From the NCBI RefSeq assembly GCF_014647375.1, contig NZ_BMPB01000006.1:362052-426051 (forward strand): DNA of 64,000 nt, given 5' to 3'. This document shows positions 1 through 64,000 of the stretch, piece by piece. Each line of letters opens with the position of its first letter. Position 1 is the first letter of the stretch. Source of the stretch: Parabacteroides faecis (lineage in GTDB: Bacteria; Bacteroidota; Bacteroidia; Bacteroidales; Tannerellaceae). Both the position numbers and the translations under genes were made by a program. The notes below the pieces were generated by a model. It searched no databases. It was not told where the DNA came from and saw only the letters and a list, made by a program, of their open reading frames with translations.

Positions 1-961
1 TTTCACCTGCATTCAGTATCTGTGGCCAGGTTATTTTTAACTCTTCTATAGCTTTCTTCGTGTTTTCAGGGCTATCCCATACGGCAACGCCTAAAACTTC
101 CAGTCCTTTATTTTTGTATTGGTTATACACTTCTGCCAAAACGGGTGTTTCTGCCCGACATGGACCGCACCAGCTTGCCCAGAAATCGACCAGCGTGTAT
201 TTCCCTTTGCCGACATAGTCGGATAAAGATACTTTGTTACCGTCTTCCGTCTCGATCGTGAAGTCAGTAAAAGGTTTGCCCTCAGCGGTCTTTTCCAATG
301 CGTCGAAGCGTTGTAACCTTTCCTGCATGCTGGGGGTGTTACGAACCGGTTCGCTCAATAAGGATAGTTTTGCTTTTATCTGATCGGTCGAAAGGTAGCC
401 ATCCATATAGTTCAGTGCCATTCCTCCGATCGGGTTATTCAGGTTTCTGTCGAAGAATCCGTCGAGCATGGCCAGATAAGCCGGTTTCCATTCATTCTGG
501 AAAAAGTCTTTCTGCAGTTTCATACGTTCTTCTTTATCTTCTGTTTGTTTCATGAATTCCTGCCGTTTGGAATCGATCAGGTCCGACATGCTGTCCTGTG
601 CTGCGAAAAAACGTGCTATCTCATCGTTCAAAGGACTTCCTGACGGGGACACCGGCTTACTCAGATCGAGATTGATCGTTCCGTTCTCAAGAATGAAATT
701 GACATAATATTCACGGCTGGCATCGATACGGCAGTAAGCGGCTGTATCCATCTTGCCGGTAAAAGTGAAAGTGGTTCCTGTAACAACCGTACTGTCTATG
801 TTGAGATTGTTATTGTCACGGTTATAGATATAGATCATTTTCCCGTCCAGCGAATTATCGGGAATAGTACCGTTTATGGTATAAGTCGTGGCTGGCTTTT
901 CCGAACAGGCCGTGAAAAGCAATAGTCCGGTTAACATTGTGAATAAAAAGTTTGTCTTCAT
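1..961 (-). CDS. TlpA-like thioredoxin lipoprotein with DUF4369-like N-terminus (3' end outside window)
   Basis: This is a partial gene: the start codon at 961 is present, and 320 codons are readable before the window edge. Residues 1-19 form a lipoprotein signal ending in a lipobox with Cys19, so the protein should be membrane-anchored in the periplasm. The first ~200 residues resemble the DUF4369 region that precedes many Bacteroidetes TlpA proteins. A thioredoxin fold follows, with the redox motif W264-C-G-P-C268 in the context DFWASWCGPCR. Family knowledge suggests thiol-disulfide exchange in the cell envelope. It lies 141 bp downstream of the last permease gene on the same strand. Read-through from that operon is possible, but the gap is much larger than the gaps inside the operon. 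The gap holds a weak AT-rich hairpin (1055-1074) and no convincing promoter. Confidence 0.85.
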   Translation of the reverse strand, partial: MKTNFLFTMLTGLLLFTACSEKPATTYTINGTIPDNSLDGKMIYIYNRDNNNLNIDSTVVTGTTFTFTGKMDTAAYCRIDASREYYVNFILENGTINLDLSKPVSPSGSPLNDEIARFFAAQDSMSDLIDSKRQEFMKQTEDKEERMKLQKDFFQNEWKPAYLAMLDGFFDRNLNNPIGGMALNYMDGYLSTDQIKAKLSLLSEPVRNTPSMQERLQRFDALEKTAEGKPFTDFTIETEDGNKVSLSDYVGKGKYTLVDFWASWCGPCRAETPVLAEVYNQYKNKGLEVLGVAVWDSPENTKKAIEELKITWPQILNAGE

Positions 962-1102
962 ATATGTTGATAATTATAATATATACATATTTCCGGTTAA
1001 ATGAATATACGAAAGTATGAAAGTTTCTTTCATTTCCGGCATAATTCCTTCACTAGAATTAAAATATTAATTCTTTTTGGGAAGTGCCGGTGTCTGCGTA
1101 AC

Positions 1103-3505
1103 TTACTCTGCTTTTACTGACTCTGCCGGATTTGCTTGTGCTGCTTCTTTTACCTGGCGGAAGATGGATAACAGGACAATCATACAGGTGATGAAAAATA
1201 CGGCAATGAAAGGCCATATAGTCAGAGTGATATGATTGGCATAGGTTTCCAGCCAGCGTTTCATCAGGATATATCCTAATGGGAGGGCAAAGAAGTTGCT
1301 GATAATAACTAATATCAGATATCCCTTGAAGAACAGTTGCAGGATATGAGAGAAGGTGGCACCGTTTACTTTACGGATGGCGATCTCTTTTTTACGCTGC
1401 TGGGCTGATAAGCTGACCAGCGAATAGATTCCGAAGGTGGAAATCAGGATACAGACGACTGCGATGATACTGAATACGCTGAAGATCACTTTTTCGGGGC
1501 GATTGAATTTGTCTACCAGATCGGATAGTTTTATACACATATTCTGGCTGGTTACTCCATGAGTATTTAGTTTTTGTGTTACTTTTGAGATATGCTCCAA
1601 TACTTCTTTTTTATGTTCCGGGATGTAGCGGATATAGAAATACTGAGCAGGAATATAGTCCGTTACATCTTTGTCCGTATGTAATCGGAAGAAGGTTCTC
1701 CCGACCGGATATTGCATAGGGGAATAAATATAATCTTCAATGATTCCGCATACCTTCCGGTTAGTAACGCCTTCTCTATTGTACATTGACCGTTGCAATA
1801 AATCGTTATAACCTAAATCTTTGAAACCTGTTTCATTGACAATGTAATCGTTCGGATTACTGTCATCGATCCAGCTCCCTTGTTTTAAAGTCAGTTCAAA
1901 GAATGAAAAGAACTCTTTGCTGACAAGCATTACGCGATCTTCCCTTTTGGGATCCGGATCGGCAGGGTCGAATGCAAAATGGGTAACGTAGGCACCGTAC
2001 CAATCCCCTTGTTCTGTAAATATATTGGCATTCGTAGCGGTATAGCAAACATCGGTTATATACGGATGATTTTGCAATTCAGGCATTAATACTCTAATAT
2101 CTTGTTCATAAGCATTTTCACCTCCCATATCGACCTGGATTACGTTTTCATAATTTAATCCCTTGCTCTTGGTCAATATAAAATTCAACTGTTGGAAAAG
2201 GATAAGTGAGGTAATGAAAAATAACGAGCCGATGAATATCTGACCGACAATTAATCCTCGCTTAAAGAATATAGGATTTGTTTTCATATTGCATAAGATA
2301 TTCCGTATGGGAAGAAGGGTCAATAACCAGAAAACAAACATGCTTGCTATGAGTGATATGATAGCATTGAAGAATAAAGCAGACTTGTCGATGTGCCGCG
2401 ATACACCTTCATAAATTCCGTAATGATTCCATGCCGTATAACTTTCATAATAAGGAAAGATAACCTCTATCAGGCAAAAAGCTAACAGGTAAGCAATAGC
2501 CATCGGGAGGAATAGCTCGGTCCAACCTTTTAATAGCATATCTTTAGGAGATGCACCGATACATAGATAAGTTTTGTTTTTCGTTTGTTTGCGTTGTTGT
2601 TGACCGATAAATAGAACTAACAGGTTCATTAATGCACTCAGGAAAGCCATGAAGCCTGCTAAAGCCAGAATATGGATATTGCGTATTCTGTTTTCCAGTT
2701 CCGGATGGCAATATAAATGAACTTCCGGAAGTGTTCGTAAGTTGATCTTCCATTGGTCGATATTTTCTGTTCCCCATGGGTCTTCCGCATGACTTTTGTA
2801 TGTAGCGAGTTTTTCTTTGATCTTACTGACATTTGCGCCTTTCAATAAACGGACATATGTAGTGTTCCGCTTAACATGACGTAAGGGTTGTACTTCGTCG
2901 ATCAGCAAAAACTGGAATAGCAGGTCTGAATTATCCGGATAGTTTTTGATGACTCCCGCAACGACCGGGCGGGTTTGCTCACTCAGTTCGAACACTTTAC
3001 CGACACAGTCGGTTGTTCCGAAAAACTTCTGTGCCATACTCTCGGTGAGGATAACAGCCGTACCGTCCGGATAAGTTCCTTTATAGGTTCCGGCGATGAA
3101 ATCGGCTCTGAAAAAGTCGAAGAAGGAGTGATCGCAGACCAGACCATATACCCTCAGAGTACTGTTGTTATTCTTTATGCTATAATGGAGATTGCTGAAA
3201 GTACATACTTTTTCGATCTCCGGCACTAACTTCTTTATCTCTGCCAGGTCGTTGACATGTAACTGGTCCAGGTCGGCATCGGCACCCGTTGCTTTTTTCA
3301 CCAGTCCGGTAGTAGTCAGGCAATAAATCCGGTCTCCGTCCGGATGGAAGTTATCGAAATGGGTCTCCCACCACAGCCAGTATCCGCCCAGGACGAAGGC
3401 GGTGAAGCCTATTGCCAGTCCGATGATGCTGACAATCGATTGGGTTTTATATTTGACTAATTCCCGAAAAGTAACTTTAAAGTAGTGCCGTGTTTTGTTT
3501 TGCAT
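1103..3505 (-). CDS. Double-FtsX ABC transporter permease (MacB-like), permease 1
   Basis: An 800-residue inner-membrane protein built as two MacB-type halves. The first half has a TM helix at ~18-42, a periplasmic MacB_PCD-like domain to ~280 and three FtsX helices at ~283-405. The second half has a TM at ~425-445, a second periplasmic domain and three helices at ~680-790. The second half carries the FtsX signature around EIAIRKVNGA, and the protein ends in NPAESVKAE. Such proteins couple an external ABC ATPase to work on periplasmic substrates and normally do not form a pore; the substrate is unknown. It is the last gene of the seven-permease operon and starts 4 bp after the preceding gene. 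No ATP-binding motif is present in the protein or in the operon. Confidence 0.88.
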   Translation of the reverse strand: MQNKTRHYFKVTFRELVKYKTQSIVSIIGLAIGFTAFVLGGYWLWWETHFDNFHPDGDRIYCLTTTGLVKKATGADADLDQLHVNDLAEIKKLVPEIEKVCTFSNLHYSIKNNNSTLRVYGLVCDHSFFDFFRADFIAGTYKGTYPDGTAVILTESMAQKFFGTTDCVGKVFELSEQTRPVVAGVIKNYPDNSDLLFQFLLIDEVQPLRHVKRNTTYVRLLKGANVSKIKEKLATYKSHAEDPWGTENIDQWKINLRTLPEVHLYCHPELENRIRNIHILALAGFMAFLSALMNLLVLFIGQQQRKQTKNKTYLCIGASPKDMLLKGWTELFLPMAIAYLLAFCLIEVIFPYYESYTAWNHYGIYEGVSRHIDKSALFFNAIISLIASMFVFWLLTLLPIRNILCNMKTNPIFFKRGLIVGQIFIGSLFFITSLILFQQLNFILTKSKGLNYENVIQVDMGGENAYEQDIRVLMPELQNHPYITDVCYTATNANIFTEQGDWYGAYVTHFAFDPADPDPKREDRVMLVSKEFFSFFELTLKQGSWIDDSNPNDYIVNETGFKDLGYNDLLQRSMYNREGVTNRKVCGIIEDYIYSPMQYPVGRTFFRLHTDKDVTDYIPAQYFYIRYIPEHKKEVLEHISKVTQKLNTHGVTSQNMCIKLSDLVDKFNRPEKVIFSVFSIIAVVCILISTFGIYSLVSLSAQQRKKEIAIRKVNGATFSHILQLFFKGYLILVIISNFFALPLGYILMKRWLETYANHITLTIWPFIAVFFITCMIVLLSIFRQVKEAAQANPAESVKAE

Positions 3506-3509
3506 GATT

Positions 3510-5882
3510 TTATTCGCTTTTTATGACTTCTGCCGGGTTCGTTTCAGACGCTTTGAGAGTCTGGTAAAGTACGGTAGATATGATCAGGATAATTGTTAAT
3601 AACAGAATGGTGATGTACATCCATAAATGGATGCTGATCCGGTAAGGATATTGTTCCAGCCAGCCGTGCATGAACAACCATGCCAAAGGAAGAGCTACCA
3701 GCTTGGCAATGAGTGCGATCGACAGGTATTCCCGGACGAACATGCTAATAATAGCTCGTGAGGTAGCTCCCATTACTTTGCGGACGGCCACCTCTTTCCG
3801 TCGTTGGGCTATATTACCCGAGGATATGGAATAAAGTCCAAAGATGGATATGAGCGTGCAGAGTATTGCCAGTAAAGAGAATAGTTGCAGGCTTGCATCT
3901 TCCGACCGGCTTAATTCTTTCAGTACTTCGTTAACTGTTGTAATTTCCGGTTGCTGGTCGTGGGGGAATGCATGTTTTTTATAAGCATTCCGGATCGCTT
4001 TGATGGCATTTTCTTCATTCCCCGGATTTACTTTAGCATAGTAAAAGTAGCTCTTCCATTGGGAAGGATTTAATATAATGATAACGGGAAGAATCGGATT
4101 TCTCAGGCTGGTAGACTGGAAATCTTTTACTAAACCGACAATTTCTACGTCTTGCTGTTGATTGTTCCAAAAGCTGAGTTTTTTACCGATCGGATCTGTA
4201 TATCCCATGATACGTGCTGCTTCTTCGTTAATAAGTGCTTTAGAACTCATAAGACGTCTTGTTCCTTTTACAAGATCAGTATCTTCCAGCTCCCGACCTT
4301 TTAATAAAGGTATTTGGAAAGTGGACAGAAAGTTTTTACTGACTTCCAGTATATGGAAATTAACTTTAGTATTCGGGCCTTTCCCTTCCCACTCTACTTC
4401 CGTTAATGAAAAAGGCTCATGCATGATAGAGAAAAACGATGCTATCACCAGTTCTTTAACAATAGGAAGGGAGACAATTTCATGTGCAGTACCATCCCTG
4501 TCATCATTCAGCATGGTAATCTGTATCAAGCCTTCTTTTTCGAACCCGAGATTCTTGTTTTTCATCAAAGAGGTTTGTTTGAGCAGGATGAAAGCGCACA
4601 TCAGAAAAAATACGCAGATACCCAGTTGGGTTGTCATTGCTATTTTGCGGAACCAACTTTTCCGATGAGGCGCAACCCCTCCGGATACTAACAGTTGGGA
4701 GGTTCGGATAAACCGCAGAGACAGCGGGAGGGAGATCAAAATAGTTATTATCCAACTGAACAGTGAGATTTTTATCATATCCGCATATAAATCCTTATTT
4801 CCGATTGCTGTATGAAAAACATGTCTGAACAAAGGTGATGTGACCTCCATTAAACTCCATGCCAGTAAAGTCGCAATGAATATCATCAATGAATATTCCA
4901 ATAATAAGAGGCAGATCAAATCTTTTTTTCCTGCTCCGATTGCACTGCGCAGCTTCATTTCCCGAATTCGTATATAAGTCCGGTTGATCTGTAGATTGAT
5001 AAAGTTGAAAAATACACAGAGTAGCAATAGAAATCCGGTTATTGCAAAAGTCCGTATATAAGTAAGGTTAAAAGATAGTTCGGTACCGAACGTATGCCGT
5101 ACGTCTGTGATAGGAATCAACTTCAAAAAGATAGTTTCATTGTATTTATGGGTAGAGGTGTAGTCTGTTATCTTTTTTTCGAATGCGTCGATATGCGTGT
5201 TTTTATCTAGTAACAGATATATTTTAGTATTTAGATACATCCATTGATTTGCTTCCGGTATTTCTTGTTCTGCCTTTCGTGCATGCCGGTCCAGTTCGAA
5301 AGCTTCTCCGGCAAACATGGAGTTGTCGGGTGTATCTTCCAGTACAGAAACAATTCTGAGACTTTTCTCATAACCGCTACTTAATACTTTATTGAATGCT
5401 TCTTCCGGAGTACCAAACAGCTTAACTGCAAAAGAACGGGTTATCGCAATATCGTTTAATGATTGCAGGATATTATCTTGCCTTCCGCAAATTACTTTTT
5501 GCGGGAAGAAAGAGAAGAAATTTTCGTCGATAAAGACTTCGTCGGGATTAGGCACACGCTTTTCATTGTAGGAAAAATCAGATGCGTACTTCCCGTATAT
5601 TTGAGTAGTCTCTATTACTTCCGGGAAATCCTGTTTTAACCTTCTTGCCAGTATAAGAGGTAACTGCTCTGTTTTCTTTCCGGTCTGTTTGTCTACCCCA
5701 TAGAGCATGTATATCTGTTTGGATCGGGGATAAAAACCGTCGTATGAAGTTTCATATTTCAGCCAGTTGATCCCATATGCAAAACATACCAATCCGATTG
5801 CCAATCCGGTAATACTGATGACGGTCTGCAATTTGTATTTGAAAAAATTACGTATGGCTATAATGATATAGTGTTTCAACAT
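3510..5882 (-). CDS. Double-FtsX ABC transporter permease, permease 2
   Basis: A 790-residue protein with eight predicted TM helices, the first at ~15-37. The FtsX segments have the local motifs KLRSAIGAGKK (first half) and VAVRKVMGATS (second half), and the C-terminus is NPAEVIKSE. It is clearly the closest relative of the next upstream gene (5914-8310): both begin with nearly the same membrane segment, share the ETSYDGFYP periplasmic motif and share the tail KASETNPAEVIKSE. The pair therefore looks like a tandem duplication that has since diverged in the periplasmic domains. It lies 31 bp downstream of that gene. Confidence 0.88.
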   Translation of the reverse strand: MLKHYIIIAIRNFFKYKLQTVISITGLAIGLVCFAYGINWLKYETSYDGFYPRSKQIYMLYGVDKQTGKKTEQLPLILARRLKQDFPEVIETTQIYGKYASDFSYNEKRVPNPDEVFIDENFFSFFPQKVICGRQDNILQSLNDIAITRSFAVKLFGTPEEAFNKVLSSGYEKSLRIVSVLEDTPDNSMFAGEAFELDRHARKAEQEIPEANQWMYLNTKIYLLLDKNTHIDAFEKKITDYTSTHKYNETIFLKLIPITDVRHTFGTELSFNLTYIRTFAITGFLLLLCVFFNFINLQINRTYIRIREMKLRSAIGAGKKDLICLLLLEYSLMIFIATLLAWSLMEVTSPLFRHVFHTAIGNKDLYADMIKISLFSWIITILISLPLSLRFIRTSQLLVSGGVAPHRKSWFRKIAMTTQLGICVFFLMCAFILLKQTSLMKNKNLGFEKEGLIQITMLNDDRDGTAHEIVSLPIVKELVIASFFSIMHEPFSLTEVEWEGKGPNTKVNFHILEVSKNFLSTFQIPLLKGRELEDTDLVKGTRRLMSSKALINEEAARIMGYTDPIGKKLSFWNNQQQDVEIVGLVKDFQSTSLRNPILPVIIILNPSQWKSYFYYAKVNPGNEENAIKAIRNAYKKHAFPHDQQPEITTVNEVLKELSRSEDASLQLFSLLAILCTLISIFGLYSISSGNIAQRRKEVAVRKVMGATSRAIISMFVREYLSIALIAKLVALPLAWLFMHGWLEQYPYRISIHLWMYITILLLTIILIISTVLYQTLKASETNPAEVIKSE

Positions 5883-5913
5883 GGCTGATGACTGTTTTTA
5901 GTAGTTTATTTTG

Positions 5914-8310
5914 TTATTCGCTTTTTATGACTTCTGCCGGATTTGTTTCTGATGCTTTTAATGTCTGATAGAGAACGGTACAGATAATCAAAGCACTTGT
6001 TACTAATAATACGATACCATACATCCAGAAACCGATATTGATGCGATAAGGATATTGCTCCAGCCATCCGTGCATAAACAGCCAGGCTAGTGGGAGGGCA
6101 ATGACGTTGGCAATGACTACGATTGTCAGATACTCTTTGAAGAACATGCTGATAATTGTTTTTGACGAGGCACCCATCACTTTGCGCACGGCTACTTCTT
6201 TTCTGCGTTGTGCAATATTACTGGATGAAACGGAATAGATTCCGAAGATAGAGATCAAAGTACAGAGTATCGCCAATAAAGAGAATAGCTGTAGGCTGGC
6301 ATCTTCCGACTGATTCAACTGGTTGAAAACATCTGTCATTGTCTGTATTTGGGGAACTGTATCTCCTTCTTTTTTGTATTTTTCGAAAACTGTCCGTATG
6401 GCTTTAATGGCAGCTTGTTCATTTTGGGGTTTTACACGGGCGTAATAGTAGTAACTATTCCATTTACTTCCGTCGAGTGTGATAATCATCGGGAGTACCG
6501 GGTTACGCAGACTGGCCGCCTGGAAGTTTTTGACGACGCCTACTATTTCCATCTCTTTTTGTCCCCTTTTTCCGTCGTGGTAAATGACGCCGTTCCAGAT
6601 ACTGATCTTTTTTCCGATCGGGTTGTCCATTCCCATGATCCGGGCTGCTTCTTCATTGATGACGGCAGTGTTGCCCGGCGTGGTCCAGTCTTCCGGATCC
6701 GAATTACCTTCGTCTATAAAATTACCTTTTAATAAGGTGATTTTGAATGCATCCAAAAATTTGCTTCCTACTTTGATTACCTGGAAATTCGGATTGAAAT
6801 CGTCCGGCTTTCCTTCCCAATGCACTTCATTCTGTGTATAAGGTTCGTGGGTGATAGAAAAGATGCTGCATTCAACAAATTCATCGATTATCGAAAGAGT
6901 AGCCAGTTCGTGGGTGATTCCGGAACGGTCACGATAATTCATTGTGATATGAATCAGCCCCTCTTTCTGGAATCCCAGATCCTTATGCTTCATTAATGAG
7001 ATTTGCCGAAGCATGATGAAGGTACTCATCAGGAAGAATACACAGATTCCGAGCTGAATGGTCATGCTGACTTTTCGGAACGAACCTTTCCGGTTGGCAG
7101 AAATACCTCCGGACAACATAAGTGAAGATGTTCGTATGAAACGCAGTAATAGTGGAAATGAGACAAAGAGTAATACCCCCCAGCTGACTAAAGTTGTAAC
7201 AATAAGGCTTATATAGAAATCATGGTTGGCAATCTTCGTATCGAAGGTTTTACAGAACAGTGAAGAACTGAGTTCCAGCAGACAAAAGGCCAGAACAAAG
7301 GCTATACCTGTCTGTAATGTGAGTTCGGTCAATAGTTGTATAATCAGTTCCCGTTTACCGGCACCTATCGAATTTCGGAGTCTTATTTCTTTCATACGCT
7401 GATAGATACGGTTCAGGAGAAGATTGACGAAATTGAAGAATACGCACAACAACAACAGGATGGTCGTTATGGCAAAAGTGCGGATGTAGGACAGGTTAAA
7501 CGATAACTCGCTTCCGAACGTGTGTCGCATATCTGTTAACGGAATCATCTTTATCGCAAGTGTATTCAGATAGTTGTTTTTCTCCAGATAAGTTTGTAGC
7601 TTCTTTCTGAATACATCCGCACTGGCTTGATCTTCCAACAGCAGATAAATTTCATTTTCAAATAGACTCCATTGTCTGTCTTCCGATATTCTGTCTGTCA
7701 TTTCAGTGGTAAACTTATCCAATTCGAAGACATTCTGTTTAAATGCGGAATTAGCAGGTGCATCTTCTACTACCGCCACGATGGTAAGTGTTTCCCGGTA
7801 TCCGTTTTTCATCACTTTTCCGATCGCATCTTCCGGACTTTTGAAATATTTGAGGGCGAAAGAGCGGGTTATGACTATTTCATCCAGCGAATGCAACAGA
7901 TTCGTTTGCCGACCGCTAAGAACTTTCCTGGGGAAAAGGGTAAAGAAATTGTTGTCGATAAATATTTCTTTCGGATCTTCCAATGTCTGGTCGTTATATT
8001 TGAAGGTGGAACCGAAATTCCCGTATACCAGTGCAGTCTCTTTTATCTCCGGAAAATCTTGTTTGAGTTTACGGGCCAGAACGAGTGGCAATTTTCTCTC
8101 TTTTTTCCCGGTTTGTTTGTTGATGCCGTAGAGCGTGTACATTTGTTTGGACTTCGGATAAAAACCGTCGTAGGAAGTTTCGTATTCCAACCATTTCATT
8201 CCGTAGGTGAAACAGACGAGTCCAACTGCCAGTCCGATAACGCTGATAAGGGTCTGTAATTTGTATTTGACAAAATTACGTGAAGCGATAGTGATATAAT
8301 GTCGTATCAT
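5914..8310 (-). CDS. Double-FtsX ABC transporter permease, permease 3
   Basis: A 798-residue paralogue of permease 2. The first periplasmic domain (~40-270) has the ETSYDGFYP and LPLVLARKLKQDFPEI segments also found next door. The FtsX motifs are IRLRNSIGAGKR and VAVRKVMGASS. The second periplasmic domain has about ten extra residues (around GVIYHDGKRGQKEMEIVGV) compared with permease 2, so the divergence is concentrated on the outside of the membrane. That would fit different ligands or partners. The start at 8310 is 9 bp downstream of the lipoprotein stop codon, so it is very probably cotranscribed. Confidence 0.88.
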   Translation of the reverse strand: MIRHYITIASRNFVKYKLQTLISVIGLAVGLVCFTYGMKWLEYETSYDGFYPKSKQMYTLYGINKQTGKKERKLPLVLARKLKQDFPEIKETALVYGNFGSTFKYNDQTLEDPKEIFIDNNFFTLFPRKVLSGRQTNLLHSLDEIVITRSFALKYFKSPEDAIGKVMKNGYRETLTIVAVVEDAPANSAFKQNVFELDKFTTEMTDRISEDRQWSLFENEIYLLLEDQASADVFRKKLQTYLEKNNYLNTLAIKMIPLTDMRHTFGSELSFNLSYIRTFAITTILLLLCVFFNFVNLLLNRIYQRMKEIRLRNSIGAGKRELIIQLLTELTLQTGIAFVLAFCLLELSSSLFCKTFDTKIANHDFYISLIVTTLVSWGVLLFVSFPLLLRFIRTSSLMLSGGISANRKGSFRKVSMTIQLGICVFFLMSTFIMLRQISLMKHKDLGFQKEGLIHITMNYRDRSGITHELATLSIIDEFVECSIFSITHEPYTQNEVHWEGKPDDFNPNFQVIKVGSKFLDAFKITLLKGNFIDEGNSDPEDWTTPGNTAVINEEAARIMGMDNPIGKKISIWNGVIYHDGKRGQKEMEIVGVVKNFQAASLRNPVLPMIITLDGSKWNSYYYYARVKPQNEQAAIKAIRTVFEKYKKEGDTVPQIQTMTDVFNQLNQSEDASLQLFSLLAILCTLISIFGIYSVSSSNIAQRRKEVAVRKVMGASSKTIISMFFKEYLTIVVIANVIALPLAWLFMHGWLEQYPYRINIGFWMYGIVLLVTSALIICTVLYQTLKASETNPAEVIKSE

Positions 8311-8319
8311 GGTTTAGAA

Positions 8320-9372
8320 TTAAATTTTGTTCTTTAAATTATATTTGATAACATCCCGACCTCCTTCTCCGTTGGGAGATAAAGCTAACAAGTATTCGCC
8401 GGACTTCTCTGTGGCAATCTTTCGCAAATTACGGTCTGCCTGCAAGACCGCTTTTTGTTTCCCTTCCCAGTCGAATACATAGATGACCGAATTGCCGGTA
8501 AAGTTTGTCGATCCGTCGAACAGACAGAATACATATTTGTCTGAACTACAGATATCGATAAAGCATTTTTTACTCTGTTCGGCATCCAGATATTTATTGG
8601 TTATGTCAGGAACCGGTATTGTATAATAATCGGCAAAAGAGACCGAAGCTGTCATATCACAATTCAGATCATAGAAATTGATACCGTCGATAAAACGTAA
8701 GGCTGCGACGATTACTCCTTTTTCTTCGTTGATAACCAGGTCGCTGGCGTATGCTTTTCTCAGGACATCGTCAGGCATCGGAACCGTGATCCGGGGATAA
8801 CCCGGAACAGCATATTGCCCTGTTATTTTATTGGAAGAGAAGAAAACCTGCGGTTTACCCGGATTGAATGAAACGGCATATAGTTCTTTGGACGTGATGC
8901 AACAGTTTGTACAGATATTCCCGGAAATGAAGTTTGTCATAGATATAAGCTCTGCAGAGACAGTAGGAGAAGTCTGTGTCTGGTCCAGATCTATGCGTTT
9001 CAATTGATGTGAATCATTGTCCCAGATGGAGATCCTGTTCTTGTTGTTGGCATAGTCATATTTGGTAAAAGACGGATAAGCAATAGAGAACGTATCTTTC
9101 TCTCTCGGTTCGATCTGATAAAGTGAGAAATCATTTTTATTTCTCACTTGCAGGAGTGTGTCGCTGTAATAGTCCAGAAATGCATAGTAATCGTTGGTAA
9201 TCGCTATATCGTAGTAGTTATGTATCCCATTTCCGGCAAAAACAACCTCGCCGGACAGTTCGCCAGTGATCTCCGTACCGGCTTTATATGTTTTTATGCC
9301 TCCTTGGCTTTTCTGTTTGTTACAGGATACCAATAGGGAAAGACAGGCGAGTAAATATAAGAACTGTTTCAT
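8320..9372 (-). CDS. Six-bladed beta-propeller (TolB-like) lipoprotein
   Basis: A 350-residue protein with a lipoprotein signal (lipobox LVSC, Cys17). The rest is rich in short beta strands of the kind found in the Bacteroidetes TolB-like/BF3164-type propeller lipoproteins. No catalytic motif is visible. It is the only non-permease gene in the operon and sits between permeases with gaps of 9 and 18 bp, so it should be made in step with them. A role as a periplasmic or surface partner of the permeases is an inference from position. A cysteine-rich stretch (CTNCC, about residues 154-158) is unusual for an exported lipoprotein and could form a disulfide. Confidence 0.75.
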   Translation of the reverse strand: MKQFLYLLACLSLLVSCNKQKSQGGIKTYKAGTEITGELSGEVVFAGNGIHNYYDIAITNDYYAFLDYYSDTLLQVRNKNDFSLYQIEPREKDTFSIAYPSFTKYDYANNKNRISIWDNDSHQLKRIDLDQTQTSPTVSAELISMTNFISGNICTNCCITSKELYAVSFNPGKPQVFFSSNKITGQYAVPGYPRITVPMPDDVLRKAYASDLVINEEKGVIVAALRFIDGINFYDLNCDMTASVSFADYYTIPVPDITNKYLDAEQSKKCFIDICSSDKYVFCLFDGSTNFTGNSVIYVFDWEGKQKAVLQADRNLRKIATEKSGEYLLALSPNGEGGRDVIKYNLKNKI

Positions 9373-9390
9373 ATCTGTATTATTTTATTG

Positions 9391-11778
9391 TTATTCGGAA
9401 CGGATAATGTCTGCCGGATTTGTGCGGGATGCTTTCTGTATTTGCCAGATCAGAGTGAGGAATGAAATACCTCCGGTCAAAAGGATCGCAATGGCAAAAA
9501 TCCACCAGGCGATATTGGCTTTGTAGGCAAAATCGACCATGTACAAAGTGATGGCCAGCCAGGATAAAGGCAAACCGACCAGACAGGCTATTCCATATAA
9601 TTGACTGTATTTGATAAATAACATTTGCCATATAGCTTTAGTCGTCGCTCCGTTTATTTTCCGAATCGATATCTCATGAAACCGTTGTTGTATATCGAAC
9701 AGGGATAGACTGAACAAGCCCATAGCAGAAATCAATATGGCTATAATCGCGAAAAGAGAGGCGACACTGACCAATTGCTTATCCTCCTTGTAAATTGACA
9801 ACACTTCATCTTTCAAAAATGTATAAGGGAGTTCATTACCACATGACTCGTTGTATATTTTTCGAAGAAAGTCGATTGCTTCCTGTTTTTTATCAGGAAC
9901 GATACTGACTAATAGACCGGATGAAAAACCTTCTTTATAATAAAAGAAAATCATCGGTTCATAGCCTTTGGACAAATGTTGTGTACAAATGTCTTTAATA
10001 ACTCCGATAACCTGATACCTGGGAGCCGGTTGCTCTTTCGTTTGCGGACTGTAAACAAGCAGGCGGTCCAGAATGACTGGTGTTTCATCGATATCTGTAA
10101 TACCCAGTTCTCTTTTTGCCGATTCATTGATAACAATCGAAAGATCCATATTATTATCGATGGAGTCATTCCATAGCCGTCCTTCAATTGCTTCTATCCC
10201 CAGAATACGGAAGGAATTTTGATTGCTTACCTGGGTTCCTATACTTGTCCATTCTTTTCCCGGAATATGTGCCCAGCAATTTTGTCCTAAACGACTGAGT
10301 GGCCCGGGAGAATAACTATGCAGCTTGATGAGCGATGGGGTATTTTTCAGGTTTCTGTCCAGTTGCCGAACGATCAGATTGTATTTATTCCACATGCTCA
10401 TATCGCTTCCCCGTGGTCCTTCTATGGGTGAAATTTTGATAATGTTATCTGTTTCATATCCAAGATCGGTATTCAGCATAAAGTTTAACTGACGGATAGA
10501 ATAGATAGATACGATGGTTAAAGCCAGTGTGATAATATATTGTAAACAAAGGAATACTTTTCTGGATATAGTAGATTCTCCGCCTCTCCCGATCTTTTTC
10601 AAAGAAGTGACCGGCGAAGAATAATTATATTGGAAGAAGGGATATAGGGCTGTGATAAAAGGCAACAGGAACAGAATCCCGACAGAAAGGCTGGCGTCAA
10701 ATAAGAAATGCGAAGGAATCCGGATCATTAGAAAAGTATTGACCAGCAACGTCCCTGTCTCTATGAATGCCCATGCCAGAAATAAAGCAACGAGAGTCAT
10801 ACATAAGTTTTCAGCATACAATTGAACGGCTACTTGCCGGGTATTTGCTCCGAATACTTTTTTCATACCGAATTCACGTGCCCGTTTCTGGATCAACACC
10901 GTGTAGACATTGATAAAATTGAATAATCCTACCAGCATGATCAATACGGCAATAGCTATCAGGATAAGTACGTGTGTATAATTCCCTACCAACCGTTTAT
11001 CCAGGTATGTGACTACCTGTTGATCGAAATATAGCTTCTGTAAAGGGTAAAAGCAGATGCGCAGGCGGTTGGTGAAATTGGACATTTTACGGAATGCTTC
11101 GTATTCCTTGTTGACGGAGGCTGCAGAATGCCCCTTATGTAATTTGACAAGGGAATGGGGCATTGAATATTTTCTGTAGTTGGCCGATTCATTCGATATC
11201 AGCAGGTCGAAAGGCATGGAAAATCGGGTGTCCGGTTTACCCATAACGGCAACGACGGTTACCATCTCTCCCATTGAGGTGGTGATTTGTTGACCGATCG
11301 GATCTTCTTTCCCGAAAATTAATCGGGATAGGTCTTCCGAGATTATTGCGTCTTGCGGATTCTCTAATAATTTATTCCGGGACGTTTTTAGTATGGGAAT
11401 CGGTACTATTTTCAGATAATTCGTGTCTGCGGCTAAAGAGGCAACATTGTACAGTTTATTATCGACTGTAATCTGATCTTCGTCACTTTGGAATAGTGTA
11501 GATACAATTTCCACAGCCGGATCTTCCAATGGGTTTGGGGTATATCCATATTCAGGTAACAGACCGTAGAGTCTTTTCTGGTGAGATACTTCATCTTCCA
11601 TCACTGTATAGCAAACCCTGTCTATTTCGGGAATAAAATGATCGGTCGTCATTTCTCCGTAGACATACCGGAATATCAATATACAACAGGCCAGGCTGAG
11701 TGCCAGTCCCAGTATATTGATTGCCGTATAAAGCCGGAATCGGAGGAGGGTTCGTATTGCTAACAGGATGATTTTCAT
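9391..11778 (-). CDS. Double-FtsX ABC transporter permease, permease 4 (second subfamily)
   Basis: A 795-residue permease of a different sequence type from its operon neighbours. It begins MKIILLAIRTLLRFRLYT and continues with NILGLALSLAC. The first FtsX half has EFGMKKVFGA instead of EIALRKVNG, and the C-terminus is NPADIIRSE. These hallmarks are shared with the two permeases of the TolC operon (22897-25266 and 25289-27697), so this one is related across operons rather than to adjacent genes. Its second FtsX half has HEISIRKINGAT. It starts 6 bp downstream of the permease 5 stop codon. Confidence 0.88.
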   Translation of the reverse strand: MKIILLAIRTLLRFRLYTAINILGLALSLACCILIFRYVYGEMTTDHFIPEIDRVCYTVMEDEVSHQKRLYGLLPEYGYTPNPLEDPAVEIVSTLFQSDEDQITVDNKLYNVASLAADTNYLKIVPIPILKTSRNKLLENPQDAIISEDLSRLIFGKEDPIGQQITTSMGEMVTVVAVMGKPDTRFSMPFDLLISNESANYRKYSMPHSLVKLHKGHSAASVNKEYEAFRKMSNFTNRLRICFYPLQKLYFDQQVVTYLDKRLVGNYTHVLILIAIAVLIMLVGLFNFINVYTVLIQKRAREFGMKKVFGANTRQVAVQLYAENLCMTLVALFLAWAFIETGTLLVNTFLMIRIPSHFLFDASLSVGILFLLPFITALYPFFQYNYSSPVTSLKKIGRGGESTISRKVFLCLQYIITLALTIVSIYSIRQLNFMLNTDLGYETDNIIKISPIEGPRGSDMSMWNKYNLIVRQLDRNLKNTPSLIKLHSYSPGPLSRLGQNCWAHIPGKEWTSIGTQVSNQNSFRILGIEAIEGRLWNDSIDNNMDLSIVINESAKRELGITDIDETPVILDRLLVYSPQTKEQPAPRYQVIGVIKDICTQHLSKGYEPMIFFYYKEGFSSGLLVSIVPDKKQEAIDFLRKIYNESCGNELPYTFLKDEVLSIYKEDKQLVSVASLFAIIAILISAMGLFSLSLFDIQQRFHEISIRKINGATTKAIWQMLFIKYSQLYGIACLVGLPLSWLAITLYMVDFAYKANIAWWIFAIAILLTGGISFLTLIWQIQKASRTNPADIIRSE

Positions 11779-11784
11779 TTTTAT

Positions 11785-14091
11785 TTATTCTGATTTAACA
11801 ACTTCTGCCGGATTTTGATTGGCTGCTTTCCAGATTCGCAAACCGGTACATGTGATAATGAGTAAGGCTAGTGCCAGCCATATGGTCGGATAAATCCAGA
11901 AATCGATACTTGTCTGGAGTACATAGCCTTCTATCCAGGGTTTCATGATGAGGTAACCGACAGGGAATGCAATGACGGATGCGATCACTAACAAGAACAT
12001 ATATTTCAATAGGAACGTTTTCACGATATGACTGGTTTCCGCGCCGTTCACTTTGCGTATGGCTATTTCTTTCCTGCGTTTTTCACAGTCGAGGGTGACG
12101 AGTGAGAAAACACCGAACAGAGAGATCAATACACAAACCAGGGTGACGAAATCCAACATCATCAGCAATGCGTTTTCCGATTTGAGGAACTTCTCATATT
12201 CTTCTTCCATAGATATTATGTTATAATGGATTATGTTAGGATTCATCTGTTTGATCAGTTGCTCGATCCGTTTCTTACAAGAGTTCCAGTCGCAATTCTG
12301 ATATTGGAAGATGATATCGGAGGATACGCTTGATCCGTCTTCCAGGGTAAACATCATCGGTTTGGCCGGAATGGTAGGCGGAGCAATATAGAAGTCTTTG
12401 ACGATGCCTGTGATTACTTTTTTCTGAAAACCCTTACCGATAGGATCATTCATATTCATCTGTAAGGCTGCTGTCTCATTTATTATCATACTTTTATCAT
12501 CTGAAGGGAATGTCCCTTTCAGCAACTGCAGACCGTAAAACTTAAAGTAGTCTTCGTTGCAGTCTATAATTTCTAAAGTGACAGTAGAGGTCGAATCTGT
12601 TTTTCCTTCCCATTCATTGATTGTTTGGTAAGCGCGGGCATTACGCGGAAGTAGTCCGGGTAAGTTCGCCGGAACGATCGTTGCAATATAGGGATTTTTA
12701 GCCAGTTCGTCCTTAAGACCGTCAATTGGCGGATAAACCTGGATTGTTCCGCGATTTGCACGTTCGATTCCCAGATCCGTATGATTCAAATAATGTATCT
12801 GTTTCATCAGAATAGTGGAGCAGAAGATAAAACCGATACTGATAATCAGTTGCAGTACCATACTGACTTTCTGAAAAGAGTTTTGCCCTTTTCCGTTTGA
12901 TGAACCTTTTAGGGCTGCATTCAGACTTTTCTTTCGGGAGTAGTAGATCGGATATAATGACAAAATGAATGAAAAGGCTGCTACAATGCCGGAATAACTG
13001 AGTGCTTCCAGGTAAATACTTGTCTTATCCGATTTAATATCCGACAACTCTTTAAAAGTCGGGATTACCAGTTCCAGTAGGATCAGTCCGAAAAATATTG
13101 CAAAAACCAGGGTGATCAAATACTCGGTAGAAAATAACATCAGTAATTCACGATTGGACGAACCGTTTACTTTGCGTAGAGCTATTTCTCTGTCACGCAT
13201 GCGAATACGGGTGATAAACAGGGTTAGATAGTTGAATAGCGAACAGAGAATGACTAATCCGCCAGCCAGGGCGAAAAGCCGGATATGTTCATATTTAACT
13301 GTTACTCCCTGATTTGGACGGTCATACCGCATGGCTGTAATAGGGGTCGCTACACTATTTTTTACTACGATCGAGTTCTCCGTTTCATAGGTATGTTCAT
13401 ATAACTTTTGGATAAATTTCTGTGCATCGACCCCTTTTTTCAGTTTTATAAAAGTCTGGCACATACTGGCATACCATTGCGTCCGGTTATCTCCCGGCGA
13501 AAAATTGCCGACAATTTCGTATGGAATGTTAGAATGACGGCTCCAGGATTGGATAATAGCACATATCTTTTTTTTCTCTCCATATAGTTCCAGTTCCTGA
13601 CCAAGTGGATTTTCCGTCCCGAAAAGCTGTTGTGCGAGTCTTTCGGTAATGGCTATTTCATTGCTGTTTTCTGTAAGGAAGTTATGATTCCCGTTTGTTA
13701 TTTTTAGTTTGAACATATGCATGGCTGCCGAGTCAATGTCCATTTTAAAAGACCGATATTCCGTACCTTTATATCTGACAGTCGTTCCCCATGCTTGCAT
13801 ATTGCAGGCATCTTCTATTTCGGGAAAAGTCGCTTTCAGATAACCGGCCAGCGGATAAGGAGTAATTTCGGATAGGCCGTTATTGGTGGTCTTTGATTCA
13901 GGTCTTACCAGATAGATCCTGTCGGCACCGTCATGGAAGGTATCGTAAGTCTGCTCGTAACGTATCCACAAGGTAGACAGGGCAAAACAGGTAAAACCGA
14001 TAGCCAGCCCGATGATGCTGATAACGGATTGCGATTTGTATTTTATCAGGTTGCGTATCGCCAGTTTGATATAATGTCGTAGCATATTCAT
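11785..14091 (-). CDS. Double-FtsX ABC transporter permease, permease 5
   Basis: The shortest of the double permeases, at 768 residues. The N-terminal TM at ~18-38 is followed by a periplasmic domain with YLVRPESK, and the FtsX motifs are EIALRKVNGSS and EIAIRKVNGAE. It ends NPAEVVKSE. It is most similar to permease 7 (16538-18865): both share LSTLWIRYE/LATLWIRHE, an early TP.PLA.YL segment, VRMR-like loops and the FCSTILMKQIHYLNHTD/FCTLVMIKQIHYLSHTD segment. Only permease 6 separates the two, which suggests duplication followed by insertion or rearrangement. An internal ATG (second Met) could also serve as the start. Confidence 0.88.
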   Translation of the reverse strand: MNMLRHYIKLAIRNLIKYKSQSVISIIGLAIGFTCFALSTLWIRYEQTYDTFHDGADRIYLVRPESKTTNNGLSEITPYPLAGYLKATFPEIEDACNMQAWGTTVRYKGTEYRSFKMDIDSAAMHMFKLKITNGNHNFLTENSNEIAITERLAQQLFGTENPLGQELELYGEKKKICAIIQSWSRHSNIPYEIVGNFSPGDNRTQWYASMCQTFIKLKKGVDAQKFIQKLYEHTYETENSIVVKNSVATPITAMRYDRPNQGVTVKYEHIRLFALAGGLVILCSLFNYLTLFITRIRMRDREIALRKVNGSSNRELLMLFSTEYLITLVFAIFFGLILLELVIPTFKELSDIKSDKTSIYLEALSYSGIVAAFSFILSLYPIYYSRKKSLNAALKGSSNGKGQNSFQKVSMVLQLIISIGFIFCSTILMKQIHYLNHTDLGIERANRGTIQVYPPIDGLKDELAKNPYIATIVPANLPGLLPRNARAYQTINEWEGKTDSTSTVTLEIIDCNEDYFKFYGLQLLKGTFPSDDKSMIINETAALQMNMNDPIGKGFQKKVITGIVKDFYIAPPTIPAKPMMFTLEDGSSVSSDIIFQYQNCDWNSCKKRIEQLIKQMNPNIIHYNIISMEEEYEKFLKSENALLMMLDFVTLVCVLISLFGVFSLVTLDCEKRRKEIAIRKVNGAETSHIVKTFLLKYMFLLVIASVIAFPVGYLIMKPWIEGYVLQTSIDFWIYPTIWLALALLIITCTGLRIWKAANQNPAEVVKSE

Positions 14092-14102
14092 AATATTTCT
14101 GT

Positions 14103-16523
14103 TTATTCGGATTTAATAACTTCTGCCGGGTTGATCCGGGCTATTCTCCAAAGCTGCCATATTATCGTGAAGGCAACGATTACTGCCATAAGCAGGAATA
14201 TCAGGATAAAAGGTAGAATACCGATGGAGATTCTCTCAGCATAACTTTCCAACCACGATTTTAGTAACAATATCAATATGGGAAAAGCAATGCATGCAGA
14301 AACAAACAATTGCAACAGGTTGCTTTTGCAAAACATATGAACAATTGTAGCAGGTGTCGCTCCATTGATCTTACGGATGGCTACTTCCTTTTTCCTTCTG
14401 TCGGTAGATAAAGTAACCGATGCGTATATTCCCAGTAGGCTGATGATAATAGATATTATGGAAAATATGGTTGTCAGTTTGAATATATTCTGTTCTCTAC
14501 TCACATAAAAACCGGAATCATCTTTCATGGAGAAAATATAAGTAGGAGTGGCTTGATTGACATATTTGGATAGTTCGGCTTTCATGATCTCCGGAAATTC
14601 CTTCCTATATTCAGGCTTGATTTTTACTAAGCAGCTCATGTTAAGACTGTTCTCAGGGAATGGCATATAAATACAGGGAAGAACCGGGCGGGTATTCATT
14701 TCATACCGATTATTTATAAAATCTGAAACGATTCCGACCACCTGAAAGTTACTCATTTCCGTACCCCAATATCTCACATTTATTTGCATGCCGATAGGAT
14801 TTCGATTGAATAACCGTGCAAAAGATTCGTTGACAACTGCTTTGTCTGTTTCTTCTGAGCTATATAGACGTCCGTCCCGTAATTTTTGGTTGACAAGTTC
14901 AAAGAAAGATGGATCGGTATAGATATGGCCCATGGTACTTTTCGCTTCCTCATCACTGATCCCTTCCCACGAAAACCTTCCTTCTCTCAACTGCCAGGCT
15001 CCGGAAAATCCCATTCCGTTACGACAAACGATTTCGACTTTTGGGTCTTGCCGTAATTTTTGTAGTATTTCCGGACGGTGGGGAGTTAGCTTATCTCCGT
15101 TGAGGGATACGTCGAATGTTGAGGTTTTGTCGGTTTCACTCAGTCCGTTCGTCAGCCGGTATTCAATCAGATCGCTTTGTTGTTTGACAAACCAGGTCGT
15201 TCCCAGGAACAGGAAGCAGATAACGAGTTGTATGGATATGAATATATTCCGTAAAACACTATGGCGGCGTATGATCTGATTACTGAACAGACTTTGTATA
15301 AGGGATATCTTACCCAGATTATGAATAACGATCAGACACAGAAGCGCAATACCACCTAAACCGATAATGCTGTATTGGGTAAGAAGTTGTACTACGTAAC
15401 TATTGTCTATTGAAAAATCAGGATTAAGACTGTTAATATGTGGAATGACCAGTTCTGCAATAGCGAAGCTACAAGTACAGGCTATCAGAAAGGCGATGGA
15501 AGCTTCAATGAATAGCAGATAGAATATGGAACACTTTGTCGCTCCGTTCACTTGGCGGATGCCGCATTCCTTGATCCTGTTCATCATCCGTCCGATGATG
15601 AACAGTACATAATTAAAGAGAGCTGTCAGTAGTACCAGCAGTCCGATAATAAAGAAAATAGTTCCTGAGTCAGAAAAGAAATTTCTATTGTAGAGCGTAT
15701 TACGCTTCGTCAGCGGTTTTAACTGAACAATAGATTCTGCAATTTCATTTTTATTTTTAGGATATTTCAACGTGCTTTTTTTAAGCTTTTCGTTTAGCTT
15801 GTCGATATTTATACCCGGTTTGATTTTTACGAATGAATTGAACCCGTCGTAATAGGTATAACTATCGGGAGAACAGATTGCTTCATTTGTTGTATTCAGT
15901 TCGATACCGCTGTATCTTTCCAGATCACTTTGCTTTGGAAAGTTTTCGATCACTCCCCGGATGGTAAATACTTTTTGGGTATCGTCAAAATCATTAATAT
16001 CGGTGAAGGTTTTACCAATAACATCCGTTGTTCCGAATAATCTATTGGCGGTCTTCTCTGTAACTAGGATAGCATCGGGTGTCTGATCTATTTCATTGGG
16101 GTTTCCATTGATTAGCCGTATATTGAAAAAGTCCAGAAAATGATGGTCGGCAAAGACAAACAACTCTTTGAAATAATTGGCTGTACCATCCGTCTTTCTG
16201 ATTTCGCATAACTTCTCCGTGTAGGGTTGTAATTGGCTGTAAGCGGTAGCCGATTCTATTTCAGGATACTCCTTTGCGAGCATAGCGGAGGCAAAAGGTG
16301 AATAACTTGTCTGGGTACCTTTCTCTGTTTCTGTAAAAACGATGCATATTCTTTCTACCTCTTTGATGCTGTGATTCCAGTTTAAGTCAACTCTTAACGT
16401 ATAGGAACAGATGGCGAAACAGCAGACACCAACCGCTAACCCGATGATACTGATTAGCGATTGCGTCTTATATTTCAGTAGGTTACGTATGCCCAGTTTG
16501 ATATGGTGTTGTATCATATTCAT
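14103..16523 (-). CDS. Double-FtsX ABC transporter permease, permease 6
   Basis: An 806-residue permease and the most divergent member of the first subfamily. The first FtsX half reads ECGIRQVNGATK, the second EVAIRKINGATP. The N-terminal TM contains several cysteines (AVGVCCFAICSY), and the tail is NPAEVIKSE. The first periplasmic domain (~45-280) differs clearly from those of permeases 5 and 7. Gaps of 14 bp upstream and 11 bp downstream support cotranscription. Two in-frame Met codons at the N-terminus (positions 1 and 3) are both plausible starts. Confidence 0.87.
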   Translation of the reverse strand: MNMIQHHIKLGIRNLLKYKTQSLISIIGLAVGVCCFAICSYTLRVDLNWNHSIKEVERICIVFTETEKGTQTSYSPFASAMLAKEYPEIESATAYSQLQPYTEKLCEIRKTDGTANYFKELFVFADHHFLDFFNIRLINGNPNEIDQTPDAILVTEKTANRLFGTTDVIGKTFTDINDFDDTQKVFTIRGVIENFPKQSDLERYSGIELNTTNEAICSPDSYTYYDGFNSFVKIKPGINIDKLNEKLKKSTLKYPKNKNEIAESIVQLKPLTKRNTLYNRNFFSDSGTIFFIIGLLVLLTALFNYVLFIIGRMMNRIKECGIRQVNGATKCSIFYLLFIEASIAFLIACTCSFAIAELVIPHINSLNPDFSIDNSYVVQLLTQYSIIGLGGIALLCLIVIHNLGKISLIQSLFSNQIIRRHSVLRNIFISIQLVICFLFLGTTWFVKQQSDLIEYRLTNGLSETDKTSTFDVSLNGDKLTPHRPEILQKLRQDPKVEIVCRNGMGFSGAWQLREGRFSWEGISDEEAKSTMGHIYTDPSFFELVNQKLRDGRLYSSEETDKAVVNESFARLFNRNPIGMQINVRYWGTEMSNFQVVGIVSDFINNRYEMNTRPVLPCIYMPFPENSLNMSCLVKIKPEYRKEFPEIMKAELSKYVNQATPTYIFSMKDDSGFYVSREQNIFKLTTIFSIISIIISLLGIYASVTLSTDRRKKEVAIRKINGATPATIVHMFCKSNLLQLFVSACIAFPILILLLKSWLESYAERISIGILPFILIFLLMAVIVAFTIIWQLWRIARINPAEVIKSE

Positions 16524-16537
16524 ATATGTAGGTTGTA

Positions 16538-18865
16538 TTATTCAAATTTAATAACTTCTGCCGGATTTTTACTTGCAGCCTTCCATATTCGCCAATATAT
16601 GCAAGTGACTGTGATCATGACAAGAGATATAAATAATATCAGGTAGATCCAGAAGGGGATTGTTGTTTGTATAACGTAGTTTTCCAACCATGCTTTCATG
16701 ATCAGGTAACTGACAGGTAACGCGATGGCTGCTGCTACACAAAGTAATAATAAGTATTCTTTGAAGAACATGCGGACGATTATTCCGACTGACGCTCCGT
16801 TCACTTTACGGATAGCAATCTCTTTCCGGCGTTGTTCGCAGTTAAGAGTGACCAGCGAGAAAATGCCGAAAACGGAGATAAGGATACAGACAATGGATAC
16901 AAAGTCGAGTAACTTGATCAGGGCATTTTCCGATTGCAGGAACTTATTGAACTCTTCTTCTGTATTATTTAATCTGTAGAAAGTGAATTCCGGGTGTTTC
17001 TCTTTGATCAACGCCTCGATCCGCCGTTTGCATTCTTGCCATTGCCCTTTACGGAAAATGAAAAGGAGATTGCCGCCGGAGTTAATAGACCAGAATAGTT
17101 CTTGTACTGTAAATACCACCGGTTTCACGGGGATAGTAGGCGAATCTTTACAGAAATCGCGTATTACACCGATGATCTGTGCCCGGGTAGAGTCACTTTT
17201 GAGGAAAGATTTTCCGATCGGATCTGCCCAGCCAAACAGACGGGCGGCCGTTTCGTTGATCATCACTTTCTCTTTCCGGTCGTCATCCCTTAACATAGTG
17301 CCTTTCAGTAGCTTCAGATTATAATAATTACATATTCCTTCACCGCTGGCAATCGTCTCCAAAAGTACTTCATCGGCAGATGCAGGCTTATCATCCCATT
17401 CTTTCACCGGCATATAGCTTGCTCCGTTTTGGGGAATGAAAGAGTTGTGATTACCTGAAAGAACTTCGGTTATCATGGGGATTTGCTTAAGTTCTTCCCG
17501 CAGGCTGGCTTCGGACGATTTGGCACTGAATGTGATGGAGGCTCTTCCTACCCGTTCCACTATACGGTCGGTATGTGATAAGTAATGTATCTGTTTGATC
17601 ATCACAAGCGTGCAGAAGATGAATCCGATACTGATAATAAACTGTAAGACCAGGAAGAATTTCTGGAAATAATTCTTCCCTTTCCCTTTTTCCGTTCCTT
17701 TTATTGCTGCATTCAGCGATTGGTGGCGGAAATAATGGATAGGAAACAGAGAAATAAGGAACGACAGTAATGCTACGAAAAGGGAATAGCCGATAGCTTC
17801 CAGGTAGATTCCGTTTGTCGTTGTTTTTATTTCGGATAATTCCCGGAAAGTGGGTAGTATCAGTTCTATCAGTAACATCCCGATAAATATAGCAGTCAAT
17901 AGCGTTAATACATATTCTATAGAAAATAACTCCATCAGATGTTTATCGGAAGAACCGCATACTTTGCGTAAGGCTATTTCCTTTCCGCGCATCCGTATCC
18001 GGCTGACGAACAGAGTCAGGTAATTGAACAGCGAACAAAGGATGACCAGACCGCCCGACAAGGCAAACAACAGGATGTGATTGAATTTGATGGTCGCTTC
18101 CCGGATGGGATGGTCGTATCGCATCTGTATAATCGGGGTCAGTACGAAATGTTCCAGTTTGGCGTTATCTTTTTCAATAGTATGCTCATATATCTTTTTA
18201 CGGAAAGTCTTGATGTCCGCCTCTTTCCTTAGCTTGATAAAAGTCGTCCATCCGCAGGCGTACCAGACCGGGATCGTATAATTGGCTCTTACTATTTCAA
18301 AAGGCATGTTTGTATGAGGCTCCCAGGCTTTGACCACTGCACAAATGGGACTTTCCTGGCCGTATATGCTTAGTTCTTTCCCTATCGGGTTCTCTTTTCC
18401 GAATAGTTTTCCGGCGAGTTCTTCTGTGATGGCTATTTCTTTACTGCCGTTGACAAGGAAATTGGTATTTCCACTAACCAACCGGATCGGGAATATTTTC
18501 ATGGAGGCGGAATCCATCTGGATCTCATAAGATTGGTAAGTGATCCCTTTGTATTTGAATTCCATTTTACTGTCCGACACGTTACAGGCTTGTTCTATTT
18601 CGGGAAATGTTTCCTGCAGATAGGCTGCCAGTGGGGAAGGGGTGACTGTGGCCAAACCCTCGTTACTGTTTTTGTCTTCGTTACGGACCAGGAAAATGCG
18701 TTCCGCTTCCTCGTGAAAGTTCTCGTAGGTCATTTCGTGCCTGATCCACAGGGTTGCCAGTGCAAAACAGGTAAAACCCATCGCCAGGCCGATAATGCTG
18801 ACGATCGATTGGGTTTTATATTTTAAAAGATTGCGTATTGCAATCAGTAAGTAGTGTTTTAACAT
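16538..18865 (-). CDS. Double-FtsX ABC transporter permease, permease 7 (first gene of operon)
   Basis: A 775-residue permease, paralogous to permease 5. The FtsX motifs are EIALRKVCGSS and EIAIRKVNGAS, and the tail is NPAEVIKFE. It is promoter-proximal: the ATG at 18865 lies about 19 nt downstream of the start site predicted from the -24/-12 element at 18895-18910. The candidate enhancer lies further upstream at 18976-19002. Expression of the whole run of genes down to 1103 should therefore depend on sigma-54 and an activator of the NtrC type. Confidence 0.88.
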   Translation of the reverse strand: MLKHYLLIAIRNLLKYKTQSIVSIIGLAMGFTCFALATLWIRHEMTYENFHEEAERIFLVRNEDKNSNEGLATVTPSPLAAYLQETFPEIEQACNVSDSKMEFKYKGITYQSYEIQMDSASMKIFPIRLVSGNTNFLVNGSKEIAITEELAGKLFGKENPIGKELSIYGQESPICAVVKAWEPHTNMPFEIVRANYTIPVWYACGWTTFIKLRKEADIKTFRKKIYEHTIEKDNAKLEHFVLTPIIQMRYDHPIREATIKFNHILLFALSGGLVILCSLFNYLTLFVSRIRMRGKEIALRKVCGSSDKHLMELFSIEYVLTLLTAIFIGMLLIELILPTFRELSEIKTTTNGIYLEAIGYSLFVALLSFLISLFPIHYFRHQSLNAAIKGTEKGKGKNYFQKFFLVLQFIISIGFIFCTLVMIKQIHYLSHTDRIVERVGRASITFSAKSSEASLREELKQIPMITEVLSGNHNSFIPQNGASYMPVKEWDDKPASADEVLLETIASGEGICNYYNLKLLKGTMLRDDDRKEKVMINETAARLFGWADPIGKSFLKSDSTRAQIIGVIRDFCKDSPTIPVKPVVFTVQELFWSINSGGNLLFIFRKGQWQECKRRIEALIKEKHPEFTFYRLNNTEEEFNKFLQSENALIKLLDFVSIVCILISVFGIFSLVTLNCEQRRKEIAIRKVNGASVGIIVRMFFKEYLLLLCVAAAIALPVSYLIMKAWLENYVIQTTIPFWIYLILFISLVMITVTCIYWRIWKAASKNPAEVIKFE

Positions 18866-18894
18866 GGGCGCACTGTTATAATTGCATTTGAAAA

Positions 18895-18910
18895 CACAAA
18901 AGACGTGCCA
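18895..18910 (-). promoter_or_regulatory. Sigma-54 (-24/-12) promoter of the seven-permease operon
   Basis: Read on the minus strand, the sequence is TGGCACG-TCTT-TTGTG, against the sigma-54 consensus TGGCACG-N4-TTGCW. The only departure in the conserved core is TTGT instead of TTGC, which is shared with the other two sigma-54 promoters proposed in this window. The spacing between GG and the -12 element is canonical. It predicts a start near 18884, 19 nt before the ATG of permease 7. Confidence 0.68.
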
Positions 18911-18975
18911 AAGGGATAAGTGGTTAGTAATACGTGTGTTATGCTTTGTTTGGATCTGACGGTGGTGTGTGTATC

Positions 18976-19002
18976 CGCACGAATTGCGTTCGTTTACGCA
19001 CG
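18976..19002. promoter_or_regulatory. Candidate enhancer (UAS), copy A, for the sigma-54 activator at 30618
   Basis: The sequence follows CGCACGAA-N3-CGTTCGT-N3-CGCACG and contains the inverted repeat ACGAA-N5-TTCGT. The same 27-bp pattern, with identical letters at all 21 fixed positions, occurs at 30541-30567. In both places the near edge of the motif lies 66-67 bp upstream of the -24 GG of a sigma-54 promoter, in the same orientation. That is the usual place for binding of an NtrC-type activator. The identity of the bound protein is inferred from the neighbouring regulator gene. Confidence 0.65.
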
Positions 19003-19051
19003 GTAGGGGAATTTTGCTATAAAAAAAGTGAAGCTACTTGGTTATATTTTA

Positions 19052-19059
19052 TAGTTTTG
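19052..19059 (+). promoter_or_regulatory. Possible -7 element (TAnnTTTG) for the 958-aa protein gene
   Basis: TAGTTTTG matches the Bacteroidetes -7 consensus and lies 21 bp before the ATG at 19081. No TTG is found at the expected ~20 bp upstream distance, so this is a partial match only. This promoter region is shared back to back with the sigma-54 region of the permease operon. Confidence 0.35.
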
Positions 19060-19080
19060 TGGTCTGTAACTCTATAAAAT

Positions 19081-21957
19081 ATGCAGATACCTACGTTTCG
19101 ATACCTGTTTTTAGCTGTATTTGGCTTGCTTACTTCTTTAAGTATGCAGGCACAGTTTCTTGATTACGGTTCTGATCCGGCACGCTTCAAATGGAACATC
19201 GTTAAATTGCCTCATTATAATCTGGTCTATCCGCAGGGAAACGATTCGATGGCTTATAAATATGCACTCTATCTGGAGAATGCTTATCCGCATTTGCAGA
19301 AAACGATAGGTATCGGCATGCAGAAAAAGTTTCCGGTGATCCTTCATCCGGCTAATATGTCGTCCAACGGCTTGGTATCGTGGGCACCGCGCCGTATGGA
19401 GCTGATTACAACACCTTCCTCTAAACTCGACGGGGTAAGCTGGGATAAACACCTCGTGCTGCATGAGTCACGCCATGTCCTTCAGACCAGCAAGGTTATG
19501 CGGGGCTGGTTTAAACCGTTATATTATGTGATAGGCGAACAGGCTGCCGGTGTGGCTGCTTTTTTCATGCCGAGCTGGTTTCTGGAGGGCGACGCTGTCG
19601 GAACGGAGACTTCCATGTCGAACGGCGGGAGAGGGCGGTTGCCGGAATTCAGTATGCCTTACCGTGCCCAAATGCTGGGAGAAGGTAAGAATTATTCGTT
19701 CGATAAATGGTACTTGGGTTCTTATAAGGATTATACCGGCGATTATTATGCGTTGGGGTATAATCTGACTTCTTTTGCCCGTCACCGTTTCGGATCGGAT
19801 ATCTGGGATAAGACTACCACCCGTTATGTGAACCGTTTCTTTGCGATCCCGATGTTCAGCAACGCTTTCAAACATAATGCAGGAATCAGTATCGACGGAC
19901 TGTATAATGAAACATTCGACTTTTTGCGTAAAGAGTGGGAAAAGATGGATACGGCGGCTGTTACGCCTGCTTTCCTTTCTCCGGCATCCGGGATGTACAC
20001 CTCTTACCGTTATCCGCAGGCCGTGAACGATTCGACGGTCATTGCCGTTAAATCGGGAATACAGGATATCAATTCGCTGGTATCGGTAACGAACGGGAAA
20101 GAGAAGCGGCTATGTTATCTCGGTACGATCAATAGCCGTCTGAACCTGGCGGGCAATCGGTTATACTGGACGGAGGTCGTTCCCGGACTCCGCTGGACAC
20201 ATGAAAACTATTCCGTTATCAAACAGTATGACCTGGAGACCGGGCGGCTGACGACACTCACTCCCCGCCAACGTTATCTGGCTCCGGCTATCGATAAGGA
20301 TAATCGTACAGCGGCTGTTTCCCGTTTTACGGTAAGCGGTGAAAACCAGTTGGTGCTGGTCGATCTGGCAACAGGGAAGGAACAACGTTATTTTACAGTG
20401 CCTGATAATGCCTTTTTGAAAGAACTGACTTTTGGTGATGATGGAAAGATAACCGCTGTGGCAGTTACCGATACCGGGATAAGCTTGTTACAACTGGATA
20501 CGCAAACCGGTGCATGGAGCGAGTTGCTGGCAACTACCTCTGTGAATATCACAGCTCCGTTCTGGAGTGACGGTAAGCTGTATTTTGAATCGGGGGCAAA
20601 CGGAACCAATAATATCTATTCCCTGAACTTGCCGGATACAACCGTCTACCGGTTGACATCTGCCCGCTTTGGGGCGTTCGATCCTGCTTTTTTCCCCGGC
20701 AAAGACAAACTTCTCTATTCGGATTATCAGGCAGAGGGATACCGTATCGGTTCGTTGCCGGTCGATAGCCTGAAAGCTGAAAAGGCTGATCTGGGAGAGC
20801 CTTTTCATTCCCCGCTGGTCGCTTCGTTGGCGCAGCAGGAACAGTTCAATCTCGATTCTGCAGAACTGACCCCCATCGAATTTGCTCCCCGCCCTTACCG
20901 GAAGGGATTACATACGTTCAAACTTCACAGCTGGGCTCCTTTCTATTATGATGTGGCAGAGGCTATGAATACAGGTGCCGACGATTTGAGTACGATCGTG
21001 AAACCCGGTGTTATGGTCTTGTCACAAAATACGTTGAATACAGCCATTATGCAGGCGGGATGGTATTATCGAAAAGGCGAACATCACGGTAAGTTGTCAT
21101 TTACTTACAAAGGCTGGTTCCCGGTTATCGATATAGCCGCCGACTATGGCGGAAAGGCATTCGATGTAACCTGGATGACCAACGACAAAGGAAAAGAGGT
21201 TGCGCAGGCCAAAACAGTGAAGCGGACGTTGCTGGAAGCCGAAGCACGTGTCTATCTTCCTTTCAATTTGACCCGCAACCATTATATACGTGGAATACAA
21301 CCGGCTGTTGCATACTATTTTACAAACGACAAGTACCAGCAATACGAAAGCCGTACATATAGCAATTTCCAATATATCCTGCCGGAAGTGTTGTTTTACA
21401 GTTACCGCAAGAAAGCATTGCGTGATATTCTTCCCCGGTGGGGATATCAGTTGCGTCTGCAATACCTGCAATCTCCTTTTAACAAAGAGAATTACGGAAG
21501 CCTGTATGCAGGGCGCCTTACTACTTACTGGCCCGGTATCCTGCGTAACCACGGGTTGATGCTACGGGTAGGATATCAATATCAGAGTGTGGACAATAAA
21601 ACGTTGTATTTGCCGAAGCACCTGATCGAAAAGCCTCGTGGATATGATTTTATGTATCAGACCCGGCAGCAGATTGCCTTTAAAGCGGATTATGCTTTTT
21701 CTATCTTTTCTCCGGACCTTAGTCTGGGACAACTGGCTTATATCCGGCGTTTGCGTGCCAATCTGTTTTACGACCTCAACCGTAACCAGGCAGCGAAAGG
21801 GCGTGACTGGACGACACAGAGTTCTTTCGGTACTGACCTGATATTCGACTGGAATGTTTTTCGGATGAGCTTCCCGTTAACTACCGGTGTACGCTTGATA
21901 CAACCGATCGATTACGGTAAATTCCAGGCCGAGGCGTTGTTCTCCATTACATTTTAG
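19081..21957 (+). CDS. Exported HExxH metallopeptidase-like protein with propeller and outer-membrane barrel
   Basis: A 958-residue protein with a signal peptide (cleavage near residue 24, MQAQ). Residues ~30-200 carry a zinc-peptidase motif H128-E-S-R-H132, and the downstream WFLEGDA segment offers Glu169 as the third ligand, as in gluzincin/peptidase-MA-like domains. A region of WD40/TolB-like beta repeats follows (~330-620). The last ~300 residues are rich in alternating strands and end in a terminal Phe (FSITF), typical of an outer-membrane beta barrel. Proteolysis at the outer membrane is the best guess, but the substrate is unknown. It is transcribed divergently from the permease operon and may be regulated independently. 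I do not recognise a named gene. Confidence 0.72.
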   Translation: MQIPTFRYLFLAVFGLLTSLSMQAQFLDYGSDPARFKWNIVKLPHYNLVYPQGNDSMAYKYALYLENAYPHLQKTIGIGMQKKFPVILHPANMSSNGLVSWAPRRMELITTPSSKLDGVSWDKHLVLHESRHVLQTSKVMRGWFKPLYYVIGEQAAGVAAFFMPSWFLEGDAVGTETSMSNGGRGRLPEFSMPYRAQMLGEGKNYSFDKWYLGSYKDYTGDYYALGYNLTSFARHRFGSDIWDKTTTRYVNRFFAIPMFSNAFKHNAGISIDGLYNETFDFLRKEWEKMDTAAVTPAFLSPASGMYTSYRYPQAVNDSTVIAVKSGIQDINSLVSVTNGKEKRLCYLGTINSRLNLAGNRLYWTEVVPGLRWTHENYSVIKQYDLETGRLTTLTPRQRYLAPAIDKDNRTAAVSRFTVSGENQLVLVDLATGKEQRYFTVPDNAFLKELTFGDDGKITAVAVTDTGISLLQLDTQTGAWSELLATTSVNITAPFWSDGKLYFESGANGTNNIYSLNLPDTTVYRLTSARFGAFDPAFFPGKDKLLYSDYQAEGYRIGSLPVDSLKAEKADLGEPFHSPLVASLAQQEQFNLDSAELTPIEFAPRPYRKGLHTFKLHSWAPFYYDVAEAMNTGADDLSTIVKPGVMVLSQNTLNTAIMQAGWYYRKGEHHGKLSFTYKGWFPVIDIAADYGGKAFDVTWMTNDKGKEVAQAKTVKRTLLEAEARVYLPFNLTRNHYIRGIQPAVAYYFTNDKYQQYESRTYSNFQYILPEVLFYSYRKKALRDILPRWGYQLRLQYLQSPFNKENYGSLYAGRLTTYWPGILRNHGLMLRVGYQYQSVDNKTLYLPKHLIEKPRGYDFMYQTRQQIAFKADYAFSIFSPDLSLGQLAYIRRLRANLFYDLNRNQAAKGRDWTTQSSFGTDLIFDWNVFRMSFPLTTGVRLIQPIDYGKFQAEALFSITF

Positions 21958-22080
21958 GAAAGAATCGTTCACTCTTCACCTTTATGTATATAAGTTGTTG
22001 CTTATTAGTTGTTTATCTTGTGGTAAATCGAGTGAATGGTTTGACTAAAAGGTGAATGGTTTATCCGAACCCTTCACCCA

Positions 22081-22100
22081 GCCTCCTGCCGAGGCTTTAT
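22081..22100 (+). terminator. Weak terminator-like hairpin after the 958-aa gene
   Basis: GCCTC-CTGCC-GAGGC followed by TTTAT gives a 5-bp GC-rich stem and a short T run. It lies 124 bp downstream of the stop codon. The stem is short, so function is uncertain. Confidence 0.3.
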
Positions 22101-22265
22101 AGAGTGAAATTGTTTACACCAGAAGAAGAAGGATACTTTGTTAATCGGTTTCGCGGTCATACATAGAAAATATTTGAGCCAATGTGGCAATATGCCCATG
22201 TGCCAATTTAGAAAGATTTGAACTATTCAGCTATAAACCATCAGTCATCAATAGGGCTGGTATAG

Positions 22266-22437
22266 TTACAGGTCCATTTGCCGTCGGTTTTAACCGACGG
22301 ATAAGTAAATACTCTATCTTTTTGGACTTTAGTCCCATTTAAAGAGTCTCTCTATGTAAAGAGAAATGTGGCTGAAGCCAATAAAGAGAAGCAACTTGTA
22401 AACCGTCAGTTAAAACTGACGGCAAATAAACCTGTAA
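22266..22437. repeat. 172-bp MITE/REP-like element with 35-bp terminal inverted repeats
   Basis: Outer arms at 22266-22300 and 22403-22437 are inverted copies with four mismatches in 35 bp. Each arm itself contains a perfect palindrome: GCCGTCGGTTTTAACCGACGG-type on the left, and its CCGTCAGTTAAAACTGACGG counterpart on the right. The interior holds further small palindromes (GGACTTTAGTCC and TGGCTGAAGCCA). No coding capacity is visible. The nested palindromes resemble REP/BIME-type intergenic repeats or a miniature transposable element mobilised in trans. Confidence 0.7.
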
Positions 22438-22580
22438 TGGCTAAGTCACTTTGATAAAGGGATAGCTCATTATTGATAAATTCCGAACCTTTCCCTTAAT
22501 CCTACTATCATTCATATAATTGGGAACTAATCGGAAAGTAATATATAGCTAATGGTAAACATGCTATCAGGTCGTTTTTT

Positions 22581-22634
22581 GACCGCCATCGTTAAGCTTG
22601 TCGACGTGGGTGGTTAAGCTTAATGACGGTGGTC
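22581..22634. repeat. Imperfect 19-bp inverted repeat with GTTAAGCTT words
   Basis: Arms at 22581-22599 and 22616-22634 match with three mismatches, both ending in TTAAGCTT/AAGCTTAA at the loop side. A third GTTAAGCT word follows at 22658. The stem has 19 bp with a 16-bp loop. There is no T run, so it is not an obvious terminator; it is probably another intergenic repeat unit. Confidence 0.5.
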
Positions 22635-22896
22635 GAAAAGCTTGCCGGGCATGGTCGTTAAGCTATTGGGTTATCATTTTTGTGTTAATATACTATTGTC
22701 GGCGGGTTAATGGGTTATATGATAATGGATAGTAGTTCAGGGTGAAGGGTTTGTAGTAACCATTCATCCTTTTGCTTAACCGTTCACCTGAGTGTCGTAT
22801 TGTAATTGTCATTATATTAGTTATATACGATAGAATGGTGAACGGTGAATGCTTTTATGTCTGAATTGCATAGATATGCTTGTCTGTTTTCCGGAT

Positions 22897-25266
22897 TTAT
22901 TCTGTTTTAATTGCTTTCGCAGGGTTTGTCCGTGCTGCTTTTCGTATCTGCCAGATCAGGGTGATCAGCGATATGCTTGCGGTCAGCAGGAAAGCAACAG
23001 CAAAAATCCACCAGGATAACGGTGCTTTATTGGCAAAGTTCTCCATATATTTCGTGATAGCCAGCCAGGAAAGAGGCGTAGCGATGATGAAAGATAATCC
23101 CAGCAGCCTGTAATATTTTCGCAACAGCAAATTGGTGATGACTCCCACTGTCGCTCCGTTTACTTTACGGATTGCTATTTCCTTGTAGCGCTGCTGAATA
23201 TCGAAAAGCGAAAGGCTGAATAAGCCCATAGAAGATATCAGGATGGAAATTAAGGTGAAAACAGTATAAATCCGGGCTACCAACCGGTCTTTTTCGTACA
23301 TGGCACTGATCTCATCTTCGACGAAGGTATATTCAAATTCACCCCCGATGGTCTTATCATGCAATCCTTTCAGAAGTTGTATCGCTTCCTGGCGGCGTCC
23401 GGGTACAATGGAAGCCATTAGTTTCCCCGGCCAGAACAATTCGTCCTGTACGTCTTTGAGGGTGATGACAATCGGTTGGTTGCGCTGGGAGAGGTGTACT
23501 ACCTGAAATTCGGGAGTAAAACCTTTTACCAGAAACGACTCGGTACCATTATACGAATCTCTCTCCAGTTCCGTAGGGGCTTGCCCATTCTGACTGAATA
23601 ACTTTCTGGCGGTTTCATTCATCAGTACTTCTTTTTCACTTTGGGGAAACTTATCTGCTGAAACCGGTATTTCATATACATCAAAGAAACTTTTGTATAG
23701 CTTCACTTGAAGGACTTCCTGCCATTCTCCTCCCGGAATACGCATATTTATCCTGTTAAACTGATCGTCCGGCAATTCATACGGGCTTTCTCCGTAAGAG
23801 AATGTCTGGAATAGGGGAGATACTTTGAGTGCTTCCTGCACAGTAAAAGAAATATCATCAGATCGTTTCTGGTCTTCTTCTCCATAGGTCATTTTGGAAG
23901 AAGGACGTATGAACCAGGCTTTTATGATGTCCTGCGTCCGATATCCCAGGTCTGCATTCAGCATAAAATGTAATTGCTTCATAAAGAACAGGGAAGAAAT
24001 GATCAGGCAACAGGTAATCACATACTGAACGACAAGAAAAAGAGAACGGGTACCCATTTTGTTTTTTCCGGGAGTAATTCCCTGAAGCGAACGGATCGTT
24101 TGCCGGTAGCTGTAATTGAAAAACGGGTACAGCGTGATGATCAACGGCAATCCGAGCAAGAGGATAAGGGTTAGGACTGTGTTGAAGGATGAACCGACAG
24201 TAGCGATGATGCCCAGTTGATTGATTTGTATCGGTTGGGTGATCTCGATGATCATCCAACTAAGAAAAAGAGCGATAGCTGTCAGTACCAGATTCTCTGC
24301 ATATAGCTGGATAAACAGTTGTACAGGTCTTGCCCCGAATACTTTTTTCATTCCCAGTTCACGGCCTCGTTTAATGATAACGACCGAGCTGATATGAATA
24401 AAGTTGAACAAGCCGATAAATAATAACAGTATGGCGACAAACGACAGTATTTTCAGGCTGTCGGCATTTCCTTGCCGGAAAGTGTCCTGTCCTTTGTCAA
24501 TGGCTTTATCCATATACAGTTTGTCGAGCGGTATGACCTGGAAAAAGAAACTTTTACTACCCGCCTTATGAAAGTCCGTTTTGAGTTTCTCGTTGATCTG
24601 TCTGGCATCGACACCGGGAAAAGCCAGGGCGACACTGAAATAATTAACCGGCGGCCAACGCCATTGTAGTTCTTTGGATATCAGCAGGTCGAAAGCTAGC
24701 GAACTTTGTGTATGTGGCTCTCCGATAATACCTTTGATAGTCAGAATATTTCCGTTATAGTCAAAGTTCTTGCCGATCGGACTTTCTTCACCGAATAATT
24801 TCTGTGCGAACCGTTTTGTGATGACGGCTTCTTTAGGGTCAGTCAATAGCCGGGAACGGCTTCCTTCTATGACCGGGAAGTCGAGTATCTGAAGGAAGAA
24901 GGTATCTGTTGCCAGGACATGTGCTTTGAATCTTTTTTCATCGACTTTGATCTCTGCATTACCGAGGGAGACAAAGGAGGTCCTTTGCTCTATTTCCGGA
25001 ATGTCCAGCGGATTGACGTAGTCTCTTTTCATGAGTACGTTGTCTGTTGTGCATAAGAGTGTTTTTTGTTCTCCCTCCCCCCAGTGGCGTACACTCAGAT
25101 ACATCCGTTCATGATTTTTATTGAAATGATCGGTCGTCGCTTCGCTATATACATATCGGCTGATAATGATAACACAGGCCAGGCTCAATGCCAGACCGAG
25201 TACATTGATAACAGTGTATAAACGGAAACGCATCAGTGAGCGTATGGCTAGTAGGATGATCTTCAT
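22897..25266 (-). CDS. Double-FtsX ABC transporter permease, permease 8
   Basis: A 789-residue permease of the MKIILLAIR...LRFRLYT type. The first TM (~18-38) is followed by a periplasmic domain with the TTDHFNKNHERMYLSVRHWG segment. The FtsX halves carry ELGMKKVFGAR and EIAIRKVNGAT, and the C-terminus is NPAKAIKTE. It is the last gene of the TolC-adaptor operon, 22 bp after its closest relative permease 9. Because its operon partners include an adaptor and an outer-membrane channel, this permease may take part in a tripartite MacAB-TolC-like machine. The required ATPase is not encoded here. Confidence 0.88.
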   Translation of the reverse strand: MKIILLAIRSLMRFRLYTVINVLGLALSLACVIIISRYVYSEATTDHFNKNHERMYLSVRHWGEGEQKTLLCTTDNVLMKRDYVNPLDIPEIEQRTSFVSLGNAEIKVDEKRFKAHVLATDTFFLQILDFPVIEGSRSRLLTDPKEAVITKRFAQKLFGEESPIGKNFDYNGNILTIKGIIGEPHTQSSLAFDLLISKELQWRWPPVNYFSVALAFPGVDARQINEKLKTDFHKAGSKSFFFQVIPLDKLYMDKAIDKGQDTFRQGNADSLKILSFVAILLLFIGLFNFIHISSVVIIKRGRELGMKKVFGARPVQLFIQLYAENLVLTAIALFLSWMIIEITQPIQINQLGIIATVGSSFNTVLTLILLLGLPLIITLYPFFNYSYRQTIRSLQGITPGKNKMGTRSLFLVVQYVITCCLIISSLFFMKQLHFMLNADLGYRTQDIIKAWFIRPSSKMTYGEEDQKRSDDISFTVQEALKVSPLFQTFSYGESPYELPDDQFNRINMRIPGGEWQEVLQVKLYKSFFDVYEIPVSADKFPQSEKEVLMNETARKLFSQNGQAPTELERDSYNGTESFLVKGFTPEFQVVHLSQRNQPIVITLKDVQDELFWPGKLMASIVPGRRQEAIQLLKGLHDKTIGGEFEYTFVEDEISAMYEKDRLVARIYTVFTLISILISSMGLFSLSLFDIQQRYKEIAIRKVNGATVGVITNLLLRKYYRLLGLSFIIATPLSWLAITKYMENFANKAPLSWWIFAVAFLLTASISLITLIWQIRKAARTNPAKAIKTE

Positions 25267-25288
25267 GAGGATGTATTATATAATTAGT

Positions 25289-27697
25289 TTATTCGGATTT
25301 GATAGCTTCGGCCGGATTGGTCCGTGCCGCTTTCCGTATCTGCCAGATCAGTGTTGCCAAAGATATGCCGGCTGTAATCAGTAGGGCGACGGCGAAGATC
25401 CACCAGGAGACAGATGCCTTGTGTGCGAAGTCTTCCAGATAGCGGTTGATGGCTAGCCAGGAGATTGGTGCGGCTATCAAGAAGGCGATTCCCAATAGTT
25501 TGTAATATTTCTGCAAGAGCATTCGCATGACGATGGCGGTAGTGGCCCCGTTTACTTTGCGGATGGCTATTTCGCGGAAACGTTGCTGTACGTCGAATAA
25601 CGAGAGACTGAATAGACCCAGGGAAGAGATCAGGATTGCGATTACGGCAAAGATGGAATAGATCTGTGTAAGGTGAAGATCTTCCAGATATAGTTCCCTG
25701 TGCTTGTCTTCGATAAAGCTATATTCGAAATTACCGCCGATCAGTTCGTCGTGCATACTTTTCAGAAATTGTATGGCTTCCTGCCTTTTCCCGGGAGCGA
25801 TCGAAGCGAGTAAAGGTTCTCCGTACCAACTGGCACTTGGGGTCAGTATGATCGGATAATTTTTATTCGACAGATGGATGGGATTGAAATCTTTGAAAAC
25901 ACCTAATATACGATACGGTGGGTTCTGACTCATATCTCCTCCCAAATTGTACCATAATCGCTTCTCGGGTTGTAAGACTGTGCTTTCGATATCTTTTATA
26001 CCTAATAGCTTCTTACCGGATTCGCTGATATACAATTCGTATCCTCTGTTCGATGGTTCTTCGTTGCTGATTGGTTCCCCTTCTATGATTTGGAGATTGA
26101 ATAGTTTCATCCAGGCGGGCGTATTACTCATCACCCAGAATTCCTCGTATTTGCCGTCGGGCAGTTTGAATTTGGTGGTATACCCTTTATTCTTTGTGTT
26201 TTTTATCGGTTGATCTCCATACGTCCAATGTTCGAATAACGGAGATGTATCCATTTTCTGTTGGACAATCTGTTTGATATCTTGTCTTCTTTTATCTTCT
26301 TTAGCCCATTCCTCCGGCGTGAGATCCTTTCCCATATAATGGAATTTCATGAATTGGGTCTCGATAATATCTTCTGTCCGTATTCCGATATCAGCATTTA
26401 GCATGAACCGTAATTGTTTGGTAAAGAACAGTGAACAGGTGACAAGGGCAAAAGTAATGATATATTGGGTTGTCAGGAATAATTTGCGTGAGACAATAGA
26501 ACCTCCGGCCTGGTTGACGGAGCGAAGAGATTTGATTGGGGCTGAATAGTTGTAACGGATATAGGGAATCAATGCCGTGACACATGGAAGGATCAGCAGA
26601 ATGCAACCCGAAAGGAGAAGGTCGAACTCTCGGTTGGATACCGGGGTGATATTCAATTGCGTTCGTACTAACGGGTCGGTTATCTCGACGATCATCCATC
26701 CTGCTAACAGGGCAATTCCGGTCATCAGGATATTTTCCATATATAACTGTGCATAGATCATTTTACTTCCGGCTCCGAATACTTTCTTCATGCCGAACTC
26801 TCTTCCCCTCCGTAAAATAACAACCGAGTAGATATTAATGAAATTGAAGAGTCCGATAAGCAAAATCATCAATGCAACTATCGACAGGATCCATACATGA
26901 GTAAAGTTACCGGTTCTGAAGAAGTAGTTTTCGATATTACCGTTGAAATAGACTTTTGATAGCGGGTAAAGCTGGAAGCGGAGGCTGAATCGCCATAATT
27001 CCATGTGCATGAATTTGTTGTACTGTGCATTGACCTGCTGATAATCGGTGTTCGGATGAAGCCGTACCAGATGAATGCCGATATGATCCCAGAAGGAGGA
27101 TAACCGGTCGGAGACTATAATGTCAAAGTCTATACTACTGGCAGTTACCGGTTCCCCGATGATACCGACGATCGTGACAACTTTACCGCTGAAGAGTTGC
27201 AATTGTTTACCGAGTACCGGTTCTTCTGCAAATATTTTCCGGGCAAACTGCCGGGTGATAATGGCTTCATTCGGTTTTGTCAGCGTCGTTGTGCCGCTGA
27301 TCAGCGGATATGTTAGTATTTTGAAGATATTACTGTCGGCTACAAGGGTTTTGCATCCGTATCCTTTGTCGTTATATAAGCAATCGGTATTGTCATATAA
27401 TATCATTCGGCTTGCATATTCTACAGCGGGATGCTCCAACAAATTGATAAATGAGGCTTCGTTGTTCGGATTTCCTATATCGGAATATCTGAGGATACCC
27501 GGATTTTGATCGTCTTCATAAACCGTTACATAGATCCTGTCGAGTTCCGGAAGAAAGTGATCGGTGGATAATTCACTGTGTACATACCGGCCGATAGTAA
27601 TTACACAGGCCATACTAAGGGCTAGCCCTAAAATATTTATAATGGTATAGAGCCGAAAATGACTAAGTGCTCGTATGGCAAGTAGAAGTATTTTCAT
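25289..27697 (-). CDS. Double-FtsX ABC transporter permease, permease 9
   Basis: An 802-residue paralogue of permeases 4 and 8. It shares LYTIINILGLALSMAC, STDHFLPELDRIYVTV, EFGMKKVFGAG, EIAIRKVNGAT and the tail TNPAEAIKSE. The second periplasmic domain is relatively rich in charged residues (EEWAKEDKRRQDIKQ). It lies 18 bp downstream of the adaptor gene. Two similar but non-identical permeases in a row suggest a heterodimer, as in LolCE, though this is an inference. Confidence 0.88.
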   Translation of the reverse strand: MKILLLAIRALSHFRLYTIINILGLALSMACVITIGRYVHSELSTDHFLPELDRIYVTVYEDDQNPGILRYSDIGNPNNEASFINLLEHPAVEYASRMILYDNTDCLYNDKGYGCKTLVADSNIFKILTYPLISGTTTLTKPNEAIITRQFARKIFAEEPVLGKQLQLFSGKVVTIVGIIGEPVTASSIDFDIIVSDRLSSFWDHIGIHLVRLHPNTDYQQVNAQYNKFMHMELWRFSLRFQLYPLSKVYFNGNIENYFFRTGNFTHVWILSIVALMILLIGLFNFINIYSVVILRRGREFGMKKVFGAGSKMIYAQLYMENILMTGIALLAGWMIVEITDPLVRTQLNITPVSNREFDLLLSGCILLILPCVTALIPYIRYNYSAPIKSLRSVNQAGGSIVSRKLFLTTQYIITFALVTCSLFFTKQLRFMLNADIGIRTEDIIETQFMKFHYMGKDLTPEEWAKEDKRRQDIKQIVQQKMDTSPLFEHWTYGDQPIKNTKNKGYTTKFKLPDGKYEEFWVMSNTPAWMKLFNLQIIEGEPISNEEPSNRGYELYISESGKKLLGIKDIESTVLQPEKRLWYNLGGDMSQNPPYRILGVFKDFNPIHLSNKNYPIILTPSASWYGEPLLASIAPGKRQEAIQFLKSMHDELIGGNFEYSFIEDKHRELYLEDLHLTQIYSIFAVIAILISSLGLFSLSLFDVQQRFREIAIRKVNGATTAIVMRMLLQKYYKLLGIAFLIAAPISWLAINRYLEDFAHKASVSWWIFAVALLITAGISLATLIWQIRKAARTNPAEAIKSE

Positions 27698-27715
27698 GGT
27701 ATCTGTTTTCTGCTT

Positions 27716-28966
27716 TTATTTCAGAATCAATTCTTCCGCGTCGCCAAAAGTACTATATCCGGTGACAATAACCTTGTCGCCTGCTTGTAATCCGCCGGTA
27801 ATCTCATACTGCTGCGGATTCTGGCGGCCGATGCTGATGCTTACTTTACGCGCTTTTGTTCCTGCCTCGTTCAGTTTATATATCCATTGTCCGCCGGTAG
27901 TCTGGAAGAAATCTCCGCGGGGGATGACCAAGGCTTCTTCCGGTTGTCCCAGTTCGACCTGTACACGGAAGCTTTTTCCGATACGGACATTGTCGGGAGA
28001 TTCTTCGGTGAAGACAAGGTCGACATCGAAGTTACGGTCTTTTACTTCCGGTACTACTTTGGTGATACGCAACGGATATTTCTTTCCCTGCCAGGTGATC
28101 GTGGCGGGGAGGCCGGTGGTGATACGGTCGATATAATATTCACTGAGTGAGGTATGTATTTTGAACTGGTCGAGTACCTTGATCTCGGCGATGGCCTCTG
28201 TACTCTGTACCTGCTGGCCCGGAGTCACTTTGACGAAACTCAGCTGTCCTGCCAACGGAGCACGGACGATCAGGTTCTCCATACGTTCCTGAGCGCGGTC
28301 GAATTTCTTTCGTTCCCGTTCCAGGTCGTTCTTCATCAGTTCGCGGCGGAGGATGGTTGCTGCACTGTCGTGGCGCAAACCTTCCAGTTGCAGAGCCGTA
28401 CTTTGTGTTTTATATTCGAATTCATCCCGCTGTACTTCCAACTGTGCTTTGCTTTTTACACCCATACGGAACTCCTCTTCATCGAGGGCGAAACTCTTTT
28501 TCAGTCGGTTGAGTTCGTAGGTCGTTTGTAGCGTCTGCTTCTGCAGGTCCAGGCTTTTCTGTTCCATTTCGATCTCTTTTTCCTGGTAGGAGATCAGCTG
28601 CTTTTCCCATTCGTCCCGCTGGTCGTCGATAGTACGTACCAGGTCCGGATTATTCAGGGTCAGGATGGTGTCTCCTTTTTCCATCATAGTCCCTTCTTCT
28701 GCCACGATCCGTTCGACGCTTCCGGCTTCCCGGGCATTTATCTTAATGGTCAGGATCGGTTGAACGACGCCCTCCACATCTACGTATTCGAGGAATTTAT
28801 CCGCTTGTGCTTCACCGATAATAAGGTTGTCGGCCTCTGTACGTAGTTTTCGTCCTCCGGATGCAACGATGGAAACATACACTAGGAGGATTATAAAAGC
28901 TACACCTCCGGCAATATGCCAGCGGTAACGGTAATATACGGGTTTCTTTTCAATAGGTCTGTCCAT
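27716..28966 (-). CDS. MacA/HlyD-family periplasmic adaptor (membrane fusion protein)
   Basis: A 416-residue protein with one N-terminal TM helix at ~19-36, anchoring it in the inner membrane. Two halves of a lipoyl-like motif (~75-105 and ~232-260) flank a long alpha-helical coiled coil (~110-230) rich in Glu, Gln, Lys and Arg. A beta-barrel and membrane-proximal domain follow. This is the layout of adaptors that bridge an inner-membrane transporter to TolC. It lies 4 bp after the TolC-like gene and 18 bp before two FtsX permeases, so the physical partners are probably those gene products. Confidence 0.9.
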   Translation of the reverse strand: MDRPIEKKPVYYRYRWHIAGGVAFIILLVYVSIVASGGRKLRTEADNLIIGEAQADKFLEYVDVEGVVQPILTIKINAREAGSVERIVAEEGTMMEKGDTILTLNNPDLVRTIDDQRDEWEKQLISYQEKEIEMEQKSLDLQKQTLQTTYELNRLKKSFALDEEEFRMGVKSKAQLEVQRDEFEYKTQSTALQLEGLRHDSAATILRRELMKNDLERERKKFDRAQERMENLIVRAPLAGQLSFVKVTPGQQVQSTEAIAEIKVLDQFKIHTSLSEYYIDRITTGLPATITWQGKKYPLRITKVVPEVKDRNFDVDLVFTEESPDNVRIGKSFRVQVELGQPEEALVIPRGDFFQTTGGQWIYKLNEAGTKARKVSISIGRQNPQQYEITGGLQAGDKVIVTGYSTFGDAEELILK

Positions 28967-28970
28967 TATT

Positions 28971-30449
28971 TTATTTCATTAATTGTTCGTAATCGAATGT
29001 CAGTTCACGGCTTTTCTCGAAGTCGTAGCCGGTCATGCTGCGCAGGCCGTAATACAAGCTCCAGTAATTATATAAAGCCGTGATATATTCTCTTCGTGCC
29101 CGATCTTTTTCGCTGATGGAAGCGTTGAGATCGAGGATAGTGGATTTGCCCAGGAGGTAAAGTTTCTGTGCCACATCGTTCCTGCGTTGGGCGGTCAGGT
29201 CGGTCTTTTGGGCGATCGTCACTTTATCTGCCTGCAGGTTGAACTGTTTGACCATTTTGATGACGTTCAGTTCGAAATCATTGCGCGATTGTTCTACTTC
29301 GGTATATACTTTGTCGCGATTGCTGAGGGCCACTTTAACCTTTCCTTTGCCTACGCCCCAGTCCAGGATCGGGATTCGTATACCCAAACTGACCAGCTGC
29401 TGGTCCAAAGGATTCCGGTAAGCCTCTTTCAGTTTCTCATTCGTCTGTGTCAGTCCGAATTGCATGTACAGGTCGGCTTTGAAGCCGCGCGAAGCTTTTG
29501 CCTGTGCAACGGCACTTTCACTTTCAAGCCGACGGCGCTGCAGATATTCCGGCTCCGGATTGTTTTCATAAGCCAGTTCCAGAGCTTGTTTTACATCCAC
29601 ATTGAAATGCGGTATTTCTTCATTTACATCGGCAACCAGTTCGGAGGCATTATTGATCCCCAGGTAACTGCGTAGAGACTGGATACAGTCGTCCACTTCG
29701 ATACGGGCGTTCATCATATTTGTTTGCTCGGTCAGCAGGTTAAGCTCCAGTTGCAGCATCTCGTTTTCTGTGATCGTCCCGATATTATACCGTCCTTTAG
29801 CATATTGGAACAGTGTATCGGCATTTGCGTAATTATATTGTGCTATTTCCCAGTTCGTCTGTGCAGTCGCCAGTTGGAAAAACTGTTGGGTAGCCTGTGC
29901 GGCTACCAGTTCCAGTGTTTCTACCAAATTCTTTTGTGATTCGACATAGCGGATAGGTTCGATTTTTCTATCCCATTTGAACTGGTTGTATCCGAACAGG
30001 TTTTGCTCATATCCGACAACTACCGGTGTACTGTTATACGAGCTGGTCTTTTCCGAAAACAGATCCAGTCTTTGTAAGGCCGTTTTTACAAAGAGGCTAC
30101 CTCCTGTGAACGGTATATTCTGATTGATCGTTAAACCGGCATCTATCATCAATTGGTTACGATGAACGAAACTCTCTCCTCCGTCGGGTAATGTAACCGA
30201 ACTGATCGACCGGTTCAGCGAAGGATTGGAGGTGAAAGTAAGACTCGGCAGCATGTTTGCCCGGAAAGAACGCCAGTTCCAGTAAGATGCCCGGAAAGAA
30301 TGACGAGCGGCAATAGCCTGGGGCGATTGCTCCTGTGCGATGCGTACAGTCTCTGACAAAGTCAGATGTAACGTGTCCTGCGAGTAGGCCGGAAATAGGA
30401 CCGTCGTGGCAAGGATTATGGATAATATGTAACTTTTTATCTGTTTCAT
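28971..30449 (-). CDS. TolC-family outer-membrane efflux protein
   Basis: A 492-residue protein with a signal peptide (cleavage after ~23, AYSQ) and two outer-membrane efflux (OEP) repeats. Long amphipathic helices such as LELVAAQATQQFFQLATAQ support the trimeric TolC-type channel fold. It is the first gene of the operon with the adaptor and two permeases. The ATG at 30449 is almost at the start site predicted from the sigma-54 element at 30461-30476, so the message would have virtually no leader if that promoter is correct. Confidence 0.92.
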   Translation of the reverse strand: MKQIKSYILSIILATTVLFPAYSQDTLHLTLSETVRIAQEQSPQAIAARHSFRASYWNWRSFRANMLPSLTFTSNPSLNRSISSVTLPDGGESFVHRNQLMIDAGLTINQNIPFTGGSLFVKTALQRLDLFSEKTSSYNSTPVVVGYEQNLFGYNQFKWDRKIEPIRYVESQKNLVETLELVAAQATQQFFQLATAQTNWEIAQYNYANADTLFQYAKGRYNIGTITENEMLQLELNLLTEQTNMMNARIEVDDCIQSLRSYLGINNASELVADVNEEIPHFNVDVKQALELAYENNPEPEYLQRRRLESESAVAQAKASRGFKADLYMQFGLTQTNEKLKEAYRNPLDQQLVSLGIRIPILDWGVGKGKVKVALSNRDKVYTEVEQSRNDFELNVIKMVKQFNLQADKVTIAQKTDLTAQRRNDVAQKLYLLGKSTILDLNASISEKDRARREYITALYNYWSLYYGLRSMTGYDFEKSRELTFDYEQLMK

Positions 30450-30460
30450 ATTCTATAAGA

Positions 30461-30476
30461 AACAAATAGTATGCCA
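30461..30476 (-). promoter_or_regulatory. Sigma-54 promoter of the TolC-adaptor-permease operon
   Basis: On the minus strand the sequence is TGGCAT-ACTAT-TTGTT, with the GG and TTGT boxes at canonical spacing. It departs from consensus at two core positions (TGGCAT for TGGCAC, TTGT for TTGC). Support comes from the 27-bp motif placed 66 bp upstream, exactly as in the other permease operon. The oddity is that the predicted start falls about 1 nt before the ATG. Confidence 0.58.
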
Positions 30477-30540
30477 TATTTGTAACCTGTTGATTGATAG
30501 TTCTAAAAGAAACGATGCGATTGCTTTTGTAGTGCGTGTA

Positions 30541-30567
30541 CGCACGAAAAACGTTCGTATTCGCACG
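30541..30567. promoter_or_regulatory. Candidate enhancer (UAS), copy B
   Basis: Second copy of the CGCACGAA-N3-CGTTCGT-N3-CGCACG motif. Here it is preceded by a perfect 14-bp palindrome GTGCGTGTACGCAC (30532-30545) that overlaps it. It lies between the divergent efflux operon and the regulator gene at 30618. Bound activator could therefore drive the operon and also affect its own gene. Confidence 0.65.
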
Positions 30568-30617
30568 CACATACAATAGCTTTTATACTTATCTTTACAA
30601 CCAAATCAGAAACAGGA

Positions 30618-31982
30618 ATGAAACAAGGGAAAATATTAATCATCGATGACAATGAAGATGTGCTTTTTGCATTGAATCTGCTGTTGGAGCCTTATGTCGA
30701 ACAGATCCGTGTCACTACGCAACCGGAACGGATCGAGCATTTTATGGAAAGCTATGTGCCCGATGTGATTTTACTGGATATGAATTTCCGGCGGGATGCC
30801 ATCAGCGGGCAGGAAGGTTTCTTCTGGCTTGAAAAGATAAAGAAGACAGACCCGGATGCTGTCGTTCTTTTTATTACGGCTTATGCCGATACGGAAAAAG
30901 CCGTACGTGCCATTAAAGCCGGGGCGACGGATTTTATACCTAAACCCTGGGAGAAAGAGAAGTTGCTGGCTACCTTGTCTGCCGCTCTGAAACTTCGGGA
31001 AAGCCGTACCGAGGTTCGGTCGCTGAAACGTCAGGTAGCAGCTCTTGAGAGTTCGGAGGATGACGGGTTTGAGATTATCGGTGAAAGTAATGCCATGCAG
31101 GAGATCTTTACGACGATCGAGAAGTTGCGTGATACGGATGCAAATATCCTGATTCTGGGTGAAAACGGTACGGGTAAGGATCTTGTGGCACGTGCCTTAT
31201 ATCATCATTCGCCACGTAACGGACAGGTTTTCGTAGGGATCGATCTGGGGAGTATCCCTGAACAACTTTTCGAGAGTGAACTGTTCGGATATGAGAAAGG
31301 AGCTTTTACCGATGCCCGTCGTGATAAACCGGGACGTATGGAGGTGGCTACCGGCGGTACACTTTTCCTGGATGAGATCGGTAACCTGAGTCTGCCTATG
31401 CAAGCTAAATTGCTGACAGCGATAGAGAAACAACAAATCACCCGTTTAGGAGCGACACGTCCGATAACCATTGATGTCCGCCTGATCTCGGCTACCAATA
31501 TAAATATTCATGAGATGGTGGGAAAGGGTACTTTCCGTCAGGATTTACTCTATCGTATCAATACGATAGAACTACATATTCCTCCTTTACGGGAACGCGG
31601 TAATGACATTCAGTTGCTGGCAGATTATTTTCTTGCCCGTTATGCCCGTAAATACAAGAAAGATATCAAAGGTCTCTCACGTGATGCACGGAGTAAGCTG
31701 CAGAATTACAACTGGCCGGGGAACGTCCGCGAATTACAACATGCGATTGAACGGGCAGTGATCCTATCTGATGGCATGATGCTGAAACCGGAGAATTTCA
31801 TGCTTCAGCCTACTGCATCGAATAAGATTGCAGAGCTGGAAGAGCTCAACCTGAGCATTCTGGAGAAGGAAGCGATCGAACGTGCTTTGCGGCGTGCCGA
31901 AGGGAATGTGACCCGTGCTGCCGAACTATTGGGAATTACCCGTTTTGCCCTTTACCGGAAACTGGATAAGCTGGGCCTATGA
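30618..31982 (+). CDS. Sigma-54-dependent response regulator (NtrC family)
   Basis: A 454-residue protein in three parts. The receiver domain (1-120) has phospho-acceptor Asp54 (LLDMN) and Lys109. The AAA+ domain (~150-385) has Walker A GENGTGKD (181-188), the sigma-54 contact loop GAFTDA (228-233, where the classic form is GAFTGA) and Walker B LFLDEIG. The C-terminus is a Fis-type helix-turn-helix (~415-454). It should activate sigma-54 promoters when phosphorylated. The two candidate enhancers and three -24/-12 elements in the window make the flanking permease operons likely targets. It overlaps the kinase gene by 4 bp. Confidence 0.93.
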   Translation: MKQGKILIIDDNEDVLFALNLLLEPYVEQIRVTTQPERIEHFMESYVPDVILLDMNFRRDAISGQEGFFWLEKIKKTDPDAVVLFITAYADTEKAVRAIKAGATDFIPKPWEKEKLLATLSAALKLRESRTEVRSLKRQVAALESSEDDGFEIIGESNAMQEIFTTIEKLRDTDANILILGENGTGKDLVARALYHHSPRNGQVFVGIDLGSIPEQLFESELFGYEKGAFTDARRDKPGRMEVATGGTLFLDEIGNLSLPMQAKLLTAIEKQQITRLGATRPITIDVRLISATNINIHEMVGKGTFRQDLLYRINTIELHIPPLRERGNDIQLLADYFLARYARKYKKDIKGLSRDARSKLQNYNWPGNVRELQHAIERAVILSDGMMLKPENFMLQPTASNKIAELEELNLSILEKEAIERALRRAEGNVTRAAELLGITRFALYRKLDKLGL

Positions 31983-32980
31983 AACGGTATATTATCCTGA
32001 TAAAGATCGTTTTGATTGTATTGCTCTCGCTGGCTATTGCATTCCTCATATTGAAAAGCCTTTATTTTACATCTGTTATGATGGGGGCCATCCTGGTCGT
32101 ACTGGCTTTCTCTTTGTATCTGGACCAGCGGAAGACGATCCGCCGGATGGAGCATCTGATTGCGAATATCCATTACGGGGATCTGAACCTCTCTTTTCCG
32201 GTACCTTCTTCCGGAGGTGCTGAAGCCCAGTTGACCCGTTCGATGAATGAGGCCTTGAATGCATTCCGTTCCCGGCTTTATAACTCAGTAGTGGCGGAAG
32301 CTGAGACGGATGCCTGGCAGAAATTGATCCGTGTCCTTACGCACGAGATCATGAATTCGATCGCCCCGATTATCTCCCTGTCGGAAACGGTTACGGAACG
32401 TGCTGCTTCGAATGGGATGAATGAACGTGATTATGCCGTGATGCTGCAGGCGATACAGACCATTCATCGTCGTAGCAAAGGGTTGCTCGACTTTGTGGAA
32501 AATTACCGTAAGCTGACGCGTATTCCGACTCCGACCATGCAGATATTTCCGGTATCGACTTTGTTCAGTGATTTACAAAAACTGGTCCCGGCAGCGGGTA
32601 TACATGTCGTTTACTCCATTCATCCGGCAGAACTGAGACTGTATGCCGACCGGAGCATGATCGAACAAGTCCTTATCAACCTGCTGAAAAATGCTATAGA
32701 AGCCTGTTGTGACAGTGAGTTCCCTGAAATTCATATAGATGCTTTCAGACGGGACGGGATGCCGGTCGTAACTGTATCTGATAACGGCAGCGGTATCGTG
32801 CCTGAAGCATTGGATAAAGTGTTTGTCCCTTTCTTTACAACCAAACAGAGAGGATCGGGGATTGGATTGAGCGTCTGCCGGCAAATTCTGAACCGGCATG
32901 GCGGTAATATAACCGTTGCATCGGAAATAGAAAAAGGAACCACATTTACCATGCAATTCCCCGGTACACGTGTAATTTAG
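31979..32980 (+). CDS. Intramembrane-type sensor histidine kinase (NtrB/NtrY-like)
   Basis: A 333-residue kinase. Two TM helices (~4-25 and ~31-47) are separated by only about five residues, so there is almost no extracytoplasmic part. A HAMP-like linker leads to the phospho-acceptor His122 (LTHEIMNSIAP). The ATP-binding domain has an N box (INLLKNAIEA), a DNGSGI box and a GSGIGL box. The ATGA overlap with the regulator gene indicates translational coupling and a cognate pair. With no sensor domain of its own, the kinase probably reads its signal inside the membrane, possibly from a partner such as the nearby permeases. Confidence 0.92.
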   Translation: MKRYIILIKIVLIVLLSLAIAFLILKSLYFTSVMMGAILVVLAFSLYLDQRKTIRRMEHLIANIHYGDLNLSFPVPSSGGAEAQLTRSMNEALNAFRSRLYNSVVAEAETDAWQKLIRVLTHEIMNSIAPIISLSETVTERAASNGMNERDYAVMLQAIQTIHRRSKGLLDFVENYRKLTRIPTPTMQIFPVSTLFSDLQKLVPAAGIHVVYSIHPAELRLYADRSMIEQVLINLLKNAIEACCDSEFPEIHIDAFRRDGMPVVTVSDNGSGIVPEALDKVFVPFFTTKQRGSGIGLSVCRQILNRHGGNITVASEIEKGTTFTMQFPGTRVI

Positions 32981-32983
32981 TTG

Positions 32984-35665
32984 TTATAAGAGTTCTGTTA
33001 TTTTCTTTTTCAGGTCGTTGGGCTTGATCGGTTTGGCAACGTAATCGTTAAATCCGCTCTGTTTGACGCGTTGTTCATCTTCGGCAAAAGCAAAGGCTGT
33101 TACGGCAATAATGGGTATGACCGTATTGTCTTTACGTATTTCTTTTGTTGCCTGGTAACCATCCATAAGCGGCATTTTGAGGTCCATCAGGATCATATCC
33201 GGATGGTATTTCTTATAGAGGTCTACTGCTTCCTGACCGTTCCAGGCATGTACCAGATTATATTCTTTGAGTATTGCTTTTATATATGTATAGTTGCTTT
33301 CATTATCTTCCGCTATCAGTAAAGTGGATTTTTTACTGTCATTACCCGTAGAGGTACTGCTTTGTATTTCTATTTTTATCGGCTCGATAGGAGCAATATG
33401 TGATTCTTCGATCACGGTGTCAGGCAGGGTGAACCAGAAAGTCGATCCTTGCCCCAGTTCCGATTCTACGCCGATCTCTCCCCCCAACTTCTGTATGATC
33501 ATCTGGCAGATGGATAACCCGAGTCCGGTTCCCTGTGCGAAATTATCTAACTTGACAAAACGTTGGAAGACGCTGTCTTTGACGGTCTTGTCGATGCCAC
33601 AGCCTGTATCGGAAACAAAAAATACTAATTGACTTCCTTTGTGTTTGTATCCGAAACGTATGCCCCCTTCTTTAGTAAATTTGATCGCATTGTTGATAAA
33701 GTTGGTTATTACCTGCGACAGACGGTTTTTATCCGTCCTGATAATACAATGGGACATTTTCTCTACGAACGAAACCTGAACACCCTCTGCTGCTTTGAGG
33801 CGTGATGTTTGTTCTATATCACATAACAGTTGGTTGATATCGACATCCGAGTAAACAAATTCGAGCGTATTGGCCTCTATCTTTGCCAGGTCGAGAATAT
33901 CGTTTATCAATTGTAGCAGGAGTTCGTTGTTGTTGTTGATGATATTGATGTATTCTTCCCGTTCTTCCAACTCATCAGTCATGGCCAGCAGTCCGGAGAA
34001 GCCGACGATAGCATTAAGCGGCGTACGTATTTCATGGCTCATATTCGCAAGGAATGCCGATTTCAGGTGATCGGATTCTTCCGCTTTCTCTTTTGCCAGT
34101 CTTAACTCGTTTTCTGCCAGTTTCTGTTTGGTGACATTCTCTTTTTTGAATACGACACCCAGTAAATTATCCTTTGCATCCAGTATCGGGTTAGCAAATA
34201 CGTGTGTATATTCGCCCGGAGCACATTGTTTGACTAACTCGAAAGGTTTCCGGCTTTCCATAGCGGAGATCAGAGCGCATTCGTCACAATACGGCTTTTG
34301 TCCGTTCTTGACCAGGCAACAGTTTTTAGGACCGTATTGAGGTCTGCACGGCATTTTGATCTGGTTCTCCCATTTGACCGAGTAATCCGGTTTTATGAAA
34401 CGGATAGAAGATTGTATGTTATTCATGATGATAACATTATCCTTCTGTATATCCAGCAACTCGTCTTTCAACCGGTTGGTCCTGAACAGGAAAAACAGGA
34501 TCATGACCAGGAAAAGCAGTAATACGCATGCTACAATCAACAAAAGTTCGAATCTGTATTTTACGAACAGGTTTCCGTCTATATTAATCAGTATGGAGTC
34601 GGCAGGCAACTTGCTTCTTTCGATGTTGAATTCTTTTAGTTTTTTGGCATCGAAGGTGTAGGTGTTAGGTATATTTACCGTCTTCATATCCTTTAGCTGT
34701 ACTTTTTTAGTCTGGATATCAATAACCTGCTTGGCAAGATCTTTTCCGACAGGGCGGTATTTGGGGATATATCCTCCTATGGCCCAGTGGCTAAGTCCGA
34801 TCGAAGTCAAAGTAAAAGCCGGAATCCCGGGGTTGCCTGACATCATGGTGTAGGTGGCATTCCCTACATAGTAACCGTCGTTTACGTCTACGCGCCACGT
34901 CCCTAATAAAATGACAGTCTCTTTAGGTAGCTTTTTTATTTGTTCGACAATCGTATAAATATTGTTCTTTCGTCCGTCCAGCAGGATCAGGTTTTGGTCA
35001 GGAAACTCTTTCAGCTCTTTTTTTACCAGAGCCTGCAAGGCGATGCCGCCGTAGCTGTTGTCTGTTATCAATGCAAAATGTTTTGTTGCAGGATAAAGAT
35101 CGAGAGCGAGTTCAATGTTCTTTTTTATATCATAATTATAGGTAAATCCCGATAAATGGTATCCGTTGTTTGTGTAACTCTGAATATCGATGCTTTCCGG
35201 ATCCCATTCGGTCAGTCTGGTACTTGAGTCCGGTAGGATAACAGCATTGCTGCTGACCATTCCACATACAATAGGAACCTCCTTCAAAATAGGTTCATCC
35301 TGCGACAGATAAGAGGACCATCCTTCCTGACCTAAAATAATAATAACCTGAGGTGTGCTTTCGTTACTGTATTTTTTCAGCAAAGTTTCCATTTTTCCTT
35401 TCCATAAAGGAGCTTCCGGTAAACTCTTACAGTTCATGTTCTCGATAATGACCGGTGCTGTACCGCCCAGATGCTTGTATTCCTCCATGAATTCGGAAAT
35501 GTTCTGCGTTGTATTACGGGTATCCGGATTATAAGAACTGATAATGAGGATTGGATGAGTGTCATCTTCGGCATAGCCTGGAACAGTCAATAATAAACAT
35601 ACAAGTATGAATAGTATTCGTATGTGGTATGTAATATTTATATTTTTCAGAATCGTTTTAAACAT
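32984..35665 (-). CDS. Hybrid sensor histidine kinase with periplasmic solute-binding-like domain
   Basis: An 893-residue protein. A signal/TM segment (1-32) is followed by a periplasmic region (~35-360) resembling ABC-transporter substrate-binding proteins ([18 protein letters not shown]). A TM helix (~369-392) leads to a PAS-like segment with a cysteine cluster (about 437-463, pattern C-x8-CC-x9-C-x2-C), then the HisKA domain with His544 in [10 protein letters not shown], an ATPase domain and a C-terminal receiver with Asp828 (ILMDLKMP). Phosphate would move within or between chains and end on the receiver. No DNA-binding domain is present, so a downstream partner is missing from the locus. 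It is convergent with the preceding kinase gene (3-bp gap). Confidence 0.92.
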
Positions 35666-35701
35666 TGATACCTTTTCTGTTACAGTCTGTATTCCCGGCT
35701 A

Positions 35702-35709
35702 CAAAAATA
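35702..35709 (-). promoter_or_regulatory. Possible -7 element of the hybrid kinase gene
   Basis: TATTTTTG on the minus strand matches TAnnTTTG and lies 36 bp before the ATG. No clear TTG box is found at the usual distance. Confidence 0.35.
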
Positions 35710-35769
35710 AGCATTATTTGTAATCTATGCAGAACTATGGCAAATAAAAACGCAAGAAAATCAAGGGTA

Positions 35770-38157
35770 TTATATTTCTATCATAATGCCGATGCTGGGC
35801 AATAAGGTTCCTGTCATACGTTCTACCGGTTTCAGTTCATATCGTTGTTCTTCTTTAGGTGCTTCGGGGTTCACGATCTTTCCGGTTTTTATGTAGACAT
35901 CCTGTTCTTTATATTTCGAATTAAGCACATTCTGCAGGTCTATATAAAGTCCGAGCATGACTTTCTTAAGGTAAAACGTTTTGTCCACGCGCAGATCCAG
36001 CTGGGTGAAAGGTTTCAGGCGTTCGCTGTTGAAGCGGCTGTAGTCGTAATAGAGGCTGCCGCTGGCATCCCAGGCTTCCACATAACTACTCTTTTCCACA
36101 TCATAAGGTGTGTAAGGGGCACCGCCGACTACCCGGAACTTGGCACCTATATCCCAATTCCGGGGGAGTGAGTAGGTTCCGCTGAAAGTGAAAAGATGTT
36201 TGTTATCCCAGGCAGAAGGCAGGTATTTGCCTGTCTTTCTGCCATCTTTGAACTCACTTCTTACGTATGTGTAGGAAGCTATAAAAGTAAGTCCTTTATA
36301 ATTATACCAGCGTCCCATCAGCTCCATGCCATACGCATGTCCGGTGGCGGTGGAAGTAACGGCTTCATTTCCCAGTACACCATAGTCTGTTCCTTTGGAT
36401 GCCAACGGAATACTGTCGATGGCTGACATCGGATAATGGTTATACTGTTTGTAAAATCCTTCTGCCGTGAATTTCAGATAAGAAGCAGGACGGTATTCCA
36501 ATCCTAAGCCAGCCTGATCGCTGCGGATATATTGCAGGTCGTTGGATTTGTTGATGTAATTACCGTTGTTATCCTTGAATCCCATAACGGTATAAGGAGG
36601 TAGTTCATAGTAGCGTCCGGCATTCGCATTCAGATATATGTCTCCGGCAATCCGGTAAGACAATGAGAGGCGTGGAGATAGCTGGTCTAGCATATTATTC
36701 ATTTTGGATGAATAATTATTGGCATCCGTACGAAGTCCGAGGGAGGTAGTAAAGCGTTCATTGTCGCTCTCATAGATCGCTGTGGCATATAATCCCCATT
36801 TCCATACACCCAGATCGGTCTGATAGGTTATTTCTTTGGGTACCGTGGTAAATTGTTTTTGAAAAGTATGGTTGGTATATTCCGAATAATCGATATTTCC
36901 ACCTACTTGTAGCTGTATATAGGGAAGACGGAAAATATTTTCGCTGCGAAATTTATTCTCAATCTCGTCCGAGCGATAATTCAATGTAAGGTTATCCGGT
37001 GTACTTTCATCGTTGTCACGGTATTTGATGTTCTTGTTATTCATCTGGCTACGGCTTACGATCAGCGAATAAATATTTTTTCCTGTATAATGTTTGTAGA
37101 CGGCTCCCAGCGTGTATGTTTTTTGTTTGACAACGGGCAGATAGGCGAGGATATATTGGTTTTTCTCACTCATATCTTCCATGCCGGTGTTCAGTTTCAT
37201 ATCGTCGATGGCACCTAACCCAAGAAATGTCAGTTCGTTTTTCTTGTTGAAAGAATGTTTGATCTTGAACTGTGCATCCGTGAAGGTCGGCAGAAAAGGA
37301 AGTCCGATCATATCGAACAGGAATTGCAGATAGGAACGTCTGACGGATACCTGGTAGGTCGTTTTATCTCCTATAGGACCATTGACCGACAGGCCGACAT
37401 CGGAGGCTCCGAGCACACCACGCAGGGAAAACTTTTCTTTATTACCGTCCTGTAGTTTGAAGTCCAGTACCGAACTCAGTGCATTTCCTCTGGCTGCCGG
37501 GAAAGCTGCTGAATAGAAATTGACTTCACGTATGAAATCGGGATTGATAATTCCGACCGGTCCTCCCGAAGCACCTTGTGTAGAGAAATGGTTAATATTG
37601 GGAATTTCTACTCCATCCAGGAAAAAACGGTTTTCGGACGGTCCGCCGCCTCTTACCATCAGGTCGTTCCTGAATGCGGCTGTGGAAGCTACGCCGGGAA
37701 AAGATTGTACGACACGTGAGATGTCCCGGTTCCCGCCCGCGCTCTTTTCAATCTCTTTAAATCCGATGACACGCAGACCGAGCGGACTTTCAGCCGTTTT
37801 ACGAAAAGGGGAGGCAACGACACTGACTTCCTGCAAATTTTCACTGGCAGGATCCAGTTCGATGGGGAAAAAGATATCTTTATTGGCAACACGGAATTCT
37901 GCTGTTACCGCAGGTTTGTATCCGAGAAACGAAGCCTGCAGGCGATAGCTGCCGGGGGCGACTCCCGTTATTTCAAAATTACCGATAGAGTCGGTAGCCG
38001 TTCCCTGTGTCGTATTCCATATAATAACGGTTGCATAGGGGATGGGTTCCCCGCTTGCCGCTTCTTTTACCATTCCCTTGATGGAATAAGTCTTCTGTGC
38101 CTGTGCTATCTGAGTACAGGTAAGGAATAGAAAAAAGACAACAAGCTTCTTTATCAT
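35770..38157 (-). CDS. TonB-dependent outer-membrane receptor with carboxypeptidase-regulatory-like domain
   Basis: A 795-residue protein with a signal peptide (1-21, ending AQAQ). An Ig-like carboxypeptidase-regulatory domain follows (~25-105; GEPIPYATVIIW and GTATDSIGNFEI). Then come a plug (~120-240; DLMVRGGGPSENRFFLDGVEIP) and a 22-strand-type barrel to the C-terminus. No SusD-like gene lies beside it, so it is not an obvious polysaccharide-utilisation receptor. The substrate cannot be told from sequence. It has its own putative promoter and lies 105 bp upstream of the hybrid kinase gene. Confidence 0.92.
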   Translation of the reverse strand: MIKKLVVFFLFLTCTQIAQAQKTYSIKGMVKEAASGEPIPYATVIIWNTTQGTATDSIGNFEITGVAPGSYRLQASFLGYKPAVTAEFRVANKDIFFPIELDPASENLQEVSVVASPFRKTAESPLGLRVIGFKEIEKSAGGNRDISRVVQSFPGVASTAAFRNDLMVRGGGPSENRFFLDGVEIPNINHFSTQGASGGPVGIINPDFIREVNFYSAAFPAARGNALSSVLDFKLQDGNKEKFSLRGVLGASDVGLSVNGPIGDKTTYQVSVRRSYLQFLFDMIGLPFLPTFTDAQFKIKHSFNKKNELTFLGLGAIDDMKLNTGMEDMSEKNQYILAYLPVVKQKTYTLGAVYKHYTGKNIYSLIVSRSQMNNKNIKYRDNDESTPDNLTLNYRSDEIENKFRSENIFRLPYIQLQVGGNIDYSEYTNHTFQKQFTTVPKEITYQTDLGVWKWGLYATAIYESDNERFTTSLGLRTDANNYSSKMNNMLDQLSPRLSLSYRIAGDIYLNANAGRYYELPPYTVMGFKDNNGNYINKSNDLQYIRSDQAGLGLEYRPASYLKFTAEGFYKQYNHYPMSAIDSIPLASKGTDYGVLGNEAVTSTATGHAYGMELMGRWYNYKGLTFIASYTYVRSEFKDGRKTGKYLPSAWDNKHLFTFSGTYSLPRNWDIGAKFRVVGGAPYTPYDVEKSSYVEAWDASGSLYYDYSRFNSERLKPFTQLDLRVDKTFYLKKVMLGLYIDLQNVLNSKYKEQDVYIKTGKIVNPEAPKEEQRYELKPVERMTGTLLPSIGIMIEI

Positions 38158-38179
38158 CTTTGTTTTTATTTTAGGTCCA

Positions 38180-38187
38180 CAAAGATA
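38180..38187 (-). promoter_or_regulatory. -7 element of the TonB receptor gene
   Basis: TATCTTTG on the minus strand, a full match to TAnnTTTG, lies 22 bp before the ATG at 38157. The -33 box is weak (no TTG at 20 bp). Confidence 0.4.
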
Positions 38188-38232
38188 AATAAAATGACGT
38201 GATAAACTGAGGTAATCTTTGTAAACTCAGCT

Positions 38233-38646
38233 TTACAGGTCTTTTTTCATTATCAACCGATTCTCTTCTTTCAGACGCAGATATGAAACTTCATTCATGA
38301 TGCTTCGGATTAGAAAAATACCCAGTCCGCCGATTCCCCGCTCTTCTATGGGCAGTTTGATATCCGTATCGGGTACCTGAGTCGGGTCGAACGATTGTCC
38401 TCTATCTGTTAGCAAAAAGATCAATTGCTGAGGACTGACCGTTACTTTCAGTAGTATTTCATGATGTTCGCCTTCGGGATAGGCATACATGATGACATTT
38501 ACTACTGCCTCTTCCAATGCCAGGTTGATATTCATGATCGTTTCAGAAGATAAATTGAGGTCATTACCTAACTCTTCTATAAATTCCTGTATCCGGGAAA
38601 TTTCTTCCAGATCGTTAACTATTCTGATTTCTCTACTGCTTGTCAT
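38233..38646 (-). CDS. RsbW/SpoIIAB-like serine kinase (anti-sigma-type HATPase)
   Basis: A 137-residue single-domain GHKL ATPase. I use the ATG at 38646 rather than the TTG two codons earlier, because the ATG follows a purine-rich stretch and sits 2 nt after the upstream stop codon. ATP-binding motifs are intact: LALEEAVVN (N box), TDRGQSFD (G1) and GIGGLGIFL (G2). Family members phosphorylate STAS-domain antagonists and can hold sigma factors. It is the last gene of a four-gene partner-switching operon, immediately after the phosphatase. No sigma factor is nearby, so its final target is unknown. Confidence 0.85.
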   Translation of the reverse strand: MTSSREIRIVNDLEEISRIQEFIEELGNDLNLSSETIMNINLALEEAVVNVIMYAYPEGEHHEILLKVTVSPQQLIFLLTDRGQSFDPTQVPDTDIKLPIEERGIGGLGIFLIRSIMNEVSYLRLKEENRLIMKKDL

Positions 38647-38648
38647 AA

Positions 38649-40598
38649 TCAATTCCTTTCCTGTTTTTGATTGTTCGGTTCATAATGTATTACCAGTATT
38701 GTCAGGTCGTCGCTTTGTTCCGCCAGTTGTACGTGGTGGGCAACTGAACAGATAACGGAGCTCACAATGGCATGTATATCCTGTTGGGAATTGGCAGATA
38801 ATGTTTTTATCATATTAGCTTCTCCGTACAATTCCTTTTTGGCATTTTCTGCCTCTGTTATTCCGTCTGTGTAAAAGAATATTTTAGTACCTTTTTCAAG
38901 ATAAAAGATCTCGTTTGTATATTCATGGTCAATCATGATACCGACAATCAGATGTGTCCGGGCTTCTATTAACGAAACCTTTCCCTCTGGGGAAACTTGT
39001 ACAGGTAAGGTATGTCCCGCGTTACATATCTTTAACTCTCCGCTATGAAGGTCCAGGACGCCGACAATGAGCGTAATGAACATATTGGTTTCGTTATTTT
39101 CTGAAATAGCGTTATTCATACCCGATACGATTGTTGCCGGTGAGTCTGTATGGCGTGAAAACGAGCGGAACATACTGCGCGCAATAGCCATAAATAAGGA
39201 GGCGGGAACTCCTTTTCCCGATACATCGCCTATGATAAAATAAAGCTTGTCGTTCTCGATGAAATAGTCATACAGGTCACCTCCGACTTCCCGGGCCGGC
39301 TGGAGTATCGCGTATAAGTCTACATCCTGGCGGCTGGGGAAAGGCGGGAATGTTTTAGGGATCATTCCCATCTGGATTTCCCGGGCTATGGACAGTTCGC
39401 TTTCAATACGTTCTTTTGTCGCCGTAGTTTCATGGAGTTTTATCACATAATCGAATAGCGATTGTTGCATATAAGCAAGTGAATCGTGTAACATTTTTAT
39501 TTCGTCATATGATTTAACCTCTGGCAGTTTCACATTGAAACGGCCGGTGGCTATAACTCTTGCCGATTCGGAAAAGGCTGCGAGCGGTTTTACGAGCCGG
39601 CGGATAATGATATGAATGACGAAGAACAGAACAAGCATTCCGGTCAGTAAGCCGAATAGTATCTGCCCGGAGATGGTATCCAGGTCTTTTAAAATTATAC
39701 TGGGTGGACAGACATTGGCTACTGACCATCCTATGTGAGGTATGGATGAATAGAAAATATAAGCGGGATTACCATTCAGTTTAATTTGCGCTGTATGGGT
39801 CTGTCCGGCCAACATTTCTTGTCCGACATTTTCCAAGCCCGTATTATTCGAGGTAAACGCATCGGTCAGGATCGTTTCATTCATTATTTTCTCATGGTCA
39901 GGATAAGTCAGATAACTGCCGTTGCGGCTGATCAGGAATGTGAAACTGGATGAATACGGTTTCAACTGATCTATCATGGTCGTGAACCGGGATAATGATA
40001 TGTTAGCTGTAAAGATAGCATACACTTTTCCTTCCTTGTCTAATAAAGGGAGCGAATAGGTACTCATTATAAAGTTGCCGCCTCCCTGGTCATAATAAGG
40101 CTCGCTCCAGTAATCCTGCTTTAGCAACTTAGGGATCAGGTACCAATCCATACAAGGATAATCATAACTTTGACTGCCCAGTAGCGAATATTCCGTTTTT
40201 TTGTTTATAACCGACACGTAGGGCATGAAATATTTCCCTTTTGTTTTGTAATAGTAGGGTTCGAATGCGATGCCACTACTTTCTATGAGGTCGTTATTCT
40301 CTGCTACGGCGGCTATGATGCGGTATAATGAGTCCGGATCGTTCAGGCTTTCTTCTATCGTCCAGACTGATTGATACATCGTTGTTTCTACGGTCTGTAA
40401 CAGATTATTGATCTCGATAGCCGTATTGTATAATTGCCCATGCGTAGATTTGATCGCATAATCGGTGACCTTCTCACGACTGTATGAATAGAACAGCACT
40501 ATGATGACGGCAAATACTACCAGTGCGAATGAGAGTACATAGACACTCATGCGGGTGGCAAAAGACTTGAATTGAAATATTTGTCTAAAGGGGTGCAT
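38649..40598 (-). CDS. Membrane SpoIIE/RsbU-family PP2C phosphatase with Cache sensor and HAMP
   Basis: A 649-residue protein. It has a TM helix at ~15-37, a large extracytoplasmic dCache-like domain (~45-300; YFMPYVSV and GNFIMSTYSLP), a second TM (~308-328), a HAMP linker and a SpoIIE-type phosphatase domain (~410-640). The phosphatase carries metal-binding acidic motifs in REVGGDLYDYF and GDVSGKGVPASLFMA. It should dephosphorylate a STAS protein in response to a small extracellular ligand. The obvious substrate is the STAS half of the fusion encoded at 41560. It lies 6 bp after the binding-protein gene. Confidence 0.9.
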   Translation of the reverse strand: MHPFRQIFQFKSFATRMSVYVLSFALVVFAVIIVLFYSYSREKVTDYAIKSTHGQLYNTAIEINNLLQTVETTMYQSVWTIEESLNDPDSLYRIIAAVAENNDLIESSGIAFEPYYYKTKGKYFMPYVSVINKKTEYSLLGSQSYDYPCMDWYLIPKLLKQDYWSEPYYDQGGGNFIMSTYSLPLLDKEGKVYAIFTANISLSRFTTMIDQLKPYSSSFTFLISRNGSYLTYPDHEKIMNETILTDAFTSNNTGLENVGQEMLAGQTHTAQIKLNGNPAYIFYSSIPHIGWSVANVCPPSIILKDLDTISGQILFGLLTGMLVLFFVIHIIIRRLVKPLAAFSESARVIATGRFNVKLPEVKSYDEIKMLHDSLAYMQQSLFDYVIKLHETTATKERIESELSIAREIQMGMIPKTFPPFPSRQDVDLYAILQPAREVGGDLYDYFIENDKLYFIIGDVSGKGVPASLFMAIARSMFRSFSRHTDSPATIVSGMNNAISENNETNMFITLIVGVLDLHSGELKICNAGHTLPVQVSPEGKVSLIEARTHLIVGIMIDHEYTNEIFYLEKGTKIFFYTDGITEAENAKKELYGEANMIKTLSANSQQDIHAIVSSVICSVAHHVQLAEQSDDLTILVIHYEPNNQKQERN

Positions 40599-40604
40599 GG
40601 TAGA

Positions 40605-41549
40605 TTATTTTACGAAATCTGTATAAAGTATCTTTTTCTTTTCCTGTTCATCCAGCAGGATATCTGTTGCCTTTTTAAAGCCTTCCGGGCTTAGGCGGAA
40701 GGTCCGTTTGTCGGTACTTTTATTTGTTTGCAAACGGAGTACTTCTTCCAGCATTTTTCGTTGATGATAACGGTTGGTCCCGATATTGTTCTCGCGAATG
40801 ATCTGCATCAGTATATCGAGTGTTTCTTCTTTGTGCTCGTTGGCCCATTGCCATCCGCGGATGCTGGCACGTACCAGTTTTCGGATCATTTCGGGGTGGG
40901 ATTCATAAAAAGGTTGAGTAACATAAAGTCCGTCTTCGGGTAAATCATATCCGAAGTCAGTAAAATGTAACGAATAGAAAGAATCTGTTTTCAATCCGCA
41001 TTCGAAAAGTTGAATATATTCATTGTAACTTCCTACAAGACAAATATCCACAGCTCCGGTCAGGAAAAGGTTAACACCTCCGTTGAAGCGTATCCATTTT
41101 CCGTCGAGTTCATAATGGGCGGCAAAGCGATCCAGCAGGTCTTGACTTAAGTGGTTCCAGACAGCTATTTCCTGATGGCGTAACGAGCTTATATCTTTCA
41201 GAGGATGTCGGCTTACCAGTATCAGGCTGTTTTCTTGTGAGGTTTGCATGATATTGACGAGGGGAGCACCGGCTGCCCTTGCGGTTAAAGCGAACGACAG
41301 GTTCATGACGGCCGCCTGTGATTTTCCACTTTGCAGGACTGAAAAAGAACTTTCTGAAAGGGCTGTATGTACAATACGGATATCAATACCTTCTTCTTTG
41401 TAAAACCCCATTTTATCGGCGACATAGTAGCCGGCGAACTGGGCCTGCGCTGTCCACTTGGGAGTGATGGTGATAGTTTGCCCTGATAGTGTACCATATG
41501 CGGAGATCAGGATAAGCAGAATACAATATATATGTCGTTTTCGTTTCAT
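40605..41549 (-). CDS. Orphan NMT1/THI5-like (SsuA-type) periplasmic binding protein
   Basis: A 314-residue protein with a signal peptide (cleavage near 23, LSGQ). It has the start of an NMT1/SsuA-like fold (ITPKWTAQAQFAGYYVADKMGFYKEEG) that normally binds pyrimidine precursors, sulfonates or similar compounds. No ABC permease or ATPase for uptake lies near it. Instead it sits between a HATPase-STAS fusion (10-bp gap) and a Cache-SpoIIE phosphatase (6-bp gap). I infer a sensing role, delivering a ligand to the phosphatase, rather than transport. Confidence 0.83.
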   Translation of the reverse strand: MKRKRHIYCILLILISAYGTLSGQTITITPKWTAQAQFAGYYVADKMGFYKEEGIDIRIVHTALSESSFSVLQSGKSQAAVMNLSFALTARAAGAPLVNIMQTSQENSLILVSRHPLKDISSLRHQEIAVWNHLSQDLLDRFAAHYELDGKWIRFNGGVNLFLTGAVDICLVGSYNEYIQLFECGLKTDSFYSLHFTDFGYDLPEDGLYVTQPFYESHPEMIRKLVRASIRGWQWANEHKEETLDILMQIIRENNIGTNRYHQRKMLEEVLRLQTNKSTDKRTFRLSPEGFKKATDILLDEQEKKKILYTDFVK

Positions 41550-41559
41550 AGCAGAAGTA

Positions 41560-42294
41560 CTAACGAATGTTGAACAAAGATGAGCAACCGGTCATGTCGA
41601 ATATTTTGCGTATTTCGGGTTGCATATTTTTCATGATCAGTTGTCCGTGCTGACTACTTACCTTTTTTTGCATCAGAATAAAGCAACGCAATCCGGAACT
41701 GCTTATGTATGTAAGATCTTCACAATTGAGGATGATTTCGATCGCGCAGTTTTCCAGTAAAGGTTGAAGGGCGAATTCAAATTTACGGGCGTTAACCGTA
41801 TCCAGGCGTCCTTCTATGGTGATAATAGCTCCCCCGGCTACGCGGCAGATGTTAGTGTTGAAAGAACCTTCTTCTTCCAGACCAATCTCTACCCTTTTGG
41901 TCAACATTAGAAAACTTTGTGAACCATTCGAATGAAAAGCTACTTCATCCATTGTCTTGAATATAAGGAAAAATTCCTGTCCCCCGGTTATGAGAGTTTC
42001 CAATGATGATTTATCTGTGTCGATAAAAGGAACGGTTGGATCGGAATTTAATCCGTTATGAGTGATCATGCAAGTGATATCTCCGTTGACGTGGCTTAAT
42101 TTTAGTTTGATATCACTTTTCTCTTTACTCGGATATGCGTGGTGGATAATGTTACTGATAGCCTCTTCAATAGCGAGACAGACACGCCTTGTCATATTGG
42201 AAGATATGCAAAGGCTTACCCCCGCAGATTCTATAAATCGTGTGACATTGATTATTTCAGATAAGTCGTTTGCGATGATAATTTCTCTTTCCAT
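41560..42294 (-). CDS. HATPase (RsbW-like) fused to a STAS antagonist domain
   Basis: A 244-residue two-domain protein. Residues 1-135 align with RsbW-like ATPases: the N box is intact (LAIEEAISNII). The G1 box reads THNGLNSD where the family usually has D.G..FD, and the G2 box reads GGQEFF instead of GGLGIF. ATP turnover is therefore doubtful. Residues ~145-244 are a STAS domain with the phosphorylation site YISSSGLR (Ser199 by analogy with SpoIIAA). The kinase-antagonist fusion, plus the active kinase and phosphatase downstream, makes a complete partner switch except for a sigma factor. It is the first gene of the operon. Confidence 0.83.
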   Translation of the reverse strand: MEREIIIANDLSEIINVTRFIESAGVSLCISSNMTRRVCLAIEEAISNIIHHAYPSKEKSDIKLKLSHVNGDITCMITHNGLNSDPTVPFIDTDKSSLETLITGGQEFFLIFKTMDEVAFHSNGSQSFLMLTKRVEIGLEEEGSFNTNICRVAGGAIITIEGRLDTVNARKFEFALQPLLENCAIEIILNCEDLTYISSSGLRCFILMQKKVSSQHGQLIMKNMQPEIRKIFDMTGCSSLFNIR

Positions 42295-42336
42295 TTTCCT
42301 ATTTATAAAATTCAGGACTGAATATTTTTACTGCGG

Positions 42337-42344
42337 CAAATGTA
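42337..42344 (-). promoter_or_regulatory. -7 element of the partner-switching operon
   Basis: TACATTTG on the minus strand fits TAnnTTTG and lies 42 bp before the ATG at 42294. The -33 region is not well matched. Confidence 0.35.
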
Positions 42345-42526
42345 TGGGATTGTTTCAGAAGTTTCGGTGAATCAAGGGGTTTGAGTTTTGACAGATTGTA
42401 TATATCTTTTAGTGAATCATATATTTGGGATGAAATCTGTGAGAATAGAACCTTTTTGCAGGTATAATTTTTGTTTGTCTTCGGGTATTCTGTAAATGTA
42501 GTCTCATGGCGCAAACGATATTTTTA

Positions 42527-42534
42527 TATCTTTG
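42527..42534 (+). promoter_or_regulatory. -7 element of mnmD
   Basis: TATCTTTG is a full match to TAnnTTTG and lies 35 bp before the ATG at 42570. The upstream box is poor (TGG near the right place). Confidence 0.4.
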
Positions 42535-42569
42535 TATGTTTGTAAAAATACAGACAGGTCAGAAAATAT

Positions 42570-43226
42570 ATGAAAAGAGAATTGCAGGAGACGGCAGATG
42601 GAAGTCATACATTGTTCATCCCGGAGATGGATGAACATTATCATTCGGTAAATGGAGCGGTGCAGGAATCACGTCACGTTTTTATTGAAGCCGGATTACA
42701 TCGTCAGGAAAAAAAGGATATTACTGTTTTTGAAGTCGGCTTTGGTACGGGATTGAATGCTTATCTGACTCTGCTGGATGCAGAAAATGAGGACCGTTCC
42801 GTTGATTACTTTTCTGTGGAACTTTATCCGCTTGATCCCGCTTTGGTCCGGGCATTGAATTACGGAGATATGATCTGTCCGGAAAAGAAAATGTTGTTTA
42901 CTGCATTACATTCTGCAGCCTGGAATGAACCGGTAAAAATAACCGATCATTTTACTTTACATAAGATACAGGGAGATAATAACAGTTGTACACTGCCCGA
43001 AGATATGGATCTTATCTATTTCGATGCCTTTGCTCCGGACAAACAACCGGAGATGTGGAGTCAGGAGATATTCGATAGATTATATGCACATACGTCGGAA
43101 GGAGGGATTCTTACTACCTATTGTGCCAAAGGAGTAGTCCGCCGTATGATGCAGAAGGCCGGGTATTCCGTTGAAAGAATACCCGGCCCCCCGGGAAAAC
43201 GCGAAATGCTCCGCGCTATAAAATAA
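42570..43226 (+). CDS. mnmD: tRNA 5-methylaminomethyl-2-thiouridine methyltransferase (MnmD-like)
   Basis: A 218-residue stand-alone methyltransferase of the DUF752 type. It contains the SAM-binding motif EVGFGTGLN (~55-63), the acidic VELYPLDP strand and the family motif YFDAFAPDKQPEMW (~150-163). It lacks the MnmC oxidoreductase domain, as is usual in Bacteroidetes. By family it methylates U34 of several tRNAs in the last step of mnm5s2U formation. It is convergent with trxA, with only one base between the two stop codons and no terminator visible. Confidence 0.86.
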   Translation: MKRELQETADGSHTLFIPEMDEHYHSVNGAVQESRHVFIEAGLHRQEKKDITVFEVGFGTGLNAYLTLLDAENEDRSVDYFSVELYPLDPALVRALNYGDMICPEKKMLFTALHSAAWNEPVKITDHFTLHKIQGDNNSCTLPEDMDLIYFDAFAPDKQPEMWSQEIFDRLYAHTSEGGILTTYCAKGVVRRMMQKAGYSVERIPGPPGKREMLRAIK

Positions 43227-43227
43227 A

Positions 43228-43542
43228 TTATAAAAGTGCGTCGACCTTAGCAACAAATGCCGGTTTCTGTGCAGCACCTACCTGTTTGTCAACTAACTTT
43301 CCGTCTTTAAAGAAAAGTACGGTAGGAATATTGCGAATACCGAACTGGGCAACAACATCGTTATTGTTGTCTACATCCATTTTTCCTATGGTAACGCGAC
43401 CTTCATATTCGGTTGCCAATTCATCGATGATCGGGCTTACCATGCGGCAAGGACCACACCATTCTGCCCAAAAGTCAAGGACCATAGGCTTACCTGAGTT
43501 TACCAACTCTTCAAAATTTGCATCTGTAACTTCTAGTGCCAT
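43228..43542 (-). CDS. trxA: Thioredoxin
   Basis: A 104-residue cytoplasmic thioredoxin of standard length, with active site W28-C-G-P-C32 and the conserved cis-Pro segment NIPTVLFF. There is no signal peptide. A good promoter lies upstream. It is the general disulfide reductant and is unrelated to the TlpA lipoprotein at the left edge. Confidence 0.96.
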   Translation of the reverse strand: MALEVTDANFEELVNSGKPMVLDFWAEWCGPCRMVSPIIDELATEYEGRVTIGKMDVDNNNDVVAQFGIRNIPTVLFFKDGKLVDKQVGAAQKPAFVAKVDALL

Positions 43543-43581
43543 AATTATATATCTAATTTAAATTGTTCCCTTTTGCGGTGC

Positions 43582-43612
43582 CAAAAGTACTAATTCTTTC
43601 CGCACCATACAA
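43582..43612 (-). promoter_or_regulatory. trxA promoter (-33/-7)
   Basis: On the minus strand, TTG (43612-43610), a 20-bp spacer, then TACTTTTG (43589-43582). Both boxes and the spacing match the Bacteroidetes housekeeping consensus. The ATG is 39 bp downstream of the -7 box. Confidence 0.65.
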
Positions 43613-43614
43613 CT

Positions 43615-46600
43615 TTACCCATTAATTTTGAAATCAATATTCTCGTTCTCTTGCAGGAATTCAACCAGTTTGCCTGTTACATTTAACCGGATATTCTGTG
43701 AGAAGAAATTTTGTGCGATATTATGTTCGCCGTCTACTACTCTGAAATATAACAAGCTCTGTCCCGGATTGTTTTTGATCAGCACCGATAATTCATTGAC
43801 TGTAGGCTCATCGAGATCATGTATCGGCAGCGTGATGCTAATCTTTTCGATCAACTTGTCTTTCTCGTCCTGTAACAAGCGGATGGAACCGATGTTGAAA
43901 TCGAGTTCATTCTCATTCCAGCGACGTGGTTCTACACGGGCTGTAATAAGTAGATACATGCCCTGTTTGCAGTATTTACTGTATTCTATATAGTTGTTAC
44001 CGAACAATGCAATTTCGCCGCTACCGGTAAAGTCTTCTATCTTGACCACCCCGTAAGGTTTACCGGTTTTGGTCATACCTTCCCTGAAGTCTGTTACGAT
44101 GCCGCCCAGCAGTATTTCACGCCCTTTCAGGCTTTCCCGGTCGTTAATCTCTGCCATACCTGTATTGCATACGTAAGTCAGAACGATGCGGTATTCGTCC
44201 AATGGGTGGGCGGAAAGATAGATGCCGACCAGTTCCTTTTCTTTGTTCAGACGTTCCAGGTCGCTCCAGCGCTGGCAAACCGGAAGTTCCGGTTTGGCGA
44301 TGGCAACCGAGAGGTCGTCGCTGCCGAACAATGAATTGGCGGCTGTGTTCTTGTCCATCTGGTATTTGTTGCCGTAGCGTACCAGTGTATCCAGGAAAAT
44401 TTCGCCTTTTCCTGTCTCTCCAAAGAACTGTTCGCGTTGTATGCCGAAGTTGTCGAACGCGCCGGCCAATGCCAGCGATTCGATGTTTTTCTTATTGCAG
44501 GCAGTAAGGTTCACTCGTTCCACAAAGTCAAAAATATTCCGGTACGGACCATTCTTTTTCCGTTCTTCAATAATATTCTGTACCGCTGCTTCTCCAACAC
44601 CTTTTACGGCTCCCAGTCCGAAACGGATATTCTTATTTTTATCTACGCTGAACTTCAGGATAGATTCGTTTACATCAGGGCCAAGCACCTGGATACCCAT
44701 CGCTTTACATTCGTCCATGAACTTCGTGATATCCACGATATTCGACAAACTTCGGCTCAGTACGGCTGCCATGTATTCCGAAGGATAGTTCGCCTTCAGG
44801 AAGGCAGTCTGGTAAGCAACCCATGAATAGCAGGTCGCGTGACTCTTATTGAAGGCATAGGATGCAAACTTTTCCCAGTCGGACCAGATTTTTTCAAGTG
44901 TCTTTGCTTCATAACCGTTCGCCTGCCCACCTGCCATGAATTTTGATTTCAGGTGGTTCATTTTGTCGATCAGCTTCTTACCCATCGCTTTACGCAGAGC
45001 GTCACTCTCGCCACGGGTGAAGTTTGCCAACAAACGAGACAGAAGCATGACTTGTTCCTGATAGACTGTAATGCCGTAAGTATCTTTCAGATATTTTTCC
45101 ATTACGGCAATATCATACTCGATCGGCTTACGTCCGTGCTTACGGTCGATAAAGTCGGGAATGTAGTCCATAGGTCCCGGACGATACAGGGCGTTCATGG
45201 CGATCAGGTCTTCAAACTTGGAAGGTTGCAACTCCTTCAGGTATTTTTGCATACCTGCCGATTCAAACTGGAATGTTCCGGTTGTTTTTCCGGTACAATA
45301 CAGTTCGTATGTTTTGGGATCTTCCAGGCTGATATGGTCGATATCGAGGATATGACCGGTGGTAAGCCGTATGTTTTCGATAGCTTCTTTAATGATGGAC
45401 AGGGTTTTCAGTCCCAAAAAGTCCATCTTGATCAATCCTGTCTCTTCAATTACCGAACCTTCATATTGGGTTACGAGCATTTCTTCGCCGGTTTCCTTGT
45501 CTTTCGCGGTACTTACGGGTACGACATCGGATATATCGTAACGACCGATAATAACACCACAGGCATGTACCCCGGTATTTCGTACATTACCTTCCAGCAT
45601 TTGTGCATATTTCAGTGTGTCGCGTGCCAAAGGATCATTTCCGGTGGCGGCCTCTTTCAGTTCCGGTACGTAGTTGATTGCATCTTTCAGTTTGAACTTC
45701 TTCATATCCGGGATCTTATCCGGTACCAGTTTTGCCAGGCGATTCGATTCTGAAAGTGGAAGTTTCTGTACACGGGCTACGTCTTTTATCGCCGATTTGG
45801 TTGCCATCGTACCATAAGTGATGATGTGGGCAACTCGGTCGGCTCCGTATTTTTCCGTTACCCAGCGTAACACCTCGCCGCGGCCGTCATCATCGAAGTC
45901 GGTATCGATATCGGGGAGGGAGATACGGTCGGGATTCAGGAAACGCTCGAACAGGAGGTCGTACTTGATCGGGTCGATCTTGGTGATCCCCAGGCAATAG
46001 GCTACAGCCGAGCCGGCAGCCGAACCACGTCCGGGACCTACCGATACGCCTAACTCTTCACGGGCGGCAGCAATAAAGTCTTGTACGATAAGGAAGTATC
46101 CGGGGAACCCCATTGTCTTCATGATATGCAGCTCGAAATCCAGACGTTCCCTGACTTCGTCCGTCAGGTTTTCACCATAACATATTTTGGCGCCGTCGTA
46201 AGTCAGTTTACGAAGATAATCGGCTTCCAGTTTGATACGATATAATTTGTCGTATCCGCCTAGTTTTTTTATTTTGTCTTTGGCATCTTCTTCACTTAAA
46301 ACGACCTTGCCGTTTTCGTCACGGGTAAACTCTTCGAACAAATCTTGTTCAGTCAGTTTGGCCCGGTAGGATTCTTCCGTTCCGAACTCTTCCGGTATGG
46401 CGAAAGTCGGCATGATAGGGCCGCTGTCGATCGAATAGAAATCGACTTTATCGGCTATTTCAAGTGTATTGCTGAGTGCTTCGGGAATATCGGCAAAGAT
46501 GGCATTCATCTCTGCAGTCGTCTTCATCCATTCTTGTTTGGAATAGCGCATACGGGTCGGATCATCGAGGTCTTTGCCTGTACTGAGGCAGATCAGGCGG

Positions 46601-47418
46601 TCGTGCGCTTCGGCATCTTCCTGATTGACAAAATGGACGTCGTTGGTGGCGATCAGCTTCACATTGTGTTTACGTGCCAGTTCGATCAGGACCTTGTTTA
46701 CTTCCTGCTGCTTCGGAAAGGTAGTACAGTCGGCATTCGGGTCATGTGTCTCGTGCCGTTGCATTTCCAGGTAATAATCTTCGCCGAACAGGTTCTTGAA
46801 CCAAAGGATCGACTCTTCAGCTTTATCTATCCGATCGTGCATGATATGCTGAGGTATTTCACCTCCCAGGCAGGCAGAGCAAATGATCAGGTCTTCATGG
46901 TATTTCTCCAGCAGTTCATGATCGATACGAGGGCGGCCATAAAAACCTTCCGTCCATGAGATGGAAACCATCTTGATCAGATTTTTGTAACCGTTCAGGT
47001 TCTTCGCCAGAACGATCAGATGGTAACCGCTTCGGTCTTCTTTAGCGGTTTTGCTGAATCTGCCGTTGCGCGCACAGTAGCATTCGCATCCGATGATGGG
47101 TTTAAATATTTTTTTCTTTTCAGCTTCTATCAATACCGGGATTTCTCCCAGGCGTGCCTGTTCTTCAGCAGTGAGTTCTTCTTTTCCTTTGAGCGCTTTC
47201 TGCTCTTTTTCCAGGTCTTTGATGGCTCCAAGCGGCTTTCCGTTCTTCTTGGATACCTTGTTAAAGAACTCTTTTATACCGAACATGTTACCATGATCGG
47301 TAACAGCAATAGCATTCATGCCGTCCTTTTGTGCCTTGTCTACGAGGGCATCAATGGAGGCTTGTCCGTCCAGTAGCGAGTATTGCGTGTGGACGTGTAG
47401 ATGTATAAATGGTTCCAT
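43615..47418 (-). CDS. dnaE: DNA polymerase III alpha subunit
   Basis: A 1267-residue replicative polymerase. The PHP domain starts at residue ~5 (HLHVHTQYSLLDG). The polymerase active site includes GPGRGSAAGS and the catalytic aspartates in PDIDTDFDDDGR (~residue 500). The C-terminal part holds helix-hairpin-helix and OB-fold segments (TKTGKPYGVVKIEDFTG). Full length, with no interruption. It stands alone, between trxA and a divergent outer-membrane protein gene. Confidence 0.97.
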   Translation of the reverse strand: MEPFIHLHVHTQYSLLDGQASIDALVDKAQKDGMNAIAVTDHGNMFGIKEFFNKVSKKNGKPLGAIKDLEKEQKALKGKEELTAEEQARLGEIPVLIEAEKKKIFKPIIGCECYCARNGRFSKTAKEDRSGYHLIVLAKNLNGYKNLIKMVSISWTEGFYGRPRIDHELLEKYHEDLIICSACLGGEIPQHIMHDRIDKAEESILWFKNLFGEDYYLEMQRHETHDPNADCTTFPKQQEVNKVLIELARKHNVKLIATNDVHFVNQEDAEAHDRLICLSTGKDLDDPTRMRYSKQEWMKTTAEMNAIFADIPEALSNTLEIADKVDFYSIDSGPIMPTFAIPEEFGTEESYRAKLTEQDLFEEFTRDENGKVVLSEEDAKDKIKKLGGYDKLYRIKLEADYLRKLTYDGAKICYGENLTDEVRERLDFELHIMKTMGFPGYFLIVQDFIAAAREELGVSVGPGRGSAAGSAVAYCLGITKIDPIKYDLLFERFLNPDRISLPDIDTDFDDDGRGEVLRWVTEKYGADRVAHIITYGTMATKSAIKDVARVQKLPLSESNRLAKLVPDKIPDMKKFKLKDAINYVPELKEAATGNDPLARDTLKYAQMLEGNVRNTGVHACGVIIGRYDISDVVPVSTAKDKETGEEMLVTQYEGSVIEETGLIKMDFLGLKTLSIIKEAIENIRLTTGHILDIDHISLEDPKTYELYCTGKTTGTFQFESAGMQKYLKELQPSKFEDLIAMNALYRPGPMDYIPDFIDRKHGRKPIEYDIAVMEKYLKDTYGITVYQEQVMLLSRLLANFTRGESDALRKAMGKKLIDKMNHLKSKFMAGGQANGYEAKTLEKIWSDWEKFASYAFNKSHATCYSWVAYQTAFLKANYPSEYMAAVLSRSLSNIVDITKFMDECKAMGIQVLGPDVNESILKFSVDKNKNIRFGLGAVKGVGEAAVQNIIEERKKNGPYRNIFDFVERVNLTACNKKNIESLALAGAFDNFGIQREQFFGETGKGEIFLDTLVRYGNKYQMDKNTAANSLFGSDDLSVAIAKPELPVCQRWSDLERLNKEKELVGIYLSAHPLDEYRIVLTYVCNTGMAEINDRESLKGREILLGGIVTDFREGMTKTGKPYGVVKIEDFTGSGEIALFGNNYIEYSKYCKQGMYLLITARVEPRRWNENELDFNIGSIRLLQDEKDKLIEKISITLPIHDLDEPTVNELSVLIKNNPGQSLLYFRVVDGEHNIAQNFFSQNIRLNVTGKLVEFLQENENIDFKING

Positions 47419-47453
47419 ATATATGATTGAAAAAACTTTTATATTTTACCTAA

Positions 47454-47461
47454 CAAAGGTA
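47454..47461 (-). promoter_or_regulatory. -7 element of dnaE
   Basis: TACCTTTG on the minus strand is a full TAnnTTTG match 36 bp before the ATG at 47418. The upstream box is weak. Confidence 0.4.
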
Positions 47462-47533
47462 CTACTTTTGTTACGTTTTTACAGAATCATACGTTAAAAT
47501 CATCGAATAAGTATCATCATTAGAAAAAAAAAC

Positions 47534-47541
47534 TATCTTTG
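47534..47541 (+). promoter_or_regulatory. -7 element of the outer-membrane barrel gene
   Basis: TATCTTTG matches TAnnTTTG and lies 24 bp before the ATG at 47565. No clear TTG at the -33 position. Confidence 0.4.
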
Positions 47542-47564
47542 CTCATGGAAAATAGTATATAGTT

Positions 47565-48206
47565 ATGAAAAAGATCGGATTGGTAATTATATTGGTGATG
47601 TTGATGATTATACCGGTAACTGCCCAGGTCACTTGGGGTGTGCGTGGCGGTTTGGCTTATTCTTCGCTGGTACAGAAAATAGACAATAATTATCAATCGG
47701 GTGCCCGTTTCGGATTTAGTGTGGCAGGGTTGACCCAGATACCTTTATATAAAAGATTATCTTTGCAGCCGGAAGTAGCTTTCGTGCATCAGGGAGGAAA
47801 TTATCTTTCCAATATACCGGATGAAGATGGAACAGGTCGGGTGTATCCGAAAACAAAATGTAACTATTATTCTATTTTAATACCGGTCAATCTGGTATAT
47901 ACCTTTCAGTTCACAGATGTTTATTTCAGCGTGATGGCCGGTCCGGCAGTCGATTTCTCCCTGTTCGGTAAAATGCGTACCCAAAATGTCGACACCGATA
48001 TCGTTTTCGGACAATCGGGCGAGGCAGACCTTAAAACATTCGATCTGGGGGTGAACCTCGGATTGCAGGTTGAATATTCGAATTTCTTCTTTTCCGTATC
48101 TGCCCTGTGCGGTACTTTGGACCGCCGTACTTCCAAACATGACGGCGAATCTTCCCTCTACCAGAATAACGTAACTTTCTCACTGGGATATTACTTCCGC
48201 CGATAA
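47565..48206 (+). CDS. Outer-membrane beta-barrel protein (PorT-like)
   Basis: A 213-residue protein with a signal peptide (1-20, ending TAQ). A pattern of short amphipathic strands follows, beginning VTWGVRGGLAYSSL and ending in the aromatic-rich SLGYYFRR. This fits the eight-stranded OmpA/PorT-like barrels common in Bacteroidetes. No peptidoglycan-binding domain is present. Function is unknown; it lies between dnaE (divergent) and the ribosomal protein genes. Confidence 0.75.
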   Translation: MKKIGLVIILVMLMIIPVTAQVTWGVRGGLAYSSLVQKIDNNYQSGARFGFSVAGLTQIPLYKRLSLQPEVAFVHQGGNYLSNIPDEDGTGRVYPKTKCNYYSILIPVNLVYTFQFTDVYFSVMAGPAVDFSLFGKMRTQNVDTDIVFGQSGEADLKTFDLGVNLGLQVEYSNFFFSVSALCGTLDRRTSKHDGESSLYQNNVTFSLGYYFRR

Positions 48207-48255
48207 GTATCCACGTCTCTCTTAGCGGTTCATAATGAAAAAGATGTACAAAAGT

Positions 48256-48285
48256 TTTGTATTTCGAAGAAAAGCCGTACCTTTG
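48256..48285 (+). promoter_or_regulatory. Promoter of the rplM-rpsI-rpsB-tsf cluster
   Basis: TTTG (48256-48259), an 18-bp spacer, then TACCTTTG (48278-48285): a strong match to the Bacteroidetes promoter. It predicts a start near 48292 and thus an untranslated leader of about 130 nt before rplM. Confidence 0.65.
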
Positions 48286-48291
48286 CAAGCC

Positions 48292-48421
48292 GAATATTAT
48301 CAAATTGTACTAAGAGTTTAGTTTCTAGCACATTATTACGTCAAGTGTCCGTAGTGATAGTGACAGCGAAAAAACTAAGCGCTTGTTTTTTAGAGTTATT
48401 AATTAATTAATTTATTAAGCA
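48292..48421 (+). promoter_or_regulatory. Long 5' leader of rplM, possible autoregulatory RNA
   Basis: About 130 nt separate the predicted transcript start from the GTG start codon. The leader contains a possible stem AAAAAAC...GTTTTTT around 48369-48391 and an AT-rich TTAATTAATTAATT stretch just before the gene. Leaders of r-protein operons often bind one of the encoded proteins. Whether this one does so cannot be decided from one sequence. Confidence 0.35.
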
Positions 48422-48877
48422 GTGGATACTTTAAGTTTTAAGACCATTTCTGCAAACAAAGCAACTGTAAACAAAGAGTGGGTCATCGTTGACGCTGATG
48501 GACAGACTTTGGGACGCCTTTGTGCAAAAGTAGCAAAACTTTTGCGCGGCAAGTACAAACCCAACTTCACTCCTCATGTTGATTGTGGTGATAATGTAAT
48601 CATTATCAATGCAGATAAAATCGTTCTGACAGGAAACAAATGGAACGATCGTATTTATTTGAGATATACCGGATATCCCGGTGGACAGATCGAGTACACA
48701 CCTAACGACCTGATGAAGAAGGGTGCCAGTCATTTGTTCAGAAAAGTAGTAAAGGGTATGTTGCCTAAAAACCGTCTGGGTGCTAAGTTACTTGCTAACT
48801 TATATGTATATGAAGGAACAGAGCACAAACACGAAGCTCAACAGCCTAAGTCAATCGATATAAACTCACTTAAATAA
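48422..48877 (+). CDS. rplM: Ribosomal protein L13 (uL13)
   Basis: A 151-residue protein with the L13 signatures WVIVDADGQTLGRLCAKVAKLLRGK and NADKIVLTGNKW. The start codon is GTG (VDTLSFKTISANK); this N-terminus is typical of Bacteroidetes L13. It is the first gene of the rplM-rpsI pair, with 5 bp to rpsI. Confidence 0.97.
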   Translation: MDTLSFKTISANKATVNKEWVIVDADGQTLGRLCAKVAKLLRGKYKPNFTPHVDCGDNVIIINADKIVLTGNKWNDRIYLRYTGYPGGQIEYTPNDLMKKGASHLFRKVVKGMLPKNRLGAKLLANLYVYEGTEHKHEAQQPKSIDINSLK

Positions 48878-48882
48878 TAACT

Positions 48883-49269
48883 ATGGAAGTAGTAAATGCA
48901 ATAGGAAGACGTAAAGCAGCAGTTGCTCGCGTATTCGTAAGCGAAGGAACGGGAAAGATAACTATCAACAAACGTGATCTTGCTAATTACTTTCCTTCTA
49001 CAATCCTTCAGTTCATTGTAAAGCAACCGCTTGCAAAACTGAGCGTTGAAGAACAATATGATATCAAGATCAACCTGGATGGTGGTGGTTTCAAAGGTCA
49101 GTCAGAAGCTGCCCGTTTGGCTATCGCTCGTGCTTTGATCAAGATTAATCCGGAAGACAAACCTGCGTTGAGAGCAGAAGGATTCGTAACTCGCGATCCT
49201 CGTGCTGTTGAACGTAAGAAACCGGGTCAGCCGAAAGCTCGTAAGAGATTCCAGTTCAGCAAACGTTAA
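48883..49269 (+). CDS. rpsI: Ribosomal protein S9 (uS9)
   Basis: A 128-residue protein with the S9 motifs AIGRRKAAVARVFV, GGGFKGQSEAARLAIARAL and the basic tail KARKRFQFSKR, whose last residues reach the ribosomal P site. The rplM-rpsI order is the standard bacterial arrangement. A 136-bp spacer before rpsB contains a small GCATGT-GG-ACATGC palindrome (49334-49347). Confidence 0.97.
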   Translation: MEVVNAIGRRKAAVARVFVSEGTGKITINKRDLANYFPSTILQFIVKQPLAKLSVEEQYDIKINLDGGGFKGQSEAARLAIARALIKINPEDKPALRAEGFVTRDPRAVERKKPGQPKARKRFQFSKR

Positions 49270-49405
49270 TGTTATTTGTGAGTTTCTTACAAGGACAAAG
49301 CGTTTAGTATCTAAATTGTCGGGATTTCTTTTGCATGTGGACATGCCGGGGAACTACCTGATGGTTGAAAATTAAACAGAAAGTAAACGATTTAAAAAGA
49401 AAAAA

Positions 49406-50251
49406 ATGTCAAGAGTTAATTTTGATCAGTTATTAGAAGCTGGTGTACACTTCGGACACTTAAAAAGAAAGTGGAATCCCGCTATGGCTCCTTATATCTT
49501 TATGGAGCGCAATGGTATTCATATCATTGATTTATATAAAACAGTTGCTAAAGTAGACGAAGCAGCAGAAGTAATGAAAAACCTGGCAAAACAGGGAAAG
49601 AAAGTACTTTTCGTTGCTACTAAAAAACAAGCAAAACAAGTTGTCGCTGATAAGGCTTTTTCTGTAGGTATGCCTTACGTTATCGAACGTTGGCCGGGTG
49701 GTATGTTGACTAACTTCCCGACTATCCGTAAAGCCATCAAAAAGATGACTACTATCGATAAGATGACAAAAGACGGTACATTTGATAACCTGTCAAAAAG
49801 AGAAAAACTTCAGATCACTCGTCAGCGTGCTAAGCTGGAAAAGACATTAGGTTCTATTGTAGACCTGACTCGTCTTCCGTCTGCTTTGTTCGTTGTTGAC
49901 GTGATGAAAGAACATATTGCAGTTCGCGAAGCCAACCGTCTGGGTATCCCGGTATTCGGTATGGTTGATACTAACTCAAACCCGAACAACATCGACTACG
50001 TGATCCCGGCTAACGACGACGCTACTAAATCTGTAGAAGTTATCTTAGGCGCTATCTGCGAAGCAATGAACGAAGGTTTGCAGGAACGCAAAGCTGAAAA
50101 GATCGATACAGAAGCTGCTGGCGAAGGCGAAGGTGCTAAAAGAGAACGCAAAGGCAAAGCTACTGTAAAGAAAGAACGTACTAAGAAAGAAGACGAAGAA
50201 GCTTTGAACGCTAACGTTGCCGACAAGTACGCTAAAGATGTAGAAGAATAA
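49406..50251 (+). CDS. rpsB: Ribosomal protein S2 (uS2)
   Basis: A 281-residue protein with the S2 core (LLEAGVHFGH; KWNPAMAPYIF; ERWPGGMLTNF; NPNNIDYVIPANDDA). A charged C-terminal extension of ~45 residues rich in Lys and Glu is longer than in E. coli and common in the phylum. It is followed by tsf after a repeat-bearing spacer. Confidence 0.97.
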   Translation: MSRVNFDQLLEAGVHFGHLKRKWNPAMAPYIFMERNGIHIIDLYKTVAKVDEAAEVMKNLAKQGKKVLFVATKKQAKQVVADKAFSVGMPYVIERWPGGMLTNFPTIRKAIKKMTTIDKMTKDGTFDNLSKREKLQITRQRAKLEKTLGSIVDLTRLPSALFVVDVMKEHIAVREANRLGIPVFGMVDTNSNPNNIDYVIPANDDATKSVEVILGAICEAMNEGLQERKAEKIDTEAAGEGEGAKRERKGKATVKKERTKKEDEEALNANVADKYAKDVEE

Positions 50252-50263
50252 ATATAATTGGCG

Positions 50264-50362
50264 ATTGACAATAGACAATTGACAATTAGAATATAAAAAT
50301 ACAATGGGCAATAGGCTTTTGGCAGTCAAGTTCTTAGGAATTGTCAATTGTCCATTGTCCAT
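50264..50362. repeat. Inverted repeat (24-bp arms) between rpsB and tsf
   Basis: Arms at 50264-50287 and 50339-50362 are inverted copies with two mismatches. They are built from the repeated word GACAAT/GACAATT. The ~51-bp interior has no coding capacity. The AATTGTCAATTG words resemble a widespread Bacteroidetes intergenic repeat. A transcript across it would form a long hairpin without a T run, inside a co-transcribed translation gene pair. Confidence 0.65.
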
Positions 50363-50408
50363 TGTTGGTTTTAGAATAGTATAAACATTAAATAGAAGGA
50401 AATAAATT

Positions 50409-51398
50409 ATGGCTGTAACTATGGCTGATATTACCAAGCTGCGCAAAATGAGTGGAGCTGGTATGATGGATTGTAAGAAGGCTTTGACAGAAGCTGACGG
50501 TGACATCGAAAAGGCAATGGAAATTATCCGTAAAAAAGGACAGGCAATTGCTGCTAAACGTTCTGATCGTGATGCTGCTGAAGGTTGTGTACTGGCTAAG
50601 AAAGACGGTGAATTCGCTGCTATTATCGCTTTGAAGTGCGAAACAGACTTCGTTGCTAAGAATGAAGATTTCGTTGCTTTGGCTCAGGCTATCCTTGACG
50701 CTGCTGTGGCTAACAAGTGCAAGACTCTGGACGAAGTAAAAGCATTGCCGATGGGTAAAGGTACTATCCAGGACGCTGTTACTGACCGTAGCGGTATCAC
50801 TGGCGAAAAGATGGAACTGGACGGCTACAATGTAGTAGAAGGTGCTTATACCACTACTTACAACCACATGGGTAAGAATCAGCTCTGTACAATTGTTGCA
50901 TTCAACAAAGAATCAGAAGAGGTTGCTCATAATGTAGCTATGCAGATCGCTGCAATGAACCCGATCGCTATCGATGAAGCTGGTGTTCCGGAATCAGTAA
51001 AAGAACAGGAAATCCAGGTGGCTATCGAAAAGACAAAAGCTGAACAAGTTCAGAAAGCTGTAGAAGCTGCTTTGAAGAAAGGCGGCATTAATCCTACACA
51101 TGTAGATAGCGAAGATCACATGGAAAGCAATATGGCAAAAGGTTGGATTACAGCTGAAGATGTAGCAAAAGCAAAGGATATCATCGCTACTGTTTCTGCT
51201 GAAAAGGCTGCTAATTTGCCGGAACAAATGATTCAGAACATCGCTCAGGGTCGTCTTAGCAAGTTCTTGAAGGAAGTTTGCTTGCTGAACCAGGAAGATA
51301 TTATGGATGGCAAGAAGACTGTTAAGGAAACAATGAAGGAAGCTGATCCTGAATTGAAGATCCTTGCATTCAAACGTTTCACTTTGCGTGCTGAATAA
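50409..51398 (+). CDS. tsf: Elongation factor Ts
   Basis: A 329-residue protein. The N-terminal UBA-like domain (ADITKLRKMSGAGMMDCKKALTEADGDIEKA) and the core motif KCETDFVAKNEDF are intact. It is longer than the ~283-residue E. coli protein, as usual in Bacteroidetes. It exchanges GDP for GTP on EF-Tu. It ends just before a strong bidirectional terminator. Confidence 0.97.
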   Translation: MAVTMADITKLRKMSGAGMMDCKKALTEADGDIEKAMEIIRKKGQAIAAKRSDRDAAEGCVLAKKDGEFAAIIALKCETDFVAKNEDFVALAQAILDAAVANKCKTLDEVKALPMGKGTIQDAVTDRSGITGEKMELDGYNVVEGAYTTTYNHMGKNQLCTIVAFNKESEEVAHNVAMQIAAMNPIAIDEAGVPESVKEQEIQVAIEKTKAEQVQKAVEAALKKGGINPTHVDSEDHMESNMAKGWITAEDVAKAKDIIATVSAEKAANLPEQMIQNIAQGRLSKFLKEVCLLNQEDIMDGKKTVKETMKEADPELKILAFKRFTLRAE

Positions 51399-51420
51399 TT
51401 TAGCGTAAGCAGAATGATAT

Positions 51421-51453
51421 AAAAAAGGGGTTCCGATTTCGGAGCCCCTTTTT
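51421..51453. terminator. Bidirectional intrinsic terminator between tsf and the aminotransferase
   Basis: A-tract, then GGGGTTCCG-ATTT-CGGAGCCCC, then TTTTT. The stem is almost perfect (one G-T wobble), with A and T tracts on either side, so it can end transcription from both convergent genes (stop codons at 51398 and 51477). Confidence 0.88.
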
Positions 51454-51476
51454 CTGTTTATAGAAACTTTCTTTTT

Positions 51477-52670
51477 TTATTTCAATTCAGCCAGTGCCGT
51501 TTTGATACGTTTGATAGCTTCTACGATATTTTCATCGCTGGTAGCATAGCTCATACGGATACATTCAGGAGCACCGAAAGAAGTACCGCCTACACAAGCA
51601 ACGTGTGCTTTTTCCAGCAGATACATAGCCAGATCGTCAGCATCTTTGATCGTGTTGCTTCCGTCCGTTTTACCATAATAATAACTACATTTCGGGAACA
51701 GGTAGAAAGCACCTTCCGGTTTGTTGATCTCGAATCCCGGAACTTCTTTTGCCAGGTTCACGATCAGGTCACGACGGCGTTCGAAAGCTTTACGCATTTC
51801 TTCAACCGGTTCCTGTGATCCTGTGTAAGCAGCTTCCGCAGCTTTTTGAGATACAGAGCAAGGACCTGAAGTATATTGTCCCTGTAATTTGTTCACAGCC
51901 TTAACGATCCATTCCGGTCCGGCAATGAAACCGATACGCCAGCCTGTCATTGCATACGCTTTGGAAACACCGTTTACAATAACTGTACGGTCTTTCATGC
52001 CATCGACAGAGGCAATACTGTGATGTTTGCCGATATAGTTGATATGTTCGTAGATTTCGTCAGCAATAACGATAATCTCCGGATGTTTCTTCAATACTTC
52101 AGCCAGACCTGCCAACTCTTCTGCACTGTAAACAGAGCCTGTCGGATTGGAGGGTGAGCAGAGGATTAACGCCTTGGTCTTCGGAGTGATTGCTGCTTCC
52201 AGCTGGGCCGGAGTGATCTTGAAGTCTTGTTCGATACCAGCCGTAACGATTACCGGCTTGCCTTCTGCCAATTTAACCATTTCAGGATAGCTAACCCAGA
52301 ATGGTGCCGGAATGATCACTTCATCTCCGGGATTAACCAATACCAGGATAGTATTACAAACGGATTGCTTTGCTCCATTCGCGCAAGAAATCTGAGTAGC
52401 TGTATATTCCAACCCGTTTTCATTCTTTAGTTTGGCTACGATAGCATTGCGTAATGCCGGGTAACCGGGAACCGGAGAGTAACGAGAGAAATTGTCGTCT
52501 ACCGCTTTTTTAGCTGCTTCCTTGATGTGATCAGGTGTGTTGAAATCAGGTTCTCCCACACTCAGGTTGATAACATCGATACCTTGTGCTTTGAGCTCAT
52601 TGCTCTTCTGAGACATCGCCAACGTAGCGGAAGGCGATAAACTTGCTAAACGATCTGAAACTTGTGTCAT
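51477..52670 (-). CDS. aspC: Pyridoxal-phosphate aminotransferase, aspartate type (class I)
   Basis: A 397-residue fold-type I aminotransferase. It shows NLSVGEPDFNTP near the N-terminus, the NPTGS binding motif, and PLP-binding Lys237 in SKAYAMTGWRIGF. It most resembles the prokaryotic Ib aspartate aminotransferases. I chose ATG 52670, not the TTG at 52712: the promoter -7 box overlaps the upstream TTG, so that codon would lie before the transcript start. The gene is monocistronic. Confidence 0.92.
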   Translation of the reverse strand: MTQVSDRLASLSPSATLAMSQKSNELKAQGIDVINLSVGEPDFNTPDHIKEAAKKAVDDNFSRYSPVPGYPALRNAIVAKLKNENGLEYTATQISCANGAKQSVCNTILVLVNPGDEVIIPAPFWVSYPEMVKLAEGKPVIVTAGIEQDFKITPAQLEAAITPKTKALILCSPSNPTGSVYSAEELAGLAEVLKKHPEIIVIADEIYEHINYIGKHHSIASVDGMKDRTVIVNGVSKAYAMTGWRIGFIAGPEWIVKAVNKLQGQYTSGPCSVSQKAAEAAYTGSQEPVEEMRKAFERRRDLIVNLAKEVPGFEINKPEGAFYLFPKCSYYYGKTDGSNTIKDADDLAMYLLEKAHVACVGGTSFGAPECIRMSYATSDENIVEAIKRIKTALAELK

Positions 52671-52709
52671 GACACTGCTGTTTGTATAGGTTATTTTAAA
52701 TAGTTGCGA

Positions 52710-52740
52710 CAAAAGTAATTAATAATCGGATTCTTTGCAA
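52710..52740 (-). promoter_or_regulatory. Aminotransferase gene promoter (-33/-7)
   Basis: On the minus strand, TTG (52740-52738), a 20-bp spacer and TACTTTTG (52717-52710). Full match to the consensus; it decides the start codon of the gene downstream. Confidence 0.68.
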
Positions 52741-52751
52741 CAATTTGCTAA

Positions 52752-53969
52752 TTATTTGATGTTGTGAAGAACATGTCCCATACGCTCCTTCTTTGTCTTC
52801 ATATAAAACTCATTGTATTTATTCGGAGTGACTTCGATAGGAACGTTTTCCACGATAGTTAAGCCATACGCTTCCAGCCCTACGCGTTTTATCGGATTGT
52901 TGGTCATCAAGCGCATTTTCGTGATGCCGATATGTTTCAGAATCTGTGCTCCGACACCATAATCGCGTTCATCGGCCTGGTGACCCAGATGCAGGTTGGC
53001 ATCTACTGTATCCAATCCTTCTTCCTGAAGTTTATAAGCCTTCATTTTATCCATCAGACCGATACCGCGTCCTTCCTGATTCAGGTAAACGATGGCACCG
53101 CGTCCTTCTTTCTCGATCATCTGCATAGCTTTATGTAACTGTTCGCCACATTCGCAACGCATCGAACCAAAAATATCACCGGTAGCACAAGATGAATGTA
53201 CGCGAACTAATACAGGTTCATCGCCTGAGATATCTCCTTTTATCAAAGCAATATGTTCCAGTCCGTTACTTTTCTGACGGAATGGAATCAGATGGAAATG
53301 ACCGTATTGTGTAGGCATATCTACTTCGACACCTTTGTCGACAATCGATTCTGTTTTCAGGCGGTAAGCGATCAGATCCTTGATGCAGATAATCTTGATA
53401 TCGAATTTTTTAGCAACTTCCACTAATTGGGGTAGACGAGCCATAGTCCCGTCTTCGTTGATAATCTCAATCAACGCTCCTGCCGGATAGAGACCGGCCA
53501 GGCGTGCCAGGTCGACTGCTGCTTCCGTGTGTCCTGCGCGGCGAAGTACACCACGTGAACGGGCGCGTAACGGATTCACATGTCCCGGACGCCCCAGATC
53601 GGAAGGTTTCGTTTGTTTATCGGCCAATGCCCGGATCGTTTCAGAGCGGTCGAACATGGAAACACCGGTCGTACAGCCACCACCTAGTTTGTCGACTGTT
53701 ACGGTGAACGGAGTTTCGAGCATGGAAGTGTTTCTGGCAACCTGCATATCCAGATCCAGTTCCTGGCAACGTTCTTCTGTGATCGGGGCACATAATACAC
53801 CACGACCGTATGTCATCATGAAGTTTACTTTTTCGGGTGTTATCTTTTCCGCAGCTACAATAAAGTCTCCTTCGTTTTCGCGATCTTCATCGTCGACTAC
53901 GATCAGGAATTTTCCTTCACGGAAATCTTCAATTGCTTCTTCGATAGTGTTTAATTTGATCTCACTCAT
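52752..53969 (-). CDS. ribBA: Bifunctional DHBP synthase / GTP cyclohydrolase II
   Basis: A 405-residue fusion. Residues ~1-205 are the RibB half ([35 protein letters not shown]), which makes dihydroxybutanone phosphate. Residues ~210-405 are the RibA half with zinc cysteines in [17 protein letters not shown]. Together they start the riboflavin pathway from ribulose-5-phosphate and GTP. It lies 7 bp downstream of the LptF/G-like gene and is probably cotranscribed with it. Confidence 0.96.
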
Positions 53970-53976
53970 ATCATTT

Positions 53977-55941
53977 TTAATTTTTAGTTTCCAAATTGCT
54001 GATCATATCCTCCAATTCCTGACTCGTCTTTTGTACAACCTGTATATCATGACGTAATAACTTGCGCTGGTATGTGGCGAGCAGATAGATCGGTAATCCT
54101 ACCGGGAAGAATATACCGAGCGCCAGCCCGATTTTTCCTTTGAAATGAGTATTCCGTTGGTTATATCCGCCAATAACAGGATAATCCATCAGTTTGTTGA
54201 GTATCAGGTTCTGATCCGAATTTCCCAATTCTTCAATGATACCTTCCATTTCTGCAGCCAGCTGTTCGGCTGTATGATCTTTTCCTCCCTGTTTCCAGAA
54301 AGTAAAATAATTGAGCCAACGTTTATGGTTCTTCAGATATACCACGCAGTTTTCAGCCAGTTTATCCAGGCGCGGTAACAAGCCTGCATAGTCGGGAGTG
54401 AAAATGATTACCTCTTTTTTCTCTACCTTGCGGCCTGCGCGTTTACCGATAAAGTTCTTCAGGGCGTTTAGGTAAGTATCTGCATTTAATATCACACTGT
54501 CGTTTACCGCCTTGTAAGTCAGGAAAATACCCAATGGGGCCAGAACTGCGGAACTCAGCCACATTCCTTCCCAGGCAGGCCATATACCATCGCGTGCCAT
54601 TTTGAATCCTATATTATCTACAATATAATAGAAGATGAACAGGATAACGGAGATAACGACCGGCATACCTAATCCTCCTTTACGGATGATGGCTCCCAGC
54701 GGGGCCCCGATAAAGAAGAAAACGATACAGGCGAATGAAAGCGTGAATTTCTTATGCCACTCGGTCAGGTGGCGACGTAGTTTATAGGCTTCGTCTCCCT
54801 GAGTAGCGGCTTTAAAATAATAATCGGCTTTTACGCTTTCTATATTTGATTTGGCACGAACGAGCAATGCTGCCTGGCCGCTCGGTGTTTCTGCCAGATA
54901 CAGGCTGTCGAAGTTAATGACTTTGACTGGTTCGTCGGATTTTTTAGTCAGTGAGTCTGTATTGTTTGTCGATGCAACTACGGCTGCACCCGGTTCCTCC
55001 TGTAGAACCGATTCTTTTTTTGACTTGGAGAATGTTCTCTTATACGACATGTCATAGACATTCTTGGCATTGAGCGCTTTAATGCTGTCGAGTCGAACGC
55101 TCATGGAATCGATGGAGGTCTGCAGATCGTTCAGTTGCTTGCCCATATACTGGTTTGCCATGAGAGACTCGTCGGAGCGGGAGAAATTGGCATCGAATTC
55201 GATCAATATCTCTTTGTTCTCGAATGTCTCCCTGCGATAAGGAACAGCCGTTTTCTTGCTGCTGCTGCCCGACTGGTTTTCCATGTTCTCGAATGATTCT
55301 CCGTTGAAGAGAGATAACACAAGGAATAACTTATCGGCTGACGTTTTTAGTCTGCCGGAGTCGGCAACGATCACACTGGTCTTATTGAATCCTTTCGAAT
55401 AATCATAGATCATGACATCCTTCAATAATCCGGTCTTATCCTTCTCTTTTACATATACATTGTATCCTGTGATTTCCCCGTAGAACACCCCTTCGGGAAT
55501 ATCCAGTTCCGGCGATTTCTGACGCATGGAGTAGAGTAGGGTATATAATTTGACCTGTGCGACAGGCATTACATTGTTTTGGAAGAAAAAAGCACCGATA
55601 CTGATAAGCCCCATCGTGATGATCAGGGGACGCATTATATGAATAAGCGATACCCCTGCCGATTTCATAGCCAACAGTTCCAGGCGCTCGCCCAAATTAC
55701 CGAAAGTCATAAGAGATGCCAGCAGGATGGCTAGCGGGAGAGCCATGGGGAAGAGTGATAATCCGGCATAAAAGAACATTTCGCCGAGCACAGGAATCCC
55801 CAACCCCTTTCCCACCATGTCGTCTATGTACCTCCAAAGGAACTGCATGAGTACAATAAACAGGCAGATACCGAAGGTCATAATGAACAACGGCAGGAAA
55901 GTCTGCAGCATAAATGTATATAATCGTTTTATCTTCAACAT
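53977..55941 (-). CDS. LptF/LptG-type lipopolysaccharide export permease (YjgP/YjgQ family)
   Basis: A 654-residue membrane protein. TM helices lie near 12-35, 55-80 and 100-125, then a periplasmic jelly-roll-like region, then helices at ~405-480. The motifs [20 protein letters not shown] and [13 protein letters not shown] fit the family. It is much longer than E. coli LptF/G because of an inserted hydrophilic stretch (~250-350) and a C-terminal cytoplasmic extension (~510-654), as in other Bacteroidetes. With LptB and partners it would extract LPS from the inner membrane. Confidence 0.9.
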
Positions 55942-55962
55942 TACCTATCCGGGTTGACGGGG

Positions 55963-55970
55963 CAAAAGTA
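55963..55970 (-). promoter_or_regulatory. -7 element of the LptF/G-ribBA unit
   Basis: TACTTTTG on the minus strand matches TAnnTTTG, 22 bp before the ATG at 55941. The -33 region has TTC rather than TTG. Confidence 0.4.
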
Positions 55971-56013
55971 GTGTAAAAAACGATAAGAACATTACATTAT
56001 TCTCTAAAACAAC

Positions 56014-56397
56014 CTAAATACCGAGTGTCCGTTTCAATTCTTCCACTTGGGAATCCCATAAATTGATGGAATCTTTCTTTTCATCCGGCTCGGCAAAGTC
56101 GGTTATTTCAAGAGCGGTTGCTCCTGTAAGTTCGACTGTGTGAATTAAAAATTCGAAGTATACATTATCCTCTTCCTCGTCGGTCCATCTGTAACGGATA
56201 CTTATTTCCGGTTTTACGGCTAGCACTTCCGCCTCTTGTTCATCCCTGTTCCATTTAAAAATGTACGTGTTATTGTTAATCGTTACATCATCAGCAAACC
56301 AGGCCGATAGTCCTGGAGGGGTAGTGAGGTGATTCCATAAACTTCGTCGCGAAACTTTATCGAAGATGTATTCGATATGAAACTTCTCTTTTTTCAT
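56014..56397 (-). CDS. START-like/AHSA1-type domain protein
   Basis: A 127-residue cytoplasmic protein with the helix-grip outline of the SRPBCC/START-like superfamily (FDKVSRRSLWNHLTTPPGLSAWFADDV; IRYRWTDEEEDNVYFEF). Members bind small hydrophobic ligands or act as co-chaperone-like proteins; no specific ligand can be assigned. It stands between the LptF/G-like gene and the tRNA and has no clear promoter. Confidence 0.78.
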   Translation of the reverse strand: MKKEKFHIEYIFDKVSRRSLWNHLTTPPGLSAWFADDVTINNNTYIFKWNRDEQEAEVLAVKPEISIRYRWTDEEEDNVYFEFLIHTVELTGATALEITDFAEPDEKKDSINLWDSQVEELKRTLGI

Positions 56398-56534
56398 CTT
56401 TCATACAATTATTTGCGCAGCAAGTTAATCATAAAGATTGATATAACCCAATAATCTTATAGTAAAAAAGCATCTAATTTTTAACGGCTTAGCTGAAAGC
56501 CCTGAAAAATAATAGATTTTTTTTCGCAAAAGTG

Positions 56535-56565
56535 TTGCATAATATAAAAATTACCTCTACTTTTG
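56535..56565 (+). promoter_or_regulatory. tRNA-Met promoter (-33/-7)
   Basis: TTG (56535-56537), a 20-bp spacer, then TACTTTTG (56558-56565). The predicted start is ~30 nt before the mature tRNA 5' end. Confidence 0.68.
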
Positions 56566-56601
56566 CAGCGTCAATAAGAAAAATGACACCAAAAACATGA
56601 T

Positions 56602-56675
56602 GGCGAGATAGCTCAGCTGGTTAGAGCGCATGATTCATAATCATGAGGTCCCCGGTTCAATCCCGGGTCTCGCTA
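56602..56675 (+). tRNA. tRNA-Met (CAT)
   Basis: A 74-nt cloverleaf. The acceptor stem GGCGAGA/TCTCGCT (G-T closing pair) is followed by a D-arm with AGCTCAGCTGGTTAGAGCG. The anticodon stem CATGA/TCATG closes on loop TTCATAA, and the T-arm contains GGTTCAATC. The discriminator base is A, and CCA is not encoded. The anticodon stem lacks the three G-C pairs of initiator tRNA and position 1 is paired, so it is an elongator type. A lysidine-modified tRNA-Ile2 (also CAT) is less likely but not excluded from sequence alone. Confidence 0.93.
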
Positions 56676-56681
56676 CGATTT

Positions 56682-56716
56682 AAGCCTCAAGGTCGAAAGA
56701 TTTTGGGGCTTTTTTG
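56682..56716 (+). terminator. Intrinsic terminator of the tRNA-Met gene
   Basis: AAGCCTCAAG and TTTTGGGGCTT pair over ten positions around the GTCGAAAGA loop and are followed by a run of T. It starts 6 nt after the tRNA. Confidence 0.85.
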
Positions 56717-56734
56717 TTTTTCATGCCTTTTGAG

Positions 56735-56765
56735 TTGTTTTCAATTCGTTTTTATGGTAGCTTTG
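56735..56765 (+). promoter_or_regulatory. Promoter of the ORF6N gene
   Basis: TTG (56735-56737), a 20-bp spacer and TAGCTTTG (56758-56765), 26 bp before the ATG at 56792. Confidence 0.6.
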
Positions 56766-56791
56766 TATTTTAATAAATAAAATTAATAACC

Positions 56792-57370
56792 ATGGAACTT
56801 CGACTGATACAGAATAAAATTTACGAGATACGAGGACAAAAGGTAATGCTTGATTTTGATCTGGCGGAAATATACGGTATAGAAACTAAATACTTGAAAC
56901 GTTCCGTAAAAAGAAATATAGAAAGGTTTGAAGGTGAGGATTTTATGTTTGAGCTAACGAAAGAAGAACTTTCAAGGTGCAATTTTGGCACCTTGAACAA
57001 CCAACGAGGAAGCAATGTCAAATACATGCCTTTTGCCTTTAGTGAACTCGGTGTCGCTATGCTCAGTAGTGTGCTTAAATCCAAAACAGCAATAGAGATA
57101 AACAGGGGGATTATACGTGTTTTTGTTGCTATGCGGCATTTGGTTTTAAACCCTCCGGCAGATAAGGTTGTAGAACTTCAGCAAGAAGTTAAAAATTTGA
57201 AGGAATACATAGAAGAAGTTTTTTCCGACTACAACGATATTAATGATGATACCCGGATGCAACTGGAACTCATCAATCAAACGTTAGCAGAATTACAATC
57301 GCAAAAGAAAATCCGGAATAAACTCCGTAATCCGGTCGGATTTGTTAAACCTGATCCGGATATTTTGTAA
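56792..57370 (+). CDS. ORF6N-domain protein
   Basis: A 192-residue protein. Residues ~5-95 match the ORF6N/KilA-N-like DNA-binding domain of phage antirepressors and Bacteroidetes chromosomal homologues (IYEIRGQKVMLDFDLAEIYGIETKYLKRSVKRN; FAFSELGVAMLSSVL). The rest forms a coiled-coil-like helix (~128-170). It has its own promoter. The closeness to a tRNA and the phage-related domain suggest, but do not prove, a past insertion: no integrase and no duplicated tRNA end are visible. Confidence 0.85.
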   Translation: MELRLIQNKIYEIRGQKVMLDFDLAEIYGIETKYLKRSVKRNIERFEGEDFMFELTKEELSRCNFGTLNNQRGSNVKYMPFAFSELGVAMLSSVLKSKTAIEINRGIIRVFVAMRHLVLNPPADKVVELQQEVKNLKEYIEEVFSDYNDINDDTRMQLELINQTLAELQSQKKIRNKLRNPVGFVKPDPDIL

Positions 57371-57406
57371 TGCAGAGTGTCTATCTGGGGGAAATGAAAT
57401 GCCGGA

Positions 57407-58723
57407 TCAGGGTTTGGTGTCGGTATTGAAAAGTATCTTGAATAAGGTGTGACCGTTCTCTGTCGTCAGGCTGAATTTGCATTGGTGGTTGGTCAGGACC
57501 TCCCTGACGAACATCAGCCCGATTCCCTGGCCGGAAGATTTGGTTGTGAAGAACGGGGTGAAGAGTTTCTGTCTGGTTTCTTCGCTTATGCCGGGTCCAT
57601 TGTCTTCTATGATAATAGATAAAGGAGCATGGTGCGTGTAGATTTGTATTTTGCCGTTTTTTCCGATCGCCTCATAAGCATTTTTAATGATATTGACCAG
57701 GACCTGTTCGAACTGGATACCGTCCACATGAATATATTGGTCTTCTTCTGTGAGGGATAAGACCAGTTCTATATTTCTTTGTTGGCATTCGGCGCTGGTC
57801 AGGGCATATACCGAACGGGCCTGCTCGTTCAGGGAGATAAGTGAAAATGTCGGTTCGGGTATACGGATAACCTGCGCCAGGTTGCTGATGAAACTGGCCA
57901 GATGTCCGCAGCGATCGAAGGAAGCTTCGATTGCGGGCAGTACATATTCCCATTTATTGTTTTCATCCTGTTTAAAAATGTCGGCAACGACATTCAAAGT
58001 AGAGCCGATAGCACCGACGGAATTGTTTACTTCGTGCGACATCATGCGGATGATACGCTCGTACGATTCTTTCTCGATTTTCTGTAATTCATGTGTGATC
58101 TCTTCGATCAGGATAAAAGGATGTTTGAACCCCTGGTCGATAAAAGACGAATGGATGCAACGGTATATTTTATTTACTGAATTTCGGACCATCACATCAT
58201 CACCCAGTTTTAACCCGGCTAAAGCAGGTGCCAGTTCAAAGGTCGATTCGTTGAATGTCTTTCCTTTGATTTCCGTAAGCTCGGAGATGTTCAATAATTT
58301 TAATCCGGAGGGATTTACCTCTACGATCTGTTTATCGAAGTTCAGGATGATGATCCCCTGTGGAGAGGCATGAATGAGCAGGTCGAGAAACTGGTTTTTC
58401 TCCCGTACTGCCAATCGTTCGCTCCGCAATTGTGAGATCATCCGGTTGAAGATTCCGATCAGTTCATTCGCATCTTTGTTCCTGACCGGGCGCAGATGAG
58501 TGGAAAAATCCTGGTCTTTAAGAAGTTGCATGCCGCTAAGCAGGATGTGATACGGTTTGACCAGCTTATGGTAAATAAATGTAGCCAGCAAGAGTGATAA
58601 GATGGCGATACACTGTACGACCCAAAAGGGGATCGGTTCTTCCCTGAAAAAGAGAAAACCAATACCGCTTGCGATACAGGCAATAAAAGCAGCGATCGTC
58701 CAAAATATCAGCTTCGATTTCAT
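57407..58723 (-). CDS. Intramembrane-type sensor histidine kinase with PAS domain
   Basis: A 438-residue kinase. TM helices at ~6-26 and ~34-52 flank a loop of about seven residues, so no extracytoplasmic sensor is present. A HAMP-like linker and a PAS domain (~105-210; ASPQGIIILNFDKQIVEVNPSG) precede the phospho-acceptor His230 (MMSHEVNNSVG). The ATPase domain has NIIKNAYEAIG, EDNGPGIS and GQGIGLMF boxes. It overlaps the regulator gene by 4 bp (ATGA), showing a cognate pair. It is the last gene of the minus-strand ABC operon. Confidence 0.92.
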   Translation of the reverse strand: MKSKLIFWTIAAFIACIASGIGFLFFREEPIPFWVVQCIAILSLLLATFIYHKLVKPYHILLSGMQLLKDQDFSTHLRPVRNKDANELIGIFNRMISQLRSERLAVREKNQFLDLLIHASPQGIIILNFDKQIVEVNPSGLKLLNISELTEIKGKTFNESTFELAPALAGLKLGDDVMVRNSVNKIYRCIHSSFIDQGFKHPFILIEEITHELQKIEKESYERIIRMMSHEVNNSVGAIGSTLNVVADIFKQDENNKWEYVLPAIEASFDRCGHLASFISNLAQVIRIPEPTFSLISLNEQARSVYALTSAECQQRNIELVLSLTEEDQYIHVDGIQFEQVLVNIIKNAYEAIGKNGKIQIYTHHAPLSIIIEDNGPGISEETRQKLFTPFFTTKSSGQGIGLMFVREVLTNHQCKFSLTTENGHTLFKILFNTDTKP

Positions 58724-60075
58724 TCCGGTAATTTGATATCGTATTTTTCAAGGCGGCGATATAACGTTTGCCTGGTCAGTCCCAATGCCGTTGCTATTTT
58801 GGAATGATTGCAACCATATAATTCCACCGCTTTTTGTATCATCTCTTTTTCTACCCTCTCCAGCGAAAGGATCGTATTCCCGCTTACAGGTTGGCTGGAA
58901 GGGACTTCTATATATTGCTTTTTGAAGTCGGCATCCGTAATGATTTTCTTTCCGGAAATCAGGATTGTCCGTTCTACCAGGTTTTTCAACTCGCGTATGT
59001 TTCCGTGATAAGGAAGTTTTTTCAGATATCCGTATGCTTCCTGTGATATTTCTATTGGGGACAAGTTATTTTGTTTCGCTTGTTTCTGCGTAAAATGATC
59101 GACAAGCAGAGGTATATCTTCCAGCCGTTCGCGTAAAGCCGGCATCTGTATTGTGATCAGGTTGATCCTGTAAAATAAATCTTCCCTGAATTTGCCTTGT
59201 GCCACCATCTCCGGGAGATTCTTGTTTGTCGCACAGATAATGCGCGTATCTACTTGCCGGGGTCTACTTTCACCCAACGGCTCGAATGTCTGATCCTGTA
59301 GCACCCTTAATAGTTTGACCTGGCAAACCATATCCAGTTCTCCGATCTCATCGAGAAAAATCGTTCCTTTGTCGGCGAGTTCGAAACGTCCGGTCCGGTC
59401 GTGGCGTGCATCGGTGAAAGCCCCCTGTTTATGACCGAACATTTCACTTTCGAACAACGATTGTGAAATACCTCCCAAATTGACCTTTACGAACGGTTTG
59501 CCCTGGCGGTTGCTATTCTCGTGAATCGCTTCGGCTATCAGTTCCTTGCCTGTTCCGCTTTCTCCGGTGATCAGGACAGGAGCGTTTGTGCGGCTGATGC
59601 GTGAAATTGTATTGAGAATCTGTTGTAGGAGGGCTGATTTTCCGATGATCTTCTCAAAGCGGTCGGTCCTTTCCGTTTCTTTTCCGTCCGTCTCTTTTTC
59701 TTCGCTTTCCTGTAGCTGGATGGCAGTCTGTATTGTTTTCAGCAAAGCCAGGTTGTTCCAGGGTTTGGTGATGAAATCGAAAGCACCTGCCCGTATGCCC
59801 TGCACTGCCAGGTTTATGGACCCCCAGGCAGTGATCAGGATTACCGGAACCGCCGGGCAGAAGATACGGACTTTCGCCAGTAACTCCAGCCCTTCCTCTC
59901 CGGTAGTCGTATTACTATAATTCATATCCATCAGGATCAGTTGCGGACAGGTGTGGCGCACGAAGTCGACCGTCTCTTGTGGGTTCGAAGCTGTTGCAAC
60001 CTCATATCCCGCCCGCTTCAGCACCAAGGTCAGTGAAGTTTGTACCGTTAGATCATCGTCACAGATAAGTATCAT
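58720..60075 (-). CDS. Sigma-54-dependent response regulator (NtrC family), second copy
   Basis: A 451-residue protein. I start at the ATG at 60075 (MILICDDD); a TTG two codons earlier is possible. The receiver has Asp50 (LILMDMN). The AAA+ domain has Walker A GESGTGKE (171-178), the loop GAFTDA (218-223) and Walker B IFLDEIGE. The C-terminal Fis-type HTH has HSKIATALGLTRQTLYRRL. It shares the unusual GAFTDA loop with the regulator at 30618 but belongs to a different operon, directly after two permease genes. It probably activates the promoter at 63379 and so its own operon. Confidence 0.93.
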   Translation of the reverse strand: MILICDDDLTVQTSLTLVLKRAGYEVATASNPQETVDFVRHTCPQLILMDMNYSNTTTGEEGLELLAKVRIFCPAVPVILITAWGSINLAVQGIRAGAFDFITKPWNNLALLKTIQTAIQLQESEEKETDGKETERTDRFEKIIGKSALLQQILNTISRISRTNAPVLITGESGTGKELIAEAIHENSNRQGKPFVKVNLGGISQSLFESEMFGHKQGAFTDARHDRTGRFELADKGTIFLDEIGELDMVCQVKLLRVLQDQTFEPLGESRPRQVDTRIICATNKNLPEMVAQGKFREDLFYRINLITIQMPALRERLEDIPLLVDHFTQKQAKQNNLSPIEISQEAYGYLKKLPYHGNIRELKNLVERTILISGKKIITDADFKKQYIEVPSSQPVSGNTILSLERVEKEMIQKAVELYGCNHSKIATALGLTRQTLYRRLEKYDIKLPE

Positions 60076-60120
60076 AGCCAATATTGTTTCATTATTATCA
60101 GTACTGTAAAGTTACTAATT

Positions 60121-61395
60121 TTATTCATCCCGTAAGGCTTCTGCCGGTGGAATCTTTGCTGCCTGTCGGGCAGGATACCATACCGCTATCAGTGATATGA
60201 CAGCCAGTAAACCGAATGCCAGTGCATAATTGATAAATTCCTGTTCATTCCCTATACCCGCATCCATTCTGTTTGCAATTGGAATATCAAGAAGTTCCAG
60301 TAATTCGGTATGCCCTATGTTAATGCAGATATTTACTCCCACTATGCTGGCGATAAATAACAGCAGCAACGTCTCTCCGAAAATTAATTTTTTCACACCC
60401 CACCGGGTCGATCCGAGTGCCAGCCGCAGACCGACTTCGCTCCGGCGTGCTTGCGTGCGGTACCAGAATGTCCCGATGATCCCCAGGAATATATTCAGGA
60501 TCAGGAAAGCCGTGATCGCATAGATGCCATTCAAATCATCTGTTGGCCAGTTTGTTATCCGGGCATTTTTGTCGATCGATTTCAGCGAACTCATGAAATA
60601 CGGTCCGAGCATTAGTTGTTCCCGCATCTCCTTTGTAAACCGTTCTTCAAAATCTTTATCAGCACCCGGGCTTACACGCAGACATATCTGCATTTCCCGC
60701 AAATCATATTCCTCCCTTACTAACGGCAACAATATATTACAGAAATACGAGTTGAAATAGCCGTCTTTCATTTTTTCAGCGCTCCCGATGACAGTATGTT
60801 CCTTTCTGTCGCTGGTGGATGAAGTTAGTTTTTTCACATCTTCCAGCGGAACACTGTATTCTTCATTACCGAATAAGCCTTCCCGGTTCGGGGTGATCAG
60901 TATTTGGTTCGTTCCGGGAGCATCCCAGCCGCTAATCTCTTTGGCGGTGGTATTTATTCTGAATACATCGAAGAAATTTTCTGAAACCCATCTCAGCCGG
61001 AATGTGACATTATGGGTCGTGTCTTCGTCGATATAATAGCCGCTCATGTAGCTGGATCTCTCAAAAGGTGCCGCCCATTTGGAAAAACATACATTTTCTA
61101 CACCCGGATAATTTTTTACCCGGTTCAGAAATGTTTGTGCCAGTGCCTGTTTGTCCACTACTTCCGTTTCTCCGTTTCCTTCCGTGTTGTTGAAGGAAGT
61201 GTCGGGTTTTTTTTGCATCTCGAGCACATACGTGTTCTTCGTGTCGAAACCGACCGGTTCCCAATAACATTTACCCATATAGTACAGGTAATCGACGCAA
61301 AACCAAAGCACGCAAAATACAAGTATGTATTCCAACACGATCCAGGCATTCGTTTTACGTTCATTCCAGATAATTTTAAATATGTGACGTATCAT
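60121..61395 (-). CDS. Four-TM FtsX-type ABC permease
   Basis: A 424-residue, single-unit permease. It has a TM helix at ~18-42, a MacB_PCD-like periplasmic domain (~45-285) and three helices at ~290-415 with the motif EVGLRLALGSTRWGVKKL. The tail is IPPAEALRDE. It is half the size of the nine double permeases. It lies 2 bp downstream of the next permease gene, with which it probably forms a heterodimer driven by the ATPase at 62680. Confidence 0.87.
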   Translation of the reverse strand: MIRHIFKIIWNERKTNAWIVLEYILVFCVLWFCVDYLYYMGKCYWEPVGFDTKNTYVLEMQKKPDTSFNNTEGNGETEVVDKQALAQTFLNRVKNYPGVENVCFSKWAAPFERSSYMSGYYIDEDTTHNVTFRLRWVSENFFDVFRINTTAKEISGWDAPGTNQILITPNREGLFGNEEYSVPLEDVKKLTSSTSDRKEHTVIGSAEKMKDGYFNSYFCNILLPLVREEYDLREMQICLRVSPGADKDFEERFTKEMREQLMLGPYFMSSLKSIDKNARITNWPTDDLNGIYAITAFLILNIFLGIIGTFWYRTQARRSEVGLRLALGSTRWGVKKLIFGETLLLLFIASIVGVNICINIGHTELLELLDIPIANRMDAGIGNEQEFINYALAFGLLAVISLIAVWYPARQAAKIPPAEALRDE

Positions 61396-61397
61396 AA

Positions 61398-62663
61398 TTA
61401 TTTGTCATTTTGATTGAGTGAATTAATGATCTTCATCCGTGAAGCCCGGTAAGCCGGTATACCGGCAGAAAGGAGATTGATGATCAGGCAAACAGCAAAT
61501 ACCGCCAGCAAGACCGGAAAAGAGATGAGCGTACTGACTGGGATCGTACTGTCTGCCGGGACATCCAGCAGCCAGTCCCGCATCCGGAAGACAACGACGT
61601 ACGAGAGTGCCAATCCGATCACGCCGCCGATCACCGAAGTGATCAGGTTTTCAAAAAGCACCTGTATCAGGATCGTATATTTCTTGGCACCGAATGCTTT
61701 TCGGATACCGATCTCTTCCGTCCGCTTCTTTATACGTGAGAGGCTTAATCCTGAGAGATTGATTGCTGGTATCAGCAGCAGGATCAGCAGGATAAAAATC
61801 ATTTTCCTTTTTTGTACGGCGATTGCAGAAGTAATCTCTTCGGCATTGTTTCCATAAATGCCTTTCTGGAAGATCTTGTTGTTTACCGGTCCCTTCAGAT
61901 AGAGGATCCAGGGGCTGTGTTCCGTTTCGAATTTTTTCTCCATTCTTCGTACCTCTTCTATAATAGCAGGAAAATCTTCCGGACTTTCAGCCATCAGCAT
62001 CACTTCGGTAAACCTGTTTTCGACGGGCTGTGTGGTATGAGGTATCCACAGGTCGCCGTATGCCTGTTTGAACACCGGCGATACATCTTCTACGATACCC
62101 ACGATCCGGTATGGTTTGAAATTCACCAGAAAAGTTTCTCCCAGCGCATTTTCTCCTTTGAATATTTGTTGGGCGAGTGTTTCGCTGACCACAGCCGCGG
62201 ATATTCCCGACTGAAATTCCCCGTCGCTGAAAGGCCGTCCCTGCGTGAAGGAAAAAGACATTATTTTCCAATAAGCCACATCAGTTATCCGCATATGTGC
62301 GTTGATGATCTCGCTCGATCCTTCGCGCGTAATCAGTGTATTTGGAATATTAGACCATGATGGATTGACTCCGGAAACATACAAGGGAGTTTTCAGCGGA
62401 TAAAGATACTCTTTGAGCGTCTCGTAAGAGATAGATCCCGACTGCCAGCTGTTTCTGGCCGTATCCCTTTTGACCTGGTAGTCGACATACAAGGTGCGGT
62501 TCCTGTTTATCTCCGGTGTCGTGCTGATCTCTTTTATCTCGTCTGTCACAATGATCGTCATGATCATCATAATAGCCAGCGCAGTTCCCATAATAGCGAT
62601 CATGCTGATAAACTTGTTTTGTTTCAGCATCAGCAGTGCCTGTTTGAAATATACTTTGTACAT
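61398..62663 (-). CDS. Four-TM FtsX-type ABC permease
   Basis: A 421-residue permease of the same layout: TM ~17-38, periplasmic domain with MacB_PCD features (LAQQIFKGENALGETF), and C-terminal helices with EEIGIRKAFGAKKYTI. It lies between the ATPase (16-bp gap) and the second permease (2 bp). An ATPase-permease-permease order is typical of LolCDE-like and peptide-sensing systems. No adaptor or lipoprotein carrier is present here. Confidence 0.87.
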   Translation of the reverse strand: MYKVYFKQALLMLKQNKFISMIAIMGTALAIMMIMTIIVTDEIKEISTTPEINRNRTLYVDYQVKRDTARNSWQSGSISYETLKEYLYPLKTPLYVSGVNPSWSNIPNTLITREGSSEIINAHMRITDVAYWKIMSFSFTQGRPFSDGEFQSGISAAVVSETLAQQIFKGENALGETFLVNFKPYRIVGIVEDVSPVFKQAYGDLWIPHTTQPVENRFTEVMLMAESPEDFPAIIEEVRRMEKKFETEHSPWILYLKGPVNNKIFQKGIYGNNAEEITSAIAVQKRKMIFILLILLLIPAINLSGLSLSRIKKRTEEIGIRKAFGAKKYTILIQVLFENLITSVIGGVIGLALSYVVVFRMRDWLLDVPADSTIPVSTLISFPVLLAVFAVCLIINLLSAGIPAYRASRMKIINSLNQNDK

Positions 62664-62679
62664 ACTGGTTTCTTTTGAT

Positions 62680-63348
62680 TTATTCTACCCGTCTTCCGTC
62701 GAAAAAACGAACGATGCGTTGTGTTGATTCAGCGATATGCTCGTCATGTGTAACCATTACGATGGTTGTGCCTTCTTCATTCAGTTGGAATAAAAGTTCC
62801 ATAATTTCCGCTCCCATTTTGCTGTCCAGGTTTCCGGTCGGTTCATCGGCGAGAATGATCTGCGGATTACCGACTATGGCACGGGCAAGGGCAACACGTT
62901 GGCACTGTCCGCCCGATAACTGGGTCGGGAAATGTCTCATGCGGTGTGATAGTCCTACTTTTTCCAATACTTTTACGGCAGCTTCCCGTCGACTTTTTGC
63001 TGTGGAGTTCCTGTAGAGTAGGGGGAGTTCTACATTGTCGAGCACATTCAGTGAATTGATCAGATGAAAACTCTGAAAAACAAATCCCAGCATTTCGTTT
63101 CTGAACTCTGCCATTTCTCCGTCTTTCATTTCGGTGGTTCTTGTGTCGTTGATCAGGATATTGCCCTTATCCGGCACATCCAGCAATCCCATTAAATTGA
63201 GTAACGTACTCTTTCCGCATCCGGATGGTCCCATGATTGAAAGGAATTCTCCTTTTCTGACGGTGAGATTCACATTTTCAAGTGCAGTGGTCTCTACTTC
63301 GCTTGTGCGGTACACTTTTGTTATACCTTCCAGTTTAATTATTTCCAT
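62680..63348 (-). CDS. LolD/MacB-type ABC transporter ATPase
   Basis: A 222-residue ATPase with all motifs intact: Walker A GPSGCGKS (40-47), Q-loop Gln92, signature LSGGQ (144-148), Walker B ILADEP (165-170, Asp168 and Glu169) and His201. It belongs to the LolD/MacB/FtsE group that works with FtsX-type permeases. It is the first gene of its operon and the only ABC ATPase in the window. It might also energise the ATPase-less permeases on the left; this is inference. Confidence 0.94.
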   Translation of the reverse strand: MEIIKLEGITKVYRTSEVETTALENVNLTVRKGEFLSIMGPSGCGKSTLLNLMGLLDVPDKGNILINDTRTTEMKDGEMAEFRNEMLGFVFQSFHLINSLNVLDNVELPLLYRNSTAKSRREAAVKVLEKVGLSHRMRHFPTQLSGGQCQRVALARAIVGNPQIILADEPTGNLDSKMGAEIMELLFQLNEEGTTIVMVTHDEHIAESTQRIVRFFDGRRVE

Positions 63349-63378
63349 ATTATCCTCTGTTTATCTGCTAATCTGTCT

Positions 63379-63393
63379 ACAACGTATGTGCCA
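63379..63393 (-). promoter_or_regulatory. Sigma-54 promoter of the ATPase-permease-regulator operon
   Basis: On the minus strand the sequence is TGGCAC-ATACG-TTGT. The -24 box is perfect and the -12 box is TTGT, as at the other two sites. The predicted start lies about 19 nt before the ATG at 63348, the same distance as for the seven-permease operon. Confidence 0.68.
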
Positions 63394-63437
63394 TATTTAT
63401 ATTGTGTTGAAAATGAGGGTAAAAGTATTGAAAGGGG

Positions 63438-63453
63438 TGTCCGAATACGGACA
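63438..63453. promoter_or_regulatory. Candidate enhancer for the second sigma-54 activator
   Basis: TGTCCG-AATA-CGGACA is a perfect inverted repeat (6-bp arms, 4-bp spacer) with extra TGTCC and GTCC half-sites at 63458 and 63471. It lies 46 bp upstream of the -24 element. It is unlike the motif at 18976 and 30541, as expected for a different activator. Confidence 0.55.
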
Positions 63454-63480
63454 AATCTGTCCATAAATTAGTCCAAAAAG

Positions 63481-63530
63481 AAGCCCGCATTCTCAGATTG
63501 TCGTTATAAACAACTTGAGAATGCGGGCTT
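63481..63530. terminator. Strong terminator-like hairpin upstream of the ATPase operon
   Basis: Arms 63481-63495 and 63516-63530 are perfect 15-bp inverted copies (AAGCCCGCATTCTCA/TGAGAATGCGGGCTT). On the minus strand the stem is followed by CTTTTT. It shields the operon from minus-strand transcription coming from the right. Confidence 0.75.
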
Positions 63531-63819
63531 TATTAATTATGTAACCTCCCGGTTATGTTAATTAAGGTTTGCCTACAGAATTAAGGGTTCATATAGGCAG
63601 AGTATAGGGTAAAATTTCACAAATTGTATTGTGTCTACAAATGTACTACCGTTAGCTTTATTTGTCATGTGTGTATTTCTATCATAGATATATGGTATAT
63701 GTGTCAATCTTTGCTTTCTTTTATATGATGGGTGGTAAATGTGTCATTTGTGATTTGAATACACCTGTTCGTTTTGTATACGTTGAATATCGGTGTTTCT
63801 GTGACTTGAATTAATGTAT

Positions 63820-63853
63820 GTATTCCTATCATAAGAGGTGGTATTCCTATCAT
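63820..63853. repeat. Tandem 13-bp direct repeats with 21-bp period
   Basis: GTATTCCTATCAT occurs at 63820-63832 and 63841-63853, with a one-mismatch copy at 63673-63685. The 21-bp step equals two helical turns, which would place repeated binding sites on one face of the DNA. No binding protein is known. Confidence 0.5.
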
Positions 63854-63870
63854 GGAGAATCGCGTATATG

Positions 63871-63911
63871 AAAAAAAACGGCGCACACGCGGAACAATCC
63901 GGATGTACGCC
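63871..63911 (-). terminator. Intrinsic terminator of the right-hand gene
   Basis: On the minus strand GGCGTACATCCGGA and TCCGCGTGTGCGCC pair over 13 of 14 positions (two wobbles) around a 4-nt loop and are followed by GTTTTTTTT. It lies 31 bp after the stop codon of the partial gene. Confidence 0.85.
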
Positions 63912-63942
63912 TTTATGCATATAAAAAATTGAGGGTTAAATT

Positions 63943-64000
63943 TTAACCAACAGTAACATTTACTATAACTGTACCCCAGTCTGCCACAACAATATTACCG
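63943..64000 (-). CDS. C-terminal end of a gene entering from the right (possibly a fimbrillin-like protein)
   Basis: Eighteen codons are readable and end in TAA, giving GNIVVADWGTVIVNVTVG. The downstream terminator supports a real gene end. The alternating hydrophobic strand with VADW is reminiscent of C-termini of Bacteroidales fimbrillin-type and other beta-sandwich surface proteins, but the piece is too short to assign a family. Confidence 0.5.
   Translation of the reverse strand, partial: GNIVVADWGTVIVNVTVG

Follow-up and report, generated by a model that had tools for sequence, protein, structure and literature searches.

Two operons of permease genes in Parabacteroides faecis are each preceded by a sigma-54 promoter and share a short upstream sequence, raising the questions of which protein recognizes this sequence and which genes it controls. 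The DNA analyzed here, referred to as the window, is the whole stretch of 64,000 nucleotides. An earlier note on this DNA had described a 27-bp pattern in two copies and had judged their agreement very unlikely to have arisen by chance. Both copies (18976-19002 and 30541-30567) matched the 27-mer with 0 mismatches, with all 21 fixed bases present; these were the only copies in the window even when up to 3 mismatches were allowed, and 100 dinucleotide shuffles of the window gave 0 matches, in keeping with that judgment. The distances reported between the near edge of the motif and the -24 GG were also recovered: measured to its first G, they were 67 bp (18976 to 18909) for one copy and 66 bp (30541 to 30475) for the other, so that the spacing is nearly identical and not, as had been stated, identical.

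The shared motif was real, but its full extent was not 27 bp. Matches in relatives exhibited a second dyad, indicating that the element extends beyond the 27-mer, which was rejected as the complete element in favor of a 35-bp tandem dyad that fits the sites better. This fuller element, GTGCG-N4-CGMAC-N7-GTGCG-N4-CGCAC, consists of two 14-bp dyads with a center-to-center distance of 21 bp. Enhancer 1 (18967-19001, reverse strand; GTGCGTAAACGAAC-GCAATTC-GTGCGGATACACAC) has 1 mismatch to the 35-bp consensus, and enhancer 2 (30532-30566, reverse strand; GTGCGAATACGAAC-GTTTTTC-GTGCGTACACGCAC) has 0. The associated sigma-54 promoters, both on the reverse strand, are located 56 nt from enhancer 1 (promoter 1, 18896-18910; TGGCACGTCTTTTGT) and 55 nt from enhancer 2 (promoter 2, 30462-30476; TGGCATACTATTTGT). 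If the T of TGG is taken as -26, the dyad centers would lie near -89 and -110. TGGCAY-N5-TTGT was detected three times in the window, as promoters 1 and 2 and at 63379-63393, compared with an expectation of 0.20. The spacers and flanks of the two element copies diverge, while the dyads and the promoter spacing are retained.

Operon 1 (1103-18865, reverse strand) contains seven genes for FtsX/MacB-type permeases and one for a beta-propeller protein (8320-9372), separated by gaps of 4 to 31 bp; the permease genes at 16538 and 1103 were placed by family search and the other five by similarity to the window permeases. Operon 2 (22897-30449, reverse strand) encodes a TolC-like outer membrane channel, an HlyD-like adaptor and two FtsX permeases, with gaps of 4 to 22 bp. 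Genes within each operon are presumably co-transcribed, and the operon 1 permeases are related to those of operon 2. No ATPase gene is present in operon 1 or operon 2, and hence a co-regulated ATPase may serve both in trans. Enhancer 2 sits between the pump operon and a regulator gene (30618-31982, forward strand).

The 35-mer was found at 5 places in the P. faecis genome with up to 3 mismatches allowed, while the reversed control gave 0. A search for the element plus a TGGCA promoter, with 50 to 70 nt allowed between them, returned the same 5 places, all with a gap of 55 or 56 nt, and again 0 in the control; each of the 5 element-promoter sets faces a gene for a pump, a permease or an ATPase. 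Besides the TolC-HlyD-two-permease operon and the seven-permease operon of the window, the targets comprise an ABC ATPase gene followed by genes for a thioredoxin-like protein and an S9-type peptidase, located 5.5 kb to the left of the window (L021), and lone FtsX permease genes on contigs C14 and C5. The genome scan that the earlier note had called for thus returned a sigma-54 promoter at 55 to 56 nt and a similar gene ahead for all 5 elements. Its proposal of a small regulon was supported, but not the restriction to two loci 11 kb apart, as there are five members on three contigs and one of these is an ABC ATPase.

The genome contains one sigma-54 gene (PF04552 match, 178 bits). The canonical promoter pattern TGGCAY-N3-WTTTGY was detected 24 times, compared with 5 times in the reversed control, and the element was present at 4 of these 24; the promoter of the fifth element, that on C5, has an unusual -12 ending in TTGG and falls outside the canonical pattern. 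Further canonical promoters precede genes for a protein that, from its start, we take to be DnaK-like (L248, C15), a TolC-like protein (L244, C12) and a protein resembling the permease encoded at 61398 (L249, C15), the last two having GGACA/TGTCC-like repeats upstream. Two identical divergent sigma-54-like promoter sequences with 9 bases between them were also observed (L251 and L252, C19:79470-79508).

One copy of the 27-mer had been described as lying beside an NtrC-type regulator. A family search confirmed the domains of the 30618-31982 product, a response regulator with a receiver, a sigma-54 AAA+ domain and a Fis-type helix-turn-helix (PF00158, 217 bits; PF00072, 71 bits; PF02954, 53 bits), which is the proposed enhancer-binding protein. 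Among solved structures, NtrC-family regulators and ZraR are nearest to it. The adjacent gene (31979-32980, forward strand) encodes a histidine kinase of 333 amino acids that has two hydrophobic segments near its N terminus and only a very short link between them; by simple hydropathy, no periplasmic sensor domain was apparent. Eleven kinases analyzed in this way resembled one another in having two segments and a short link, a layout that would suit an intramembrane-sensing histidine kinase, these segments being merged in L078 and accompanied by extra segments in others. A cytoplasmic insert of ∼100 residues is absent from 4 of 5 Parabacteroides kinases (those of the window, L025, L034 and L078) and present in L035 and the other kinases compared. 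Firmicutes kinases of the short-link type sense through FtsX-type BceAB transporters, and a transporter-coupled or membrane signal is, by this analogy, plausible for the 31979-32980 kinase. Short regulators of 258 to 272 amino acids with a receiver-like start adjoin permeases in three species (L021:5029-5847 on contig C6, L033:2445-3260 and L091:9690-10466). As read from its sequence, the L021 protein has a Fis-type helix-turn-helix-like end and is missing most of the AAA+ domain; such proteins could bind without activating sigma-54.

Named genomes were scanned for the element plus promoter with the spacing left free between 46 and 76 nt. At least 115 stretches matched, of which the 80 listed are described here. 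All but one of these 80 (79/80) came from Bacteroidales or near kin, extending from Parabacteroides to Prevotella, the exception being from Achromobacter; the 79 include Minthenecus, which we count as near Bacteroidales, and a "Bacteroidia bacterium" that we assign to the kin by its class only. The spacing was 55 to 56 nt in 69 of the 80 matches listed and 53 to 57 nt in 75, while in 5 it was 63 to 68 nt, roughly one helical turn more. The first downstream gene encoded TolC in 45, an FtsX permease in 19 and another window protein in 1; it was unmatched in 4 and unreadable in 11, so that TolC or FtsX was next in 64 of the 69 listed matches with a readable gene. A regulator with at least 58% identity was present in 34 of the 80 loci listed. 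Much of the element is fixed by the search pattern itself, but positions left free by it were also conserved among the 79 listed matches remaining when Achromobacter was dropped: G11 in 79/79, G32 in 77/79, C10 in 67/79 and C31 in 61/79. These 79 sites comprised 76 distinct 35-mers. The conservation across species sought by the earlier note was therefore observed, the element-promoter arrangement being kept across many genera. Among 395 sampled genomes of the phylum, 3 (G000, G140 and G666) had the exact combination, corresponding to 2/6 genomes inside the order and 1/389 outside it. The matches in Achromobacter (L164) and G666 (L316) are inside open frames and look like chance occurrences. 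Two matches to the 27-mer in relatives (L039 and L040) had neither a promoter by the pattern used nor an adjoining pump gene.

Co-occurrence of the element and the regulator was assessed in two sets that share genomes, with identity cut-offs of 63% and 68% that were fixed after the lists had been seen. Among 295 genomes of the order, 11 had the regulator at ≥63% identity (among the matches listed), 13 had the element with ≤2 mismatches and 8 had both. The element was thus present in 8/11 regulator genomes versus 5/284 others (P = 1.6 × 10−10, with related genomes treated as independent, as in the other counts given here). Of the 3 regulator genomes not counted as having the element, two (G313 and G113) carry one with 3 mismatches next to the regulator; in G172 the regulator is on a short contig, and no element was found there. 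Among 60 relatives, 14 had the regulator at ≥68%, 17 had the element with ≤3 mismatches and 13 had both, i.e., 13/14 regulator genomes versus 4/46 others (P = 5.9 × 10−9). The element was absent at ≤3 mismatches from one regulator genome, G006.

Element matches in genomes without a regulator above the cut-off were of several types. In the 60 relatives these were G011, G018, G020 and G025; the elements of G011 and G018 have promoters at 55 and 56 nt, while no sigma-54 promoter was detected at the G020 and G025 matches even with a wider pattern. This wider pattern takes in TTGA endings and gives promoters in L035 and L082. In G011 the regulator coding region occurs as two overlapping frames beside elements (G011:C6:39087-40441), and four good elements are left in this genome. 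Element-like matches lacking this regulator were found in five genomes of the order set (G074, G186, G187, G254 and G282), and none of the matches examined had a sigma-54 promoter even by the wider pattern: those in G187 and G254 are in tandem repeats, those in G186 and G074 are inside an open frame, and that in G282 is upstream of an FtsX permease.

These results make it very probable that the 35-bp element is an upstream activating sequence (enhancer) of the 30618-31982 regulator and that the five units are switched on together. As we picture it, the partner kinase would phosphorylate the regulator on receipt of its signal, and the phosphorylated protein would bind as dimers to the two dyads, 21 bp or two helical turns apart. 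The bound regulator would then assemble into an AAA+ ring driving open-complex formation by sigma-54 RNA polymerase at TGGCAY-N5-TTGT. The units predicted to be co-activated are the TolC-HlyD-FtsX operon, the seven-permease operon, the DarD-like ABC ATPase with the genes behind it and the two lone FtsX permeases. Together these could make a MacAB-TolC/Dar-like exporter family whose ATPase, supplied in trans, would power transport of the cargo.

The element could be a genuine sigma-54 enhancer that is bound by another NtrC-type regulator of the genome, or by several. We consider this unlikely, even though five or more related regulators (E ≤ 1e-100) are encoded in the P. faecis genome, including one on C13 that is 62% identical to the 30618 regulator, and another regulator lies in the window at 58720-60075. 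The element directly adjoins a 30618-type regulator in many genomes, and the sister regulators appear to have sites of their own. The C13 paralogue (G000:C13:1407-2762; L077 and L290) adjoins other FtsX permeases and has upstream of it a tandem-dyad enhancer (2954-2988) of the sequence GTTCGGAATCGTAT-GGAAAGT-GTACGATATCGTAC, with TGGCATAGATATTGG 55 nt away. The geometry is the same, with half-sites of GTACG, and a similar GTACG element was detected at 3/5 such loci in the genus.

Regulators gathered by protein similarity alone were compared for their recognition helices and upstream dyads, one being skipped due to a short upstream region. Perfect GTGCG dyads were present upstream of 8/23 regulators of the aromatic-helix class and 0/26 of the TS-helix class, which comprises the C13 paralogue and its kin (P = 0.001), while perfect GTACG dyads were present upstream of 0/23 and 7/26, respectively (P = 0.011); the half-site hypothesis had been drawn from one of these 7 GTACG cases, and a single genus accounts for three of them. 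Within the first 500 bases of the called genes, GTGCG dyads were found in 1/23 and GTACG dyads in 0. The match between helix and half-site is a correlation only, as the two helix classes are also two clades. A third module in the window also differs in its dyad. This second exporter module (57407-63348) contains an ATPase gene, two permease-like genes (assigned as such by weak similarity), a kinase gene and the 58720-60075 NtrC-type regulator, the third regulator of the window, with recognition helix QT. The only GTCCG-N4-CGGAC dyad of the window (63439-63452) is upstream of this module, 45 nt from its sigma-54 promoter (63379-63393; TGGCACATACGTTGT). A single GTCCG case proves nothing but fits a GTNCG series.

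The position of enhancer 2 beside the regulator gene suggests a further role. A putative housekeeping -7 box for this gene (30590-30597, forward strand; TATCTTTA) is located 23 nt from enhancer 2; in the available portions of PMC7366714 and PMC12632263, the Bacteroides -7 consensus is given as TAnnTTTG. A box with ≤1 mismatch to TAnnTTTG starts exactly 23 nt from the regulator-adjoining element in 38/46 sites, 34 of them perfect, compared with 9/74 sites unassigned to a regulator (Fisher test, P = 5 × 10−15, figures uncorrected). In fact, 8 of these 9 loci do contain the regulator, L038 (G018) being the exception. L038 has an element with both a sigma-54 promoter and a 23-nt -7 box, but where the regulator would be expected it encodes a 386-amino-acid protein whose start is P-loop-like and, after that, a fragment of a kinase. 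Due to this fixed distance of 23 nt to the regulator's own -7 box, the element beside the regulator probably also controls the regulator's own expression. As the element covers the expected -33 region, autorepression is the more likely mode of control, with activation from about -42 as the alternative.

Nineteen regulator-proximal elements came from loci outside the element-promoter scan; a -7 box was present at 17/19 and an outward sigma-54 promoter at 9/19. The remaining 10/19 have no sigma-54 promoter by the pattern, 5 of them being in loci whose pump or permease is served by another element. In five Parabacteroides loci (L025, L028, L031, L032 and L078) a gene lies between the regulator and the pump operon; here no sigma-54 promoter was recognized at the regulator-side element, and the pump has an element of its own, an arrangement that fits a separate autoregulatory role. 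The 10/19 elements and the abutting housekeeping promoter would also suit a reading in which the element is the site of an unrelated repressor or activator and is near sigma-54 promoters by accident. This appears very improbable, given the distance of 55 to 56 nt to the -24/-12 in most of the matches listed, with 5 of the other 11 at 63 to 68 nt, and given the co-occurrence of the element with an NtrC-type regulator. Recent duplication or functionless chance similarity, which the nearness of the two operons and their related permeases might bring to mind, can be dismissed almost entirely, as dyads and promoter spacing are kept where spacers and flanks differ and the arrangement recurs in many genera with hardly any 35-mer repeated.

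With the element read as the enhancer of the 30618 regulator, a broader and more tentative scheme can be drawn, which we regard as possible though somewhat less than an even prospect. One enhancer, bound by the same regulator, would serve two polymerases, activating the divergent sigma-54 pump promoter at 55 to 56 nt and controlling the regulator's housekeeping promoter 23 nt away on the opposite side, by repression or by class-II-like activation from about -42. In addition, the third base of GTNCG-N4-CGNAC (G, A or C, accompanying helix F/Y, TS or QT, respectively) would act as a code insulating sister export regulons, and the kinases may perceive their signal via the transporters themselves. 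If this scheme is true, a simple protein-DNA specificity code keeps sister export regulons apart, and the half-site difference between the paralogues would illustrate clearly how related enhancer-binding proteins may avoid cross-talk. With the enhancer, its proposed regulator and the targets defined, regulation of this large but little-understood family of envelope exporters can be tested directly in common laboratory strains. The arrangement also suggests how an ATPase gene at another locus could be expressed in concert with permease operons that lack one.

Sigma-54 control of Bacteroidia FtsX permeases has been predicted previously, in a genome-wide promoter analysis. In the available text of PMC12316311, predicted sigma-54 promoters are enriched before COG0577 FtsX-type permeases in Bacteroidia, which is called the first evidence of this link; promoter class, permease family and bacterial class are all the same as here. 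No enhancer element or cognate regulator for the COG0577 permeases was seen in that text, and the words UAS, AtoC and Parabacteroides are absent from its main text. The available part of PMC10434189 gave no lead on the 30618 regulator. Among titles and the starts of abstracts, with most subscription papers and bioRxiv outside this scope, no paper describing this enhancer or regulator was found, and an enhancer-regulator pair for these exporters was not found described in the sources as available. Comparative studies of sigma-54 enhancer-binding-protein regulons in Clostridiales (PMC6615313) and Desulfovibrio (PMC4641369) used, in the portions available, the same kinds of evidence, i.e., conserved enhancer motifs, sigma-54 promoters and neighboring regulators; unlike here, they concern other phyla, and the target pathways named there are different.

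The exporter genes resemble those of two known systems. As in MacAB-TolC, an FtsX/MacB_PCD permease, an HlyD adaptor, a TolC channel and an ABC ATPase are all encoded; the Pfam families FtsX, MacB_PCD, HlyD_3, OEP and ABC_tran all scored above their cut-offs in the P. faecis genome, the ATPase being unlinked. The resemblance to the darobactin exporter DarBCD is seen in the ATPase, with 292 bits to DarD (cut-off 375), and the adaptor, with 148 bits to DarC (cut-off 450), while the permeases gave weak DarB and MacB matches, none of those scored exceeding 91 of 700 bits. All curated Dar cut-offs were missed, and in contrast to both DarBCD and MacAB-TolC there are many more permeases here and the ATPase is encoded separately.

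The control system most closely resembles the NtrC family (NtrBC, ZraSR and AtoSC), with which it shares a regulator composed of a receiver, a sigma-54 AAA+ domain and a Fis-type helix-turn-helix, as well as dyad enhancers upstream of -24/-12 promoters. The best NCBIfam model for the 30618 regulator was TIGR02915 (PEP-CTERM-box response regulator; 421 of 503 bits, below the cut-off), and the scores for AtoC (361/714 bits), ZraR (323/760) and NtrC (352/559) were also under the curated cut-offs. Unlike in NtrBC, ZraSR and AtoSC, the targets are FtsX/TolC exporters and the kinase is without an apparent periplasmic sensor domain. Judged by the features tested, the system nevertheless belongs among the NtrC-type sigma-54 enhancer regulons, and as far as its sequence indicates it works like one.
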